Made by a program: the position numbers and the translations under genes
Notes under the pieces: model-generated
What the model saw: only the letters and a program-made list of their open reading frames with translations
Told to the model about the DNA's origin: nothing
The model's database searches: none
NCBI GenBank assembly: GCA_964017195.1
Contig: OZ024896.1
Location: forward strand, 27,317,430 to 27,381,429
DNA: 64,000 bases
Direction: 5' to 3'
Source of the DNA: Siderastrea radians
Lineage: Eukaryota > Cnidaria > Anthozoa > Scleractinia > Rhizangiidae
Shown: piece after piece, positions 1 to 64,000 of the stretch
Numbering within the stretch: the first letter of the stretch is position 1
How the letters are laid out: every line of letters begins with the position of its first letter

Positions 1-296
1 TGAATAATTGTTAATAAATCTCACGGCCCGTCTGTTTGGGAATGTATTGATCTATAGGCTGAATAATTGTTAATAAATCTCACGGCCCGTCTGTTTGGGA
101 ATGTATTGATCTATAGGCTGAATAATTGTTAATAAATCTCACGGCCCGTCTGTTTGGGAATGTATTGATCTATAGGCTGAATAATTGTTAATAAATCTCA
201 CGGCCCGTCTGTTTGGGAATGTATTGATCTATAGGCTGAATAATTGTTAATAAATCTCACGGCCCGTCTGTTTGGGAATGTATTGATCTATATCAT
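1..296. repeat. 59-bp tandem repeat, five copies
   Basis: A 59-bp unit starting tgaataattgttaataaatc repeats at 1, 60, 119, 178 and 237 with essentially no differences. The array runs off the left edge of the window, so its full size is unknown. The near-identity of copies points to recent amplification or homogenisation. No coding function is visible. Confidence 0.95.
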
Positions 297-400
297 GGTA
301 ATTGAATGTATTGATCTATATAATGGTAATTGAATGTATTGATCTATATGATGGTAATTGAATGTATTGATCTATATAATGGTAATTGAATGTATTGCTC
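276..400. repeat. 28-bp tandem repeat next to the 59-bp array
   Basis: About four copies of a unit reading aatgtattgatctatataat plus ggtaattg follow the 59-bp array. The unit shares the aatgtattgatctata segment with the end of the 59-bp unit, so the shorter array probably arose from the longer unit. Confidence 0.85.
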
Positions 401-1383
401 TAAAGGGAGAAATTCCATCGTGTTCTCTTCAAATCCAACAGCAGCGTAATACACAAATTTAAAACTTCAATCGATTTAATTGAAATGCTGAGATTACATT
501 GTCCTTCCATTTCATTTCTAGGTCAACTTTACACTATTCTAGTATCAAGTCTCTCTCTTCTTGGTATTTTATACCAATAAATGTTTCTGATGTAAAAAAA
601 AAATGCACGGTGTAACTGTATGCATACTTGGTACCTCTTGGTACCTTCTGGCAAATACAATAGGATGAAATCTTTTTTATCCTCGAGATAATGAATTGAG
701 GTGCATGATGCACCCAGTTGCAACTGAATGTGCATAGCTGCATCATTTCCTGTCTTTCTAATTACAAAACTAAACAATCAACAATGTCTTTGATTGGCAC
801 GGGTTTGAAAAGAAATGTCAAACCGCTTCTAAACATAACATGGCACATTTCGTTATCCTATCTACTTATTTACACATGGTAACTAGTCGAACCTTTCTTT
901 ACGTACACCTTGTTACAGACCTCGGTCCCGGCGATACGGACACCTCTAACACAGGGACACCCAGGTGTGTCCCTCTGGGTGTACGTATAAATTCGACTGT
1001 ACATCATCTACCAAACCGAACCTTTGGGGACCTGAGGCAGAACGTACCCATCCCTACCGCCACCCCCCTTGGAAAACAATGCTACACCACGGCAACAGAC
1101 CTTCCTACACTGAGGAACGGCCAATCAGACTGGGTATAAAATCATTTGCTAAGTTTTGTCTGCATCAAGGCTTTTGTGTACACTGATGGTTGACGCATTA
1201 GCTGATAACGAACATCTCGTCTCGTGTTTTCGTCAATATTTGTTCAGCGCCTCAAAGTCTAGTCTTAGATGCGGCAAAAAACTCACTATTTCAAGGAAAC
1301 GTTCGCGTTTTTCGTCATTTTTTACTTTAGTATTGTAAACAAGAAAGGCGCTTGTTAAACTAGAACAAAGTTCTATAATAAAT
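401..1383. other. Stretch with no supported gene
   Basis: Only short overlapping open frames occur here, without recognisable domains or convincing splice structure. I see no RNA gene or mobile-element end. Confidence 0.6.
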
Positions 1384-1554
1384 AGGCCATTTCCGAGTTG
1401 TCTTGTATCCCTTTCTCAAAGCGAGTCTTGGTGCATGGCCTTTCATATGAAAATGAGTTTCCATTCACATGCAGGTAAAACTCATTTTCATATGAAAGGT
1501 TTTGCACGAGGCCTCGCTTTAAGAAAGACGCACAAGACAATTCGGAAATGGCCT
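1384..1554. mobile_element. Foldback (hairpin) MITE-like element
   Basis: The left arm begins aggccatttccgagttgtct and the right arm ends with its near complement (acaattcggaaatggcct). The arms continue inward to aaactcattttcatatgaaa on one side and its reverse complement on the other, leaving a loop of about 16 bases. Arms are about 76 bp with small mismatches. No protein is encoded. This is the form of a foldback or MITE-type non-autonomous DNA transposon; the superfamily is not assigned. Confidence 0.8.
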
Positions 1555-3444
1555 GTACTCCAATTGCACAAAAAATTGGTCATTTACACTTAAACTTGAT
1601 TTGTTAAGCCTAAACGAAAAAGAATGGCTCGAGAAATTGCGCTAATGCGAATTGTTTTCCAGAAATATATACTTGTCAAGATTCTAATAACCTTGTACCG
1701 CGAGAAGGAAAAGAAACAAATGGAAAAGGAACGCCTTGTATGGCGCCGCTCTCTTGTGAACGTCCACTTCTCTCAAAATACTGCACTATCATAAACCTAT
1801 AACTGAAATTCGTGTTTTTCAAGGTTGTAAACGTACACAAGTTGAGTGTGATGCACAGTTCATCTCGAACTGCATTCTATACCAAGTCTGCATATTTCAA
1901 GCCTATCTGCAGTGGTGAATTTTGGACAACTTTTTCAAATGACAACAAGAGAAATGGATGCTATCCTTGGTTTAGCCTGGTTCATAACCTTATACATGCT
2001 TTTAGCTGCAGTCAATCACTGCAGTCAATCAAGCAACAGCCTTAGGAGGAGTCTTTACACGGTAAGATTGAATTCGCCTGGCAATGGAGACTAATACAAC
2101 GACTTGTTTCAAATAACCTTGAAATGAAACTGAACATACCCATTCAGCTTTGTGTGTAAATAGCCCATTTTTGATCACGTGACGTTTTCTGGGGACTTAT
2201 TCCTTTATCTACCCAGAAATCAAGGATACACGTTGCATATGAATATGACTAAATTTGAATGAAAAATAGGTCACAAACAACAAAGCTGCATGGATGTGTG
2301 ACTACTGACCTCGTCATGTAAGATACACAAAGCGTAACCAGGCCTTTCACGTTTGTATTGGGCATCGGTTCCATTAAAGCTGTGTCTCCAATTTTGTTAA
2401 CGCATTCTTCATGAGCAAAGTTTAGTTTTGAAAAGTCAAAAAAGCTACAATACACATAACCTAATGCTTTCTATTTTCGCGGGGTTTAGAATTCGCCAAA
2501 ATCGTCCACAATAGGCAGGTAAGGTTTCTCGAACTTCGATGAGTCAAATACAAACTAACGAAATACAGCTTCTTTTAATAACACAAGTACAACGCAAAAT
2601 TTTCAACGGTTGTGAACGATGACGCTTTCAATCCGTGCCAATCTGGAGGCTGTTCGTCATTTTCAGAAATCTTTTGTTTAATATTTGTCGATTCACGTTT
2701 GTCACGTTTTGATGTTGTTTCTTTTCCCTGATTTTCCGTCGGAATTTGGAAGGGCAATCAGAGCCTCAATTAACCAATTGTCAAGCAAATCAAGTAAACG
2801 AGAAAAAAGAATTAAGGGACCGACAGAAGAACAGTTTGTTTTATCGAACTAAGTGGTACAAATGAATTAACCGGTCCTCCAGTTAATATTTTCGCGAACC
2901 TCTTAGGATGCGCGAAAATAACGAAACTAAAACCTGCGCAAAATTAAAGGCATTACGGCATCCATTATTCCGTGAAAGACAGGCCGAAGGAGGAATATTT
3001 TCGGTGCTGCCTAGCAAAGTTAACGTTATTTACTACACATATCCACTCTGTCAAGTATTGCTTTGTTATATACCACACAAACGAATACTAACGGTTTTTT
3101 GTTCAGGGATTAGCGAGAGAAGAACTCAAAACCTATCTAAGAGGACTACAACAACAATCCAAACCGGGTTTTAGCGACTACATTATTTAGCGAATTTCAC
3201 TGATTTTGAAGAACGATTCTCAAACATTTCCTCAGTTGTTTCATTGAGTACATATCACATTTTTTTACCAATTTTACCAGGGATAACTCATAATCTCAGT
3301 GGAACCCCGTTAGACCTAACATCGATGGACCATAAAAATTTGTTCGCATAAACAGCATGGTGGAATTAACGTGGCTTTCAGATAACAAAAAGACTACACA
3401 AGCACTTGCTTGGTATGGTTAAATTCTATTTCAAGTAGTAAACA
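1555..3444. other. Stretch with no supported gene
   Basis: Short random open frames only. I recognise no domain, RNA gene or repeat structure in this AT-rich stretch. Confidence 0.55.
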
Positions 3445-3729
3445 ACTTGGAGCAGGAGCGTTAAGTTGTGCTCTAGCCAGTCAGCAGTTTCTAACGGTGC
3501 CTATTAGGGCAGTGGCCTTGTTAGCGTGTTAGTGCCTCGACTTGGAGCAAGAACGTTAAGTTGTGCTCTGGGCGGTCAGCAGTTTCTGACGGTGTTTACC
3601 GGGGCAGTGACCATGTTAGCGTGTTAGTGCCTCGACTTGGAGCAAGAGCCTTAAGTTGCACTCTATGCAGTCAGCAGTTTCCAACGGTGCCTACCGGGGC
3701 AGTGACCTTGTTAGCGTGTTAGTGCCTCA
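3445..3729. repeat. 95-bp tandem repeat, three diverged copies
   Basis: Copies start at 3445, 3540 and 3635, each beginning acttggagca and ending gcgtgttagtgcctc. They differ at about ten or more positions, so this array is older than the array at the left edge. It lies 3' of the NACHT-LRR exon. Confidence 0.85.
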
Positions 3730-4281
3730 GCACGTGCTTTCGTTTCAGCGAGTTAAACGAGTTCGCAGCATTCCCCTCCCTTTCCTCCCTGTGACAGTGC
3801 TCTGTTAAGTTTTGTGGGAAAAACAGAAATCCGCGAGGACATAGGTTTGAATTCCACCCAGGTCAAAGATATTTTCTTACATCATGGAGTTAATTCTTTG
3901 ATTTCCTGCTAGGCCAGTTCAGTTTGGCCATGAATATCTTTCAAACTTTTCACTTTTTTTGGGAGTCGTGTTACTTTTTTAATTCATATTTCCACTGAAC
4001 CGTGGTACGCACGTGGGGAGCTTGTGGCTTGGTTGCAGTTAGGGAAGACCAATGGGGTGGTGTCATGCCTCTTGGACTGGGTTTGCAGTCTCACCCTCCG
4101 GGCTTCCTGGGCACCACTTGCGGCGTAGGCTTTGAGGCCAAGAAAGAGTGACCATAATAAACAAGGAGGCCGTAACTTGGGGTTCCACTGTAATCAAATC
4201 AAGTGGTGTGAACATATTTAGAAAATTACAGTATTCAGTTGTGTGGCATATGTCAAAACAACGAGGACAACTAGACTAGAA
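3730..4281. other. 3' flank of the NACHT-LRR gene
   Basis: This interval lies downstream of the stop codon of the minus-strand gene and should include its 3' untranslated region. I see no canonical AATAAA signal on the minus strand close to the stop. No other gene is recognisable. Confidence 0.4.
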
Positions 4282-7200
4282 TTATAATTTTTTGTGTTCA
4301 GGCTCTCCATACAAGTTTACTGTTAAACTAAACAGGGTCAGTGACTTACAGCCCAGAAAACAGCCGCTGATATCAAATCCAAGGCCTCTGCTTGTATCAC
4401 TGTGATCGTTAACTGCCAATCTCAGAGTTGTTAATGACTCACTTTTTGCCAAACTGTTACACAGTTCACGTAACTGCTCTTCACTAACTCCACTGCAGCT
4501 GTTAACTGTAAGACTAAGCGTAGTTAACGACTTACATTTGGCGAGACCAACACCGAGATCCTCCAACCGGACTCCACTCTTGTCACTGTAGTTGTTGATT
4601 GTAAGACTAAGCGTGGTTAATGACGAGTTACGCCCCAAACCATTATCCAGACCCAGCATCCAGTCTCCACTCACCTCACTGTAGTTGTTGAATGTAAGAG
4701 TGAGCGTGGTTAAGGACGTGTTACGCGCCAAAACAGCACCCAGACCACTCAGCATGAAGTTTCCTCTCACGTCACTGTAGTTGTTGAAAGTAAGAGTGAA
4801 CGTGGTTATTGACGTGTTACGCGCCAAACCATCACCCAGACGCAGCACCCAGTCTCCACTCACGTCACTGTAGTTGTTGATTGTAAGAGTGAGCGAGGTT
4901 ATTGACCTGTTACCCGCCAAACCATCAAACAGCTTAAACAGCATCCAGTCTTCACTCACGCCACTGTAGTTGTTGATTGCAAGATTGAGCGAGGTTAATG
5001 ACGTGTTACGCGCCAAACCATCACCCAGGCCACCCAGCGCCCAGTCTTCATTCTCGTCAGTGTAGTTGTTGTATGTAAGAGTGAGCGTGGTTATTGACCT
5101 GTTACGCGCCAAACCATTACCCAGACCCAGCATCCAGGGTCCAGTATGGCTACTGTAGTTGTTGATTGCAAGATTGAGCGAGGTTAATGATGTGTTGTGC
5201 GCCAAACCACCACCCAGACCACCCAGCACCCAGTCTCTATTAAAACAAAAGTAGCTGTTGATTGTAAGAGTTAGTTTACTTGTTCCAGTGTCCTCCACTT
5301 TGGCGAAGATTAATGGTAATACTGAAGGATCATCAATACTAAACTCAAGGCCAGCAGGACAATTATCTGACACAAACTGATGGACATTTGTGCCAAAGTT
5401 CTGGTTAACGCTGCTATTTGTTAGCTCTTGAAAAGCAGCATTTCCGACTCTGAACTCTCCCCAAATGTTGATGATTGGGTAGGACGGAGTCTTGAGAAAC
5501 CTCAGGTAGTCTGTAAGGATGTTTGCAGCAACATCAGGTATACTACCATAGATGTTAATAGTGAGACGAGAAGGAGATGATTCTTTCATGACTCTTCCCA
5601 GGGATTCTGCTGCATTGCGACTCAACTCACCCCAAAGGTCAAGTGTTAATGACTGTTGGAAATGCAACCTGTTATTCGGCAAAACAGTACAAAAACAAGC
5701 TACCTTTGCATCTGTTATGTATCCTTTGACGTTTGGATGGAACGCTAATAAACGCATTGACGTCTTTGTTGAAGATACATTCGTGACAAATGACGTCCAT
5801 CTGTCGGGGAGTTCTCCAAAGACTTTAACTTCCAAAGAATTCAAAGAGGTGTTCCGCAAGAAACCTTTTTCCATGGATGTGACACAAGATTGACTTAGTT
5901 TTCCATACACAATAAAGGAAAACGACTTTAAAACAGTTTTAGATGAAAGTCCTTCACCAACAGCAATCGCCAATGAATCCTGCATATCTCCGCAAATAAT
6001 AAGGACAAGGGAAGTCAGAAATGCATTTATTAAAATGGTTTTTATGACACGCATTGCGTTATCACTCATTGAGCCATAAATCCTGAGGACTACAGACTTC
6101 AACGGTGTATCTGCAGACAGTCGTTTTTCAAGAGCAATGGCCCATCCATCGCACGACTCTCCAGTCAATTCAAACGTTACACTTGTTAGCGTCTTACTGG
6201 CGGCCAAACAATTTCCAATAGCAACAGCTAAATCAGAAGGAAAGGACTGCAATGTTCTTAAAGTAAACGACAATAATGTCGAGTTTGCAGACAGACCTTT
6301 CATCAAAGCAGTTGCCAATGTTTCTGTAACCTCAGCTGCAGAAAAGGAAAACGTTTCCAGCTTTGGGCAGGACGCCAAGAAATCAACAAAATCATCTACT
6401 ACAGAATCTTCAAGATGAGAAGCTTCAGACACAAAAAGATGAAAGGGGTGTTCAACTTTCGAAAAGATCTTGCATTCTTTTGAAATTTTGAAAAACAACT
6501 CGCGATCATACAAACGTGCAAGATCAACTTCCACAGTCTGTGGATATGGGATGAAGGGAAATGGAATGTAGGAATTAAGAACCATCGCTATTTGCTCAGT
6601 ATTTCTACTTTCAATGAAGCATTCGGTGAAAAACGTTGCCTCCCTTTCTCCACACCCGAGCCACTGCCAATTTGCACTCTTAAGCTTTTCACCAATCTGT
6701 CTAAAAAGGATTACCGCTTTCTCACCCAATATACCACACACAAACAGAAACACCTGCCGGTATTTTACTGTAACATGTTCAAGGACGTCCAACTGAAAAT
6801 GACTTAGGACATTGATTTCTCCTCTTAATATTTTCAGTGCCAGATAAAATGCAGCCAAGTACTCTTGAAATGTTTTGTGGAAGAAGTGGTACTCGTGCTG
6901 TGGCTTAATCCTCTTCATACTGGCTTCCATAAAAACGAGGCCACTTCTTCTAGCTACTAGATCTTTATTTATGCTTTCATATCTAGCCAGTTCTCCTTCA
7001 CTAAAAGAAAAACGATCTTCCAACAGACATAGCCAAGCTAATTCGCCTAGAGCCAATAAACTGTCTTCAAATTGTTCCTCCAGAGCTTTGTCATCCTCGG
7101 GTGCTTCCAAATCATGCTTTGCGCAAAATCGTCTTAGCAGGCATCGAACAATGATCTGGTAAAGCTCAGTACGACCAGATGGAAGGTCTCCCTCGTAGTC

Positions 7201-8012
7201 CTCAAAAACAGCACAGAGAAGCAGCAAATTTAATGGATTGTTTGGTAGCGCATGGAGGAAAGAGTTCTCCTGAATTGCTTGAATGAGCCTCTCTCCCTTT
7301 GACCAGCGTTCTGCGCCGATATGCCGAAAGTGCTTCCTGATGTACTCAAAAGCATCTTTGTCTGTAAATCCTTCAATTTGCAAAAGAACGTGGAAGGGAA
7401 TATTCTGTCGTACTTTTATTCCTCTCTCCTGACGACATGTGGCAAGCAAAAAGCAAGATGGAAAAATTCGTCTGTGAAGCAATCTATCCACAAGATTTTC
7501 AGCGTGTTGAGGTAGCTCATCCATGCCATCCAAAATTATTAAAACATTCTCTTGATTGTGAATGTCCTGGATGTAGTCCATTAGCTCTTTCTTGACCGTT
7601 TCATCTTCGGGCAGAAGCTGTTCATTAATGGCTTTCATTATGTCTTCATTAATGTCGCGGCATTTCAGCAGCAAAACAATTTCAAATTCAGGAAAAGATA
7701 GGCCCTTCGGAATTTTGTCATTCGCCCAGTCATAAGCAATTTTAAGGCAGAATGTTGTCTTACCAGTTCCTGGGCTTCCCTCTACCAGCACCGCAGCATC
7801 TTCCCCTTTCGTAAGAGTGTTGAAGATGTCATACATGACCACTTCATCATTCTTTTGAAGCTGAAAGTCTGTTCTTCGTCTTGAAACGATTTTCAGTCTT
7901 GTATAGACATCTTCAAGAGGCAACTGCAAGGTGTTCTCCCAAACAAGTGGTTGTAACAGAGAACGTCTGTTGTACTCCGCCTTAAGAAATCTAACAACAG
8001 CACTACATTCAC
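4282..8012 (-). CDS. NACHT-LRR (NLR-type) receptor exon, 3' part of the GT4-NACHT-LRR gene
   Basis: This large final exon encodes about 1243 residues. A Walker A motif (GSPGTGKT) lies about 80 residues in, followed by a Walker B-type motif (LIILDGMDELP) about 75 residues later, as in NACHT STAND ATPases that switch between inactive and oligomeric states. A helical region follows, then long LRR-like repeats to the stop. No effector domain lies in this exon. A splice acceptor (cgcttatag) precedes 8012 in phase 1, which exactly fits the phase-1 donors of the small exons upstream. I therefore read it as the 3' exon of a gene with an N-terminal GT4 glycosyltransferase. The frame is open throughout. 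NLRs act as cytosolic sensors in animal innate immunity; the ligand cannot be inferred. An independent gene starting inside this exon is possible, but no N-terminal module would then be present. Confidence 0.88.
4330..5290 (-). repeat. Tandem LRR-coding repeats inside the NLR exon
   Basis: About ten units of roughly 90-100 bp encode 28-33-residue repeats. Each has a strand core like LTLTINNYS followed by a helix segment like LGDGLARNTS. Successive units share long DNA stretches (for example tgtagttgttgattgtaaga), so they were amplified or homogenised recently. Variation concentrates in the spacer between the NNYS core and the GLARN helix. The repeats form the presumed ligand-binding end of the receptor. 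Confidence 0.85.
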
Positions 8013-8929
8013 CTATAAGCGAACAACAAATCACATTTTCGTTAATTAACTGTGCCTAATTAGTTTCTGATATACAGGAATTTAATGAAACACTCTCAGC
8101 TTGGTGGCAAGAAAATATGACATCCTACAGTCAAACATCTCAAGTGTTTCGATTGCAAAATGAGAATGAATAATTTTGAAACTGAGGATGTAAAATTAAT
8201 TAATCCAATCATTAAACTGGTGTCTCCTCATAAAAAACACAACCACCATTCACTAAAATCACTAGCCTGCATCGTTCTGAAAAAAGAGAAGAAGGATGCT
8301 TTGAATGATAACTCAACATATGATTCTCTTTTTGCTAATGCCACATGCTGTTCTCTGCACAAATTACAATAAACACATCTTTTGGTTTGCTTTCATTTGA
8401 CAGTGGCCATGTGGAATGAGGGACTGATTTCATGCAGCAATCAGGACAAACTATTTATTGAGTATACAGATGCCCACAGTACGTTTGAGGTGACTGCCTT
8501 TAACTATTCCTCACGCTGGAAGCAATGCAATATGTACGACTGTAAGCACGACTGATCTGAGTTGCTTAAATTATCCTTTTTGCCCAGATTCGGGGCATTT
8601 CGAAAGAGATACGCAAGCCGGTAAGTCAGGAGGGGTTTTCTCGTGTTTTTTTTGTGTTACCTCGCCAAAGCCCAACCATGTGCTTTACTTTTGTCAAGGT
8701 TTTTTCTCACTAAAGGTTAACAAAGTTTTCTGTAGTTTTTGTTTAAAATGGCAGAACCAAGAGAGCCTGCGGCCGCAGATTTAGAGGCCTTGCAAGCCCT
8801 GGATGATCCAGTCCCACCAGCTCCACAGCCTGCTTAGGCGGCGGCAGCACCTCTGCATGAACAGTTAAATGGGGTATTTATCTGTTGTTTATTGTTACAA
8901 GGTCAGATAGGCGACGTATCTCGGCTTTA
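8013..8929. other. Intron sequence with a short unrecognised open frame
   Basis: This lies in the intron before the NACHT exon. A plus-strand open frame at 8748-8837 starts with ATG and encodes 29 Ala/Pro-rich residues. It is preceded by an exon-like segment with a ttttgcccag acceptor and a gtaagt donor near 8633. It could be a decayed transposon leader peptide or chance. I do not recognise it. Confidence 0.3.
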
Positions 8930-9327
8930 GTTTTTATGTCCGCTTATACCCTTTTGGTACGAATCGGCATGCCGTGTGTCGGCTTTGGCTTACGTTAGCC
9001 CACGTATGGAGCGCAATTTGGCAGTCGTCATGTTCGGCTCCAGCTTAACATTTGCTTTGGTGAATTGGACGCTGTGTGTCGGCTTTAGCTAAAACGTTCG
9101 CTCATTCATTGAGCATAAATTGGTAGACGCCAACGCCGTGTGTCGGCTTCAGTTTAAACGTTCGCTCATGTGTTGAGTGCAATTTGGCAGACGCCGTGTG
9201 TTGGCTGTAGTTAAAACGTTCGCTCGTTAGTCGAGCACAAATTGGCAGACGCTGTGTGTCGGCTTCAGTTTAAACGTTCGCTCGTGTGTCGAGCGCAATT
9301 TAGCAGACGCCGTGTGTCGGCTGTAGT
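8930..9327. repeat. Approx. 58-60 bp satellite, left block
   Basis: Diverged units contain gccgtgtgtcggcttcagtt, then aaacgttcgctcgtgtgtcg and agcgcaatttggcagacg. About six units are seen. The array stops at 9327 at a transposon end and resumes in the same orientation at 16209, so an insertion has split it. Confidence 0.85.
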
Positions 9328-9450
9328 CCTGGGGGGTGTACTTCCTAGTAATAGGCTAATGGGGATGTGCCGCTGCATGGGGTCGCATTTTCACAACTGG
9401 ATTGACTATCATGGGGTTGTATTTTCATTAGGAGCTAATAGAGTTATACC

Positions 9451-10207
9451 TGCAGCGTTTTTTGACCGTTTTTTTCTGTGGAGTTTTTGGTCGAGCTCGA
9501 CGTTACCTCGACTGGTTTGTTTAGCATATGTGCGTGGTTTTTATTTCCTGTTTTGTTGTGTTGAGATGAGTTCTGTTGTGTTGTGTTGCGTTGCGTTGTG
9601 TTGTAATCCATTATGTTGTGTTGCGTTGTGTTGTGTTGCGATCCGTTGTGTTGTGTCTGTTTTGTTGCGTTGCGTTGCGTTGTGTTCCGATCCGTTGTGT
9701 CGCTGTTGTGTTGTATCCGTTGAGTTGCGTTGCGTAGTGTTGTGTTGTGATCCGTGGCACGATACATGTTGTGTTGCCTTGTGCTGTGTTGTGTTGTTGA
9801 CAAGTTCAGCATTTCTAGTATTCCCTCTAATTATGTTAAAGTTGTACATTAGTAGACATACTCAACCAACCCCACTCACTGGCAGACTACACTAGATAAC
9901 TAGACAAACTCAACCACCCTTACCAAATAGATAAACTCAGCATCTTTCACTTACTTTAGGACAGTAAGAACCCCACTACGCGACCAACTCGACAAACTCC
10001 ACAACCTTCACTCACTGGCAGACAAAATCTCCTCATCTCAACACAACTCGACAAACAAAACTACCCTTACTAAACAGACAAACTTAACAATCCTCACTTA
10101 TTTTAAGACAGTACAAACCCACAACGCGACCAACTTGACAAAGTCGACTAATTGTCACGCGCTGAGGCAGACTAAAACTTCACACCTCGACGCAACTCCT
10201 CACCAAA
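9451..10207 (+). repeat. About 750-bp direct repeat, copy 1
   Basis: This segment is nearly identical to 14012-14754. It contains a transposon end, a GTTGT/GTTGC-rich low-complexity tract (about 9545-9800), and then a cluster of short acaaactc/gacaaactc motifs. Open frames in the GTTGT tract are low-complexity artefacts. Confidence 0.9.
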
Positions 10208-11341
10208 ACGGCATATTGAAGAAATTTTCGAGTGAGATGAATTTATCTTTCGGATAAAGGTTTAGTTATTTCCCTTCCTGTATCGGAGGACTTGAAGAGC
10301 TCCGTTTCGTTTGAAAGTTGTCAATTTAATCGCTCGCTTCGCATCTATTGCGGTGTTCTTGTTCATGACTTTTTCGATCTCGCTCGCGTCGTGCTTCGTC
10401 AAAGGCAGAAAGAAAAGGAAAACATCATTCTTAAACGACTTACCGAAGTAAAACTAAATTTCTAGGGAGACTTTGTCACTTCAAGAATTAACTTTCGTTG
10501 TTTTTTTTTTCTACAACAAGCCCCATGAAGAGCTCTGCTTGGGTTTGAATTTTATTTTGCAATGGCGGCCAGTCAAGTCAAATTTGTTTTGCGATTCTCT
10601 TTTCACCCAAGGTCAGCAACTTGCGATTAATAACTACATTGACCGTGGCTTGCGATTAATAATCGCGCAACGTACGATTATTAACTGTAGAATCTGTCAG
10701 ACGTAGTTAATAATCGTGGGTTTTACGATTATTAACTGTAAAGATGCGCGATTATTAATTGCAATTGACGTGTTTCGCGATTAATAACTACGAAGTACTG
10801 CTTTTCACGATTATTAGGGACAAAGTACGCATTTGCCGATAAATAATCGTGAAAAATCGTACTGCAAAAATTAAAAAACACTGCAAAACTAGATAAACCC
10901 CTGTTGTACGATCTTTGCTTGACTCGAGCAGCGCGCGCTACAAAAGTCGCATACAACAGTCGTAAGGAAAACTCGCACCGTCTAAATCGCCCCTAACGGT
11001 TCGCTGGCATGAATACACCTGGGTGGACAGAGAGAATGTGGAGCAAAGTTTCTTTTCTAAGGAAACAACACAACACCGTGTAAAGACAAGCCTGTAACCA
11101 CCGACCTCCTGATCTTTTCCAGGAAAATTAAACGCATGAAATGAGCAGTACACCACCAAGTACAATTATTACCCTTCTTTTTGTGCAGGGCCTTACACTT
11201 CCCGCGGTAAGCCTGCACACAAAGATGACTTCAGCCCTACTGTAACGCTACTCATATTCGGTTTAAAGTCAAACCAACATCAGTTACAGTTATGAGGTTT
11301 GGATTTACTGGGGAATTAATTAAGTATAATTTAATACTTAC
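10208..11341. other. Intron-like sequence between repeat copy 1 and the first small exon
   Basis: Apart from a cluster of repeated ATTAATAATCG motifs, listed separately, I see only short chance open frames here. Confidence 0.5.
10623..10851. repeat. Cluster of nine cgattattaact-type motifs on both strands
   Basis: Motifs of the form gcgattaataact, acgattattaactg or their complement agttaataatcgtg occur about every 20-30 bases, in both orientations. One is palindromic (gcgattaataatcgcg). The intervening bases are not conserved, so this is not a simple satellite. Possible readings are a protein-binding cluster, a degraded subterminal transposon array or a foldback remnant. Confidence 0.7.
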
Positions 11342-11437
11342 CCTGAATTGACTGGCTTCCACTGGTCATGTGTCTAGTTTCAGCGTCAGGACCTAAACTT
11401 CTGGAAAGTGCTTCATGGCTTGTGGATTTTTCTATCC
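11342..11437 (-). CDS. Small linker exon preceding the NACHT exon
   Basis: The acceptor (gacatatag) and donor (gtaagt) give a 96-nt exon that enters and leaves in phase 1. It is open in the frame that continues into the NACHT exon, since its final G joins GT at 8012 to make a Gly codon. It encodes 32 polar residues with no recognised domain, probably a flexible linker. Its length and phase match the 96-nt exon at 16490-16585. Confidence 0.6.
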
Positions 11438-12011
11438 CTATATGTCAAGAAAATGTAAGAAGCTTTCAATAAGTAATTTCTACTTTTAATTTTACGGGAA
11501 CGAGTGCAATAAAACCTTCAACTAAACACACACGCCTGCTATAATGTACATCAATCCACATAAGCAACAACATTTCAGAAGGTATTTACCTTCTCTGACC
11601 TCTTGTCATAATTGCTTTTCATTACTAGTTATGAGAAATGAACTACGAACATTTACCATTTTTATTACGATCTTACGTTCAAGAACCATTTCAAATTGGA
11701 ATCCTGCCATTTCTGAGGCTTCAAGGGCTTTGATCCATATGGTAGTCTTTACTCTAGGGAAAGTTTTGCAATCTTACGCCAACATAAGATCAAGGAAGCT
11801 TTGAATGCTAAGTATAACAACTGAGACTTCGAATATGTTTTCCCTTTAAAAGAGAAACTTTCCATCATCACTGACACTACCACCGCGGCCTCCGCCAATG
11901 CCACCACCAGTGCAACGGTCGTTGGCTCAACTGAACTCTTTCAGAGACTCAATCTTTTGTTTAGTCTCACTCTCTTGCCAACTTAGCAATATAGTAACCA
12001 TGAAATGTTAC

Positions 12012-12095
12012 CTGTGTCTTCCACACTCGTTAACTTGATTCGCTTGGAGTCCTGAGGGGCGGAATCCACGAGGGACACTCTCTCAACAGATGCAC
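12012..12095 (-). CDS. Small linker exon with a basic KR-containing patch
   Basis: The exon is 84 nt, with acceptor tgtacag and donor gtaaca, in phase 1 on both sides. It is open in the frame that links the GT4 exons to the NACHT exon. The peptide has a pattern SAPQDSKRIK that resembles SGTQPPKRQK of the exon at 16490-16585, suggesting exon duplication. The basic patch could be a nuclear-localisation-like signal, but that is speculation. Confidence 0.6.
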
Positions 12096-12490
12096 CTGTA
12101 CATGTATGGGAAAAAACAACCAAACAAACAAAAACAATGTCACTTGCGGGATTTGAGCCCAAGCTGCTGCTGCGCAATTAGCTACAACACTTAGAGACCA
12201 TAAGCCTTAGCCAACGTATCAGACTGCACATTATGACCATACGCAGTTTTACTGTTTCCAATCTGGAGGAGAAGTATAACGCCAACGTAAAAGGCACTGT
12301 TACATTATATACATTATGAGAATCTCAAGTAAACATGTTCACATTCTCAAACTTGTCAAGAAACGTTCAATGACTAGCAATATGAGACCAAAGATATGCC
12401 AGAATACCCAACCACACATTGCTGTGTTTTAACCTTTTCCTAGATTCTTTCAGCTGACAAGTGCTAAATGTATGTCCACACCTCTAGACC

Positions 12491-12496
12491 TTTAAT
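12491..12496 (-). terminator. Possible poly(A) signal for the TRADD-N transcript
   Basis: ATTAAA, a common variant of the polyadenylation signal, lies on the minus strand about 75 bases beyond the TGA stop of the TRADD-like exon. It supports that exon being terminal, but a hexamer in AT-rich DNA is weak evidence. Confidence 0.35.
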
Positions 12497-12571
12497 TTCT
12501 GACGCCACCTTTTAGACAAGTAAATGCTTTCTTGGGTTGAAAGGCTAAAGCTGCTTGTTCCAGATTTTCCG

Positions 12572-13023
12572 TCATTTACAAAACTCTATTAATCTTGCCA
12601 AAAATTCACCTGACATTTCCATGAGAGCCTTCTTGCACATGCGATAGTTTTTCTCTGCTATAGTTGTCACAAGTATATTAGATTCCAGACCGAGTTTCCT
12701 CCTAACTTCATTAGTCACGAGGTACCTCTCAGATACTTTATTGAGGCGACCAGTAAGACAGTCACTCCACAGCTGTTCAAGGGTGTCTAGGGTAGGGCAA
12801 CGAAGTACTATTTCCAAAGAGCCCACATTGACAGCAACTCGGTTCATGTTGTAAGCATTTTCCATATGTTTAATCAAGTCACCCAATCGTTGTAGTTCAG
12901 CTGCAGAAATGTTGTGGAATTTCGTGTACACTTGTAGTTGACGTGCTAACATTTCATTGACTATTTCCTGTTGTTCTTCACTAAGATCTTGAGATGGGCC
13001 GATTACTAGCCTGATAAGAGTGT
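12572..13023 (-). CDS. Terminal exon with TRADD-like N-terminal domain
   Basis: The exon encodes 149 complete residues and a TGA stop. It starts after the acceptor ttgattttcag in phase 1, so it can be spliced from the linker exon at 16490-16585. About 60 residues in is a motif run typical of the TRADD-like N-terminal family as found in invertebrate immune proteins: GSLEIVLRC, then LEQLW and LTGRLN, ending TIAEKNYRMCKKAL. I assign the family from memory of such sequences. TRADD-N domains mediate adaptor interactions in death-receptor signalling and occur in animal and bacterial immune-type proteins. Here the domain would end a GT4-linker protein of 634 residues, an alternative to the NACHT-LRR ending. 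The exon lies inside a transposon-bounded interval. It could also belong to a separate truncated gene. Confidence 0.65.
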
Positions 13024-14011
13024 CTGAAAATCAACATAATGGCAGGACAATGTAACAGCGCCCCTGGTACCTCAATGCATTAAACTGTTTTCATTGGGTG
13101 CTTTATCACTCGACTTTTCTATGTTAATTTGAGTCCTTTCACTTTTTTTTTGTAGTTTTCTCACAAAGAAATGTGAATCAGGCATGTGAAACCAGTTTTC
13201 ACCAAAACAGCGAAAATTAGGCATACGCCATACCGCAGTTGCTGGAACTAAACTTCTGAATTCTCCTACATTTGCTTTGTATACAGCTATTTCAATTAAC
13301 GTTGTCGTATGAATGAGACAAGATCGCAGGGTAGTATGGGATCTTCATGCCTTAGTTCACCAAAATTAGCAGTACCTTTCTTGCTGTGCAATAGCAACGC
13401 ATATGGAAGAGTTTTTATAGTATAAATATTTAAAAAAAACCTGAAAGAATTATTTTCAGATAGAGTTCTCGTTTAAAACAATTTTTAATCTCACTGATCT
13501 TTTTGCCTACTCAGTTAAAACCGCAAATTTGAATTATGTGGGTACACGTGGAGCACGTGCATTGGTATGTAAATTTGAAATAGGAAAAACAGCATCATGA
13601 AAAATATGGAACATGAATTTTCGCACATCATAACAAGTACTAACAACTGAAAATGAAAAGTAGAATCAGGATTGCCGCTGACAATAATCGGATGGTGCCT
13701 ATTTATCACTTGCACTAAGAAATCTGAAGTTCCTGACCAACTGCTGACAGCCGTAATAAGCTAAGACTGATTTGCAACTACCCACACTACCCTTCGGTCT
13801 TGTCGTGTAAGCTTGAAATGATCCGACAACCTTAATTGAAATAGCTGTATATCTTGTAGTAAAGTGCACGCGTAATCTGCGTGACTATGACCTCATGAAG
13901 TAACTTATCGAAAGCTGATAGTCTTTGTGTCCTAAATTACTGGTATAAAGTTGTTATTTATTTTGTTTATTTACCTCCCTTACGTTCACTGATGTATACA
14001 GTAGCTATATT
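13024..14011. other. Intron-like sequence
   Basis: No domain-bearing open frame or RNA gene is recognised between the TRADD-like exon and the transposon terminus at 14012. Confidence 0.5.
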
Positions 14012-14754
14012 TGCAGCGTTTTTTGACCGTTTTTTTTCTGTGGAGTTTTTGGTCGAGCTCGACGTTACCTCGACTGGTTTGTTTAGCATATGTGCGTGGT
14101 TTTTATTTCCTGTTTTGTTGTGTTGAGGTGAGTTCTGTTGTGTTGTGTTGCGTTGCGTTGTGTTGTAATCCATTATGTTGTGTTACGTTGTGTTGCGATC
14201 CGTTGTGTTGTGTCTGTTTAGTTGCGTTGCGTTGCGTTGTGTTCCGATCCGTTGTGTCGCTGTTGTGTTGTATCTGTTGAGTTGTGTTGCGTTGTGATCT
14301 GTGGCACAATACATGTTGTGTTGCCTTGTGTTGTGTTGTGTTGTTGACAAGTTCAGCATTTCTAGTATTCCCTCTAATTATGTTAAAGTTGTACATTAGT
14401 AGACATACTCAACCAACCCCCCTCACTGGCAGACTACACTAGACAACTAGACAAACTCAACCACCCTTACCAAATAGATAAACTCAGCATCTTTCACTTA
14501 CTTTAGGACAGTAAGAACCCCACTACGCGACCAACTCGACAAACTCCACAACCTTCACTCACTGGCAGACAAAATCTCCTCATCTCAACACAACTCGACA
14601 AACAAAACTACCCTTACTAAACAGACAAACTTAACAATCCTCACTTATTTTAAGACAGTACGAACCCACAACACGACCAACTCGACAAAGTCGACTAATT
14701 GTCACGCGCTGAGGCAGACTAAAACTTCACACCTCGACGCAACTCCTCACCAAA
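14012..14754 (+). repeat. About 750-bp direct repeat, copy 2
   Basis: This segment is near-identical to 9451-10207, including the tgcagcgttttttgaccg terminus, the GTTGT-rich tract and the acaaactc cluster. After 14754 the sequence continues with related cluster repeats that copy 1 lacks. Copy 2 starts exactly at a transposon terminus in otherwise unrelated sequence. With the inverted terminus ending at 15991 it forms a possible complete 2-kb element. Confidence 0.9.
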
Positions 14755-15825
14755 TAGGCAAACTCAATAATGCTCACTTTCTCTAAGACAGTAAGAACCA
14801 CACAACTCGACATACTCAACAAACCGCATTCACTGGCAGACAAAGTCTCCACGCCTCGACACAACTCGACAAACGCAACGACCCTTACCAACTAGACAAA
14901 CTCAACAAACCTCGCTCACTGGCAGACGAAATGTTCCAGACCTCGACACAACTCGACAAACACAACGAGCCTTACCAAAAAATCGATCAACAATCCTTAC
15001 ATACTATAAGACAGTACGAACCCCGCCACGCGAACCAACTAGACAAACTCGACCGACCGGCAAGGCATCTCGACAACTCGACAAAGTCAACAGACGGGTT
15101 TCACCGAACACTGTAAAGTCGGCAAACGACCAGCTCAACAAACACTGACTCTACTAGCAATTGTTTCAGACGATCATAACTCTTTCACCATTTTATTTTC
15201 ATCTATGAGCCAACTCATCAGTATATTCTTCCGAAAGATTAAACTTTCAACCCTTTAAACCCCGTTGGCTTTACTCAAAAGGTAGACCATTTTTTGCAAT
15301 TGAATATACAGTATTTGTTATGTTTTTGGGTAAAGGGGTGCCTTGTTAAAGCTTGCACCATATTTAGAGGGGCTCTGTCACCGTGATTTTCAAGTCCGGT
15401 TTTCGGTAGAAGAATATTCTGAAAAATATTTCATATATCTTTTCTCGTACACGAAATGCTCTTAGAACATTAACGGAATTAAAGGAATATATCTCTTTTA
15501 TCTTCTTATAGCAATCCTAAAAATTGTTTACGGTGCCCCTTTAAGGTTAGCAATTCTTTTTAGCATATGAAATGGTCATCAAAACGCGTTTGTTAGTGAA
15601 AGAGATGAAATTTTGGATAACTTAACCAGGGCAACTGAAGGCACATAAAAAGTCGTGATTACGAAAATTCCATGGAGAAAACGGTGTTTGCCTGTGAAGA
15701 ATACGCAGTGGAAGTTTTGTTTATTAAGTCGTCGAATTGGTCGAACTGTTGTACGTCCGTCTAGTTGTTGCGTCAAGTCGTGCAACGAAGGAACAGGAAA
15801 ACCAAGAAATTTTAAGCCAACAAAG

Positions 15826-15991
15826 TAGAGTAACAAGTAAGAGACATCACAACACATAACATCACATAACAACACAACACAACACAACACAACACAATAC
15901 GAAGCAGACAACAAAATGCAACACAACCAGTCGAGGTAACGTCGAGCTCGACCAAAACCTCCACGAAAAAAATTGCTCAAAAAACGCTGCA
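15826..15991 (-). repeat. Inverted terminus matching 9451 and 14012
   Basis: The reverse complement of this segment matches the start of the two direct-repeat copies. It reads tgcagcgttttttgagcaat, then aggttttggtcgagctcgac, and ends in a short GTTGT tract. It is the right-hand end of the inner element. Confidence 0.85.
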
Positions 15992-16208
15992 CATTTGAAT
16001 AGAGTTACTAGAATGGGGTCGCACATTTGCGGGATTTCAGGGGTACGTAAATTCCGGCAAGTAGAGATTTGGGGTATATTTGCCCAAAAGTGTCTAACAT
16101 GGGGTCTACTATTGGCTACAGAATAGACTATAATGAGGTAGGGGTTCGGAGAGGCCACCGGCACATACCCTGCAAAAATTGACCCAAGTACCCCCCCCCC
16201 CCCCCAGG

Positions 16209-16450
16209 GCTGTAGTTAAAATGTTTGCTCGTTAGTCGAGCACAGATTGCCAGAAGCCGTGTGTTAGCTCTGGCTTAAGCATGCGCTCGTGTGTCGAGAA
16301 CAAACTGGCAGATGCCGTGTGTCAGCTTTAGCTAAAACTATCGCTCGTGTGGCGAGCGCAAACTTACAGTCGCTTGTGTCGGCTCTAGTTGAACGTTCAC
16401 TCGTTAGTCGAGCATAATTTGGCTGACGAAATATTTCAAACCAGTGAGAA
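16209..16450. repeat. Approx. 58-60 bp satellite, right block
   Basis: The array interrupted at 9327 resumes here with the duplicated bases gctgtagt and continues for about four diverged units in the same orientation. Confidence 0.85.
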
Positions 16451-16489
16451 TGCAATTCTTGCTGACATATATAGCCTACTTTTTATTAC

Positions 16490-16585
16490 CTTTAGAACCA
16501 TCAGTCACGGGTTTTTGTCGCTTTGGAGGTTGAGTTCCACTGGGAGACCTTTTGCCCTTTGCTGAAATCTGACTTTCTAAAGAAC
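16490..16585 (-). CDS. Small linker exon with basic KRQK patch
   Basis: The exon is 96 nt, with acceptor ctcctctcgtag and donor gtaata, in phase 1 on both sides and open in the frame continuing from the GT4 exon. It encodes 32 residues rich in Ser, Pro, Lys and Arg. It is the branch point of the two proposed splice paths, to the TRADD-like exon or to the exon at 12012-12095. Confidence 0.6.
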
Positions 16586-17571
16586 CTACGAGAGGAGAAT
16601 TACTGTGTGAATCAGAAGTGTAATCACTTTGATTCGAGTGAAGCTCAGTGTGCTGTAACCAGTCAGATATGAGATCCTTGTGTCACTGTCTACAGAGCAT
16701 GGAAGATGAACACAAGGGTATCCCACAGCTACAAATGGCGACACCACTGAAGAGGACTCGAGCAGCAACTGTGTAAACCTTCTATCTTTCATGAAACAGA
16801 AACATTTCTTGAGGCTCACTGTGAACAATGCGTGATTTCACTCGACCATAACAACAAAATAATTATAGACTCGCTTATCTTGTCTAATGAATGTGGTCTT
16901 CTCACTTGAGTTGTAAGTAACTTTGCAAAGCACCCACTGGCACACAATACCATTCCTTGGTCAAATTTCTGGTAGATTTCTATGTTTTGCCACAAAACTG
17001 TGTTGTGAAGACATAAAAGCTTAAAATTGCCCCCTCCCCCTTTCTATGGATGATATGGTTGACCACCCCAACAAAGTTTCAAATTTGTTTTATGCTGTTA
17101 AATGCAGGCACTGTCAAGTAAGTGGTCAGCAGTGTACCAATTTGGCACATGCTTAGACAAAACAATGCATCCACACTGTAAGTTATCACAGCCTTAGCAC
17201 TTTTACTATCTATTTACATCTTTATATATTTACCGCTGTTTACCTTTTTATCTTTGTACATCTGTTTCAAAAAGCTTTTTCACACGTGTCTATATCCATG
17301 ACTTTTTATATTGGCAGCAAGTGTACAGTTTTCCTGACTTTTTTGGCGTATTTACAGACTTTTTATCCTCTCCTTCCCACCCTTTTCCAATGTAATGTCA
17401 CGTGACGTGATCTGACAGGTGATGTGAGATGTGATATAATGAAATGTGATGTGCCATAGCCTTTTTTTGTACAAGGTAAAACTCATTGATCAGTGGTGAG
17501 TGTCTGCACAGGTCCCGCACCCTTAATTGCCGTCACTAGCTAGATGATGAAAACATTTTTCATATACTTAC

Positions 17572-17676
17572 ATTCTCTTTGACTTCTTGGATATGTGGAT
17601 TCATCACAGGCTGATGATTCTGGAGGAGGCAATGGAATGTAATCTGCTACTGAGGATTGCCTGTCACCTAGGGAGA
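17572..17676 (-). CDS. Small Pro/Ser-rich linker exon
   Basis: The exon is 105 nt, with acceptor ttccttttag and a strong donor gtaagt, in phase 1 on both sides. It encodes 35 residues including a YIPLPPPESS stretch. The frame joins the GT4 exon upstream without a stop. No domain is recognised; it is a probable flexible linker. Confidence 0.65.
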
Positions 17677-18477
17677 CTAAAAGGAAACAAAATAATATTG
17701 AAGTAAGTGTGTACTGTACATATTCAAGGCAAGACGATTACAAAGCAGGGCTCAAAACTAGTTTTAAGTGACAAATACCTTCACTGGTACTTCTCTTATG
17801 GTATAAACTTTGTTATGTATCTTAAAAGATGTTAATGATCTCTTCTAAAGAATGCTTTTAAGGAAACACTTTCTCTCAGTATTCTACCTAGCAAAATTGC
17901 TTATATGTATCTCTAATTTATTTCTTTCATGCACTGAAAAAAATTCATGAAAAACAAGTGGTCTGGTTGGGTGCAAAGCCATTTTACACGAATTTATGTG
18001 AACACAGTTATGACATCTTGTAAGGATTGCTTATATAAGCCTTATTTTATAAAAGATTTATAAAACATGTACTTAGTCACGAAACCCAATGAAAATACTC
18101 TTCAAAGAGTTTGAACGAAATGAAAGTACTAACATTTACATGTATGGAAATCCTTGTCTTTGTCTTTGGTTTTCAATACACTCGCTAACCACACTGCACT
18201 CATTAATGACTAATAATCTGGCAGAATTGTAAGGGCCACCACCAGATATTGATTCAGCATTGCATTTGAACTAACTGGTCAGCAAGTTCTTGTCAGTAGA
18301 AATAAAATATCTTGCATAAATTATAAGTTTGTAATGATGGAAAAAGAATTGGGATGATCAACATTCGTAAGCTTTGTGCGCACACTTGGCTTATTAAAAC
18401 ACATGGAGTAGAAACTTTCTGGTGTTCTCAGTATGTATTGTAAAACAGCCAAACTGAATGTGGTCTCACAATACCAA

Positions 18478-18722
18478 GGCCCGGTTGTTCAAAGCAGGGT
18501 TAAGTTCACCTAGGATTACCATCCACTTTTAGTTCACTTTTAATGCACATAATGACATGGATTCCAGTATATCATTTTCACTTGACAATTTGACTCTGGC
18601 TGCTTTCAAATTGTCACATAAAATCAGCAGCGGTAACGTTTTTAAACAAAAGTCAATCAGAAACCTTAAATTAAACAACATTTAACCCAGAGCTGGCGCT
18701 AATCGGCTTTTGAATAACAGGG
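18478..18722. mobile_element. Possible MITE in the intron after the GT4 exon
   Basis: The ends are imperfect complements: ggcccggttgttcaaagc on the left and ggcttttgaataacaggg on the right. Inner motifs aggttaagttcac and ttaaccc are also roughly inverted. No coding capacity. Confidence 0.35.
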
Positions 18723-18870
18723 ATACAACTTGGATATTCAAAATTGCACACGTAGAGAAAAGGAGACATCTGCAAACAACCAATATTCTACAATGATAAC
18801 AAATGGACTTTGTGAAACTATATAATATAGAGGCAATATTATTAAAAAAGTAACAATTTATCATATATAC

Positions 18871-20104
18871 CTGCAGTGAGGTTCATCATTCTTTCCACAA
18901 GTAACTCACACTGCTTCTCCCAGCTGTACATTTTTGCATACTCTTCACAAAGAAGCTTGGATTCCTTAAGTCGTAGATCTCTTCTTTTCTGACGCACAGT
19001 CCTGATTGCCTTGGCCCACTCTTTTGGATCTTCTGAACCTACAACACAGTGTGCACCATAGGGCACATTCTTCAGAGCTTCTCCAAGGCCAGAATTAGCA
19101 CTGACAAGTATAGGCAGCCCAGCAGATAGAGCTTCAAGAGCAGCCAGCCCAAATCCCTCAGTTCGTGATGGCATTATAGCAAGATCAACCTCACAAAACT
19201 GTTTGGCTAGCTGCTCTCTTTCCTTAAAACCACGCATAGTTAGTTGATCACGGCCAATGCCTTGCTGGATCAACATCTCTGCAACTTGCTCCTCCTTTCC
19301 ACTTGGTGCACCAACAAACTTAAGTTTGTAGGGCTGTGACACATCTTTCAACTCAGCAATTGCCTTGGCAGCAATGTCACATCCCTTCAACTGAAAGTCT
19401 TCACTATCACCACATCCACAAACTAAAACAGAAAATGTTGTTCTTTCTTCAGAGGCTTGCTTTACATCAGCAAACTCGGAGAAAATCCCTGGCGTGAGAT
19501 TAAGAACATTTTCATCCTTTCCAGAGGGACGAAGATATCCTGAGAATGCGTCAGCCAGCTTGGGTCCAACTGCTACCACCTGGTCAGACAATTCACAGAG
19601 TTTTACTTCTACTTGCTGGTTTTTCTCACCTTTGGAAATGGCTTCTTCATAGTTTTTGAACATTCCAAGTTCTTCAGGGTCAGTGTGGACAACCTGAATC
19701 CACTTGCAATGATGATGCAGACGTCTTATGTGTGGCACTTGTCGACCAAGATGGACTCCATGGCCTATCACACAGTCCATAACATGATGATTTGGAACAG
19801 AGGCCAACCAACCAACTGGGTCATAACCAGGTATTTCTTCTGCTTCAATGAGATGAACATCATGTGTAGCAGCAACTCTTTTATCATCTTCACTGCACTG
19901 AGGAAGATAGACACTGACATCCACATGAGGGTGCTTAGCCAGCTGAATGGCCAGCTCCCTATTGATTGTGGACATACCACCTTTAGTTGACTGCCACTCA
20001 CTGCTTAGTAGAGTTACTCTCAATGTTCTCTTGGAGGACAAGCCAGAGTCTTCTTCTCTGTGGCTTTCCTGTGATGTAGAAGCTATGCTGAGAAAGGACG
20101 TTTC
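18871..20104 (-). CDS. GT4-family glycosyltransferase exon, N-terminal part of the GT4-NLR/TRADD-N gene
   Basis: This exon encodes 411 residues of a GT4 (glycosyl transferase group 1) enzyme. That family uses nucleotide-sugar donors in a two-Rossmann-fold (GT-B) structure. A glycine-containing N-terminal loop (STKGGMST) and the C-terminal EGFGLAALEA motif of the E-x7-E type are present, so the catalytic core looks complete. Acceptor ttatttatag and donor gtatat bound it; it enters in phase 0 and leaves in phase 1. There is no in-frame ATG before the start of the domain, so the true start lies in an upstream exon. GT4-NACHT fusions have been reported from Acropora. Substrate and donor sugar are unknown. 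The domain looks more bacterial than animal in type, but I cannot test transfer here. Confidence 0.9.
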
Positions 20105-20411
20105 CTATAAATAAAAACAAAGAGCATACTGCAAATTATTTCTAGCTCAACTTTACTACTTAAAGCTGAAGGTGTATTAGTGAAGAATCAAACATACTAG
20201 TATTAATTAAGCCAGTAACTACAGGTGCAGTGTACAGATACCTTCTAACAGCAGAAAAAACATAGGCACGCATTGCGTGCTTGACCTATGTTAAGATGAC
20301 AAGTCTTATCCTCGCTTATTTGCGATTTTTAAGACATACTCTGAGGACAAAACAACACGCGATTATTCCTGCAAATACTTCCCCCCTCCACTATAGCACC
20401 TGAGTGCATAA

Positions 20412-20620
20412 AGCCCAGTTCAGACGCCGCACCTCCCATGTGTCGTACCAAGTAGTACGCAGTTTTTTGGCAGTTGTACGGCGTCCAAATGAGTTTTTTC
20501 GACAGATTTCAATTAGGCAAGCCAAAATCTCAGGGTACGGCAAAGTTTGCCACAAATACGAACTAGGAGCGAAAATGTATTTGCTACGGCCCATGAGAGG
20601 TATGGCGTCTGAACTGGGCC
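20412..20620. mobile_element. Harbinger-like MITE with TAA target duplication
   Basis: The element begins agcccagttcagacgcc and ends ggcgtctgaactgggcc, an inverted repeat of about 16 bp. TAA is repeated at 20409-20411 and 20621-20623. A 3-bp TAA duplication fits PIF/Harbinger-type MITEs. No protein is encoded; the open frames here are shadows of its symmetry. It lies in the long intron upstream of the GT4 exon. Confidence 0.75.
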
Positions 20621-20623
20621 TAA

Positions 20624-21448
20624 AACAGCTTTTTCGTTTACTCAGCAATACCCTTGGAATGCAAAACAACATCCCGCTAAAAACCCAGTTGGACCAAAAT
20701 TGGAGATAGAGCAACCATCGGGCTAGTAGGCTACAGGCTAAAAAGTCAAACTGACACTAGAACAAAACGACTGCATAAAAACTTCCAATTAAATTTAAAA
20801 CTGAAACCTCAGTTAAGGTCAACTAATGATTGTCTGCATATTACTGAAGAAATAAATCGAGCTCACAACAAGATGTGAAAGAAACAAGTGTAGTAGATAA
20901 TAATTTGAGGAGAGGACAGTCATTGCGGTCATGTTAAAACGTAGCCTGCAGACTGTGCACACTGCAGACCATGCAGACTACGCAGACTGGTATTAATTTT
21001 TTGTTTTCTTTAAGTAAACTGTGATTTGTTGTACTTTTTAGGACTTTTCACTTTTTGTTGTGTTAAGATGACATGGCCAGCAGCTTGCCGAGTTCTCCAA
21101 AAAATGCCCCGCTGTAAGGAATTCTCGAACAATTTCGACAGAAAGATTCGCACCTTCTGGGAGTATTTCATATTCCTTTGCCAGACGATTCAAAAGTACA
21201 TTTTGGTTTTGCAGTTAACGAAGTTTCCGAGCTTGAGCGTACCATGAACTCGCTATGTTACCATATACATTACAGGTTTAAAAACCTACAGACACGCTTG
21301 AACAAGCTAATCTACGCAAATTGCTATCTTAAACATGTCGCTAAAAAATTTCAAAAACCATATGTTCCCGTATATGATAAAACCAAGAAAGAAATCATTT
21401 CTATGTCGGCTGGAAAATCTGTGGATATGACTGATATAAATCATGGAC
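20624..21448. other. Intron sequence with a diverged copy of the downstream repeat
   Basis: Within 21270-21360 is an older, diverged copy of part of the 296-bp repeat. Otherwise only short chance open frames are seen. Confidence 0.45.
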
Positions 21449-22040
21449 ACAACATCGTAAACTAAACCACATTTTGGGAAGAGAAAACAGGTTTAAAAAC
21501 CTACTGACACGCTTGAATAAACAAGTTAATTTATGCAAATTGCAATCTTATAAACACGTCGCTATAAATTTCAAATTACCAAACAAAGCTGTTTCAAAAA
21601 CCTTGCAAAGTACAGTCAAAATTATCTGTATCAAGTACAGATACAATCTTTTCAACCAACATCTTGCTAAAAGATACATAACCAAAACAGCTGTTTCATA
21701 ACACAAATCATAAAAGAACAAATTAAATTACAGTTTCTCGTCACACAACATCGTAAACTAAACCACATTTTGGGAAGAGAAAACAGGTTTAAAAACCTAC
21801 TGACACGCTTGAATAAACAAGTTAATTTATGCAAATTGCAATCTTATAAACACGTCGCTATAAATTTCAAATTACCAAACAAAGCTGTTTCAAAAACCTT
21901 GCAAAGTACAGTCAAAATTATCCGTATCAAGTACAGATACAATCTTTTCAACCAACATCTTGCTAAAAGATACATAACCAAAACAGCTGTTTCATAACAC
22001 AAATCATAAAAGAACAAATTAAATTACAGTTTCTCGTCAA
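21449..22040. repeat. 296-bp tandem duplication, two nearly identical copies
   Basis: 21449-21744 and 21745-22040 differ by about one base in the part compared. Each carries the same 75-residue open frame (21474-21701 and 21770-21997). The peptide is Lys/Asn-rich and not recognised. The open frame may be a remnant of an older repeated element rather than a gene. Confidence 0.9.
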
Positions 22041-23558
22041 CAAGTCTATTTTTGGAACGATGTTAATTGTTTTTGTCAAGTACTCACGTTCCACCGTTGG
22101 CCACGACAAAGTTCAATTTTACCCGCCCTTACAATAGCTTTAGGAAATTACCATCAATTCCACCACACCAAGCCTTTACTGAAAATATAATATTCGAGAG
22201 GAAAAAGTAGAAAAGCACATTTGCGCTGATCGTTTCCGTCCCCATATGTACATTCGACATGGCCGGTAAGCTTAACCTTGTCTGGCCTTCAACTTCAGTA
22301 TGTGGATTCCAACCAGCTCTTTCATTGGTAGAATGTACTCTTAGCTTAGTAGCCTCAAGCTGATTGGTGCCACATAGTGCCACATAAATTCCCCCGGGGG
22401 GTGTACTCCCATGTGAAAGGTGCCTGGATGCACGTCGTCTTGCGTTCTCCGTCTGTTTTAGCATAGCTTTAATTTAAATTTTCCGACGAGCATTCCCGCC
22501 CGTCTCACATGAGATTTCCCCCGGATCAAAAATACATACATACATACAAACAAACATAGAAAGCGAAAAACTTTACGCTGGCTAAGACCCTATGTTTTCA
22601 ACATAGGTCAACTAGAGACATTAAGATGCCATTGACAATAGCATTTTGCACAATTGACGACACAAATTTCCAAGCCCTGCTGTACATGACTCACACAACA
22701 ATTAAACTGATCCATGTGTCACATGTATAATAATGTTCTATGGAGAAGTAGTGTTTGCAAGCACTTCTTTGTGGCTAATTCAAGGACTTTTTGGCAAAAA
22801 GCCAAAACACTCAGGTCAATGCTGAAGAGTTAACCTACAAATTATTCCTTGGAGCTACTGAATCATTGGTGAATGTGCAAAGAATTGAGATATAGCAGCC
22901 GCAACTTTGTAGTGTCTCAGAAAGAATTGCAACATATGACTGAGATTGGAAACAGTAGCATTTAGAACACGATACTATTAAAGCAGACAATAAAAAAAAT
23001 AGGTTTGAATGACAGAAAAGAAACAATAATCTATCCTTTGTTCCAAGGACGCATGATTTCTTCAGTCAGTGTTATGTTCCACAAAATCAATGATACAGTA
23101 CATGTATCGCTGCCTTGTTTCATACCTGACATCCTCACTGACTGTTGCTCAGCAACAGACAGCTAGGAGCAAGGTTTAGAAATCTGGGAATATTACTGTT
23201 AAAATTCAAAAGTCATACACAACTACTCTTGAAATCTTGCACTCACACTAATATGAAGGGAACTACAGTATGCACAGCATAGGCCACAGCTTTCAGCAGG
23301 TAGTAATATCTTAAAGAGCCCTAAAATAATCTTGAAATCTGACAGGAAGGTGTAACTTTTAGGGACCCCTTAAAACTATCAATAATGATATTGAACAGAA
23401 AAAGAAAAGTGTGCAATGTACAAATACCAAAAACTTAACTCTAATTTTCAGGAGGACATAAACCTACTGACTCATGCATCTTTTTACATGTCTCTCGTGT
23501 CTCTCTATACAGGAAAAAATAAAACCAACAGATAACAATTAAAAAATGTAATAATCAC
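22041..23558. other. Intron sequence without a recognised feature
   Basis: No supported gene. A 37-nt exon-like segment near 23126-23162 (minus strand) has splice-like ends, but it cannot join the GT4 exon in frame. Confidence 0.4.
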
Positions 23559-23586
23559 CTTTGGTAGCCTCGACATCACAGGAAGC
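23559..23586 (-). CDS. Putative first coding exon of the GT4 gene
   Basis: A 28-nt segment has acceptor aaagattaaag and donor gtgatt. It contains an ATG at 23574-23576 that gives six codons and ends in phase 0. This matches the phase-0 entry of the GT4 exon and supplies a start codon, so splicing yields an open frame of 634 or 1787 residues. Evidence is only splice consensus and phase; such short matches can occur by chance. Confidence 0.4.
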
Positions 23587-24254
23587 CTTTAATCTTTAAC
23601 ACTGCTGTTGATGTTGTTGTTGACACTAAAAACAATCAGTTATTTATTTCTATTAATGTTATTTTGACAGTCTCAAATTTAACATGCTTATAAATAATAT
23701 AAATAAAATTATGTGGCTAAAATAATTTAATTTAGGCAAAGGTTAATCTCGAGCCAATGCAGCCAGCAGTCTCTGCCATAACTGTATGTGACCTGAGGGG
23801 TGGTCACAGGGGCTACTTGCTTATCATGCACTGTTCATTTCCATTGCTTTTTTTTTCAGTGTTAAATTGATCGTTGCAGCTCTCTAGCCTTTTTGACTTG
23901 TTCAAGTGAATTGTTGCGTATTCTGGTCCCACCCCCTCCCTCCTTTTTATGGGGTTCTCTGTGCAAGGTAAGTATCAGTTGGGTTAGTATTTTTTCCCAC
24001 CTAAACTCCTTCAGTGTGACAGTGCCCATTGGTGGCTGCTTGCAGTGGTGGTTACTGCTCACAGGGTTGCCATGGTTACATTCCTGCTGCGCCTGTAACA
24101 GTTCCCAACCTCACCAACTGGCGGTGAGTTTAATATTGGCTTAACTTTAAGATTTGAATAACAGATGCATTCAATTTTCTTAATTCCCAGATCTAGAGCT
24201 ACCTGTACGATCTGTACAATCATACAACAAGACAATTCTCATTATTTCCCTGAA

Positions 24255-24885
24255 TTAACCCATTGACTCCTGGACATTTTGCCAAAAAATGCCTTTCGAA
24301 GCGAGTCAAGCAGTTTTTAGGCCGCTGTCTAGCCGAAAAGAATCCAAACTGTCCAAAGCGTTGTTTGCAAGTTGAGCACTGGCCTAGCTTTTGTTCCTGA
24401 TGCCAAATTACAGCTTTCAAAGTTCGGGCATGCGCAGAAAGCAAAATTTGGAGATCGTTTTTTTTTCGAGAAAGTTTCGCTGCCCTTTCGTCTTTTACCT
24501 TTTCCTTTCTCCCCTCCCCGCTTCTTTTGCTTTTCTTTCCCCCCTTTTTTTCTTTTGTGGGGCATTTACTAGGCTACCTTTTGGTGGGAAAAGATTTTGC
24601 AAAACGTTCGAGGATCGTGAATTTTTTTTGAACGAAGTACCAGTGGGTAGTGGGACAAGATTTTCATTGGAATTTTCTGCTCAAAGTTACACGGTTTATT
24701 GCGTCTTTCTCTGGTCTGTTTGACTGAATCGCGCTCATTTGGGTATGGCTTGAAAGATCTCATCTCCCCGCACAAGGTAGTTGTCAAAGTTGTCCAGGAC
24801 CGTTAAAACTGATGACGTCACAAGTGGTACAAGGGACGTAGTTAAAGAAGGGCGGTTACGGGCGGTTCAGGGGTCAATGTGCTAA
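24255..24885. mobile_element. Possible TTAA-type MITE
   Basis: The left end reads ttaacccattgactcctg and the right end caggggtcaatgtgctaa, an imperfect inverted repeat of about 18 bp. The left TTAA recalls piggyBac-type elements, but the right end reads CTAA. Internal poly-pyrimidine tracts produce spurious open frames. Confidence 0.5.
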
Positions 24886-26416
24886 TTTGTGTGGCAATGA
24901 ACATTGCTGCATCAAACATTTTTTCAAGTTTCTAACACCACTTCCAAGTCTCTTTTCCCTTCAGATCTTGAAGGTAGTACAATCATAGCTGTAATTGTGT
25001 CTCAGAAGTCACACAAACCATTTTAATTTTTTTTTTTGCCACTCAGCCATTCAACAATCATCCCAATAAGTGTCACATAAAACTCCTCCCCTCCCACCCC
25101 TGTTTTTTTTTTTTTTCACTTTTTTTTTGTTCTTGTGAATCCAGCATTAATGTCCCTGTTCCGTATTTATCCGCAAGAGTCACGCAATCAGAGTTGGTAC
25201 ACAGAGGCAAAATAAACAACAACTGTATGGCATAATAGGGGGGAACACAGCCCTGTGGCAGGTAACACGCGACTTCAGGATATGCACACAAAAACTAAGC
25301 CTCACTTGTCTCCCCAAAACTTGGGGATTAGGACAAGAGTATTGGCAGAGCCTTTCTTATCTCCCCAGCACCACACGGGCTGGATCGGACAAGATTAAGG
25401 CAAAGGTATAAGATGGCAAGACACAAGCAATGCCAAAAGCTTGGGGGAAGTCGCTACGCAGACTTAACCGAACCACAAGGAGTGACCCCCGTTTATTGAA
25501 AGAAAGCAAATACCTACTGTAGCATTACCCGCCTCCAAAGGGAGGGAGGGTGAGAAAAAAAAACTGAACAAATTTGTTACAAAGTGCACTCGCTCTTTCG
25601 AGACTACGACAATATGACTTAAACTATCGTGTTGCTGCTTTTATAGCAAGACAGTGTCTCTGAGTTTGTCCAATGAGCAATCTCGTACTATGAAGTAAAT
25701 AGACACAACGTGGAAAACTACTAGCCATGAATAAGGCTTTTAAATAGTAAGAGCCAATGCATGTTAAGTTTAGATATATTTCTAGACTACGTTGCAACAT
25801 AACGGAAGGGATTCTAGACATGAAAGGTAATTCTTATGAGCTTATACACATGGATTATTGATTTGTGAATAGAGGTTTATTATTGAATGTTGTTGAGCAA
25901 AGCTTATGTCTGACCTACCACCCCTGGGGTGTCACGTTCCATTAACCGCATTTTACCGATTTCCGGTAAAAGCCGTATTAAAATAATCAACCCACTTTTC
26001 ATTCTCCAAGGGAAACCTTCTCCTGTTTTGGCTGTAACCAGAAGGGCATAGATCTGGGCTTCTCACTTTAGAGGAAATGCAAACTGCACCTAATGTTTTA
26101 AAACTTAATGGGAAAATATGCCTCCAAGGAGGCATCAATAGGTTTTATTAAAAAGTCCTGACATCTGGCCTTGCAACGTTTAAAAGAAATGCGTGGAGAT
26201 CACTCCTACATGTACAGCTGGAATCCTTTGAAACTTAATGAGCAAACATGCCTCCAGGATGGCTGCTTTTCAATGTCAGGGAAAAAGCCCATTGGCATGC
26301 AAGGCAGCGCTGCAGCAGGTTTGGTCATTACACACGTAGTTATTTAAAGTGTGCCATCTCATCACATGCAATAGCTATAAAAATGCAATAGTTCAGAAAT
26401 CTAGCATGCAACTTAC
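24886..26416. other. Stretch with no supported gene
   Basis: Simple T-rich runs and short open frames only. Nothing recognisable. Confidence 0.5.
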
Positions 26417-26492
26417 CAAGTCTTACTACAGGTGCAATTTGACATCTTGATCCTATACATGAACAATGATCATGACTGACAATCTGCTGCAG
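26417..26492 (-). other. Possible 5' untranslated exon of the GT4 gene
   Basis: A 76-nt segment on the minus strand has acceptor gtgtattttaag and a strong donor gtaagt. It lies upstream of the putative first coding exon. No coding role is required. Chance occurrence is quite possible. Confidence 0.25.
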
Positions 26493-26604
26493 CTTAAAAT
26501 ACACTGCAAGACAAACAGTCAGTCAATTGTTACTGTAGCATAAGTGCAAGACAAGGACAAACAGTGTTTGCCTGCGAAGCAAGAACTCAACAGGAGTGAA
26601 TAGG

Positions 26605-26752
26605 CAATCAAGAAGATACATGTAGCTGTTTTAACTAACATTGTTAGAGGAAGGGCTACTTCAAGCCTGTGTGCACACCAATCAAGAAGATACATGTAGC
26701 TGTTTTAACTAACATTGTTAGAGGAAGGGCTACTTCAAGCCTGTGTGCACAG
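26605..26752. repeat. 74-bp perfect tandem duplication
   Basis: The unit beginning caatcaagaagatacatgta occurs twice back to back, starting at 26605 and 26679. The copies look identical, so the duplication is recent or an assembly artefact. Confidence 0.9.
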
Positions 26753-26844
26753 CAAGGTGATTGGGTCTTTATAGATGGAAATACATTTGTCAAAATCTGC
26801 ATAATGTCACCAGCTTTCCGACAAAAATATACTCATACAGGGGG

Positions 26845-26935
26845 TAGCGACAAAATGTGGGGTAGGCCAGGATGTAGGCCATGGTGTAGGCCATGGCCTA
26901 TCCTGTGGCCTACCCGTGGTCAATTTCATGAAACA
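26845..26935 (+). repeat. Palindrome-rich ggtaggccatgg repeat, copy 1
   Basis: About 90 bp reading gggtagcgacaaaatgtggg followed by alternating taggccatgg and ggcctatcc motifs. An inverted copy lies at 31842-31923, so this is a dispersed MITE-like family. Confidence 0.75.
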
Positions 26936-27854
26936 ATTTACTCTTGAATCACTTAAAATGTTTATCATAATCAAGCATTAATGTGAGGAAATTGTACCTA
27001 TTAAAGCAAAAATACAAATAACATACATTTTGGCTCTAAAACAAAAGAGTGAACCTTGTATGTAAGTATTATTTGCGCAAAAATTATATTAGCTTTCATA
27101 TCTATTGCTTGAAGCACTGTCAAAGAATGTCAAGAAAGCCTACAGTGACATCTTATGATTGTGATGGTACAAATTGCGTGACTGCATGGAGAATGACTGT
27201 TGTTATACTCAGTTGCTGCTAATTCTACTTGTTATTAAATATGGAATAAATAAATAAATTGGAAAAATTATTTAATTATGCTGGTTTATAGCACATCAGG
27301 TCTATTAAAATACTTTGCATGGCACTAACGTTTTTAGTTTCAGCTCAACCACACAGACTAAAATGAAAATGTTCAGTGCACTGTACACAGATAACCACAG
27401 TCCATAAAGCGAGCTAGGTTAAATTTTTATGGGAGTGCTAATTTAAAATGTCACTCGGGCCAGAGAAAAGTGTCCATTGTATTTCTCTGTTATAACACAT
27501 AAAGCGGGCTAATGGAAGAAAAAAATGTATGAGCCTTCTGTCGGGACAAAATTATCATCGGCATAGCAGAAGGCAAGCGTCTGGAAAGCGGGCTTCCAAG
27601 AATGTACCAGTTCCTTCTTCCTGCTCCCCATAAAGAAGAACATTTTCCGGCAGATACATGTTATTGTACATGCTATGTACTGTAGTTTTCAACAAGCATA
27701 TGGTGTTTTGTATTCGATGAAAAACATGGCCTCCTCTATGATTAATTGGGGAAGAATGCAAGACAAGCCAAAAAATATCGGAACAGGAAACTGTGACAAA
27801 CATTGTGTCACATTGCATTCAAAAGCCGGCAAACTCGTACAGTAATGCAAAGTA

Positions 27855-29059
27855 CAGAATTGTGCAAAAGTAATGCAAACAAAATTGGACGAATTACGGT
27901 CTTTGCTCTCGCGAAATTTCGTACGTTCTTTCACGCAATTTCGAGCAAAATTACGGGCAAAAGTTCGTCCCCAAAACGAAATTTCGTGGAAATATCGTGC
28001 GATATTTCGAAAGGTCAAACGAAAAACCGCTCTTGCAAAAATTCACGGCAATAAAAAGGATCTTCAATCAGAGATATACAGCTGTAAAAGCGTAGCAGCG
28101 ATTGACGTAGCTTCCAAACACACAGCCGGAAGGTCCATGCCCGAATGCTCTATTCCAGTCTTCATAAGACTTGAAAACAATTTCTAGGAAATAAAGGTTA
28201 AACTTAAACTTAAAACAAAAAATACAGGAACGTCGCCGATTTATATTGAAACTCACTTAGGAAAGAAATGTTTGTGCCGTGACAGAGTATTACGTGGAAA
28301 GTCGCGCTAAATGTAACGTAAACAAAATGCTGTAGTGCATAAAGTTCAAATGTTCCGTGACCTTATTGCTCTTTTTTTTTTTTTAATACAAAAACCTTTA
28401 TTGATAACCACAAAATGCATGTGTAATGTTAACTAAAAGAAAGGTAGGATAACCTCTGAAGGTCACAATGGTTGAGATTAGTTCATGTCCAATTTCTGAT
28501 GTTTAGAAACATAACAATTCCAGTAAGGAAGAGTAGGAAAGTATAATATACGGCGCTGGATCCAATAAACGTTAACAGTCACTTACCATAAACATTTTCG
28601 CTTACAATGACTTGTAATTAAGTAAACTTAACTTGAGGTCTCAATGAAACATGTGTGGTAACACACGCTTGGGAAGGAAATGTTTCGTTGGGATAAAAAA
28701 GTATAACTTGTATAAGTTGCACTACAAAATGTGCTAATGCATGCAAATGTTAACAAAACATTTCAGTTGACTGAGGTTGTTTACCATGTACAGGGACAAA
28801 CTGGTTGGTTTACCGTTTGGGTCGGTTTGGGCAAAAAGCAAGTTTCCATATTGGGAAAATTCCGTTCGGGTCTGGTGCTTACCATTTGCAGAAATCCCTA
28901 CCATTTACCAAAAACTTTGTACGACAGCGACGGCTAACGAGAAGGTCGCAAAACAAAAGCTTTGATTAACAAAACAACGACTCTGCTGTGAGGTGTGTTA
29001 TTTTTGGTATATTTCTTTGCCATTCTGTGCACAACACACGACGGTGAATTTTCGTTTTT

Positions 29060-29091
<32 letters not shown>

Positions 29092-31127
29092 TAATAATAA
29101 TAATAATATAATAGTTATAATAACTTAATTCATGTGTCAAGTGATCTAGCACCCTGTAAAGACAGGGCACTAATTGGGGACACAGTTATTTTTTAATTAA
29201 TTTTCTAAATAAGTTCTTCCTGAGCTGATACGCCGTCCTTACAAATTCAGCTCCTGGATAATTCGACTGCATTAGACAGGTTAAACGAGTTGGAATAATC
29301 GCCAAGAAATTTTAAAGATTGTGAAGTCATTTTACAAAAGTGACATTTTCCTTCCCGTTAAGATCCCTAATTAGTTGTTGTTGAGACAGAAAATGGCTGC
29401 GAGAGCCTGAAACTGGTATTGTAAGTACAATTTAAGGCATGCGCGTACCTTTAACTTGCTGCGGTGTAAGACAAACAGATTTAAAAACAGTTTTATTATG
29501 GCGTCATGCTCTCTGGTGAATGCAAAAAGTGAATAACCAGGTTTTTAATGCTATCAGTATTAGCGATATAGTTTGTAGATATTATAAAAATAATTATTAG
29601 TATTATTAAATTTTATAACTATTATTATTATTTTTAGATTTTAGACATTATAAATTTTAAATTTTAAATTTTGTAAATTTGTATCATAATGTAGAATACG
29701 CAATTCAGCTCTATGAACTGCAAAGTATTTTAATAAAGTACCTACCGTACCGTACCTATCAAAGATTAGGTTTGAACAAATGGTACACAAATCTCCATTT
29801 GGAACATTCCATCTGGAAAAACAGGACTACCTATTCAGACGTTTTGTTGCTTCTGGAAATTTTCCACTGGAACGACCCGAAAAGTCGTGTACCATTTACT
29901 TTCCAACCGGAATTTCCAGAAAGTTGTTGTAAATGGTAAACAACCTGAATGTCGTGCATAAACTTGAAATGTCAATTCCATGACCTTACCTCTGTCATAC
30001 TTGTGTAATGCTAATGAAATGAAAGGATTTCATGCGAAGGTCACAACGGTTAAGATATTAACCGCATAAGAAGCATTAAAATTACCAAACGTTCAGAAAC
30101 ACAACAGAATTTGTATAACCATCGGGCTTCTAATTACACTCGCGACACCCTTGAGAAGTCACGTCCGTCTGATGTGAGTCATATTTTAATTCAGATGAGA
30201 AATGATGTTGAAATTTATGCAACGCAACAAAAACTTATTAAAAAACTGCCACAAGAAAGCTTAACTATTTGCGTTCAAGCATACGTTGGGAAAGAAATGT
30301 TCCAGATTTCGTGCCAGAAAGGCGCTGTCCATTTGACAAAGGTCGCGTAAAATGTAAACAAAACACTTTCACTAATTATTAATTCAAGTGGCGCATAAGT
30401 TTCAAATAATTCTACTACTTCGAGCTACTTTGCCCTTTGATGCTATAACTTATCCTTTTCGGTAATGCTAACAGAAAGAAACAATCAGCTTTTAAAGTCT
30501 CGTGCATGCAGTATCGAGAACCGCTAATCAGCTATTAACAATATTCTCAAGACTGGAGCGGGCAAGTACTCATATGGCCATGACAAAGCCGCCACATTCA
30601 TGATTCAACTTAGGGAATTATATCTTGAAAACTAAATAATGTCGCCGGAAGTCATGTCAGTGTGTAGTGAATTTAAGTTCAACTTTTTACAGGAGGCCAT
30701 GAACAGGTAAGTTTCACTTCCATAATGTGGAACTTGTATTCAAGATGTCATTGACTTTGTGTTTACAAAGTGAACATGTTCATTTGCTTCCAACATGTTT
30801 ACATCTCGTCACATGACTGCTCACACGTGAACAAAATAAAATGAAACAAGAGAAATGAGTCATTCAGAGCAAGTGAAAAATTGCTTACTACAAACAACAA
30901 TTCGCTCAAATTATCGCTAAGTGCCACGAAATTTCTCTGGCACAGCTGCCAGGTGCCACGAAACTTTGCTCGAAATATCACAGCATGCGGCGAAATATCG
31001 TTGTCACGCAAACAATAGGTCTCCCGAAATATCGTCGAAATATCACTCCAAATGAAAGTTTGCTTATTTTCATCGAATATTTGCGAAATTTGTCCAATTT
31101 CGTTTGCATTACTTTTGCACAATACTG
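27855..31127. mobile_element. Element with CAG-ended inverted repeats and TA duplication
   Basis: The left end cagaattgtgcaaaagtaat is matched by the right end's complement cagtattgtgcaaaagtaat, and the similarity continues through gcaaac and attgg. TA flanks both sides (27853-27854, 31128-31129). The inner flanks (about 27890-28020 and 30900-31080) are rich in cgaaattt and cgaaatat motifs in inverted orientation. The ends fit a Tc1/mariner-type TA target, but no transposase is visible in 3.3 kb. Internal segments near 28255-28480 and 29950-30400 are diverged direct repeats of each other. Confidence 0.6.
29055..29112. repeat. (TAA)n microsatellite
   Basis: About 18 nearly perfect AAT/TAA units with minor interruptions. 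Confidence 0.95.
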
Positions 31128-33222
31128 TAAACAATTTAGCTGACGTGAAAAGGAAACTTTTGATCAACACATTACTACAATTTCATGAATAATTTTGAAT
31201 GAACTAACCATGTAAAGTTTCATCAGAATATGCTCCTGGTTTTGTAAGTCCCGATAGACATGAGGAACATGTAAACACAGTTGGGGGGGGGGGGGTCACT
31301 TCATTATCTGACCTTAACAGGGATGTGTGGCCTAATAGGGTATGGTTTTCACATGGTTTTGTCTTAAATGTGGTAAGGGTAAACTCAATTACCGCAAACA
31401 GCTCAACCACTCTAAACTGTAAACAGATTTCTAAATTATCAGTGTATTAAGAGAAGAAACAGTTCATCCTTACCCCAGGGTAACAAAATCAGCAATTTCT
31501 GTCTTAAACAGGGTCACAATTTGACCCACCTCCCTACTCAAGCATACGTTCAGTACCCCCCCCCCCCCCAAGGAAAAGTGGTTCTTTCTTTCAAAGTGGT
31601 TTAACTTTTTGATGGCCGTTTTAAGAAATGCAATAATTGTGCATGCACATGAAAGCTACAGGAAAAATTCTTTCACCTCTAACAAATTTCTAAGTAAATG
31701 GGATTGTAGTAAAAGATTCAAACAAGGCATTCTTAGGAAACTTCACTATTAGTAGGCCAGAAGGGGTGACCTTATTGTGTGGCTTAGGCCACTTTTTAGG
31801 TTTACAATCCGCTGTTTTTAGGAACTGTTTTTAGAAAATTGACCACTGGTAGGCCATAGGATAGGCCATGGCCTACACCGTGGCCTAACCCATGGCCTAG
31901 GCCCCACGTTTTGTCGCTACCCCTCATACAGGGGTTACAGTGGCTTGTGAGTGTGGATTTTCCACACAGAACAGAACTAAATCTTGCCATCACACTCGTC
32001 TTACTAACTGCAAATTTTTGAAGAGCCTCATGAGGATTTAACTTAAGGGCCCAGGTGTGCATGCAGGAATTTCAGGGTTTGTACCCTTTTTTAGAAACAA
32101 TTTTTCAGGACTTTTCCAGGACTTTTTCAGGACTTGGATTAAGATTTTTCCAGGACTCCCAATTGCACAACAACTGCAGAAGTAGTAAACCCTTAAAACG
32201 GAATAGAAATCAAAAAATAATACTGAGGAAAATTGTTTTAAAAGAAACCCTTATTACTGGAGTTTATAGATTTCCAGGACTTTCCAGGACCTGCGTTAAT
32301 TTTCCGGAACTTTCCAGGATTTCCGGGACCCATACGAACCTGAAATTTGATGCCCCCTAGTCTCCCATACAGGACACCAAATCTCCCAGCTAAAAGCAAC
32401 TTTGGATCTTGTTCTCTCCAATAGGGTAAGATTTTCAACCCAAATTTTCCCAAAATCCAGTTTACAAATTCATCTTGTATTATGGTTTCCTAGACATGTT
32501 TTTGTGCACATTTGTTTGTCATTTCAGCCATAGGAATGATCAAGAGTCAACCAATTTAAGTCCTCACCACAAATTTATGTCGATTTGGGGGGTACCAAGA
32601 TTCTTTGAGGTGGGGGGGGTGAAGTTCTTTGAAGGAGTGGGTTGATGATGGGAGGAGGAGGTTGGGACAAAAGAAAAATATCTCCAGATTTCAGATCTCA
32701 GGAGGTTGGCATCTCTTGTTATATTTCAGGCTTCAAGCCTAGGTGTACTTCACAGCACAGCAAGGTGATATGATTTCTGGTGAATGCATTTATCAAAATC
32801 AGCATTATCTTTCCTGTATGGAAAAATACAAATAAAGGAAGCTGTGTATGGTATCTGTTGTGCTCACAAGATGTGTACACCTAATTGAAAAAATTGTTGT
32901 CCAGTGAAAAGCATAAAATAAGGATGATGTATCCCAAAGGCTTGTTGGGAAGTGGGAGACATCACTTCAGTCTATTTTCAGGCACCACGTACATTATAAC
33001 AATGGAACCTTAATCTACTCTTCAAGCTCTCTGGGAGCGAAAATACCTTGAATATCAATAAAGGAAACTGAAAAACAAGCTTTTCTGTGCAATCTTCCCA
33101 GACTTCAGTTGCATCGCATTGTCCATCATTCATACTTCTCAACTGACATTTATTTTTGTCTTTTGACATAACATTGAATGCATAGACCTACTACGACTGA
33201 ATCCAGAAATTCACCAGATTTA
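31128..33222. other. Stretch with repeats but no supported gene
   Basis: It contains poly-G/C runs and the second, inverted copy of the ggtaggccatgg repeat (31842-31923). A tract of ccaggactttt motifs also occurs (about 32095-32330). No protein domain is recognised. Confidence 0.5.
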
Positions 33223-33639
33223 GGGCCGATTACATGAGCTGGGCTGGCTTGGTAGCAGGGCTGGCTAGGTCTACCGAGATGACTGCTCAGCCTGTTATTA
33301 CATGAGGCGGGCCAGCCTGCCTGTGGCTAAATTTAGAAGCTGTCATGGGAAAAGATGGTTACAACAAAGAGCATGAATTGAGTGCTTTTCCTTTCGCTAA
33401 TCCATTATTTTGGTATATTATTTTCAGTTTTACATAGCTTTATGGTCTAACAAACCTTTATGTGTTATATAGAAAGAGAACTATCGATCTTTTCGTGAGC
33501 CATTTTGCTCTGAAGCGAAATTTAGTGACGGGAAAGTGTTGGCCCGGCAATCGTGATTACATGGTAAATTTTCAGCCCGGCTAGCCGGGATGAGATTTTT
33601 CCATGTCATCACGAAGTTGATTTTTCAGTCCGGAAGCCA

Positions 33640-34300
33640 AGACCCCAAAATTAGGGTTTCGTACAATGATCGGGTCAGAAAAGGTTTGATAGCGGATTTT
33701 GATAGAATAAGACCTGCTGATCAATGTCAGGTAGTTTGTAGAGTTGAATTGTAGTATAGGTTACGAGTTAAGGGGGTATTTTTATGTCACCCTTTAAACT
33801 CATGGAAACGAGGCTCACCCATTTGATCACTGTTAATGCCTAAACTTAACGTTTATTATGACCGGAATCTTCAAATATAGTTACATCTTTACGATACGAA
33901 TGCCAATCATGCACAAAATATGCAGATTTAGGTCACGTGACTGAGCACGTGACAGCCGAGAGGCCAAAAATAGCCTTTTAGAGCTATGAATAGCATATTT
34001 AAACATCTTCACTATCATAAATCTATGAATTATCCATTGATATTCTGCTATTTTCTATGACTGGGTCGTACATTCCACAGTTTCAGCCAAATTCTAGCTT
34101 TTTCAGCCTGAAACAATGAAATAATTACCATTTTTGTCCCATTTACGGGTTAACATGAGAACGAGGCTCAGCAGGTAACTACTGTTTACAGCTGTATCTT
34201 AAGTTGTTTATGGAGAAAAACTTCTGATATCGTTACCTCTCAATGATATAAGACCCAGTCATGCTCAAACTATGCAAACTAAGGTCACATGGCTAAAAAT
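33640..34300 (+). repeat. Left long inverted-repeat arm
   Basis: This stretch matches, inverted, 38530-38961 plus 42508-42770. Landmarks are gaacgaggctcagcaggtaa, aacttctgatatcgttacct and aagaccccaaaattagggtt, each present as complement in the other arm. Identity is high, with scattered substitutions. Confidence 0.85.
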
Positions 34301-34479
34301 AGCCTATTAAACCGCCCTCATTGCCATTAACGTATTAATTATACAAGTATGTATCTTATCTTACAAAATTTCTTATTTACACCACATTGTAGGTCACTGG
34401 AATACATTTTGAGGCTAAAATACACGAGATTAGAACAATTTTTGGCCTTCATGAGGTGACTCGATTATTTGTCAGCTCT

Positions 34480-37400
34480 CAAATTTGTTTGAAATGTAGC
34501 ATCGCACAAGATGTCATTCATTGCAATACAAAGGGATGTGTTAAGCTTCCTAAGCATCGAGCCTGGCTATGTGTGTTCACCATCTCACATCATCCAAGCG
34601 CCTTATCGAACTGCTGAACAGAATGGGGCATTGTGTTTCCTACGATGAGATGCGTGCCATGAATGCGAGTATTGCAGAGGAAGTTCTTGCTAAGGTAGAA
34701 GAGTTTGGGACTGTAATACCAACTCACATCAAGCCTGGTGCATTTGTTCAGATTGCCATCAATAATAATGATTTGAATGAGGAGGCTCTGGAAGGCAAGA
34801 ATACTACGCATGCCATTACAATGGTGATCTATCAGAATAAAACGTTTGGTCCAGATCCACCCCCAACCTGGTAGAACAGAGAGCCAAGCGGCATTAGTTA
34901 CACGCAACCGGCACCGTGTATGACATTGAAGAGTGTCCTGTTCGTGGAGGACGTCCAGTTGTTACTGATCACGTTGGTTCTGTTAACATGGAGTGGTACA
35001 AGGATACGAACGATGAAATATGCACCGCTCGTAACGCTGATTTCATATGGGCTCTTCTTCGACTTTGTCCCAAGAAATTTGGAGAAGCTGTCATTGCAGA
35101 AGTATTGGACAAATAAGCGATTCCAAGCTGGGCAGGATTCAACGCTATTCTCTATCCTGAGATGCCCGTAATCAGCAATATAGGCTACTGTCCAATGATC
35201 AATGGATCATCCAATGACTATTCTACCATCTACACAGTACTGAAACATGCACAGAAGATAAGCGCCGCGATGGGTCAAGCCGACATTGTGATAACCTTTG
35301 ACCTTGCAATATATAGCAAGGCAAAGGAAATTCAGTGGAGATTTCCTGACGAGTTCTCTGTCGTAGTGGTACGCATGGGCAGATTTCACATTGCTCTGAA
35401 CTTTCCGTCCCTGCTAGGGAAGAAGTTTGGTGATTCTGGACTTGATGATCTCTTGATTGAGTCAGGTGTATGCGCTGCTGGTTCGACGTCCGCTTTAATG
35501 AAGGGGAAATCTTACAACCGAGGAATAAGGGCACACAAGCTCTGTCTAGAAGTATTCTTCTGTCTCATGTGGAATGCGTTTGTTGCCTGGCATGAGTCAC
35601 GGGATAAGAAGATCCCAGAAGTACCCTTACTAAGTAAGATTGCGGATTGCATTCGAGCGGTGGGGAACGGGAAGGACTACGTGCGCGAGAGTGTGAGAAA
35701 GATAGAAGCAGATCTGACGGAATTGATGTCTCTATTCGGGGTCTTTAAATCGGAGAATCGAGCAAGGTCCAAGCTCTTCGCATTTTGGGATGAGTATGTT
35801 TCCATGGTCACTTCCCTATTACAGTTTCTAAAGGCAGAGAGAACCGGGAACTGGAAGTTGCATCTATCCAATGTCGCAGCCATGTTACCTCATTTCTTTG
35901 CTATGAACAGGCAGAATTATGCTCGTTACTTACCTGTTTATCTCGCCGACATGCAGCACCTGGAGCTAACACACCCGGATGTCTACAACAAGTTTGCTGC
36001 AGGGAATCATACCATAAGTCATTCAGGACAGCCCTTTTTACAAGTTTCCACCGACATCGCCCTGGAGCAGTCGATCAACGCCGACTCAAAGTCAAGCGGA
36101 AGAGTGATTGGCATATCGCAGATCTCGTCGGCTCTTGAACGGTGGTTTTTTAACTATCCACGAGCGAACATCTATTACTTTAGCTCTGAAGGCCACGTAC
36201 GGGCTCCTAGATGGCGAACATGCAAGCATCGCACAAGGAAGCAGCTGTGAGGAGAGTCAAACGAGACGAGGAAGACGTAAAGAAGATTATGGGTTGTTTT
36301 TCTTCAGGCTTGATGACAGATCCTTTTACTCACGATTCAGATGAGCTTCTCAATATCGCTACCGGAGTAGTTCTGCCGGAAGATGTGGCCCAGAACCTCG
36401 TCCGCAGTACCGAGAAAAGCCGGCAGCAAATGAATGCCTTCGTCGAGAAGCGCATTAGCAGCAGCGCTGTGGGTTTCTGGGAACCGATTCCCAACATGAA
36501 GATCAAGACGTTCAGCAGCACAAATAAGAAGATTGGCGTCAAATCCAGCGACAGGCTAGTCACTGTTAACGCAGACAGGGACTTGTTTGGCAGGCTCCTA
36601 ATCGTATCACACACGCGTCAAATCTGTCTGAAAGAGGAGTTGAGCTTTGAACTGTCTCCAGTCCCTTATTCACTCGCAAACGCAGACGGAAGTCTTAGAA
36701 AAGAGGCAAAGAGCGTCCTATGCTCTCTTCTGGAGAAAGACGTTAACGTTCAGCGACTTACAGCATCACCAAATCCAACTGTTGTAATCATCGACGGCAT
36801 GGCTGTCATACAGATGTCCAAGTCTACCGAAGCAAGTACCTTTGGTGAGCTTTCCGAAAAGTACTACAACATCATCAGTGCCACGCTCTTTTCCAACAAC
36901 TGTGTGCAAGTCCACGTGGTCTTCGACCAATACTGGGAGAACTCCATTAAAGGAGGCAAGCGTCAACAACGGGGAGCATCCGTTTGTCTCGAGGTGCAGA
37001 TAGGAGGTCCTGCCACTCAGAGTACCCAGGCAATGGGGAAAGTACATCGCCAATCCTAAGAATAAGGTATGGCTTAAATTACTTAATATATATATTTAAC
37101 AAGCTTTACTCAACACTAACTTCCTGTTTCGTTACTGGCAGTTTGAAGTTGTACTCGATATTTTTTTGCGTTTGACCTGAGTTTGAGCTTTCATTATAGA
37201 TTCAGATGTTCAGATTTTTTGCTACATATTTTTAACACCAGGTAAACCTGTGCGATTTCCTGTCGGCTGTGCTCTGCAGACTCGGTCAAGACCAGCTCCC
37301 CCCACAAAAGGAGCCTATGATCGGGGGTGGCTTCAGAGACGGCGAGAAAGCCGTGACTGTGACAAGAGGTCAGTGCAGGGAGGTCGAAGAACTCACATCA

Positions 37401-38237
37401 AACCATGAAGAGGCTGACACCAGGAGTACGGGCAGATAGACGACTCGTTATCCAGTCGCCAGATACTGATGTCCTCGTCCTAAGCGTTTGCCACTTCAGA
37501 AGTTTGGACTGCCCAGAATTGTGGTTTCGCACCGGTATGAAAGATCGACACTGTTTGATTCCAGTGCATGACATCGCCCACGCCTTGGGTGAAAAGATGT
37601 GTAGTTCTCTCCCGGGATTCCATGCAATCACAGGCTGTGATTCGACCAGCTCTTTGGCGGGTATCGGGAAGAAAAAGGCGTGGGATAGTTTCTGTCGTAG
37701 TACTGACCACCAAGATAGTCTGTCTCTTCTCGGGGAGGAACAAGAGTTGAACGTAACCACAGCTGGCAAGTGCGAAGCCTATGTCTGCAGCCTACAGTGT
37801 ATATACAGCATCCAAGAAGACAAGCACCGCAGATGAGCTGCATTACCTCATGTTCTGCCAGAAAAAAGCAGAAAAACGAAATGCTTCCACCAATGTCTGA
37901 TTGTCTGCTTCAACATCTAAAGCGGTCAAACCAGGCATTCGTGTGGAGACATGCTCTTGAAGCGACGCAAGTTCTTGAATCACCAGAGGGTCATGGATGG
38001 GTGAGGGATGGAGAGCTTCTTGCATCATTCTTAATCTCAAAAGCACCGGCACCTGAAAGCCTTCTCGAGCTGACGACGTCCAAGTGCAAGACGTCTGCCT
38101 GCTTGCGAAACTGCTCCTGCAACAACACAGGACTTGCTTGCACAGAAGGATGCTACTGCATGGCAGACGATAAAGCATGCAAGAACCCACACGGTCTGAC
38201 TTGCACCAGTGAAACAGAAGAAAGCGACGAGGAGTGA
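34480..38237 (+). pseudogene. Broken XPG-like nuclease / CXC-finger transposon protein (Academ-like)
   Basis: Consecutive open frames together resemble one transposon protein. 34569-34874 carries an HHLTSSKRLIELLNRMGHC-type motif. A TAA at 35114 interrupts an otherwise continuous frame into 35162-36250. The frame then shifts to 36211-37064, which has IDGMAVIQ and VVFDQYWENSIK motifs of a FEN1/XPG-like fold. An intron (donor gtatgg at 37065, acceptor near 37241) follows, then SNHEEADTR. After another shift come SPDTDVLVLSV and ITGCDSTSSLAGIGKKKAWD. The last frame (37770-38237) ends in a CXC finger with pattern CxxxxCxxxCxCxxxxxxCxxxCxC. At least one stop and two or more frameshifts make it non-functional. 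The acidic motifs suggest nuclease chemistry in the ancestor. Confidence 0.75.
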
Positions 38238-40007
38238 AGAGCGCTTGAACTGTAAAAGAGTTTGATGTTTAAGGCTTCTATCTTTAAGAGGATCACTTTC
38301 TGTAGAGCAACAATCGAGATTAGAAAGCATGATAAATGATTTAGCCTCGCTTTCATGCTCAACAGTCCTCGTAAAGGCCAAAAATTGTTATAATCTTGTA
38401 TATTTTTGTCTCAAAATGTATCCCACTGACCTACAATGTGTTATAAATAAGAGATTTCCCAAGATAACATGCATACACGTATAATTTATAGGTTCATGGT
38501 AGTGTAGGCAATTCTAGCACTAAAATATAATTTTTGGCCTCTCGGAGGTCACGTGCTCGGTCGCGTGAACTTAGTTTGCATAGTTTGAGCATGACTGGGC
38601 CTTATATCATTGAGAGGTAACGATATCAGAAGTTTTTCTCCATAAACAACTTAAGATACAACTGCTGTAAACAGTAGTTACCTGCTGAGCCTCGTTCTCA
38701 TGTTAACCCGTAAAAGGACAAAAATGGTAATTATTTCATTGTTTCAGGCTGAATAAGCTAGAATTTGGCCGAAACTGCGGAATGTACGACCCGTTCAAAG
38801 AAAATAGCAGAATATCAATGGATAATTCATAGATTTATGATAGTGAAGACGTTCAAACATGCTATTCATAGCTCTGAAAGGCTATTTTGGCCTCTCGGCT
38901 GTCACGTGCTCAGTCACGTGACCTAATTCTGCATATTTTGCGCATGATTGGCATTCGTATCCCCGTGTAAAATAACCACATGGAATTCCATAGAAGTCCA
39001 TGGAATTCCCTGGAATTCCATGGACTTCCATGAAATTCTATGTAATTCCATGGAAGCTGCATGCATTTCCATGCATTTCCATAGAACTCTGTGGAGTGTC
39101 CATGGAATTCTATAGGGTTCCATGGACACTCCACGGAGTTCTATGGAGTTCCATGGAAACCCCATGGACTTGCGTGGAGTTCCATGGAATCATGATGGAA
39201 TTTCCATGGAAGTTCCATGGAATATTTGTGGACACTTCATGGGAGCTTTAAATACTGAGTTTCATGGAATGTGACACAAGTATTAAATGAACATCGGAGA
39301 GTGAATTATCAACACAAATTATTCAAAGAAGGCCAGTTTATCTTTATATGTCAGGATATATATTGAGAGTATAGCTTCCTGAAGACCTGTGATCAGCTAA
39401 ATAAACAAAAATACATTAGTTTACTGTACCATGCAAATCATTCTAGTTGAGTTTAGCAAAAACATTTTTAATAATATTATGAGCAATTTTTTTTTAAATT
39501 TGAAGTGAAATAAATGTTTTGTGGTAATTCATCCACTCACATGAAACGTTTTGTACAATAGTTCCTGTACAAATGACAAGATCCCAAACCACTGCACCTG
39601 CATTCAGTGGCCAGCAGTTGTCATTTCAGTCATGTGACCTTTGTAACATTAGTACAGGCACCATTTTGAAGAGGCGGTTACAATATTCGTTTAGCAAGCA
39701 TCTGCGTGTGGTTTGAGGTCGAAAAAGCATCTTTTAGGTTAAAAAAATGATGGACAATTGTAGCTTGTGGATTATTCTATGTGCCGAAAAATGTTTTGGA
39801 GCCTTGCATGTGGATTTTTGGATAAAGGCTGTAACTCCAAAGGCAAATTAGAATTTTAATAGCCTCTGAAGTTAAGTGAATAGCCTCAGTCGAAGACAAG
39901 CAATGAGAGGAGTAAATCGATCAAGTGGAGTGAATTGATTAAGGTATGCCTGTATCATTTTTGCGTTTTCAGTTGTTTAACATTTTATGGCTGTAATTAT
40001 TGTTACC

Positions 40008-41744
40008 GAACTTCAGGGGGAGGACGCTGACCATGACGGCGTAAGGAGCTTTGTGAACCCGCTCGCGAAAAAATCTCTTTTTATTTGCAAGACTGGATGG
40101 CAAACCAGTTTGTGAACTACTTCAGTAAAAGGAGAAACAGAACGCCGAACAGCTCTACTAGCGAAAGTGAGTCACCCGAGTCTAAAGGACCCAAAAATCT
40201 AGAGGAATGTGTTGAAGAAAACGAAGATGGCAACGTGATTATCGACGCCCTGGAGATGACGGGTGAGATTGCTGGAACCCTCAAAGGAATTTTGGAAAAG
40301 CTGCAAAAGCTAGACACTATCGAAAGTAGTGTTAAAAGAATCAAAACTACGATGGAAAATCTCGAATTAAGAATAGCGAACCTCGAAACCTTTGAACAAA
40401 CAGCTACGACAGATATCGAACACCTTAAAGAGAGCGTCACGCAAAATGAAAGCAAATGCATCGACCTTCAGAAGCGCTACGAGAAAAAGCTAAAGAAAAT
40501 CAAAGACATGTTAGCAGAACTGGACCACAAAGAACAAGAAATTAACAACAAACTGAAAGAGCTAACGACCAAAGATCTGTACCTGGAAGCCTATTCGAGG
40601 CGGGAGAATATTAAATTCAACTACATCCCTGAGACACCTTCAAGCGGGGAGAACGGTGAGAATACTGAAGCAGTCCTCAGAGCCTTTCTCGAAAAAGAAT
40701 TAGGATATGCTGATGGAAACACGGTCGAAATCCAACGGGTTCACCGACTAGGGAAGATAAGAAATGAAACCCCGCGTCCAATCTTAGCAAGATTCCTTAC
40801 ATCTAAAGATGTGGAAAAGATTCTCTTGCTGGGTTCCCGCCTGAAAGGTTCAAACTTTCAAATGTTCCGCGATCTACTACAAGAACTTGTGGATAGGAGG
40901 AGAGCACAGATGGAAAATTACAAATACACAAAAAGAAACGGAATTCCAGTATCCTTTAGTCGATCGAAACCAGATCAGTTATATATTAGAGGAAAACTCT
41001 GCCCACCAGGCCAGATTCTACGCTCTGACGGATAACTGTTTACTATGATTTAGTTTATTGGACACTACCAAATCGGTTCGAACTGCGTTAGCCTCCAGTA
41101 TAAATTCTTTATACTGCTTAAAAGCGAGTGGGGCAAAACAAAGCTTAAACCAAACGAACACTGTATTGTTCGCTAGCTACTTTTTTATTTATTTACTTTC
41201 TTGTTTGTTTTAGTTTCGCTTACTGTGTTAGGTTTTCTTTAATTGTTCGCTTTATCTTGAGTTTTAATTATCACCCATTCAGGAAATATGACACAAATAC
41301 CCTCGGAGCTAAAGACTTATCAAACTTTAATGTTACTGGATGCACTCGTACTTCTTAAACTACATGCTTCTTATTGCGAAATACTCCATTTTCTGTAAAT
41401 GTTTACACAACGAAAAACTATGCTTCGAAAGTTTTCTGTCACTCCTAAAAGAAAAACTTAATATATACAAAGAGAAATCGCAATCCAAAATAACAAACTG
41501 CCTGAATGCAAAGAAATATATGGAAATCTTTTGTAGTTTTTTTTTAATACTACTATTTCTATGTTTTCTTCAGCTTAGACCCTTGTAGAAGTAAGTTTAG
41601 CGATAAATGTACGCACTGTATGTAAAAGTAATTGTAACGCACGTCAATACCTTCATTATTTTTTTTTTGCCTCTTGTTAGTTTTTGTTTTTTCTTGTACT
41701 GTAAGCACTAACACCAATAAAGCTTTTTATTGCAAAAAAAAAAA
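40008..41744 (+). mobile_element. ORF1-only LINE (L1-type) retrocopy
   Basis: The insertion starts gaacttcagggggag and ends with an AATAAA signal and an A tract. A perfect 16-bp duplication, tgtaattattgttacc, flanks it (39992-40007 and 41745-41760). It carries an intact ORF1 and about 700 bp of 3' sequence, but no reverse transcriptase or endonuclease. It is therefore either an internally deleted L1 or an ORF1-only family comparable to mammalian HAL1. The perfect duplication and open frame point to recent insertion. Confidence 0.88.
40097..41035 (+). CDS. L1-type ORF1 protein
   Basis: The frame of 312 residues starts at the first ATG after the 5' region. An acidic Ser-rich N-terminus is followed by a long coiled coil (about residues 55-165, with many Leu/Glu/Lys heptads). 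Next comes an RRM-like part with the characteristic YLEAYSRRENIKF strand, and a basic C-terminal domain containing VHRLG and a FSRSKPDQLYIRGK end. This order (coiled coil, RRM, C-terminal domain) is that of L1 ORF1p, a trimeric RNA-binding chaperone of retrotransposition. The frame has no stop. It would depend on another element for reverse transcriptase. Confidence 0.82.
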   Translation: MANQFVNYFSKRRNRTPNSSTSESESPESKGPKNLEECVEENEDGNVIIDALEMTGEIAGTLKGILEKLQKLDTIESSVKRIKTTMENLELRIANLETFEQTATTDIEHLKESVTQNESKCIDLQKRYEKKLKKIKDMLAELDHKEQEINNKLKELTTKDLYLEAYSRRENIKFNYIPETPSSGENGENTEAVLRAFLEKELGYADGNTVEIQRVHRLGKIRNETPRPILARFLTSKDVEKILLLGSRLKGSNFQMFRDLLQELVDRRRAQMENYKYTKRNGIPVSFSRSKPDQLYIRGKLCPPGQILRSDG

Positions 41745-42823
41745 TGTAATTATTGTTACCAATACGCAGTTTGCAGTCTCAGCATTGCTATTGAAATCTC
41801 TTGTATTTAAACATGAAGAGTTCACCCAATTTGAAGATTGATGCAACAATATTTGGTGGAAATATTCTTCTCTTTCAGAGACTATCTTAAGAATACTATT
41901 ATAACTTGTAAAAACGGTACAGACGGATCTGTCCCTTCACTTGTGAAGAGAGGTCATATTTATGTTCCTTTTTCTTGCTCGGCATGAACTAAATAGAATG
42001 TAATACTTCTGCAACTGAAAATGTAAAATAATAACTTAAATTTGTGTCCACTAAGAATGTCATTCATTTAGTTTTGCGTAAGATGTTTGACATTTTACAA
42101 TAATTTGTTCACTTGAATGTATTCCTGTTAATTAAGTGTTATAGAGCGTAGACTGTAAGCTTTATAATAATTTATCTATTTCATTCTTTTATTACTGTCA
42201 GTACAAATTTAATATGTTATAAAATCCTTATCCAACTCTGTAGAGATTAAAGGTTGTAAAAAGATTTTTATACTGGTAGTCCTAAATTCCTTACAGACTA
42301 GTTTTCGATGGAATTCCATGGATACTTTTTCATGCGGACTTCAAAGTCCTGATGCCAGACAGAATTCCATGGAGTTGAGCTTTTGTGGAACTCCATAGAA
42401 TTCCATGGAAATGTTTTCATGGAATTCCATGTCCCAATACCAGACAGAATTCCATGGAAAATTTTCCAGCGAATTCCACGGAATTCCATGGGGTTATTTT
42501 ACACGGGTCGTAAAGATGTAACTATATTTAAAGATTCCGGTTATAATAAACGTTAAGTTTAGGCATTATCAGTGGTCAAATGGGTGAGCCTCGTTTCCAT
42601 GAATTTAAGGGGTGAGGTATAAGAATACCCCCTTAACTCGTAACCTATACCACAATTCAACTCTACAAACTACCTGACATTGGTCAGCAGGTCTTATTCT
42701 ATCAAAGTCAGCTATCAAACCTTTTCTGACCCGATCATTGTACGAAACCCTAATTTTGGGGTCTTGGCTTGGACGTGCCGAGATCCCGGCAGACCAAGCC
42801 AGCCTGCCTCATGTAATCGGCCC

Positions 42824-43975
42824 CTTATAAGTGCATCGTAAATTTGGGAATCACTTTTTAAAACTGTAGTCATGCATGAAATGCAAATTCGCAAGATTTG
42901 TATGTTGGCTGTGTTCCTATGTTTACCATGTACCCATTTTTTAGGTCAAGGGCATGTACTGAAACAAATGTACACACCTTGCTAAGTAATGTTCATTCCC
43001 CATCTTTCAAATATTTTTAACACCAGATGAAGGTTACTAATTAACATCAGACAGTGCGCGTCTAAACGAAAACAAGTTGTAGTAGATCTATGCAGATTTA
43101 GGCGTTGGGTGGTGCCTTTGATTATACTTTGAACAGGGCTGCATCTGCGTCATCACAATGGAATTTTAGATTTGTTCAACAACCCAACAAAGATTGATTA
43201 TTCTTTCCTTCCACTACATAGTCTACACAGTTTATACTCTACTATTTTCTGCTCATCAATCCACTAATCTTCGGAACACAAACGAAACATAAAAACAGAT
43301 TCGCGTCAAAACAGTAAACGCAACCCACAGCAACGTAAAATCTGTGAGAAATAGACCACTCTTTGTGTAAGCTTTATGGCATAAGAGTAACATTTATTTG
43401 TATTGGGAAGACAAGTTTACGTAATACATCAATCAATCAAGCACTTTAGAGGTACAGAGGGAAACTGTCTTCATTTAAGCCTAGTAGTGGGTTTATTAAC
43501 ATTGCAGGGTAGGATTTTCAGGCGCAGCAACGAAAAGATCCTTCGCGTCGGTTCGCGTACCCGCTCAACAAGGGCGCCAAGGCGACGCCAGTGCACAAGA
43601 CATAGACATCCAACAACAAGCCTTCCAACAATCATCTTAAATCACTTCGAGTTAGATAAAAGATTGAACAGCATCTTGACAGATGCATTGGAACTAAAAA
43701 CAACGACAGTTCACTGAATCAAAACGTACAAAACTGCATCATACCTTTGACGAACCCAGACAAATCCCAAGGGAAAGTTCTCCACGTTTGCAGCCTACAT
43801 ATTGATTAGCTCGGTGATATCACCCCATGACTGCAAGGACAATGACAATCAAGTGAATTATCTCTTCTATATCAGACGGAAAACCTTCAACTAGATCAAA
43901 GAAGCAGGCTATTCACGCCTTCGTGTAGACGGGCTTTTTCCCTGGTTAGTTTCGTTTTCCACATATGGAACAATC
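42824..43975. other. Stretch with no supported gene
   Basis: A plus-strand open frame at 43403-43717 has an Arg-rich middle but no recognisable domain or splice context. Nothing else is seen. Confidence 0.5.
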
Positions 43976-44035
43976 TCGTACCCAGAGTCCACTGGCTTTT
44001 TGGTCAGCGGGTGGTCGCCAGTGGACTCTGGGTAC
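43976..44035. mobile_element. Perfect 20-bp stem hairpin (mini-MITE)
   Basis: The stem cgtacccagagtccactggc and its exact complement enclose a 20-base loop. The related inverted flank near 54215-54235 lacks this hairpin and reads straight through, so it behaves as a small insertion. Confidence 0.8.
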
Positions 44036-44098
44036 GGGTAGGTACGTGGTGTAACTAACATATAGTTGCATAAACATAGGAAGCAATATACTTAACAA
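44036..44098 (+). repeat. Outer flank of the left satellite arm, inverted at 54152-54235
   Basis: The segment tacgtggtgtaactaacatatag followed by cataaacataggaagcaata is repeated in inverse orientation outside the right satellite array. The duplicated unit therefore includes flanking non-satellite DNA. Confidence 0.8.
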
Positions 44099-44835
44099 TT
44101 ATCCTGCGAAATCGTGCGGAATATCACCTGATACTTAGCCGACGAGGCCGTAGGCCGAGTTGGCTAAATCAGGGGATATTCCGCAAGATTGAGCAGGATA
44201 ATTGTTTTATTATTCAACAAATTCCCATCGCCTACCATTTTCAGAACGAGAAAAACTACAGCTCTATGATAAAAACGCTTAAAGCTAGCAACACATAAGC
44301 TTAATAAAAATCAAAATAGAACTTCAAGAAATCGAAGTTTACTACCATTCACTTAAAAAGACGTACTTACAAACTCATGTTTGAAAATGACAAGACAAAG
44401 GAAAAAAAATATTGCTACCTTATTGAGAATAAGTCCTCTTCCTGTGAATTAAAATCTTTTCAACTTTAGTCTTTACAACTTTCCGTGAGCAAGTGTGCTG
44501 CTTCGTTCGCAATAGCATTTTCTTGGTTGAGTTCTCACTATGAAAATTCCAAGTCAACCTCTGGATATCTTTGTGAGCTGAAGCAAATACTTGTTGACTT
44601 TTTGAGAGCATTTAATCGTGGAAAGTTTCTTTCAGAGAGTTAAAATTTACGGAGAACACTGCTGAAACTGTCTCGCTTTTCAAAATGGCCGCCAAACAAG
44701 CAATGAAAGAAAATCTGCAGTGCACTTCCAAATATGGTCATTTACGTATATCGCAAGATATCTGTCATGTAGGATGACAGATATTGAGGGCTTCCTTACC
44801 ATATATGGGCATAGTGACAATTTGTTGAATAATAA
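44099..44835. mobile_element. MITE-type insertion(s) next to the satellite
   Basis: Two nested symmetries are visible. A hairpin runs from acaattatcctgcgaaatc to its complement ending at about 44208. An outer inverted pair is ttattattcaacaaatt (about 44211) and aatttgttgaataata (ending about 44835). The other arm at 54140-54165 shows the uninterrupted join of satellite to flank, so this piece was inserted in the left arm only. Confidence 0.6.
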
Positions 44836-46246
44836 ATAGCTATACACAGCCATACACAGCTATACATGGCTATACACAGCTATACATGGCTATACACAGA
44901 TATACATAGACATACATAGCAATACACAGCTATACATAGCTTTCCATGCCTATACACAACTATAAATAGCTATACATGGCTATACATGGCTATACATGGC
45001 TATACACAGCTATACACAGCTATACATGGCTATACACAGATATACATCCACCATCCATAGACATACATAGCTATACACAGCTATACATAGCTATACATGG
45101 CTATGCACAGCTATACATGGCTATACATGACTATACATGGCTATACATGGCTATACATGGCTATATACGGCTATACACAGCTATACATGGTATACACAGC
45201 TATACATGGCTATACACAGCTATACATGGCTATACATGTCTATACATGTCTATACATGGGTATAAATGGACATACACAGCTATACATGGGTATACATGGC
45301 TATACACAGTTATACATAGACATACATAGCTATACACAGCCATACACAGCTATACATGGCTATACACAGCTATACACAGCCATACATAGCTATACACAAC
45401 TATACATAGCTATACACGGCTATACACAGCTATACACAGCTATACATGGCTATACATGGCCATACACATTATACATAGCCATACATAGCTATACACAGCT
45501 ATACACAGCTATACATGGCTATACACAGATATACATAGCCATACATAGCTATACACAGCTACACATAGCTATACACAGCTATACACAGATATACATAGCC
45601 ATACATAGCTATACACAGCTATACACATCTATACATGGCTATACACAGACAAACATAGCCATACATAGCTATACACAGCTATACACAGCTATACACAGCT
45701 ATACATAGCTATACACAGTCCCACACAGCTATACACAGCCATACATGACTATGCACAGACATACATGGCTATACACAGCTATACATGGCTATACACAGCC
45801 CCACATGGCTGTACACAGCTATACACAGCTATATACAGCTATACATGGCTATACACAGATATACATAGCTATACACAGCTATACACAGCTATACATGGCT
45901 AAAAACAGCTATACACTGCCATACTTAGCCATACACAGCTATACATGGCTATAAACAGCTATACACTGCCATACTTAGCCATACACAGCTATACATACAC
46001 CGCCATACATGGCTATACACAGCTATACATAGCTATACACAGCTATACACCGCCATACATGGCTATAAACAGCTATACATGGCCATACACAGCTATACAT
46101 AGCTATACACAGGTATACACGGCTATACTGACACAGCTATACATATCTGTATACAGCTATATATGGCTACACACAGCTATATATGGCTATACAAAGTCAT
46201 ATATGGCTATACACAGCTATACATGGCTATACATGGCTATACATGG
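44836..46246 (+). repeat. 10-bp satellite array, left arm (tatacacagc/tatacatggc)
   Basis: About 140 units alternate between tatacacagc and tatacatggc with point variants. The array is open in several frames, giving low-complexity Ile/His/Tyr/Thr repeats. I treat these as artefacts of the satellite, not as proteins. Confidence 0.97.
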
Positions 46247-49200
46247 TGGGTGCTATCGAGGTCAACAAATCACAGGCAAAAACGATAAGCAAATCCACCG
46301 TACGTTTCTTCTACATCAGACTTCAGTTGTTTTTGTTGTTGTTATTGGTTAATAAAGTTGTATTTTGCTACTTCTTTGTGTCATGTCACCATATCAATCA
46401 CAAAAAAAGTAATTTCATGGGTCTGCGTTTTGAAATTTTTAGGTGTCCGCATCCGGTTAATAAAAGTTTGACTGACGTAAGTACATACCATTACCATACA
46501 TTTGTTACTCTGAGTTGGAACCACTAATTTTAACGAAGACAGGTGAAGTCAGTGACGTGCACAAATTGCAGAAAACCATTATTAGTCACAGAATTGGTGC
46601 AAAGTGTTGTAACTTCTTGACAGTGTACCAAAATGACTCGGACTCGGACTATTATTGAACGAATGGATTCCATTTGGACGTGCGTGTGTACTCTGATAAT
46701 GAACACACAGATGACTTCAAAATGTGGTAAAAACACAGAAGTACGCTAGGAGCCGTGTGTACTGTAATAACAAACTCCTCTAGTTAAAAGAGAGGGGTTT
46801 TCGTAATTACGAAAACGAAGACCCACTCTTTTTGAGCTATTTTGTCTACAAAATAGCCTCATAGTCGGCGTGCAGCCTCAAGTTTCTGGGAAGGTTGGTT
46901 CTTTGGTTGGTTCTTTTTTGGGTGGCCAATGTTCGGCATTCCCGACGACTGTCGAATTTTACCGAAAGGCTAGTTGTCGGGGCCGGAACAAAAATGCAGA
47001 TGAGAACGCACGGAAAATTCTGCTACTAAAGCGACACTACGAAAGTGTCCTGATTTCATTCGCTTGATGTTGGATATTTATATATCAAATAGAAATGGCT
47101 GGCTTCCTTGTGGTAGACTTCCTTAGAAAACGAATCGTCAGCACAAACCCGGTTTACACGTGAGCGGAAGCGAGTTCTAGTAAATAATCCTCTGTACGCA
47201 TGCGCACAACTTACGTTTTGAGTTATATGGTTCAACTTTAGAGTGTGAGAAATAACATGACTTCTCTGCAGGGATGTCCCATAGTAAATGATGGTAAATA
47301 GATGGCAAATAGTTTGAAGGTATAAAATGGGCAGAATCGTGAATTTCGAACTAAAACGAATTATTGTTCGCACCTTTTGGTAGGTTTTAAAATTAATGCC
47401 CATGCCACTCAATCACTAGGTCCGTCAAAGGCACAAGGTCGACAAGGAAAAACATTGTATGGGTGGCATAAACGTTGCTCGTACGTGCGACTTGCTAAGC
47501 ACAAAGTTAGAGGTGACTTATCAGAGAAATGGGTTTCTGGTTAGGCTGCGTGGCGGTAGCGGGATTGTTTGTACAAAGTTTGAGCGGAAAGATCAGCAGA
47601 CAATCAAATCAAATCAAATCAAAACAATTATCACCGCCAATACGAAGACAAAAACGCAACAGCTCTACGCAAGATTCGTTTCACAGTCTTATAGACACAA
47701 ACATCGGTTATCATTTTTCAGATTACGAAAAACGCACAAATTTACTCATTCCCCGCTTCCTTTTAAGTTTTACTCAACTCTAGCTGCCACGAAAGCCAAT
47801 AAAAAGCGCCGAAAACGAACTTATGACAGTCTCCTGAAAGTCTCGTGACTCGCCATTGAACTTTGTCTCATCACATGTTTGTACGTGACAAAACACCACT
47901 TGTTTACACAAAACAGTAATCTGATCTCACGCTCAATCAACATAACACGTTCTTTACACGTGAAACGACCCACACTAAACATCATCACATGACTGCCTGG
48001 CCCTACGATAAAATCCCCCCCGGACCTATTAAAGCACAATTTGGCCTTGAGTTGATCACGTGTACTCCACCTGATAAAATTCACGTTGTTTACCACACAG
48101 GCCAACCACGCCATTATTCTCGAATTCGCTCATTTAAAATTCCAACGATTCCTTTGCCCATTACCACCTCTCTACATAACAAAACATCCTTTGATATTAT
48201 TTTCACCCAATTTTGTATCTTACTTTCACATCAAAACGCTCATCAAAACAAAATTTATTCGCTAAACACAACCACTGATTTTTATGTAGCTTCAGCGAAG
48301 CTGAGACCACTACCGTGTGGCACCAATATTTTTGCAGGAGTTTAATTTTGTGAATGGTGATTTTTTTTTGTGTGTTTTGCAGGACTAATCTTTGCGATTG
48401 GGGAAACTGTTTATTCTTCTTGGAATTAATTTTTGCGATTTTCCGGAAGCCGCCTTCTATTTGTAATTATAACATTCTCGTTTTTTGAGTATAAACAATC
48501 GAATGCAGGTGGACAACATGCAGATGTATAACATGTTAAATCAGTTAATCAATGGAGTACCTTCAGACGATCCTTTTCTTTAAAGCTTTTAACAGCTTAT
48601 TACTTGTAATGTACCGACTGCAATTTCATCGTTTTATTTCTGAATGGTTTGCTTCTAATTTCGTTTTATTTTGAACGAAAGAGACGGTTAAAGTAAATGG
48701 GCACCAACATAATATTACATGACATGTAAAAGGCGATGTTTGTATATAAATTTCGACAATGGAGTAAATTTTTGCGGAAATTATTTTTTTCCGCGGGAAC
48801 TTTTTTTTGCGGATCGTGAAAAATCCGCGAAAATCATAAAAATTTGAATCCCGAAAAAATTAGTGCCACAGTCAACCACACGGTATGTCAGCACGTGCAA
48901 TGTTTCTGGCTTTTTTGTCAGTTTGCTACGTGACTAGTCACGCAAGACTTGCACAAGACACACAATGGCATGATCTTTTCTAACAAGGCACGCTTATTAC
49001 TCGATTTTAGCCGTGTGTTCCTAAATGTAAGTCCGTGTGAAATAATGTGGAAAATAAAACAGAGCTTACCTATATATTTGTCTGGATACGGGAGTTGCCA
49101 CGTTCGTCAAGCATGATGTCACGCAAGAAGAAGACGTACGTGACTCTCAAGATCGGCTATTCTCTTCTGGTTCAAACATTACAGAATTAATTTTTGTGAC

Positions 49201-51240
49201 AAGTTACGCTTCCTACTAGATCCAAAATATTTGTCCATGGAAAAATATTCTTTCCATTAGAAAGCCACAAAATTAAATTTCAATCCATTGAGCTGCCGAG
49301 AAACATCTGAGAATGAGCTTCAGAAAGGGCTGTTTTGTATTATTTTGTTTGTCCCATATTCACACTGTTGTCAGATATTTTACAGATTTTATCTCACTTT
49401 CTTCTTGTTTTGTCGTCATTTGAAGCCACACTTGTACGCATTAGCGTACCATCTATTGATCAACGACGCATACGAATTCGAAACCACTAATATAAACTCA
49501 AACATTGATCTTTGATCACCCTCAAATCTGTAAGAAGCCCTGGGAACGAGGTTGCACAATATCGGACACAGCTCCACTTATAAGGTAAACTCTGTCTAAA
49601 AACCAATACTTTTCGAATGCTCAACGCTACTCAAATAACCAACATCACAGTAGTGTACCTTGGTACACGCACGTTCATTCAATAACCATTTCCGTACCTC
49701 TCATTGACAGCTACAAAATAGCTCACGCACGCTTTGCGAGCCTATGTTTTAACTAGAGGAGTTTGTTTTTACAAATATTACACACGGCTCCTAGCAATTG
49801 GAATTCTTTATTGTGCGGACTTTTAAAAAGTCTAAATCTGGTAATCATGGGGTTCTTGTTTTTGTTTTCTTCATTTGAAAATCAGTCATATGAAAAAAAC
49901 ACATTGAAGACGAGTGAATCCACAACCCTTTACTTCCTGGGCGAATTATAGTCAGTGGTAAATGGAAGCTTAACAACACAGTTTTGTGTTACTTTCAAAT
50001 GCCCGTTTAGATATCTTCTTGCCATTATATTACTCTGTCTGTTTTTCGTTTCCCTCTGGTTAAAAAAGAGGGGGTTTCGTTTTCGTAATGGGTCTTCGTT
50101 TTCGAAATTTTAGTTTGTGCTAGGGATCAGAGAAACTTACAGATGTTTTACTTAGAATTTTAAAGCCTTCATTATTCTGGATATCCTGACCAATAATTGC
50201 TTAAAAGCTGACTGAGCTACCACAAAATAACAAGCAGTGACCCGTCATCGCTACGTGATTCTAGATTAATTTTCTGAGCGAGCACTGACCAAAAAAGTTG
50301 TTTCAAACCGGTTAACTGGGGCAGCTAAATAGACAGGGACCGTGCGACCTATTTTAGAGTGGGGGGCTAATTGGTGATCGCTCGTGTAAAACAGGTGGGG
50401 GGAAATCTCACGCAAAAACTTTTTCTTTTCAAGTAATTAGCAATGTATCTAGAGCAGCCAAGTGTGATAAACGTTGTCAGTTAAAACAGTCCCAAAATAA
50501 TGCTCCTTGACAGGTTCTTTGGTCGGCTCTACTCGAATCACAAACATGAAAACAATTTCCTTTAAAAAAACTTGTACAAGCAGACCTGTAGAATATTAAA
50601 TCACTACTGAGTTTAGTATCATGAAACGTACATTTCTACCAAAGTCAGTCCGTAGCGGCCTAATTAAGGACTGAACGCCTTATTTGTTATCTATAGAACT
50701 GAGGAAATGACATCTTTTGGCAACTATATATCCTAGACGAAACGTTTACATTTGTAGATTAGCTTGATGAAGTAACGGCCCTAATGTATAATGCCCGGAC
50801 AACACAAGAACAAAAGCCAACTAAATTCCAAACTCTTCAACAACAGGAAAGAGTCGATGACAATACGCGCAGAGTTAATGGCCCGACAAGAGCAAGAGCG
50901 ACAGTTTCAACTTCCATCGATTCAAGTGATTTGAAAACGTCTGAACAGGTCCAGACTCTTCGAGATTCCCCAAGAGCGCGTGAGAATTTCAACTAATCAA
51001 GCCAAATGAAGGAAAGGCAATTTCAACACGGAGTTAGAGTACTCAGTTCCTGTTTGGTCTAAATTAAAAATTATATTTAACTGGTAAACCGAAAACTGAT
51101 TAACTATGAAACAAAGAAATTGTCCAACTTTTTCATTTATTTTTTAATGGCACCAAAAAAGGGAAAGGGGGTAAAAGCCCCCTCAGCCCACCCCTCGCGC
51201 GGTTCCTGATAGAAAGACCGCAAACAATAAATAAATTATT
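46247..51240. other. Spacer between the two satellite arms
   Basis: This 5-kb spacer holds an inverted-repeat element (46745-49795) and a related fragment at 50045-50115. Open frames at 47459-47848 and 47989-48345 are not recognised. No transposase or cellular gene could be supported. Confidence 0.5.
46745..49795. mobile_element. Inverted-repeat element with gctaggagccgtgtgta ends
   Basis: The left end gctaggagccgtgtgta, followed by acaaactcctctagtt, is mirrored at 49749-49795. A further shared inner block contains gagctattttgt. The interior has two unrecognised open frames on the plus strand (129 and 118 codons). No target duplication is evident. Confidence 0.5.
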
Positions 51241-54155
51241 ACATATATTGTATATCTGTGTATAGCCATGTGTAGCTGTGTATAGCTGTGTATAGTCATC
51301 TATAGCCATGTATAGCCATGTATAGCCATGTATAGCTGTATATATCCATGTATAGCTGAAATAGCTGGGTATAGCCATGTATAGCTGTGTATAGCTGTGT
51401 ATACCTATGTATGGATATGTATACCTGTGTATAGCCATGTATAGCTGTCTATCGCTGTATACAGCCATGTATGCCCATGTATACCATGTATAGCCATGTA
51501 TAGCCATGTATATCTCTTGTATAGCCATGTATAGCTGTGTATAGCTGTGTATAGCCAAATGTACCTATGTATATCTGTGTATAGCCATGTATAGCTGTGT
51601 ATAGCTATATATGCCCATCTATAGCAATGTATAGCCATGTATAGGCATTATAGCCATGCATAGCTGTGTATAGCCATGTATGGCTATGTATAGCTGTGTA
51701 TAGCTATGTATGTCTATGTATAACAGTGTATAGCCATGTATAGCCATGTATAGCTGTGTATAGCTATGTATACTGTGTATAGCCATGTATAGCTGTGTAT
51801 AGCTGTGTATAGCCATGTATAGCCATGTGTATAGCCATGTATAGCCATGTATAGCTGTGTATAGCCATGTATAGCTGTGTATAGCTGTGTTTAGCCATGT
51901 ATATCCATGTATGCCCATGTATAGCCATGTATAGCCATGTATAGCTGTGTATAGCCATGTATAGCTGTGTATAGTTACATATGGCTATGTATATCTGTGT
52001 ATCGCCATGTATAGCTGTGTAAAGCTGTGTATAGTCATGTATAGCCATATATAGCCATGTATAGCCATGTATAGCTGTGTATAGCTATGTATGGCTATGT
52101 ATATCTGTGTATAGCCATGTATAGCTGTGTATAGCTGTGTATAGCTATGTATGTCTATGTATAACTGTGTATAGCCATGTATAGCCATGTATAGCTGTGT
52201 ATAGCTGTGTATATCCGTGTATACCCATGTATAGACATGTATAGCCATGTATAGCCATGTATAGTTGTCTATAGCCATGTATAGTTGTCTATAGCCATGT
52301 ATAGCTGTGTATAGCTGTGTATAGCCATGTATAGCCATGTATAGCCATGTATGGATGGATGGATGGAATCTTTTATTTATACACGAAATCTTATCAAATT
52401 TAAACATACAGGTTTAAATTTGGTTTCCATAAAATCCGTGAATGAACTAATTAATACAATACTTAAAATATGTACTTAAACTTAACAATTTACAAGGCGA
52501 TCTTTAACTAATTACTTTACAAGTGCCGGTAGTAAGCCTCTTTTAAACTTTTCCAAAGACCTTTCTTCTTTGAGGTAGCGAGGGAGAGCATTCCAGACCT
52601 TGACGCCACTGAAAGCAAAACTATTCTTATAGTAATTTGTTCTGCATTTGGGCAGTTCTAGGTCGTAACTAGAAGATCTCAGACCGTAATTGTTTAAGGC
52701 GTTATTAGAAGTGAACATTTCGGTAAGGTATGGAGGTGCCAGGCCGTTAACAATTTTAAACATCATAATGGCCTTGTGAAATTGTCTCATGGAATTTAAC
52801 TGAGTCCAGCCTAATTCCTCAAAAACTTCTCCAGAAGGCTTACTATGTATGTATAGCCATGTATAGCCATGTATAGCCATGTATAGCTGTGTATAGTTAT
52901 GTATAGCTGTGTATAGCCGCGTACAACCATGTATAGCTGTCTATAGGTATGTATGGCAATGTATAGCTGTGTATAGCCATGTATAGCTGTGTATATCCAT
53001 GTACAGCCATGTATAGATGTGTATAGCTATGTATGGCAATGTATAGCTGTGTATAACCATGTATAGCTGTGTATATCCACGTACAGCCATATGTATAGCT
53101 GTGTATAGCTATGTATGGCAATGTATAGCTATGTATAGTCGTGTATAGCTGTGGAAAGCTATGTATAGCTATGTATAGCTGTGTATAGCCATGTATAGCC
53201 ATGTATATCCATGTATAGCTGTGTATAGCCATGTATAGCTATGTATAGCTGTGTATAGCTATGTATGGCTATGTATATCTGTGTATAGCCATCTATAGCT
53301 GTGTATAGCTGTTTATAGCTATGTATGGCTATGTATATCTGTGTATAGTATGGCTGTGTATGGCTGTGTATAGCTGTGTATGGCTGTGTATAGCTGTGTA
53401 TAGCTGTGTATAGCTGTGTATAGCCATGTATAGCCATGTATAGCCATGTATAGGCATGTATAGCCACGTATACCTGTGTATAGCCATGTATAGCTATGTA
53501 TAGCTGTGTATAGAAATGTATGTCTATGTATAACTGTGTATAGCCATGTATAGCTGTGTATAGCTGTGTATAGTCATGTATAGCCATGTATAGCTGTGTA
53601 TAGCCATGTATAGCTATGTATAGTTGTGTATAGCTATGTATGTCTATGTATAACTGTGTATAGCCATGTATAGCCATGTATAGCTGTGTATAGCTGTGTA
53701 TAGCTGTGTATAGCCATGTATAGACATGTATAGCCATGTATAGCCCTGTATAGCCGGCCGTGTATAGCCATGTATAGCTGTGTATAGCTGTGTATAGCCA
53801 TGTATAGCCATGTATAGTCATGTATAGCCATGTATAGCTGTGTATACCCATGTATAGCTATGTATAGCTGTGTATAGCTATGTATGTCTATGCATATCTG
53901 TGTATAGCCATGTATGGCTGTGTATAGCTGTGTATAGCCATGTATAGCCATGTATAGGCATGTATAGGCATGTATAGGCATGTATAGCCATGTATAGCTA
54001 TGTATAGTTGTGTATAGCCATGTATAGTTATGTATAGCTGTGTATAGCTGTGTATAGCTATGTATATCTATGTATATCTGTGTATAGCCATGTATAGCTG
54101 TGTATAGCCATGTATAGCCATGTATAGCTGTGTATGCTGTGTATAGCTATGTATA
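51241..54155 (-). repeat. 10-bp satellite array, right arm, opposite orientation
   Basis: The same satellite reads as gctgtgtata/gccatgtata on the plus strand, so it is inverted relative to 44836-46246. It is about twice as long and is interrupted by a truncated LINE at about 52350-52850. The long open frames on the minus strand are satellite translations. Confidence 0.97.
52350..52850 (-). mobile_element. 5'-truncated LINE fragment (ORF2 C-terminus)
   Basis: The minus-strand frame ending at 52512 encodes about 110 residues of the C-terminal region typical of CR1/jockey-like ORF2 proteins. Motifs are MFKIVNGLAPPYL, NYYKNSFAFSGVKVWNALP and a final FKRGL. The 3' end reads ATAAATAAAAG followed by ATCC repeats, as in LINEs that end in short tandem repeats rather than poly(A). 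The 5' part is missing, and the fragment sits inside the satellite array. Confidence 0.8.
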
Positions 54156-54245
54156 TTGCTTCCTATGTTTATGCCTATATTGGATTAAGTCAAACCACTA
54201 TATGATAGTTACACCACGTATCTACGTGGGTACGAGATTGGGAAA
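54152..54245 (-). repeat. Outer flank of the right satellite arm
   Basis: Inverse of 44036-44098 and of the sequence just outside it (caatctcgtaccc). It shows that the arms are inverted copies of a segment larger than the satellite, and it preserves the state before the hairpin and MITE insertions of the left arm. Confidence 0.8.
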
Positions 54246-54560
54246 TGAACTGATAAACAGGAACTGCATGGAAAACAGGAACGCAATGCTTGAGGCAAGT
54301 TCTCGAGTTGTGATAATGTTAGATTGCACTAAATTGTAAATAATGGGCTCTTGTCATTTGAATTAAGTTGGTGCAGTAAAGCCTGGAGTTAAACGTTAAA
54401 CTTGGCTCCTGGTAACCTGAGTATCAGGCTTTTCTAAAGGGGTAGGGAGAAAAGGAAGAAGCGCGAACGAGGAGCGCGAACGGGAAGAAAAGCCTGACAC
54501 AAACGCTTTGATTGCAGTCTTCCACCCCCTCACAGCATGATAAGCGTCACTGAACGAATC

Positions 54561-54663
54561 AACCAATCAAATTCATTTCCGGTTGTTACTTGAACTTCCA
54601 TGTATCAAAGAGCGCGCCAATATTTACCGCAACGGCGGGAAGTCAGGCAAATAATCTTTGCAA
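54561..54663 (+). promoter_or_regulatory. Putative promoter of the DUF6589 gene
   Basis: A CCAAT box (aaccaatcaa) is followed 10-20 bases later by an ETS-type atttccgg site at 54575-54582. Both lie within 110 bases of the start codon and just inside the inverted terminal repeat. There is no obvious TATA box. A similar set lies at the other end of the unit. Confidence 0.4.
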
Positions 54664-57600
54664 ATGGAATCTGGGAGTTTTTGCAGAATTTGTCGCGAAA
54701 ATTTGCACACAAAATACGGCACTTGTGTCGCTACAGTCCCACTGTTTGTTGAAACTTCGAACAAAGAGTTTTGCAACGTTTTGTGTGGAAAGCCAGTAAT
54801 TCTTGCCCAAATACTACTCGATTTGAAGATTATTGTCTCGCACGATGGCAGCAGCTCAGTTTGCAAGAAATGTGCGAGGAAGATTCTCAATTGCTACAAA
54901 CTGTTCGCGGAGTTAGAAAAGGCGTTTGCGGTTGTTTCTGCGGTAGAAGAGGCAAAGGAAAGCGCTCCACGAACTCCTACGAGAGAAAGGTATTCAGCTC
55001 GACCAAGCCAGCGATCGCCAACTGGAGTCACTCCGAAGGCCAAGCGTCTAAAGGAAAGCACAGATACAGCTCAAGAACATGAACGCTTACCTCTGTCTAA
55101 GCGATCACTTTGTTTCGACAAATACTCTGTAGTCGAAGATGAAATTAGCAGCCTGATGAATATCCCGACAGAGACCTATTTACCACCCATCTCGAAGGTG
55201 AGTGCCAACTCAAATATCACTTCTAAATTTTGTATTTTCCTGGATTAGATTAACTGGATTTTAAATGAAGACGGTTTTCTCTTTGTAACAGATTTTCGTC
55301 GGTTATCCTTCGTCTTCTCGCGTCTTTGATCGGAGATGTGAGGATAAGTGGGAAGGCGCGATGGTTAAAAACCTCTGTAAAGAGAATTACCAGGCCGCTG
55401 CTAACGCTGCACTCCAATTTCCACCTTTTCGCCGAGAGCTTGTAAAAGCCGTCGCTCAACAAGTCAAGAAGGAGGTTCGTGACTACAGCAAGGGGAAATC
55501 AATGGCGAAATATGAAGGCGACCCGCTAAAGTTGAAAAATTTCAACGGCGAGGAGTTTTTGGAAGAAGCGAGCGAGCGAATGCCCATTACGCATTCCATC
55601 GTAACCACGACGAGCAAAGATGGAGTAAAGTTTCTTGTAAACAAACAAGTCCTGGCGCTATCGGCGATTTTGAACACATGGTTGCCTCGTTCGAATTTTA
55701 TTTACAGAATGAACACTCTCTTGACTACAGGATGCTGTAAGACTGAAGTAATGGATTTGTTTCATCGACTAGGCTTGTCCAGCCACCCAAACACCATTCG
55801 TGCACAGCTTCAATCCTCTGCAAATCATTTTAACGAAGAAATTCTGGTTTGGAAGAGTCAAATAGAAACCAACCGGAAGCAACTGAATCTCTTGGAAGAG
55901 GTGGTCACGACGCAGACTGGTAACTCGGGGGAAAGAGACTCTATGAACTTGTGCTCCATAGATTTCTCCCGCGAAACAGCACAGAAATGCAAACACTTCG
56001 ATGAAGACACGTATCAATTGTGCAAGGATCGTCTCCCTGGTGTTGATGTTTTAGAGGACACAGACCTCTTAAATGCCGCTGAAAATTTGAAGAAGGAGAA
56101 GCTTCCTTTGTACAGGTTAGTAACATGTTACTATCGAATTTTAATACCTTCACCTCCTCCCAGGTTTCTCTGTTTATTTTTTCCTTTGAAACTGGTTGTT
56201 TTTAGCGGTAAGGCACCTGTCTGGCTAGTTAGTTTTTTTTATTGTTGGTATTGATTTATAGAGCTTTTTAAGATTAAAAAGCTTTCCCTCAATTTTTCCC
56301 CGACCCCCTTAGAAAAGCCTTACACCTAGGCTAACTCGATCTGGGAGCACCCTAAGCAAACTTTTTTCCGGGGAAAATGCATAATCATATACTGCCAGCC
56401 TGATTATGTCTCGTTATGGAGGTGCCACTGTTTAAAATCAAAACATATAGTTAGAAGGGGTCTTAAATATAATGCCCCATATACAAAATCACTTTATGTA
56501 TGTAAATTTATTTAGAATCGTAGGAGACAATATTGACCTGGAACAGACAGCCAGGATTCAAAGTCAGAAGAAAACAAACAAATCCCTGCACTGGTTCCAG
56601 ATCTATGCAGTGAAAGACAGAGTAGATTGCAATGAATCACTTTCTGATCAGCCACAAAAGAGCTTAGCTGACCTGGAGATGAATGAATTCCTTCCAACAA
56701 CTGATGTGCATTCTGCCTTAATTAATGACCTTTCAATCCTGATTCCAAGGACACTTATCCAGTACCTACCAGCATATAAGCCATTTGCAAAAGTTGTTAA
56801 ATTCCACATCCCACATGCGCATTCCACAGAAATGGCTAAAAAATCTGAGGTGGTATGTTAAAATCTTACTCAGTTTAATGTTTTGTTAATCAAACAGTCA
56901 AAATGGGACAATTTGTGTTATAGAATTATTTCTTTATTTGAACAATTTTGTCTGTCCTCCCTGGGGTGTATGCAAGGTTTGTGTTTTTGAACCATACTCA
57001 CAAGTTCGAAAATCCATAACATTTTTTTTTTTTTTTGACGGTTTTATTTTCAATGCTTTTACAAATATTGTGTAATCCCTATCCTACTATTACATTTTCA
57101 ATATTACATCAATACCAGTTCTAATACAGTTTACAGTCTTATATGTGTTACAGGTATATCATAATTAATAATTGTTAAAAGTAAATTACAGATTCTGATT
57201 GCAAGCAACAATATTTTTTTTTTTTTTTTTGCAAACAACTAAAAAATTACCAAAAGCGAAAACCGTCACACGAAAACACACACAAACACAATAGGCACAA
57301 ATATGCATTTATCTTTCTATATAAAGAGAACAAGGCTAAACAATACCAATATCTATAGAAATTTAACAAGAATTGCTTCCCATCTTTTCCTGAAACTTGC
57401 AAACGTCCCATTTTTGTTTGCTATATACTTCTCGGTTTCAAACTTATTTTTAACTTTTTTAAGAAAAATATTAAAGTCAGGATATATGCCAGCTTTTCTA
57501 CATTCCCAAATACACAGTTTTCCGAGAATTAGAAGATAGTTTATAATATCGGTCCTATTTGTAAGCCCAAGTATAATATCTTTTAAAGTCAAAGTAATGT

Positions 57601-60600
57601 TTTCCTTAACAAGTTCAAACCACCAAGAGGAGAATGTTTTCCAAAAGATTTGCACATGGGAGCATTCAAAAAAGAGGTGATGCAGCTCTTCTTTTGAAGA
57701 GTCACAGAAAGTGAACCTTTCTATTAAAATGCAATTATGAATTCAAGGATCTGACCACTTCACTAAACGGTTTTTATTCAGACTTGCTTCTTTGGTGGGA
57801 GGAGTTTAGAAATACATTTTCCGATAATAATTATGCACAAAGAATTGTTTGGAACAATAAAGACATTAAAATAGACAACAGATCAGTCTTTTATAAATCG
57901 TATTATGACAAAGGGATTGTTTTCGTACGTGACTTGATGTTTGAATCCGATAATAAGCAGTCTCATGATTTTTATAAACAAAAGGGTCTTAAAACGGATT
58001 TCCTGAAAATCCATAACATGCATTTCTAGGGAGTAGTAGAGGGTTATAAGTTGCAAATTGGAAAGCCATTACAAAAGCCAAGGGAAGTATGAACCAACAG
58101 GGAAAATTAACCAGGCACTGGGGACTATTTTATATACAGGGGCGAATCCAGGGTTTTTCTTAGGAGGAGGAGGAGGTGTACATAGTTTTTTTGTTGCAGA
58201 AACCAAGTTGTATTAGAAAGCTGCCTGGTCATCTCGGGGGTGGGCTGCACACCCTCTGCACCCTCCCCCTAGATCCGCCCCTGATATACCTTCTTTATAT
58301 GGGAGTGAAGGATAAACATTCATACATATTCTACTTAATTTTCACCCCCTTGATTTGAAAATGTAATGTAATTGGACATGTGGTTTTGTTCTTTTTTGGG
58401 TGATAGTGCTCCCTGGGACTGGAATTCAAAAACTCTAACAAAGCAGCAGAAATGGCAGATATTCTAAAGAACATACAAAGTAACTTTGTACCATCAGCAG
58501 AAGTTTCCAACCAAAATGAAGTGTTACAGCGAGTATTCTTGGATGGTGACCAGCTCACTGAAGAAAGGGCCAGAAATGCTCAGCTTGCCAACACCCTTGC
58601 TGATACAACGTATGAACGCTTAGGAGGTCTCGAGACTGCTTTTGCTGATTGGCATCTGGGGAAGAACCTACTGGAGGTATGTTCATTGTTTGTATTTTGC
58701 ATTTTTGGAATATATAGGTCATTAGTAATCAGGTTATCTCATTTTCATATATCTTTTGTTTCAAGTTATTTTTCAAGTTCTTTGTCAAAGAAGACTCTGC
58801 AGCTGAAGTGGGAACCAGCTATGCTTCAATGAACCGAAATGGTAAAACTAATGCAAAGAAAGGGCCAGATAAGGACTACAATGCGTACAAAGAATTCTTT
58901 GACCGTGAGACAGAAGCTCATGTCCTTGCAAAATGGATGGACTTTGCTGGAATGCAGAATTTGGAAGGTTCATGTTACCTTAATTTGTACTTTTTACTTA
59001 TTTTTATTATTCATGTAAATTGAGATGGAGACTCAAACTTAGGTAGTGATATTTGAATACAACTGTTCTTAAAAGTTATAGAAATAATATTCATTTACTT
59101 CAGACAGGCCCAGCACAAGACAAATACCCCTAGAAGCTGAAAGCTGGTCTGTGTCTGACAAGTCAAAGTGGCTTAATGAAGAAGTGAAAATGTTTCTAAA
59201 TGGAATTTTTTTAAGACCCAATGACCTATCAGAAAGAGTTGAAGAGTTGGATGCTGCACATAGAGAAGGCTTCCATTGCCGCAGTCAAGGATGTCCAGCA
59301 GTGTTTCCTTTACATTCTAGTAGGGTGAGGTAAGTCGAATTTTCACAATAAGAAACTATAGTACAAGGATTAATTAGATTGTGTATTTTACTAAATTAGA
59401 TGATTTTAAAAGACCGTAATTTCCAATTTGCTAAAAACCTGTAATAGCTGTTATCAAGGTTGAGCAGGTGCTTAGGCATTCTTTTGTTAATGAATTGTGC
59501 AAATCGGTTACAGCAATGACAGTCTCATGTCAAACCTGTGAAAACTGTTAAAGCAGCTATTATCAGGGGTACTCGTTTTTAACTTAAAAACCAAAATAAA
59601 ACTTGTTTTACAAAAATGTTTTACAATGTATTTCAAAAAATGTATTACTATGCAAGATTTCGTATAATCCCGTTAAACTTAAACGAATCAATGTATTAAT
59701 TCCCTTTCCACAGGCATGAAGTTTCACAGCATCCTGGAATAGACATTGTGAGTGACGGTGACCAGGATAGAGACAGCTTGGGATACTACAAGTGCAGGAA
59801 CCATGATTGTCCCCATGTCTTCACCACTAATGCAACAAGAAATAGGTATGGATGCTATGTTACAGTGAAAATAGCTTCAGAATTCCTTCTCAAATGAATG
59901 ATTAGTGCATTATTTCTAAGTATTAATTTAAAATTTACTGGAAAGTCTTAGAGCAATAGAGACATGTGTCTGATAAATCAGTTTAAAAATTCCAGACCAT
60001 CATTGAGGTAGGTTTTAGAATTTTTTTTTCCTCCAACTTGACAGTGATATATATGAAGACCTTAAACCCTATTTTTTCTTTGAATGTTGGTTATAATGAC
60101 TGGCACAAATATACATTGTTTGTCAACCCTAACTTTAGATCTTTTTGTTGCAGACATGAGAGAGTACAGCATGAACAGGACTACCAAACAACACAAGCTG
60201 ATGAAACAGGGACCTCTGCTACAAACAATGATAAAGATGCCAAAGCAGATAGCATTTTTAACTATCACAATGCTAGAATTCAGTGTGGTCTCCTTTTTTT
60301 AAATATAATAGATGCAATTAAGGAGGGAGATGGCAATAGGCTTATGCGATGCTATAAGGTAGTTCTACTTTTTATGTACAAATTCAAGCACCTAAAGTAT
60401 GCTTACATACTTCTCCTTTTGTTTGCGAAACTTTATGCACTGTTGCCTGAAAAGGAAGCAGAATCATTGATCCACAATCGCTTTGTGAACAAGAAAGGGA
60501 AAAAGGGGGGAAATATTCCTCTTGATCTTCACATGGAGTATTTTAACTTATTTTTGAAAACCCTTCTTCAAGCTATGGGTGGTAAAATAACTGAAGCAGC

Positions 60601-60907
60601 TGCACAAAGATGTGCTAGAAGCATGACTGTCTTGAATGAAGTAAGGGATGCATTTTACAGTGAATGTGACAAAGTACATCGAAGTGGTTACCATGGAAGC
60701 AAGAACACCGAAGAAACAGTAAAGTCTATGGCAAATGATTTATTACAAGGAAATGTGTTCCAATGTATTCCTGGAAGGGAGAGCTACCAGTCATTTAAAA
60801 AATTTAAAAGCAACATTCTTGACATTGACTACAGAGATTTTTTTACCTGGGTAAATAATCACCTAAAACAGTGGAAAGGTGTCTATGAAACACCCCGTAA
60901 CCAATGA
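54664..60907 (+). CDS. DUF6589 domain-containing protein with zinc-finger motifs (8 exons)
   Basis: Exons: 54664-55197, 55292-56115, 56516-56852, 58407-58676, 58778-58967, 59104-59329, 59714-59845, 60154-60907. All junctions are GT-AG and phases fit, giving 1088 residues. The N-terminus has paired CRIC and CKKC cysteines about 60 residues apart, like a ZAD-type zinc fold. The middle and C-terminal parts carry hallmarks of the DUF6589 family as I know it: GDNID with SLHWFQIYAV, LDGDQLTEERARNAQ, ADWHLGKNLLE and NIPLDLHMEYFN. Two C2H2-like fingers (CRSQGC..H..H and CRNHDC..H..H, about residues 775-850) interrupt this region and span exon junctions. Function is unknown. DUF6589 proteins are common in fungi and cnidarians and are probably transposon-derived. 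The acidic and His residues in GDNID, GDQLT and DLH could form a catalytic centre; this is inference. The start was chosen at the first ATG before the CRIC motif. Confidence 0.8.
57023..58004. mobile_element. 5'-inverted (twin-primed) L1-type LINE in a DUF6589 intron
   Basis: A 15-bp duplication, gaaaatccataacat, flanks the insertion (57008-57022 and 58005-58019). Poly(T) follows the left copy, marking the 3' end of a minus-strand element. 57353-57732 on the minus strand encodes the ORF2 C-terminus, with a CDSSKEELHHLFFECSH zinc-knuckle pattern and VQIFWKTFSSWW. From 57733 to the right copy the plus strand encodes the preceding ORF2 part (LLLWWEEFRNTFSDNN). The element's 5' portion is therefore inverted, as expected from twin priming. 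Frames are largely open, so the insertion is fairly young. Confidence 0.87.
58137..58283. mobile_element. hAT-like MITE
   Basis: Ends caggggcgaatccaggg and ccctagatccgcccctg form an inverted repeat with two mismatches. A CAGGGGC start is typical of hAT-type MITEs. An 8-bp duplication is not clear (tatata/atatac). It lies in the same intron as the inverted LINE. Confidence 0.65.
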
Positions 60908-61566
60908 ACAGCTGATAGTTTAAGGTCAAATGTCTCAAACACAAAACAGCAAACAGTACAAAGTTGTAAATTGCTGGGTCAAGTTATGAAGGTGGTAAAG
61001 GGGGGGTATAGATCATGTTCCACAGAAAATACAACAGCCCTTTCTCAAGTCATGAATAATATGACTTTGGCATTTCACGCCTCACAGAAAATAAAAAAAA
61101 AACCTTATGGAAAATCATGGTTCACGGTGACTATGACGAATCACAAGAAAAAAAAGCATATTTTCACATTTCACAGGAAATAAAAAGGGCTGTTCAAGGG
61201 TGACAAAAATACCCTTTACCACCCTCAGTAATCAATAAGTGAATTATCCATGCAAGGTTAAGTCCCATTCTGATCAGTTTTCTTATGAAATAATATAATA
61301 TGTAAAATAAATAAAGTGAATTAAAATCCATATCTTTGGAATGAAAGGGTTAAAACTAGGTACTACTTAAGACTTTCAAATGTGGGTCGATACACCATTC
61401 GTTGAAAATAGCTGTTATAAAGCTTACATTTAGTATCTTAGATCTCAAGGTATTACACTATAATAAAAACATTTATACAATATTATTATACAATAAAATG
61501 AATTACCATTTTTGCAAATTTGGCTGGTTGAATTGAGGCTGTTGTAACAATAACTTGCCTTTTCTG
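60908..61566. other. Gap between the convergent genes
   Basis: This 659-bp stretch separates the stop codons of the two convergent genes and should contain both 3' untranslated regions. AT-rich, with no third gene seen. Confidence 0.5.
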
Positions 61567-63848
61567 CTAACAGTCACTGTCAGAAGATGATTCACTCTCC
61601 ATATCATGATCACTACATACTGAAGCAGCATCAAAGACTGTCTTATATACAGGCTTGGAAATTACAGAAAGTTCATACAGGCTGCTGTCAATAACAATGT
61701 CCTCAAATACTTCATTAAGAACTTCAAGAACAGTAACTGCAATGTGGAGGGAAGAAATAAACCCATATTGCATTAGGTCATTTACATTGTGTATCTTTCC
61801 ACAATTGTCCACAATAGAGTCAATCACATTGTCTGAAAATCCATGCGTAATCATGCCAGATGCATCGAATAATGTCAAACCAGAGCGCAAATCTAAGGAA
61901 AGTTTGACTTCGTGCAAAGCTTCTTTCAAGCACTCTCTGTCTTCAGGTGACACTTCCCTTTCATCTTGAGTTGCTTCCTGAGTTACTTCCTGAGTTTGGT
62001 CAAAGTCAAAGTGTAACACAGAACAATCTTCTCCTGCACACTTGCAAACAGCATGGCATCTGTTGCAACAATCATGCTGGACAGAAAGCGATACATCTTC
62101 GTCAGTGAAATTGTGCAGGAGGAGTTTGCGGACACACTCTTTACTCCTGATCACTTCTTTAACTGAACGCTCACACTGGCCTAAATGTTTCCCTTGATGA
62201 AGAATAATATTGAATGCTTGCTTGGAATCTCTCCCAGCCCTTCCAGCCTGTTGTAAATGGTCAGTCAGTGTTCTCCCTGGGCCAAAATGGATAACATACC
62301 TCACATGGGGAAAATCAACACCCATACTGAGGGAGGTGGAAGCAATGACCACTCTGGCCTTCCCACTGCCAGAGAAGGAGCTGCATATTCTCTCTTTGGC
62401 AGAGTCAGGTGTTGCTGAATAATAAACACCCAGAAGGCATCTTTCAGGAGGTGGCTCTGTTCCATGAAGGTAAGCATCATTTCCAAGCTTCATAAGCAAT
62501 GTGCTTAGAATGAGAACAACATCACTGACTGTATGACAAAATATTATGCAAAATGGAGACTGTTCTCTCTTTGACTTCAGGAGTGAAACCAGCCAATCCA
62601 AGCAGTAAAGGTTTCTGTCTGCTTCTGTTACAGTAAATCGGATATTTTCTTTGTTGGGGCTTATCAAGACTTCTTTGAAATCTTTAAAACCCAAAAGTTT
62701 GCATAGCCGCTGCCTCATATCTTTATCTGCTGTTGCAGTGAGGGCCAACAGAGGTTTTTTACCTAGGAACGAACGCAAGTCCTTAACTTGGCCAAAGGCT
62801 TGTCGGAATGCGGCTTTTCCTTTCTTTCCAGTGCCCCTGAAATTTTAAGCCGAAATTTCCATTGTTAGCATTTTTAGATAGTACCTGTGTTGTTATTTTG
62901 GCCTTGGGAGAACCCCAAGCAAGAGGACTTGGTATAAAGAACACTCACAGTCTAGATCTTTACTTTTATAATGTGAATCTTAACAACATGGACAGAAGAA
63001 ATAAAGTGGATTGACCAGATAATAATACTTTCCCTAGATAACTATTTAACATTACAATTTTAAGACAAGTTCAAACGACCTATCTCTCTGTAAAAAACAG
63101 TGGTGGCCAGCCTGAGTAATACAGGAAAACTGCTGTTGAAATCCTACTGAAATTGCAAGACCTCAAAATGAAGCTTTTGTAAAGCTTCGTTAATAATCAA
63201 TTTCAATTTAAAAGGTAAAGTACGAGTAGGATTTAAGAAATAAAGCGACCTCAAAGGGAACAATAGCTTAAGCTTTATTGACGAAGACAAAAGGAGTAGC
63301 TAAAAGTTAAATTCATACCATGTTTCTACAGTATGCACTTCATCGACTATCAAAAATTCTGCTCGTTTGAAACTTCCAGCTTTCAAAGATTCTCTCCACT
63401 TTTCAGATAGCCACTGCTCGGCGCTTCCAAACACTATTTCTACCTCCTCGTGGTCGAGATCTTCACACGTCAAAGTCGACAAATCTTCAAGTAAAGCTGC
63501 TTTTACGCCACTTGCATTTAGTCTTTCGACTTGCTGTTTTCTGATCAACTCAAGCGGACTGACAACCAACACTGAATACGTTCTTCTTGTTCCATTTTTG
63601 TTAAACCAATACTGGGATAACACTTTAGGAAGAAGCTGGTAAATGAGACTCTTCCCGTAGCCAGTCGGCAAAACACCAAGGACGTCTTTCCGTTTGACAA
63701 GCAGGCTTTCGAGGCATAATTCCTGTTCTCTCTTAAGTTTAATTCCAGGAAAGAACTGTAGAGCGCCTTCAAGAGCCGTTTTGAAGTCGTCGTCTTCCAT
63801 GATCGCACAGAAATAAATATCAAACGAAGTTTTCGTTCTCGTGGTCAT
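61567..63848 (-). CDS. RecQ-like superfamily 2 DNA helicase (2 exons)
   Basis: Exon 1 is 63848-63319 and exon 2 is 62836-61567. The donor (gtatga) and acceptor (aaaatttcag) fit in phase 2 and restore a VDEVHTVETWG motif across the junction, giving 599 residues. Helicase motifs are Walker A LPTGYGKS (about 60-67), DEVH (about 169-172), ALTATAD (about 208-214), motif V STSLSMGVDFPHVRYVIHFG and motif VI QAGRAGRDS (about 373-381). A cysteine-rich block (CCNRCHAVCKC) follows, like the RecQ zinc-binding domain. No HRDC domain is seen, and the C-terminus is acidic and unrecognised. RecQ enzymes unwind DNA 3' to 5' using ATP. Its place beside an inverted terminal repeat, opposite the DUF6589 gene, suggests a transposition role rather than the host RecQ. 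A start at the second Met (residue 17) is also possible. Confidence 0.85.
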
Positions 63849-63880
63849 CAGTTCATAGGAGACGCCATTTTGAAATTTTT

Positions 63881-63926
63881 ATTTCCGGTGGTGTGACGTC
63901 AGGGCCCATTGTAAATTACCCAATCA
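63881..63926 (-). promoter_or_regulatory. Putative promoter of the helicase gene
   Basis: A full CRE palindrome (tgacgtca, 63894-63901), an ETS-type ccggaaat (63888-63881, minus strand) and a CCAAT-type attggg (about 63918) lie within 80 bases of the start codon. A short upstream ATG frame (aaaatggcgtctcc) precedes the main start and could dampen translation. The CCAAT and ETS elements mirror those at the other end of the unit. Confidence 0.45.
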
Positions 63927-64000
63927 GCGCCACATCCAGAATCTGGATGTTCGACATGACCCAATCAAAGCGTTTGTGTCAGGCCTTCCTCTACCCCCCT

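Follow-up and report, generated by a model that had tools for sequence, protein, structure and literature searches.

A Siderastrea radians locus predicted to join a GT4 glycosyltransferase, a TRADD-like domain and a NACHT–LRR part in one NLR-type protein

Introduction

The NLR proteins of vertebrates, among them NAIP, NLRP3, NLRP6 and the protein of PDB entry 5irl, which we take to be NOD2, resemble the product of the locus described here by sequence in the NACHT domain and the domains that follow it. They differ from it in their N-terminal modules, which in vertebrates are CARD, PYD or BIR and here are a GT4 glycosyltransferase and a TRADD-like domain. Another parallel may come from another coral: NLR proteins of Acropora that carry a glycosyltransferase and a NACHT domain were reportedly described by Hamada et al. 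2013. A glycosyltransferase and a NACHT domain on one protein would be common to both corals. At the Siderastrea radians locus a TRADD-like exon sits between the two.

The individual modules also have described relatives. With the GT4-conflict family (PF20706) the locus shares both the profile match and a retained E-x7-E motif, the catalytic motif of GT4 enzymes, and here the glycosyltransferase is predicted to be joined to a NACHT-LRR part. TRADD-N is said to be the subject of a paper by Kaur et al. Unlike the TRADD N-terminal domain and its Pfam family (TRADD-like_N, PF20694), the corresponding exon of this locus falls below the curated cut-off, and in fold comparison its Z score is tied with those of unrelated rows. 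Taken together, the sequence features reported below suggest that the minus strand of this locus probably encodes one NLR-type protein with the order GT4–TRADD-like–NACHT–LRR and a predicted length of at least 1919 residues.

Methods

To score internal exons, open AG..GT candidates of 45-450 nt in all nine phase classes (n = 3710) were collected from the interval that runs from the GT4 donor to the NACHT acceptor. Codon use was taken from the GT4 and NACHT exons only (combined training). The splice matrices were generic ones and the locus itself supplied the intron background, two points that we count against the single-protein reading. The window referred to below is the whole 64-kb stretch of DNA that was analysed.

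Results

The proposed gene comprises seven located exons, all on the minus strand. The GT4-conflict glycosyltransferase exon (18871..20104, 1234 nt, assigned by Pfam PF20706) leaves with one base, in phase 1, and is followed by the linker exons L1 (17572..17676, 105 nt) and L2 (16490..16585, 96 nt), by an internal exon encoding the TRADD-N-like domain (12610..13023, 414 nt), and by two further linkers, C1 (12012..12095, 84 nt) and C2 (11342..11437, 96 nt). Each of these five internal exons runs from phase 1 to phase 1, with L1, L2, C1 and C2 identified by frame, splice and exon scores. The NACHT-LRR exon (4282..8012, 3731 nt, assigned by Pfam NACHT) enters with two bases and carries the gene's stop codon. 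All six introns between GT4 and NACHT are in phase 1, and the joined frame is open over 1919 residues, first exon not counted. When the seven exons of the original prediction were rechecked, their coordinates, AG/GT borders and phases were all exact, and its proposal that a single minus-strand gene links GT4, the TRADD-like exon and the NACHT-LRR part is well supported by the splice and coding signals.

The five best non-overlapping candidates among the 3710 were the TRADD-like exon ending at 12610 (15.3 bits), C2 (15.3), C1 (12.4), L1 (10.2) and L2, the lowest of the five (6.6); all are phase 1/1, and the sixth candidate under this combined training reached 4.8 bits. Training on the GT4 exon only placed the identical five exons on top. 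When the NACHT exon alone was used for training, the first three places went to C2, the TRADD-like exon and C1, a nested version of L1 (17572-17619) replaced L1, and two unrelated candidates came next, leaving L2 in seventh place. Splice signals only gave the order C2, nested L1, an unrelated candidate at 11106-11212, the TRADD-like exon, L2 and C1. The nested version of L1 is close to L1 in score and lies above it in two of the four scorings.

The internal-exon chain is well above controls. At a threshold of 6.5 bits the locus holds five distinct phase-1/1 candidates, compared with none in 10.9 kb of the opposite strand, none on the plus strand at 24.6-34.5 kb and none on the minus strand at 20.2-24.6 kb. 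The minus strand at 24.6-52 kb gave three in 27.4 kb, the best of which (13.7 bits) scores above C1; these three may be real exons or chance. Forty simulated introns of equal length, trained on 13100-18840, a stretch that itself contains L1 and L2, held on average 0.175 candidates at or above 6.5 bits, with a top single score of 10.1. A tblastn search of the window with all seven exons found no further copy; it returned two weak extra rows, one for the TRADD-like exon at 7335-7511, within the NACHT exon (E 0.097), and one for L2 at 58058-58102 (E 0.25).

The two ends of the chain belong to clear families. Pfam GT4-conflict matches residues 33-400 of the 411-residue GT4 product with 267.6 bits against a cut-off of 26. 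The E-x7-E motif, EGFGLAALE at residues 316-324, lines up with the same motif in a bacterial member, a Rhizobium plasmid protein of 1637 residues whose GT4-conflict domain is 27% identical to the product over 343 columns; the motif and this alignment are compatible with an active GT4 enzyme. At E 0.01, Pfam identified nothing but glycosyltransferase domains in that bacterial protein. Distant GT4 relatives occur in six plasmid records (five from Rhizobium, one from Sinorhizobium), while none was confirmed among 323 pattern matches in prokaryote genome contigs. In viral contigs, likewise, no relatives of the GT4, TRADD-like or NACHT parts were confirmed among 3, 5 and 1 pattern matches, respectively.

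The NACHT exon product scores 87.6 bits against Pfam NACHT (cut-off 26.7), with a Walker A motif (GSPGTGKT) at residue 78 and a Walker B motif (LIILDGMDE) at residue 157. At E 0.001 its PDB matches comprise 16 distinct sequences. NLRs form the majority, including 5irl_A (1.8e-11), 8fvu_A (Baculoviral IAP repeat-containing protein 1; 3.9e-10) and 9ok7_A (NLRP6; 8.6e-10), and four are LRR proteins without a NACHT match. The C-terminal LRR part is a candidate assignment: LRR chains are among the PDB matches and the end of the exon contains an array of about seven 96-nt repeat units (4572-5237), but Pfam LRR_8 and LRR_4 score below their cut-offs. With PADLOC the NACHT part drew a single weak row (mad8, E 0.0044), the GT4 and TRADD-like exons none.

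The identity of the middle domain is less firmly drawn. Against Pfam TRADD-like_N, the comparison that the original prediction had called for, the exon scores 13.3 bits (E 0.074), below the cut-off of 23.7, so we use the label "TRADD-like" only. As this family had been named before any search, an E value of 0.074 in a set of 24736 models translates to roughly 3e-6 for TRADD-like_N alone. DUF1687 follows with E 0.11, also below its cut-off. An NCBIfam model for the dynamin-like LeoA gave a better E value than TRADD-like_N (0.0046), and this identity was set aside because 16 bits is far under its cut-off of 325. A phmmer search of PDB with the exon produced two rows only, with E 1.1 and 1.2. Two structural models were predicted, one cut at the 12610 donor and one uncut, with mean confidences of 64.5 and 58.9, a difference that we count in favour of the single-protein reading. 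Foldseek gave no row at E <= 0.001 with either model, and TRADD is absent from the matches listed for the uncut one. The identity of the exon as a TRADD domain, as judged from these comparisons, is therefore weak.

The relationship between this exon and the NACHT part turns on a donor, CAG|GTGAAT, that follows position 12610 and is absent from the original prediction. At 4.6 bits it takes rank 21 among all 4033 minus-strand GT sites of the window. As the interval from 13023 to 12610 is 414 nt with phase 1 at both ends, the exon can splice on to C1, C2 and NACHT. Among 20000 codon shuffles, 2.1% produced a phase-keeping donor of equal strength in the last ~60 nt of the exon, which we count in favour of the single-protein reading; among 5000, 14% produced an equally good one anywhere in the exon, which we count against it. 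If the donor is unused, and only then, 12572..12609 is read as well, giving a longer exon form (12572..13023, 452 nt) that enters with two bases and ends in a stop after 12 further codons. These 12 codons are without coding signal (-0.4 bits).

The original prediction had instead proposed a choice between two 3' ends for one GT4 head, either an adaptor-type tail with its own stop, giving GT4–TRADD-like, or a receptor-type tail, giving GT4-NACHT-LRR. Each of the two frames is exact and open, with L2 suiting either acceptor in phase 1. The predicted totals of 634 and 1787 residues thus hold as frames, at 628 and 1781 residues plus a first exon, while the extra six residues came from a first exon, MSRLPK, that is unsupported. 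The ATTAAA that had been described is also present, at 12496, 76 nt beyond the stop that follows the TRADD-like domain. Out of the six chain donors, only the TRADD-like one reads through to a stop with a site of this kind no more than 300 nt away, which we count against the single-protein reading; however, a polyadenylation-type site (A[AT]TAAA) within 80 nt has an expected probability of 0.12 in this intron sequence.

The stop itself looks like intron read-through. Every one of the six donors in the chain, when read through, reaches a stop within 3-12 codons (GT4 9, L1 10, L2 4, TRADD-like 12, C1 9, C2 3). The TRADD-like value is the longest of these but fits the pattern, as the probability of meeting a stop that early is about 0.5 for this intron sequence. 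The strong donor that precedes the stop by 12 codons joins the TRADD-like exon to the NACHT part with the phase kept, which argues against a choice between adaptor and receptor tails. Alternative 3' ends need one further assumption and are less simple than a single protein; we consider them unlikely.

Discussion

The donor after 12610, the five best exon candidates and a stop of the read-through type together make a single protein the simplest model of the locus. The locus also contains a pair of direct repeats, 95.8% identical and in the same orientation. One copy (14003..14754) lies in the intron that separates L2 from the TRADD-like exon and the other (9442..10207) in that separating C2 from NACHT, so that the copies flank the TRADD-like exon, C1 and C2. 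Recombination between the copies would drop these three exons, and since all GT4-to-NACHT introns are in phase 1, the remaining GT4-L1-L2-NACHT would stay in frame. It is conceivable, at a similarly low probability to that of alternative 3' ends, that the locus is a modular immune gene in which splicing or recombination of this repeat-bracketed, all-phase-1 cassette switches between GT4–TRADD-like–NACHT–LRR and GT4–NACHT–LRR in frame, with an adaptor-only form arising if the 12610 donor is unused.

A related and slightly less probable arrangement would make the TRADD-like exon alone a cassette exon, included to give GT4–TRADD-like–NACHT–LRR or skipped to give GT4–NACHT–LRR, with the adaptor-only product absent. 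Six phase-1 introns mean that the frame would survive loss of the exon, and of six acceptors ranked, that of this exon is the weakest (18th of 686); the whole exon nevertheless scores level with its best neighbour. Least probable of all are three adjoining genes for GT4, TRADD-like and NACHT-LRR, each with its own start: the search of 20104-30000 did not locate the first exon of the GT4 part, the TRADD-like exon and C2 contain in-phase ATGs, and that of C2 (11369) is in phase with the C2 donor, the best donor of the interval, so that a separate NACHT start might lie there, but the linkers carry a single phase all the way from GT4 to NACHT and, among the internal-exon candidates scored, do best as phase 1/1 exons.

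Under the single-protein model, the properties of the families involved suggest how such a receptor might work. The LRR part would sense either a ligand or some perturbation of the host, and ATP-driven oligomerisation of the NACHT domain would then cluster the N-terminal modules. Once clustered, the TRADD-like domain would recruit signalling partners, and the GT4 enzyme, with its E-x7-E motif retained, would act as an effector by glycosylating a nearby target. The stop 12 codons past the 12610 donor would, in the same model, be an intron stop, and the GT4–TRADD-like short form would therefore be at most a minor product, made when the donor is unused; the adaptor isoform first proposed depends on precisely this stop, which resembles an intron stop.

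If the model is correct, a glycosyltransferase and a TRADD-like adaptor placed ahead of one NACHT-LRR part would amount to a compact sensor, signaller and effector, and the gene would link bacterial-type conflict glycosyltransferases to animal NLRs.

In the NACHT exon product, residues 1-58 contain no Met, which we count in favour of the single-protein reading. The gene's first exon was not located among 226 candidates between 20104 and 30000, where the MSRLPK exon (ATG at 23576) ranked 16th and was left out of the model. Among internal-exon candidates of all phase pairs on the minus strand at 20.2-34 kb, the best is 25306-25379 (9.7 bits), and another, at 29746-29812 on the same strand (8.2 bits), exits in a phase that the GT4 exon accepts.

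Repeats flanking the bracketed exons

The TRADD-like exon (12610-13023) and the minus-strand exons C1 (12012-12095) and C2 (11342-11437) are flanked by direct repeats, at 9442-10207 and 14003-14754, which are 95.8% identical to one another and come with TGTTG-type arrays. Tandem repeats occur elsewhere in the window, with a pair of 296-bp units (99% matching) lying upstream of the GT4 exon at 21447-22043, and 4.9 perfect copies of a 59-bp unit occupying positions 1-292.

A plasmid relative of the GT4 domain

The Rhizobium plasmid record L001 encodes, at its positions 1281-6191, a protein of 1637 residues whose residues 1242-1630 match GT4-conflict in Pfam with 377.6 bits. For all five of the protein's five Pfam rows (E 0.01), the best stretch falls within this GT4-conflict part.

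Other ORFs and domain matches in the window

On the plus strand, one DUF6589 piece (59987-60907) scored 92.5 bits, above the cut-off, and another (58407-58832) scored 24.7 bits, below the cut-off of 27. All domain rows for a 332-residue plus-strand ORF (40037-41035) were sub-threshold, and include coiled-coil families and Transposase_22 (L1 RBD-like). Long, repeat-rich ORFs, at 44970-46527 (plus) and 51133-54146 (minus), consist mostly of repeats of the YTQLYMAIHGYT type, with YTQLYMAIHGYT-like repeats occurring in both orientations. Finally, two minus-strand ORFs within 61567-63878, with domain matches to DEAD (63300-63878) and Helicase_C (61567-62844), are possibly exons of a single helicase gene.
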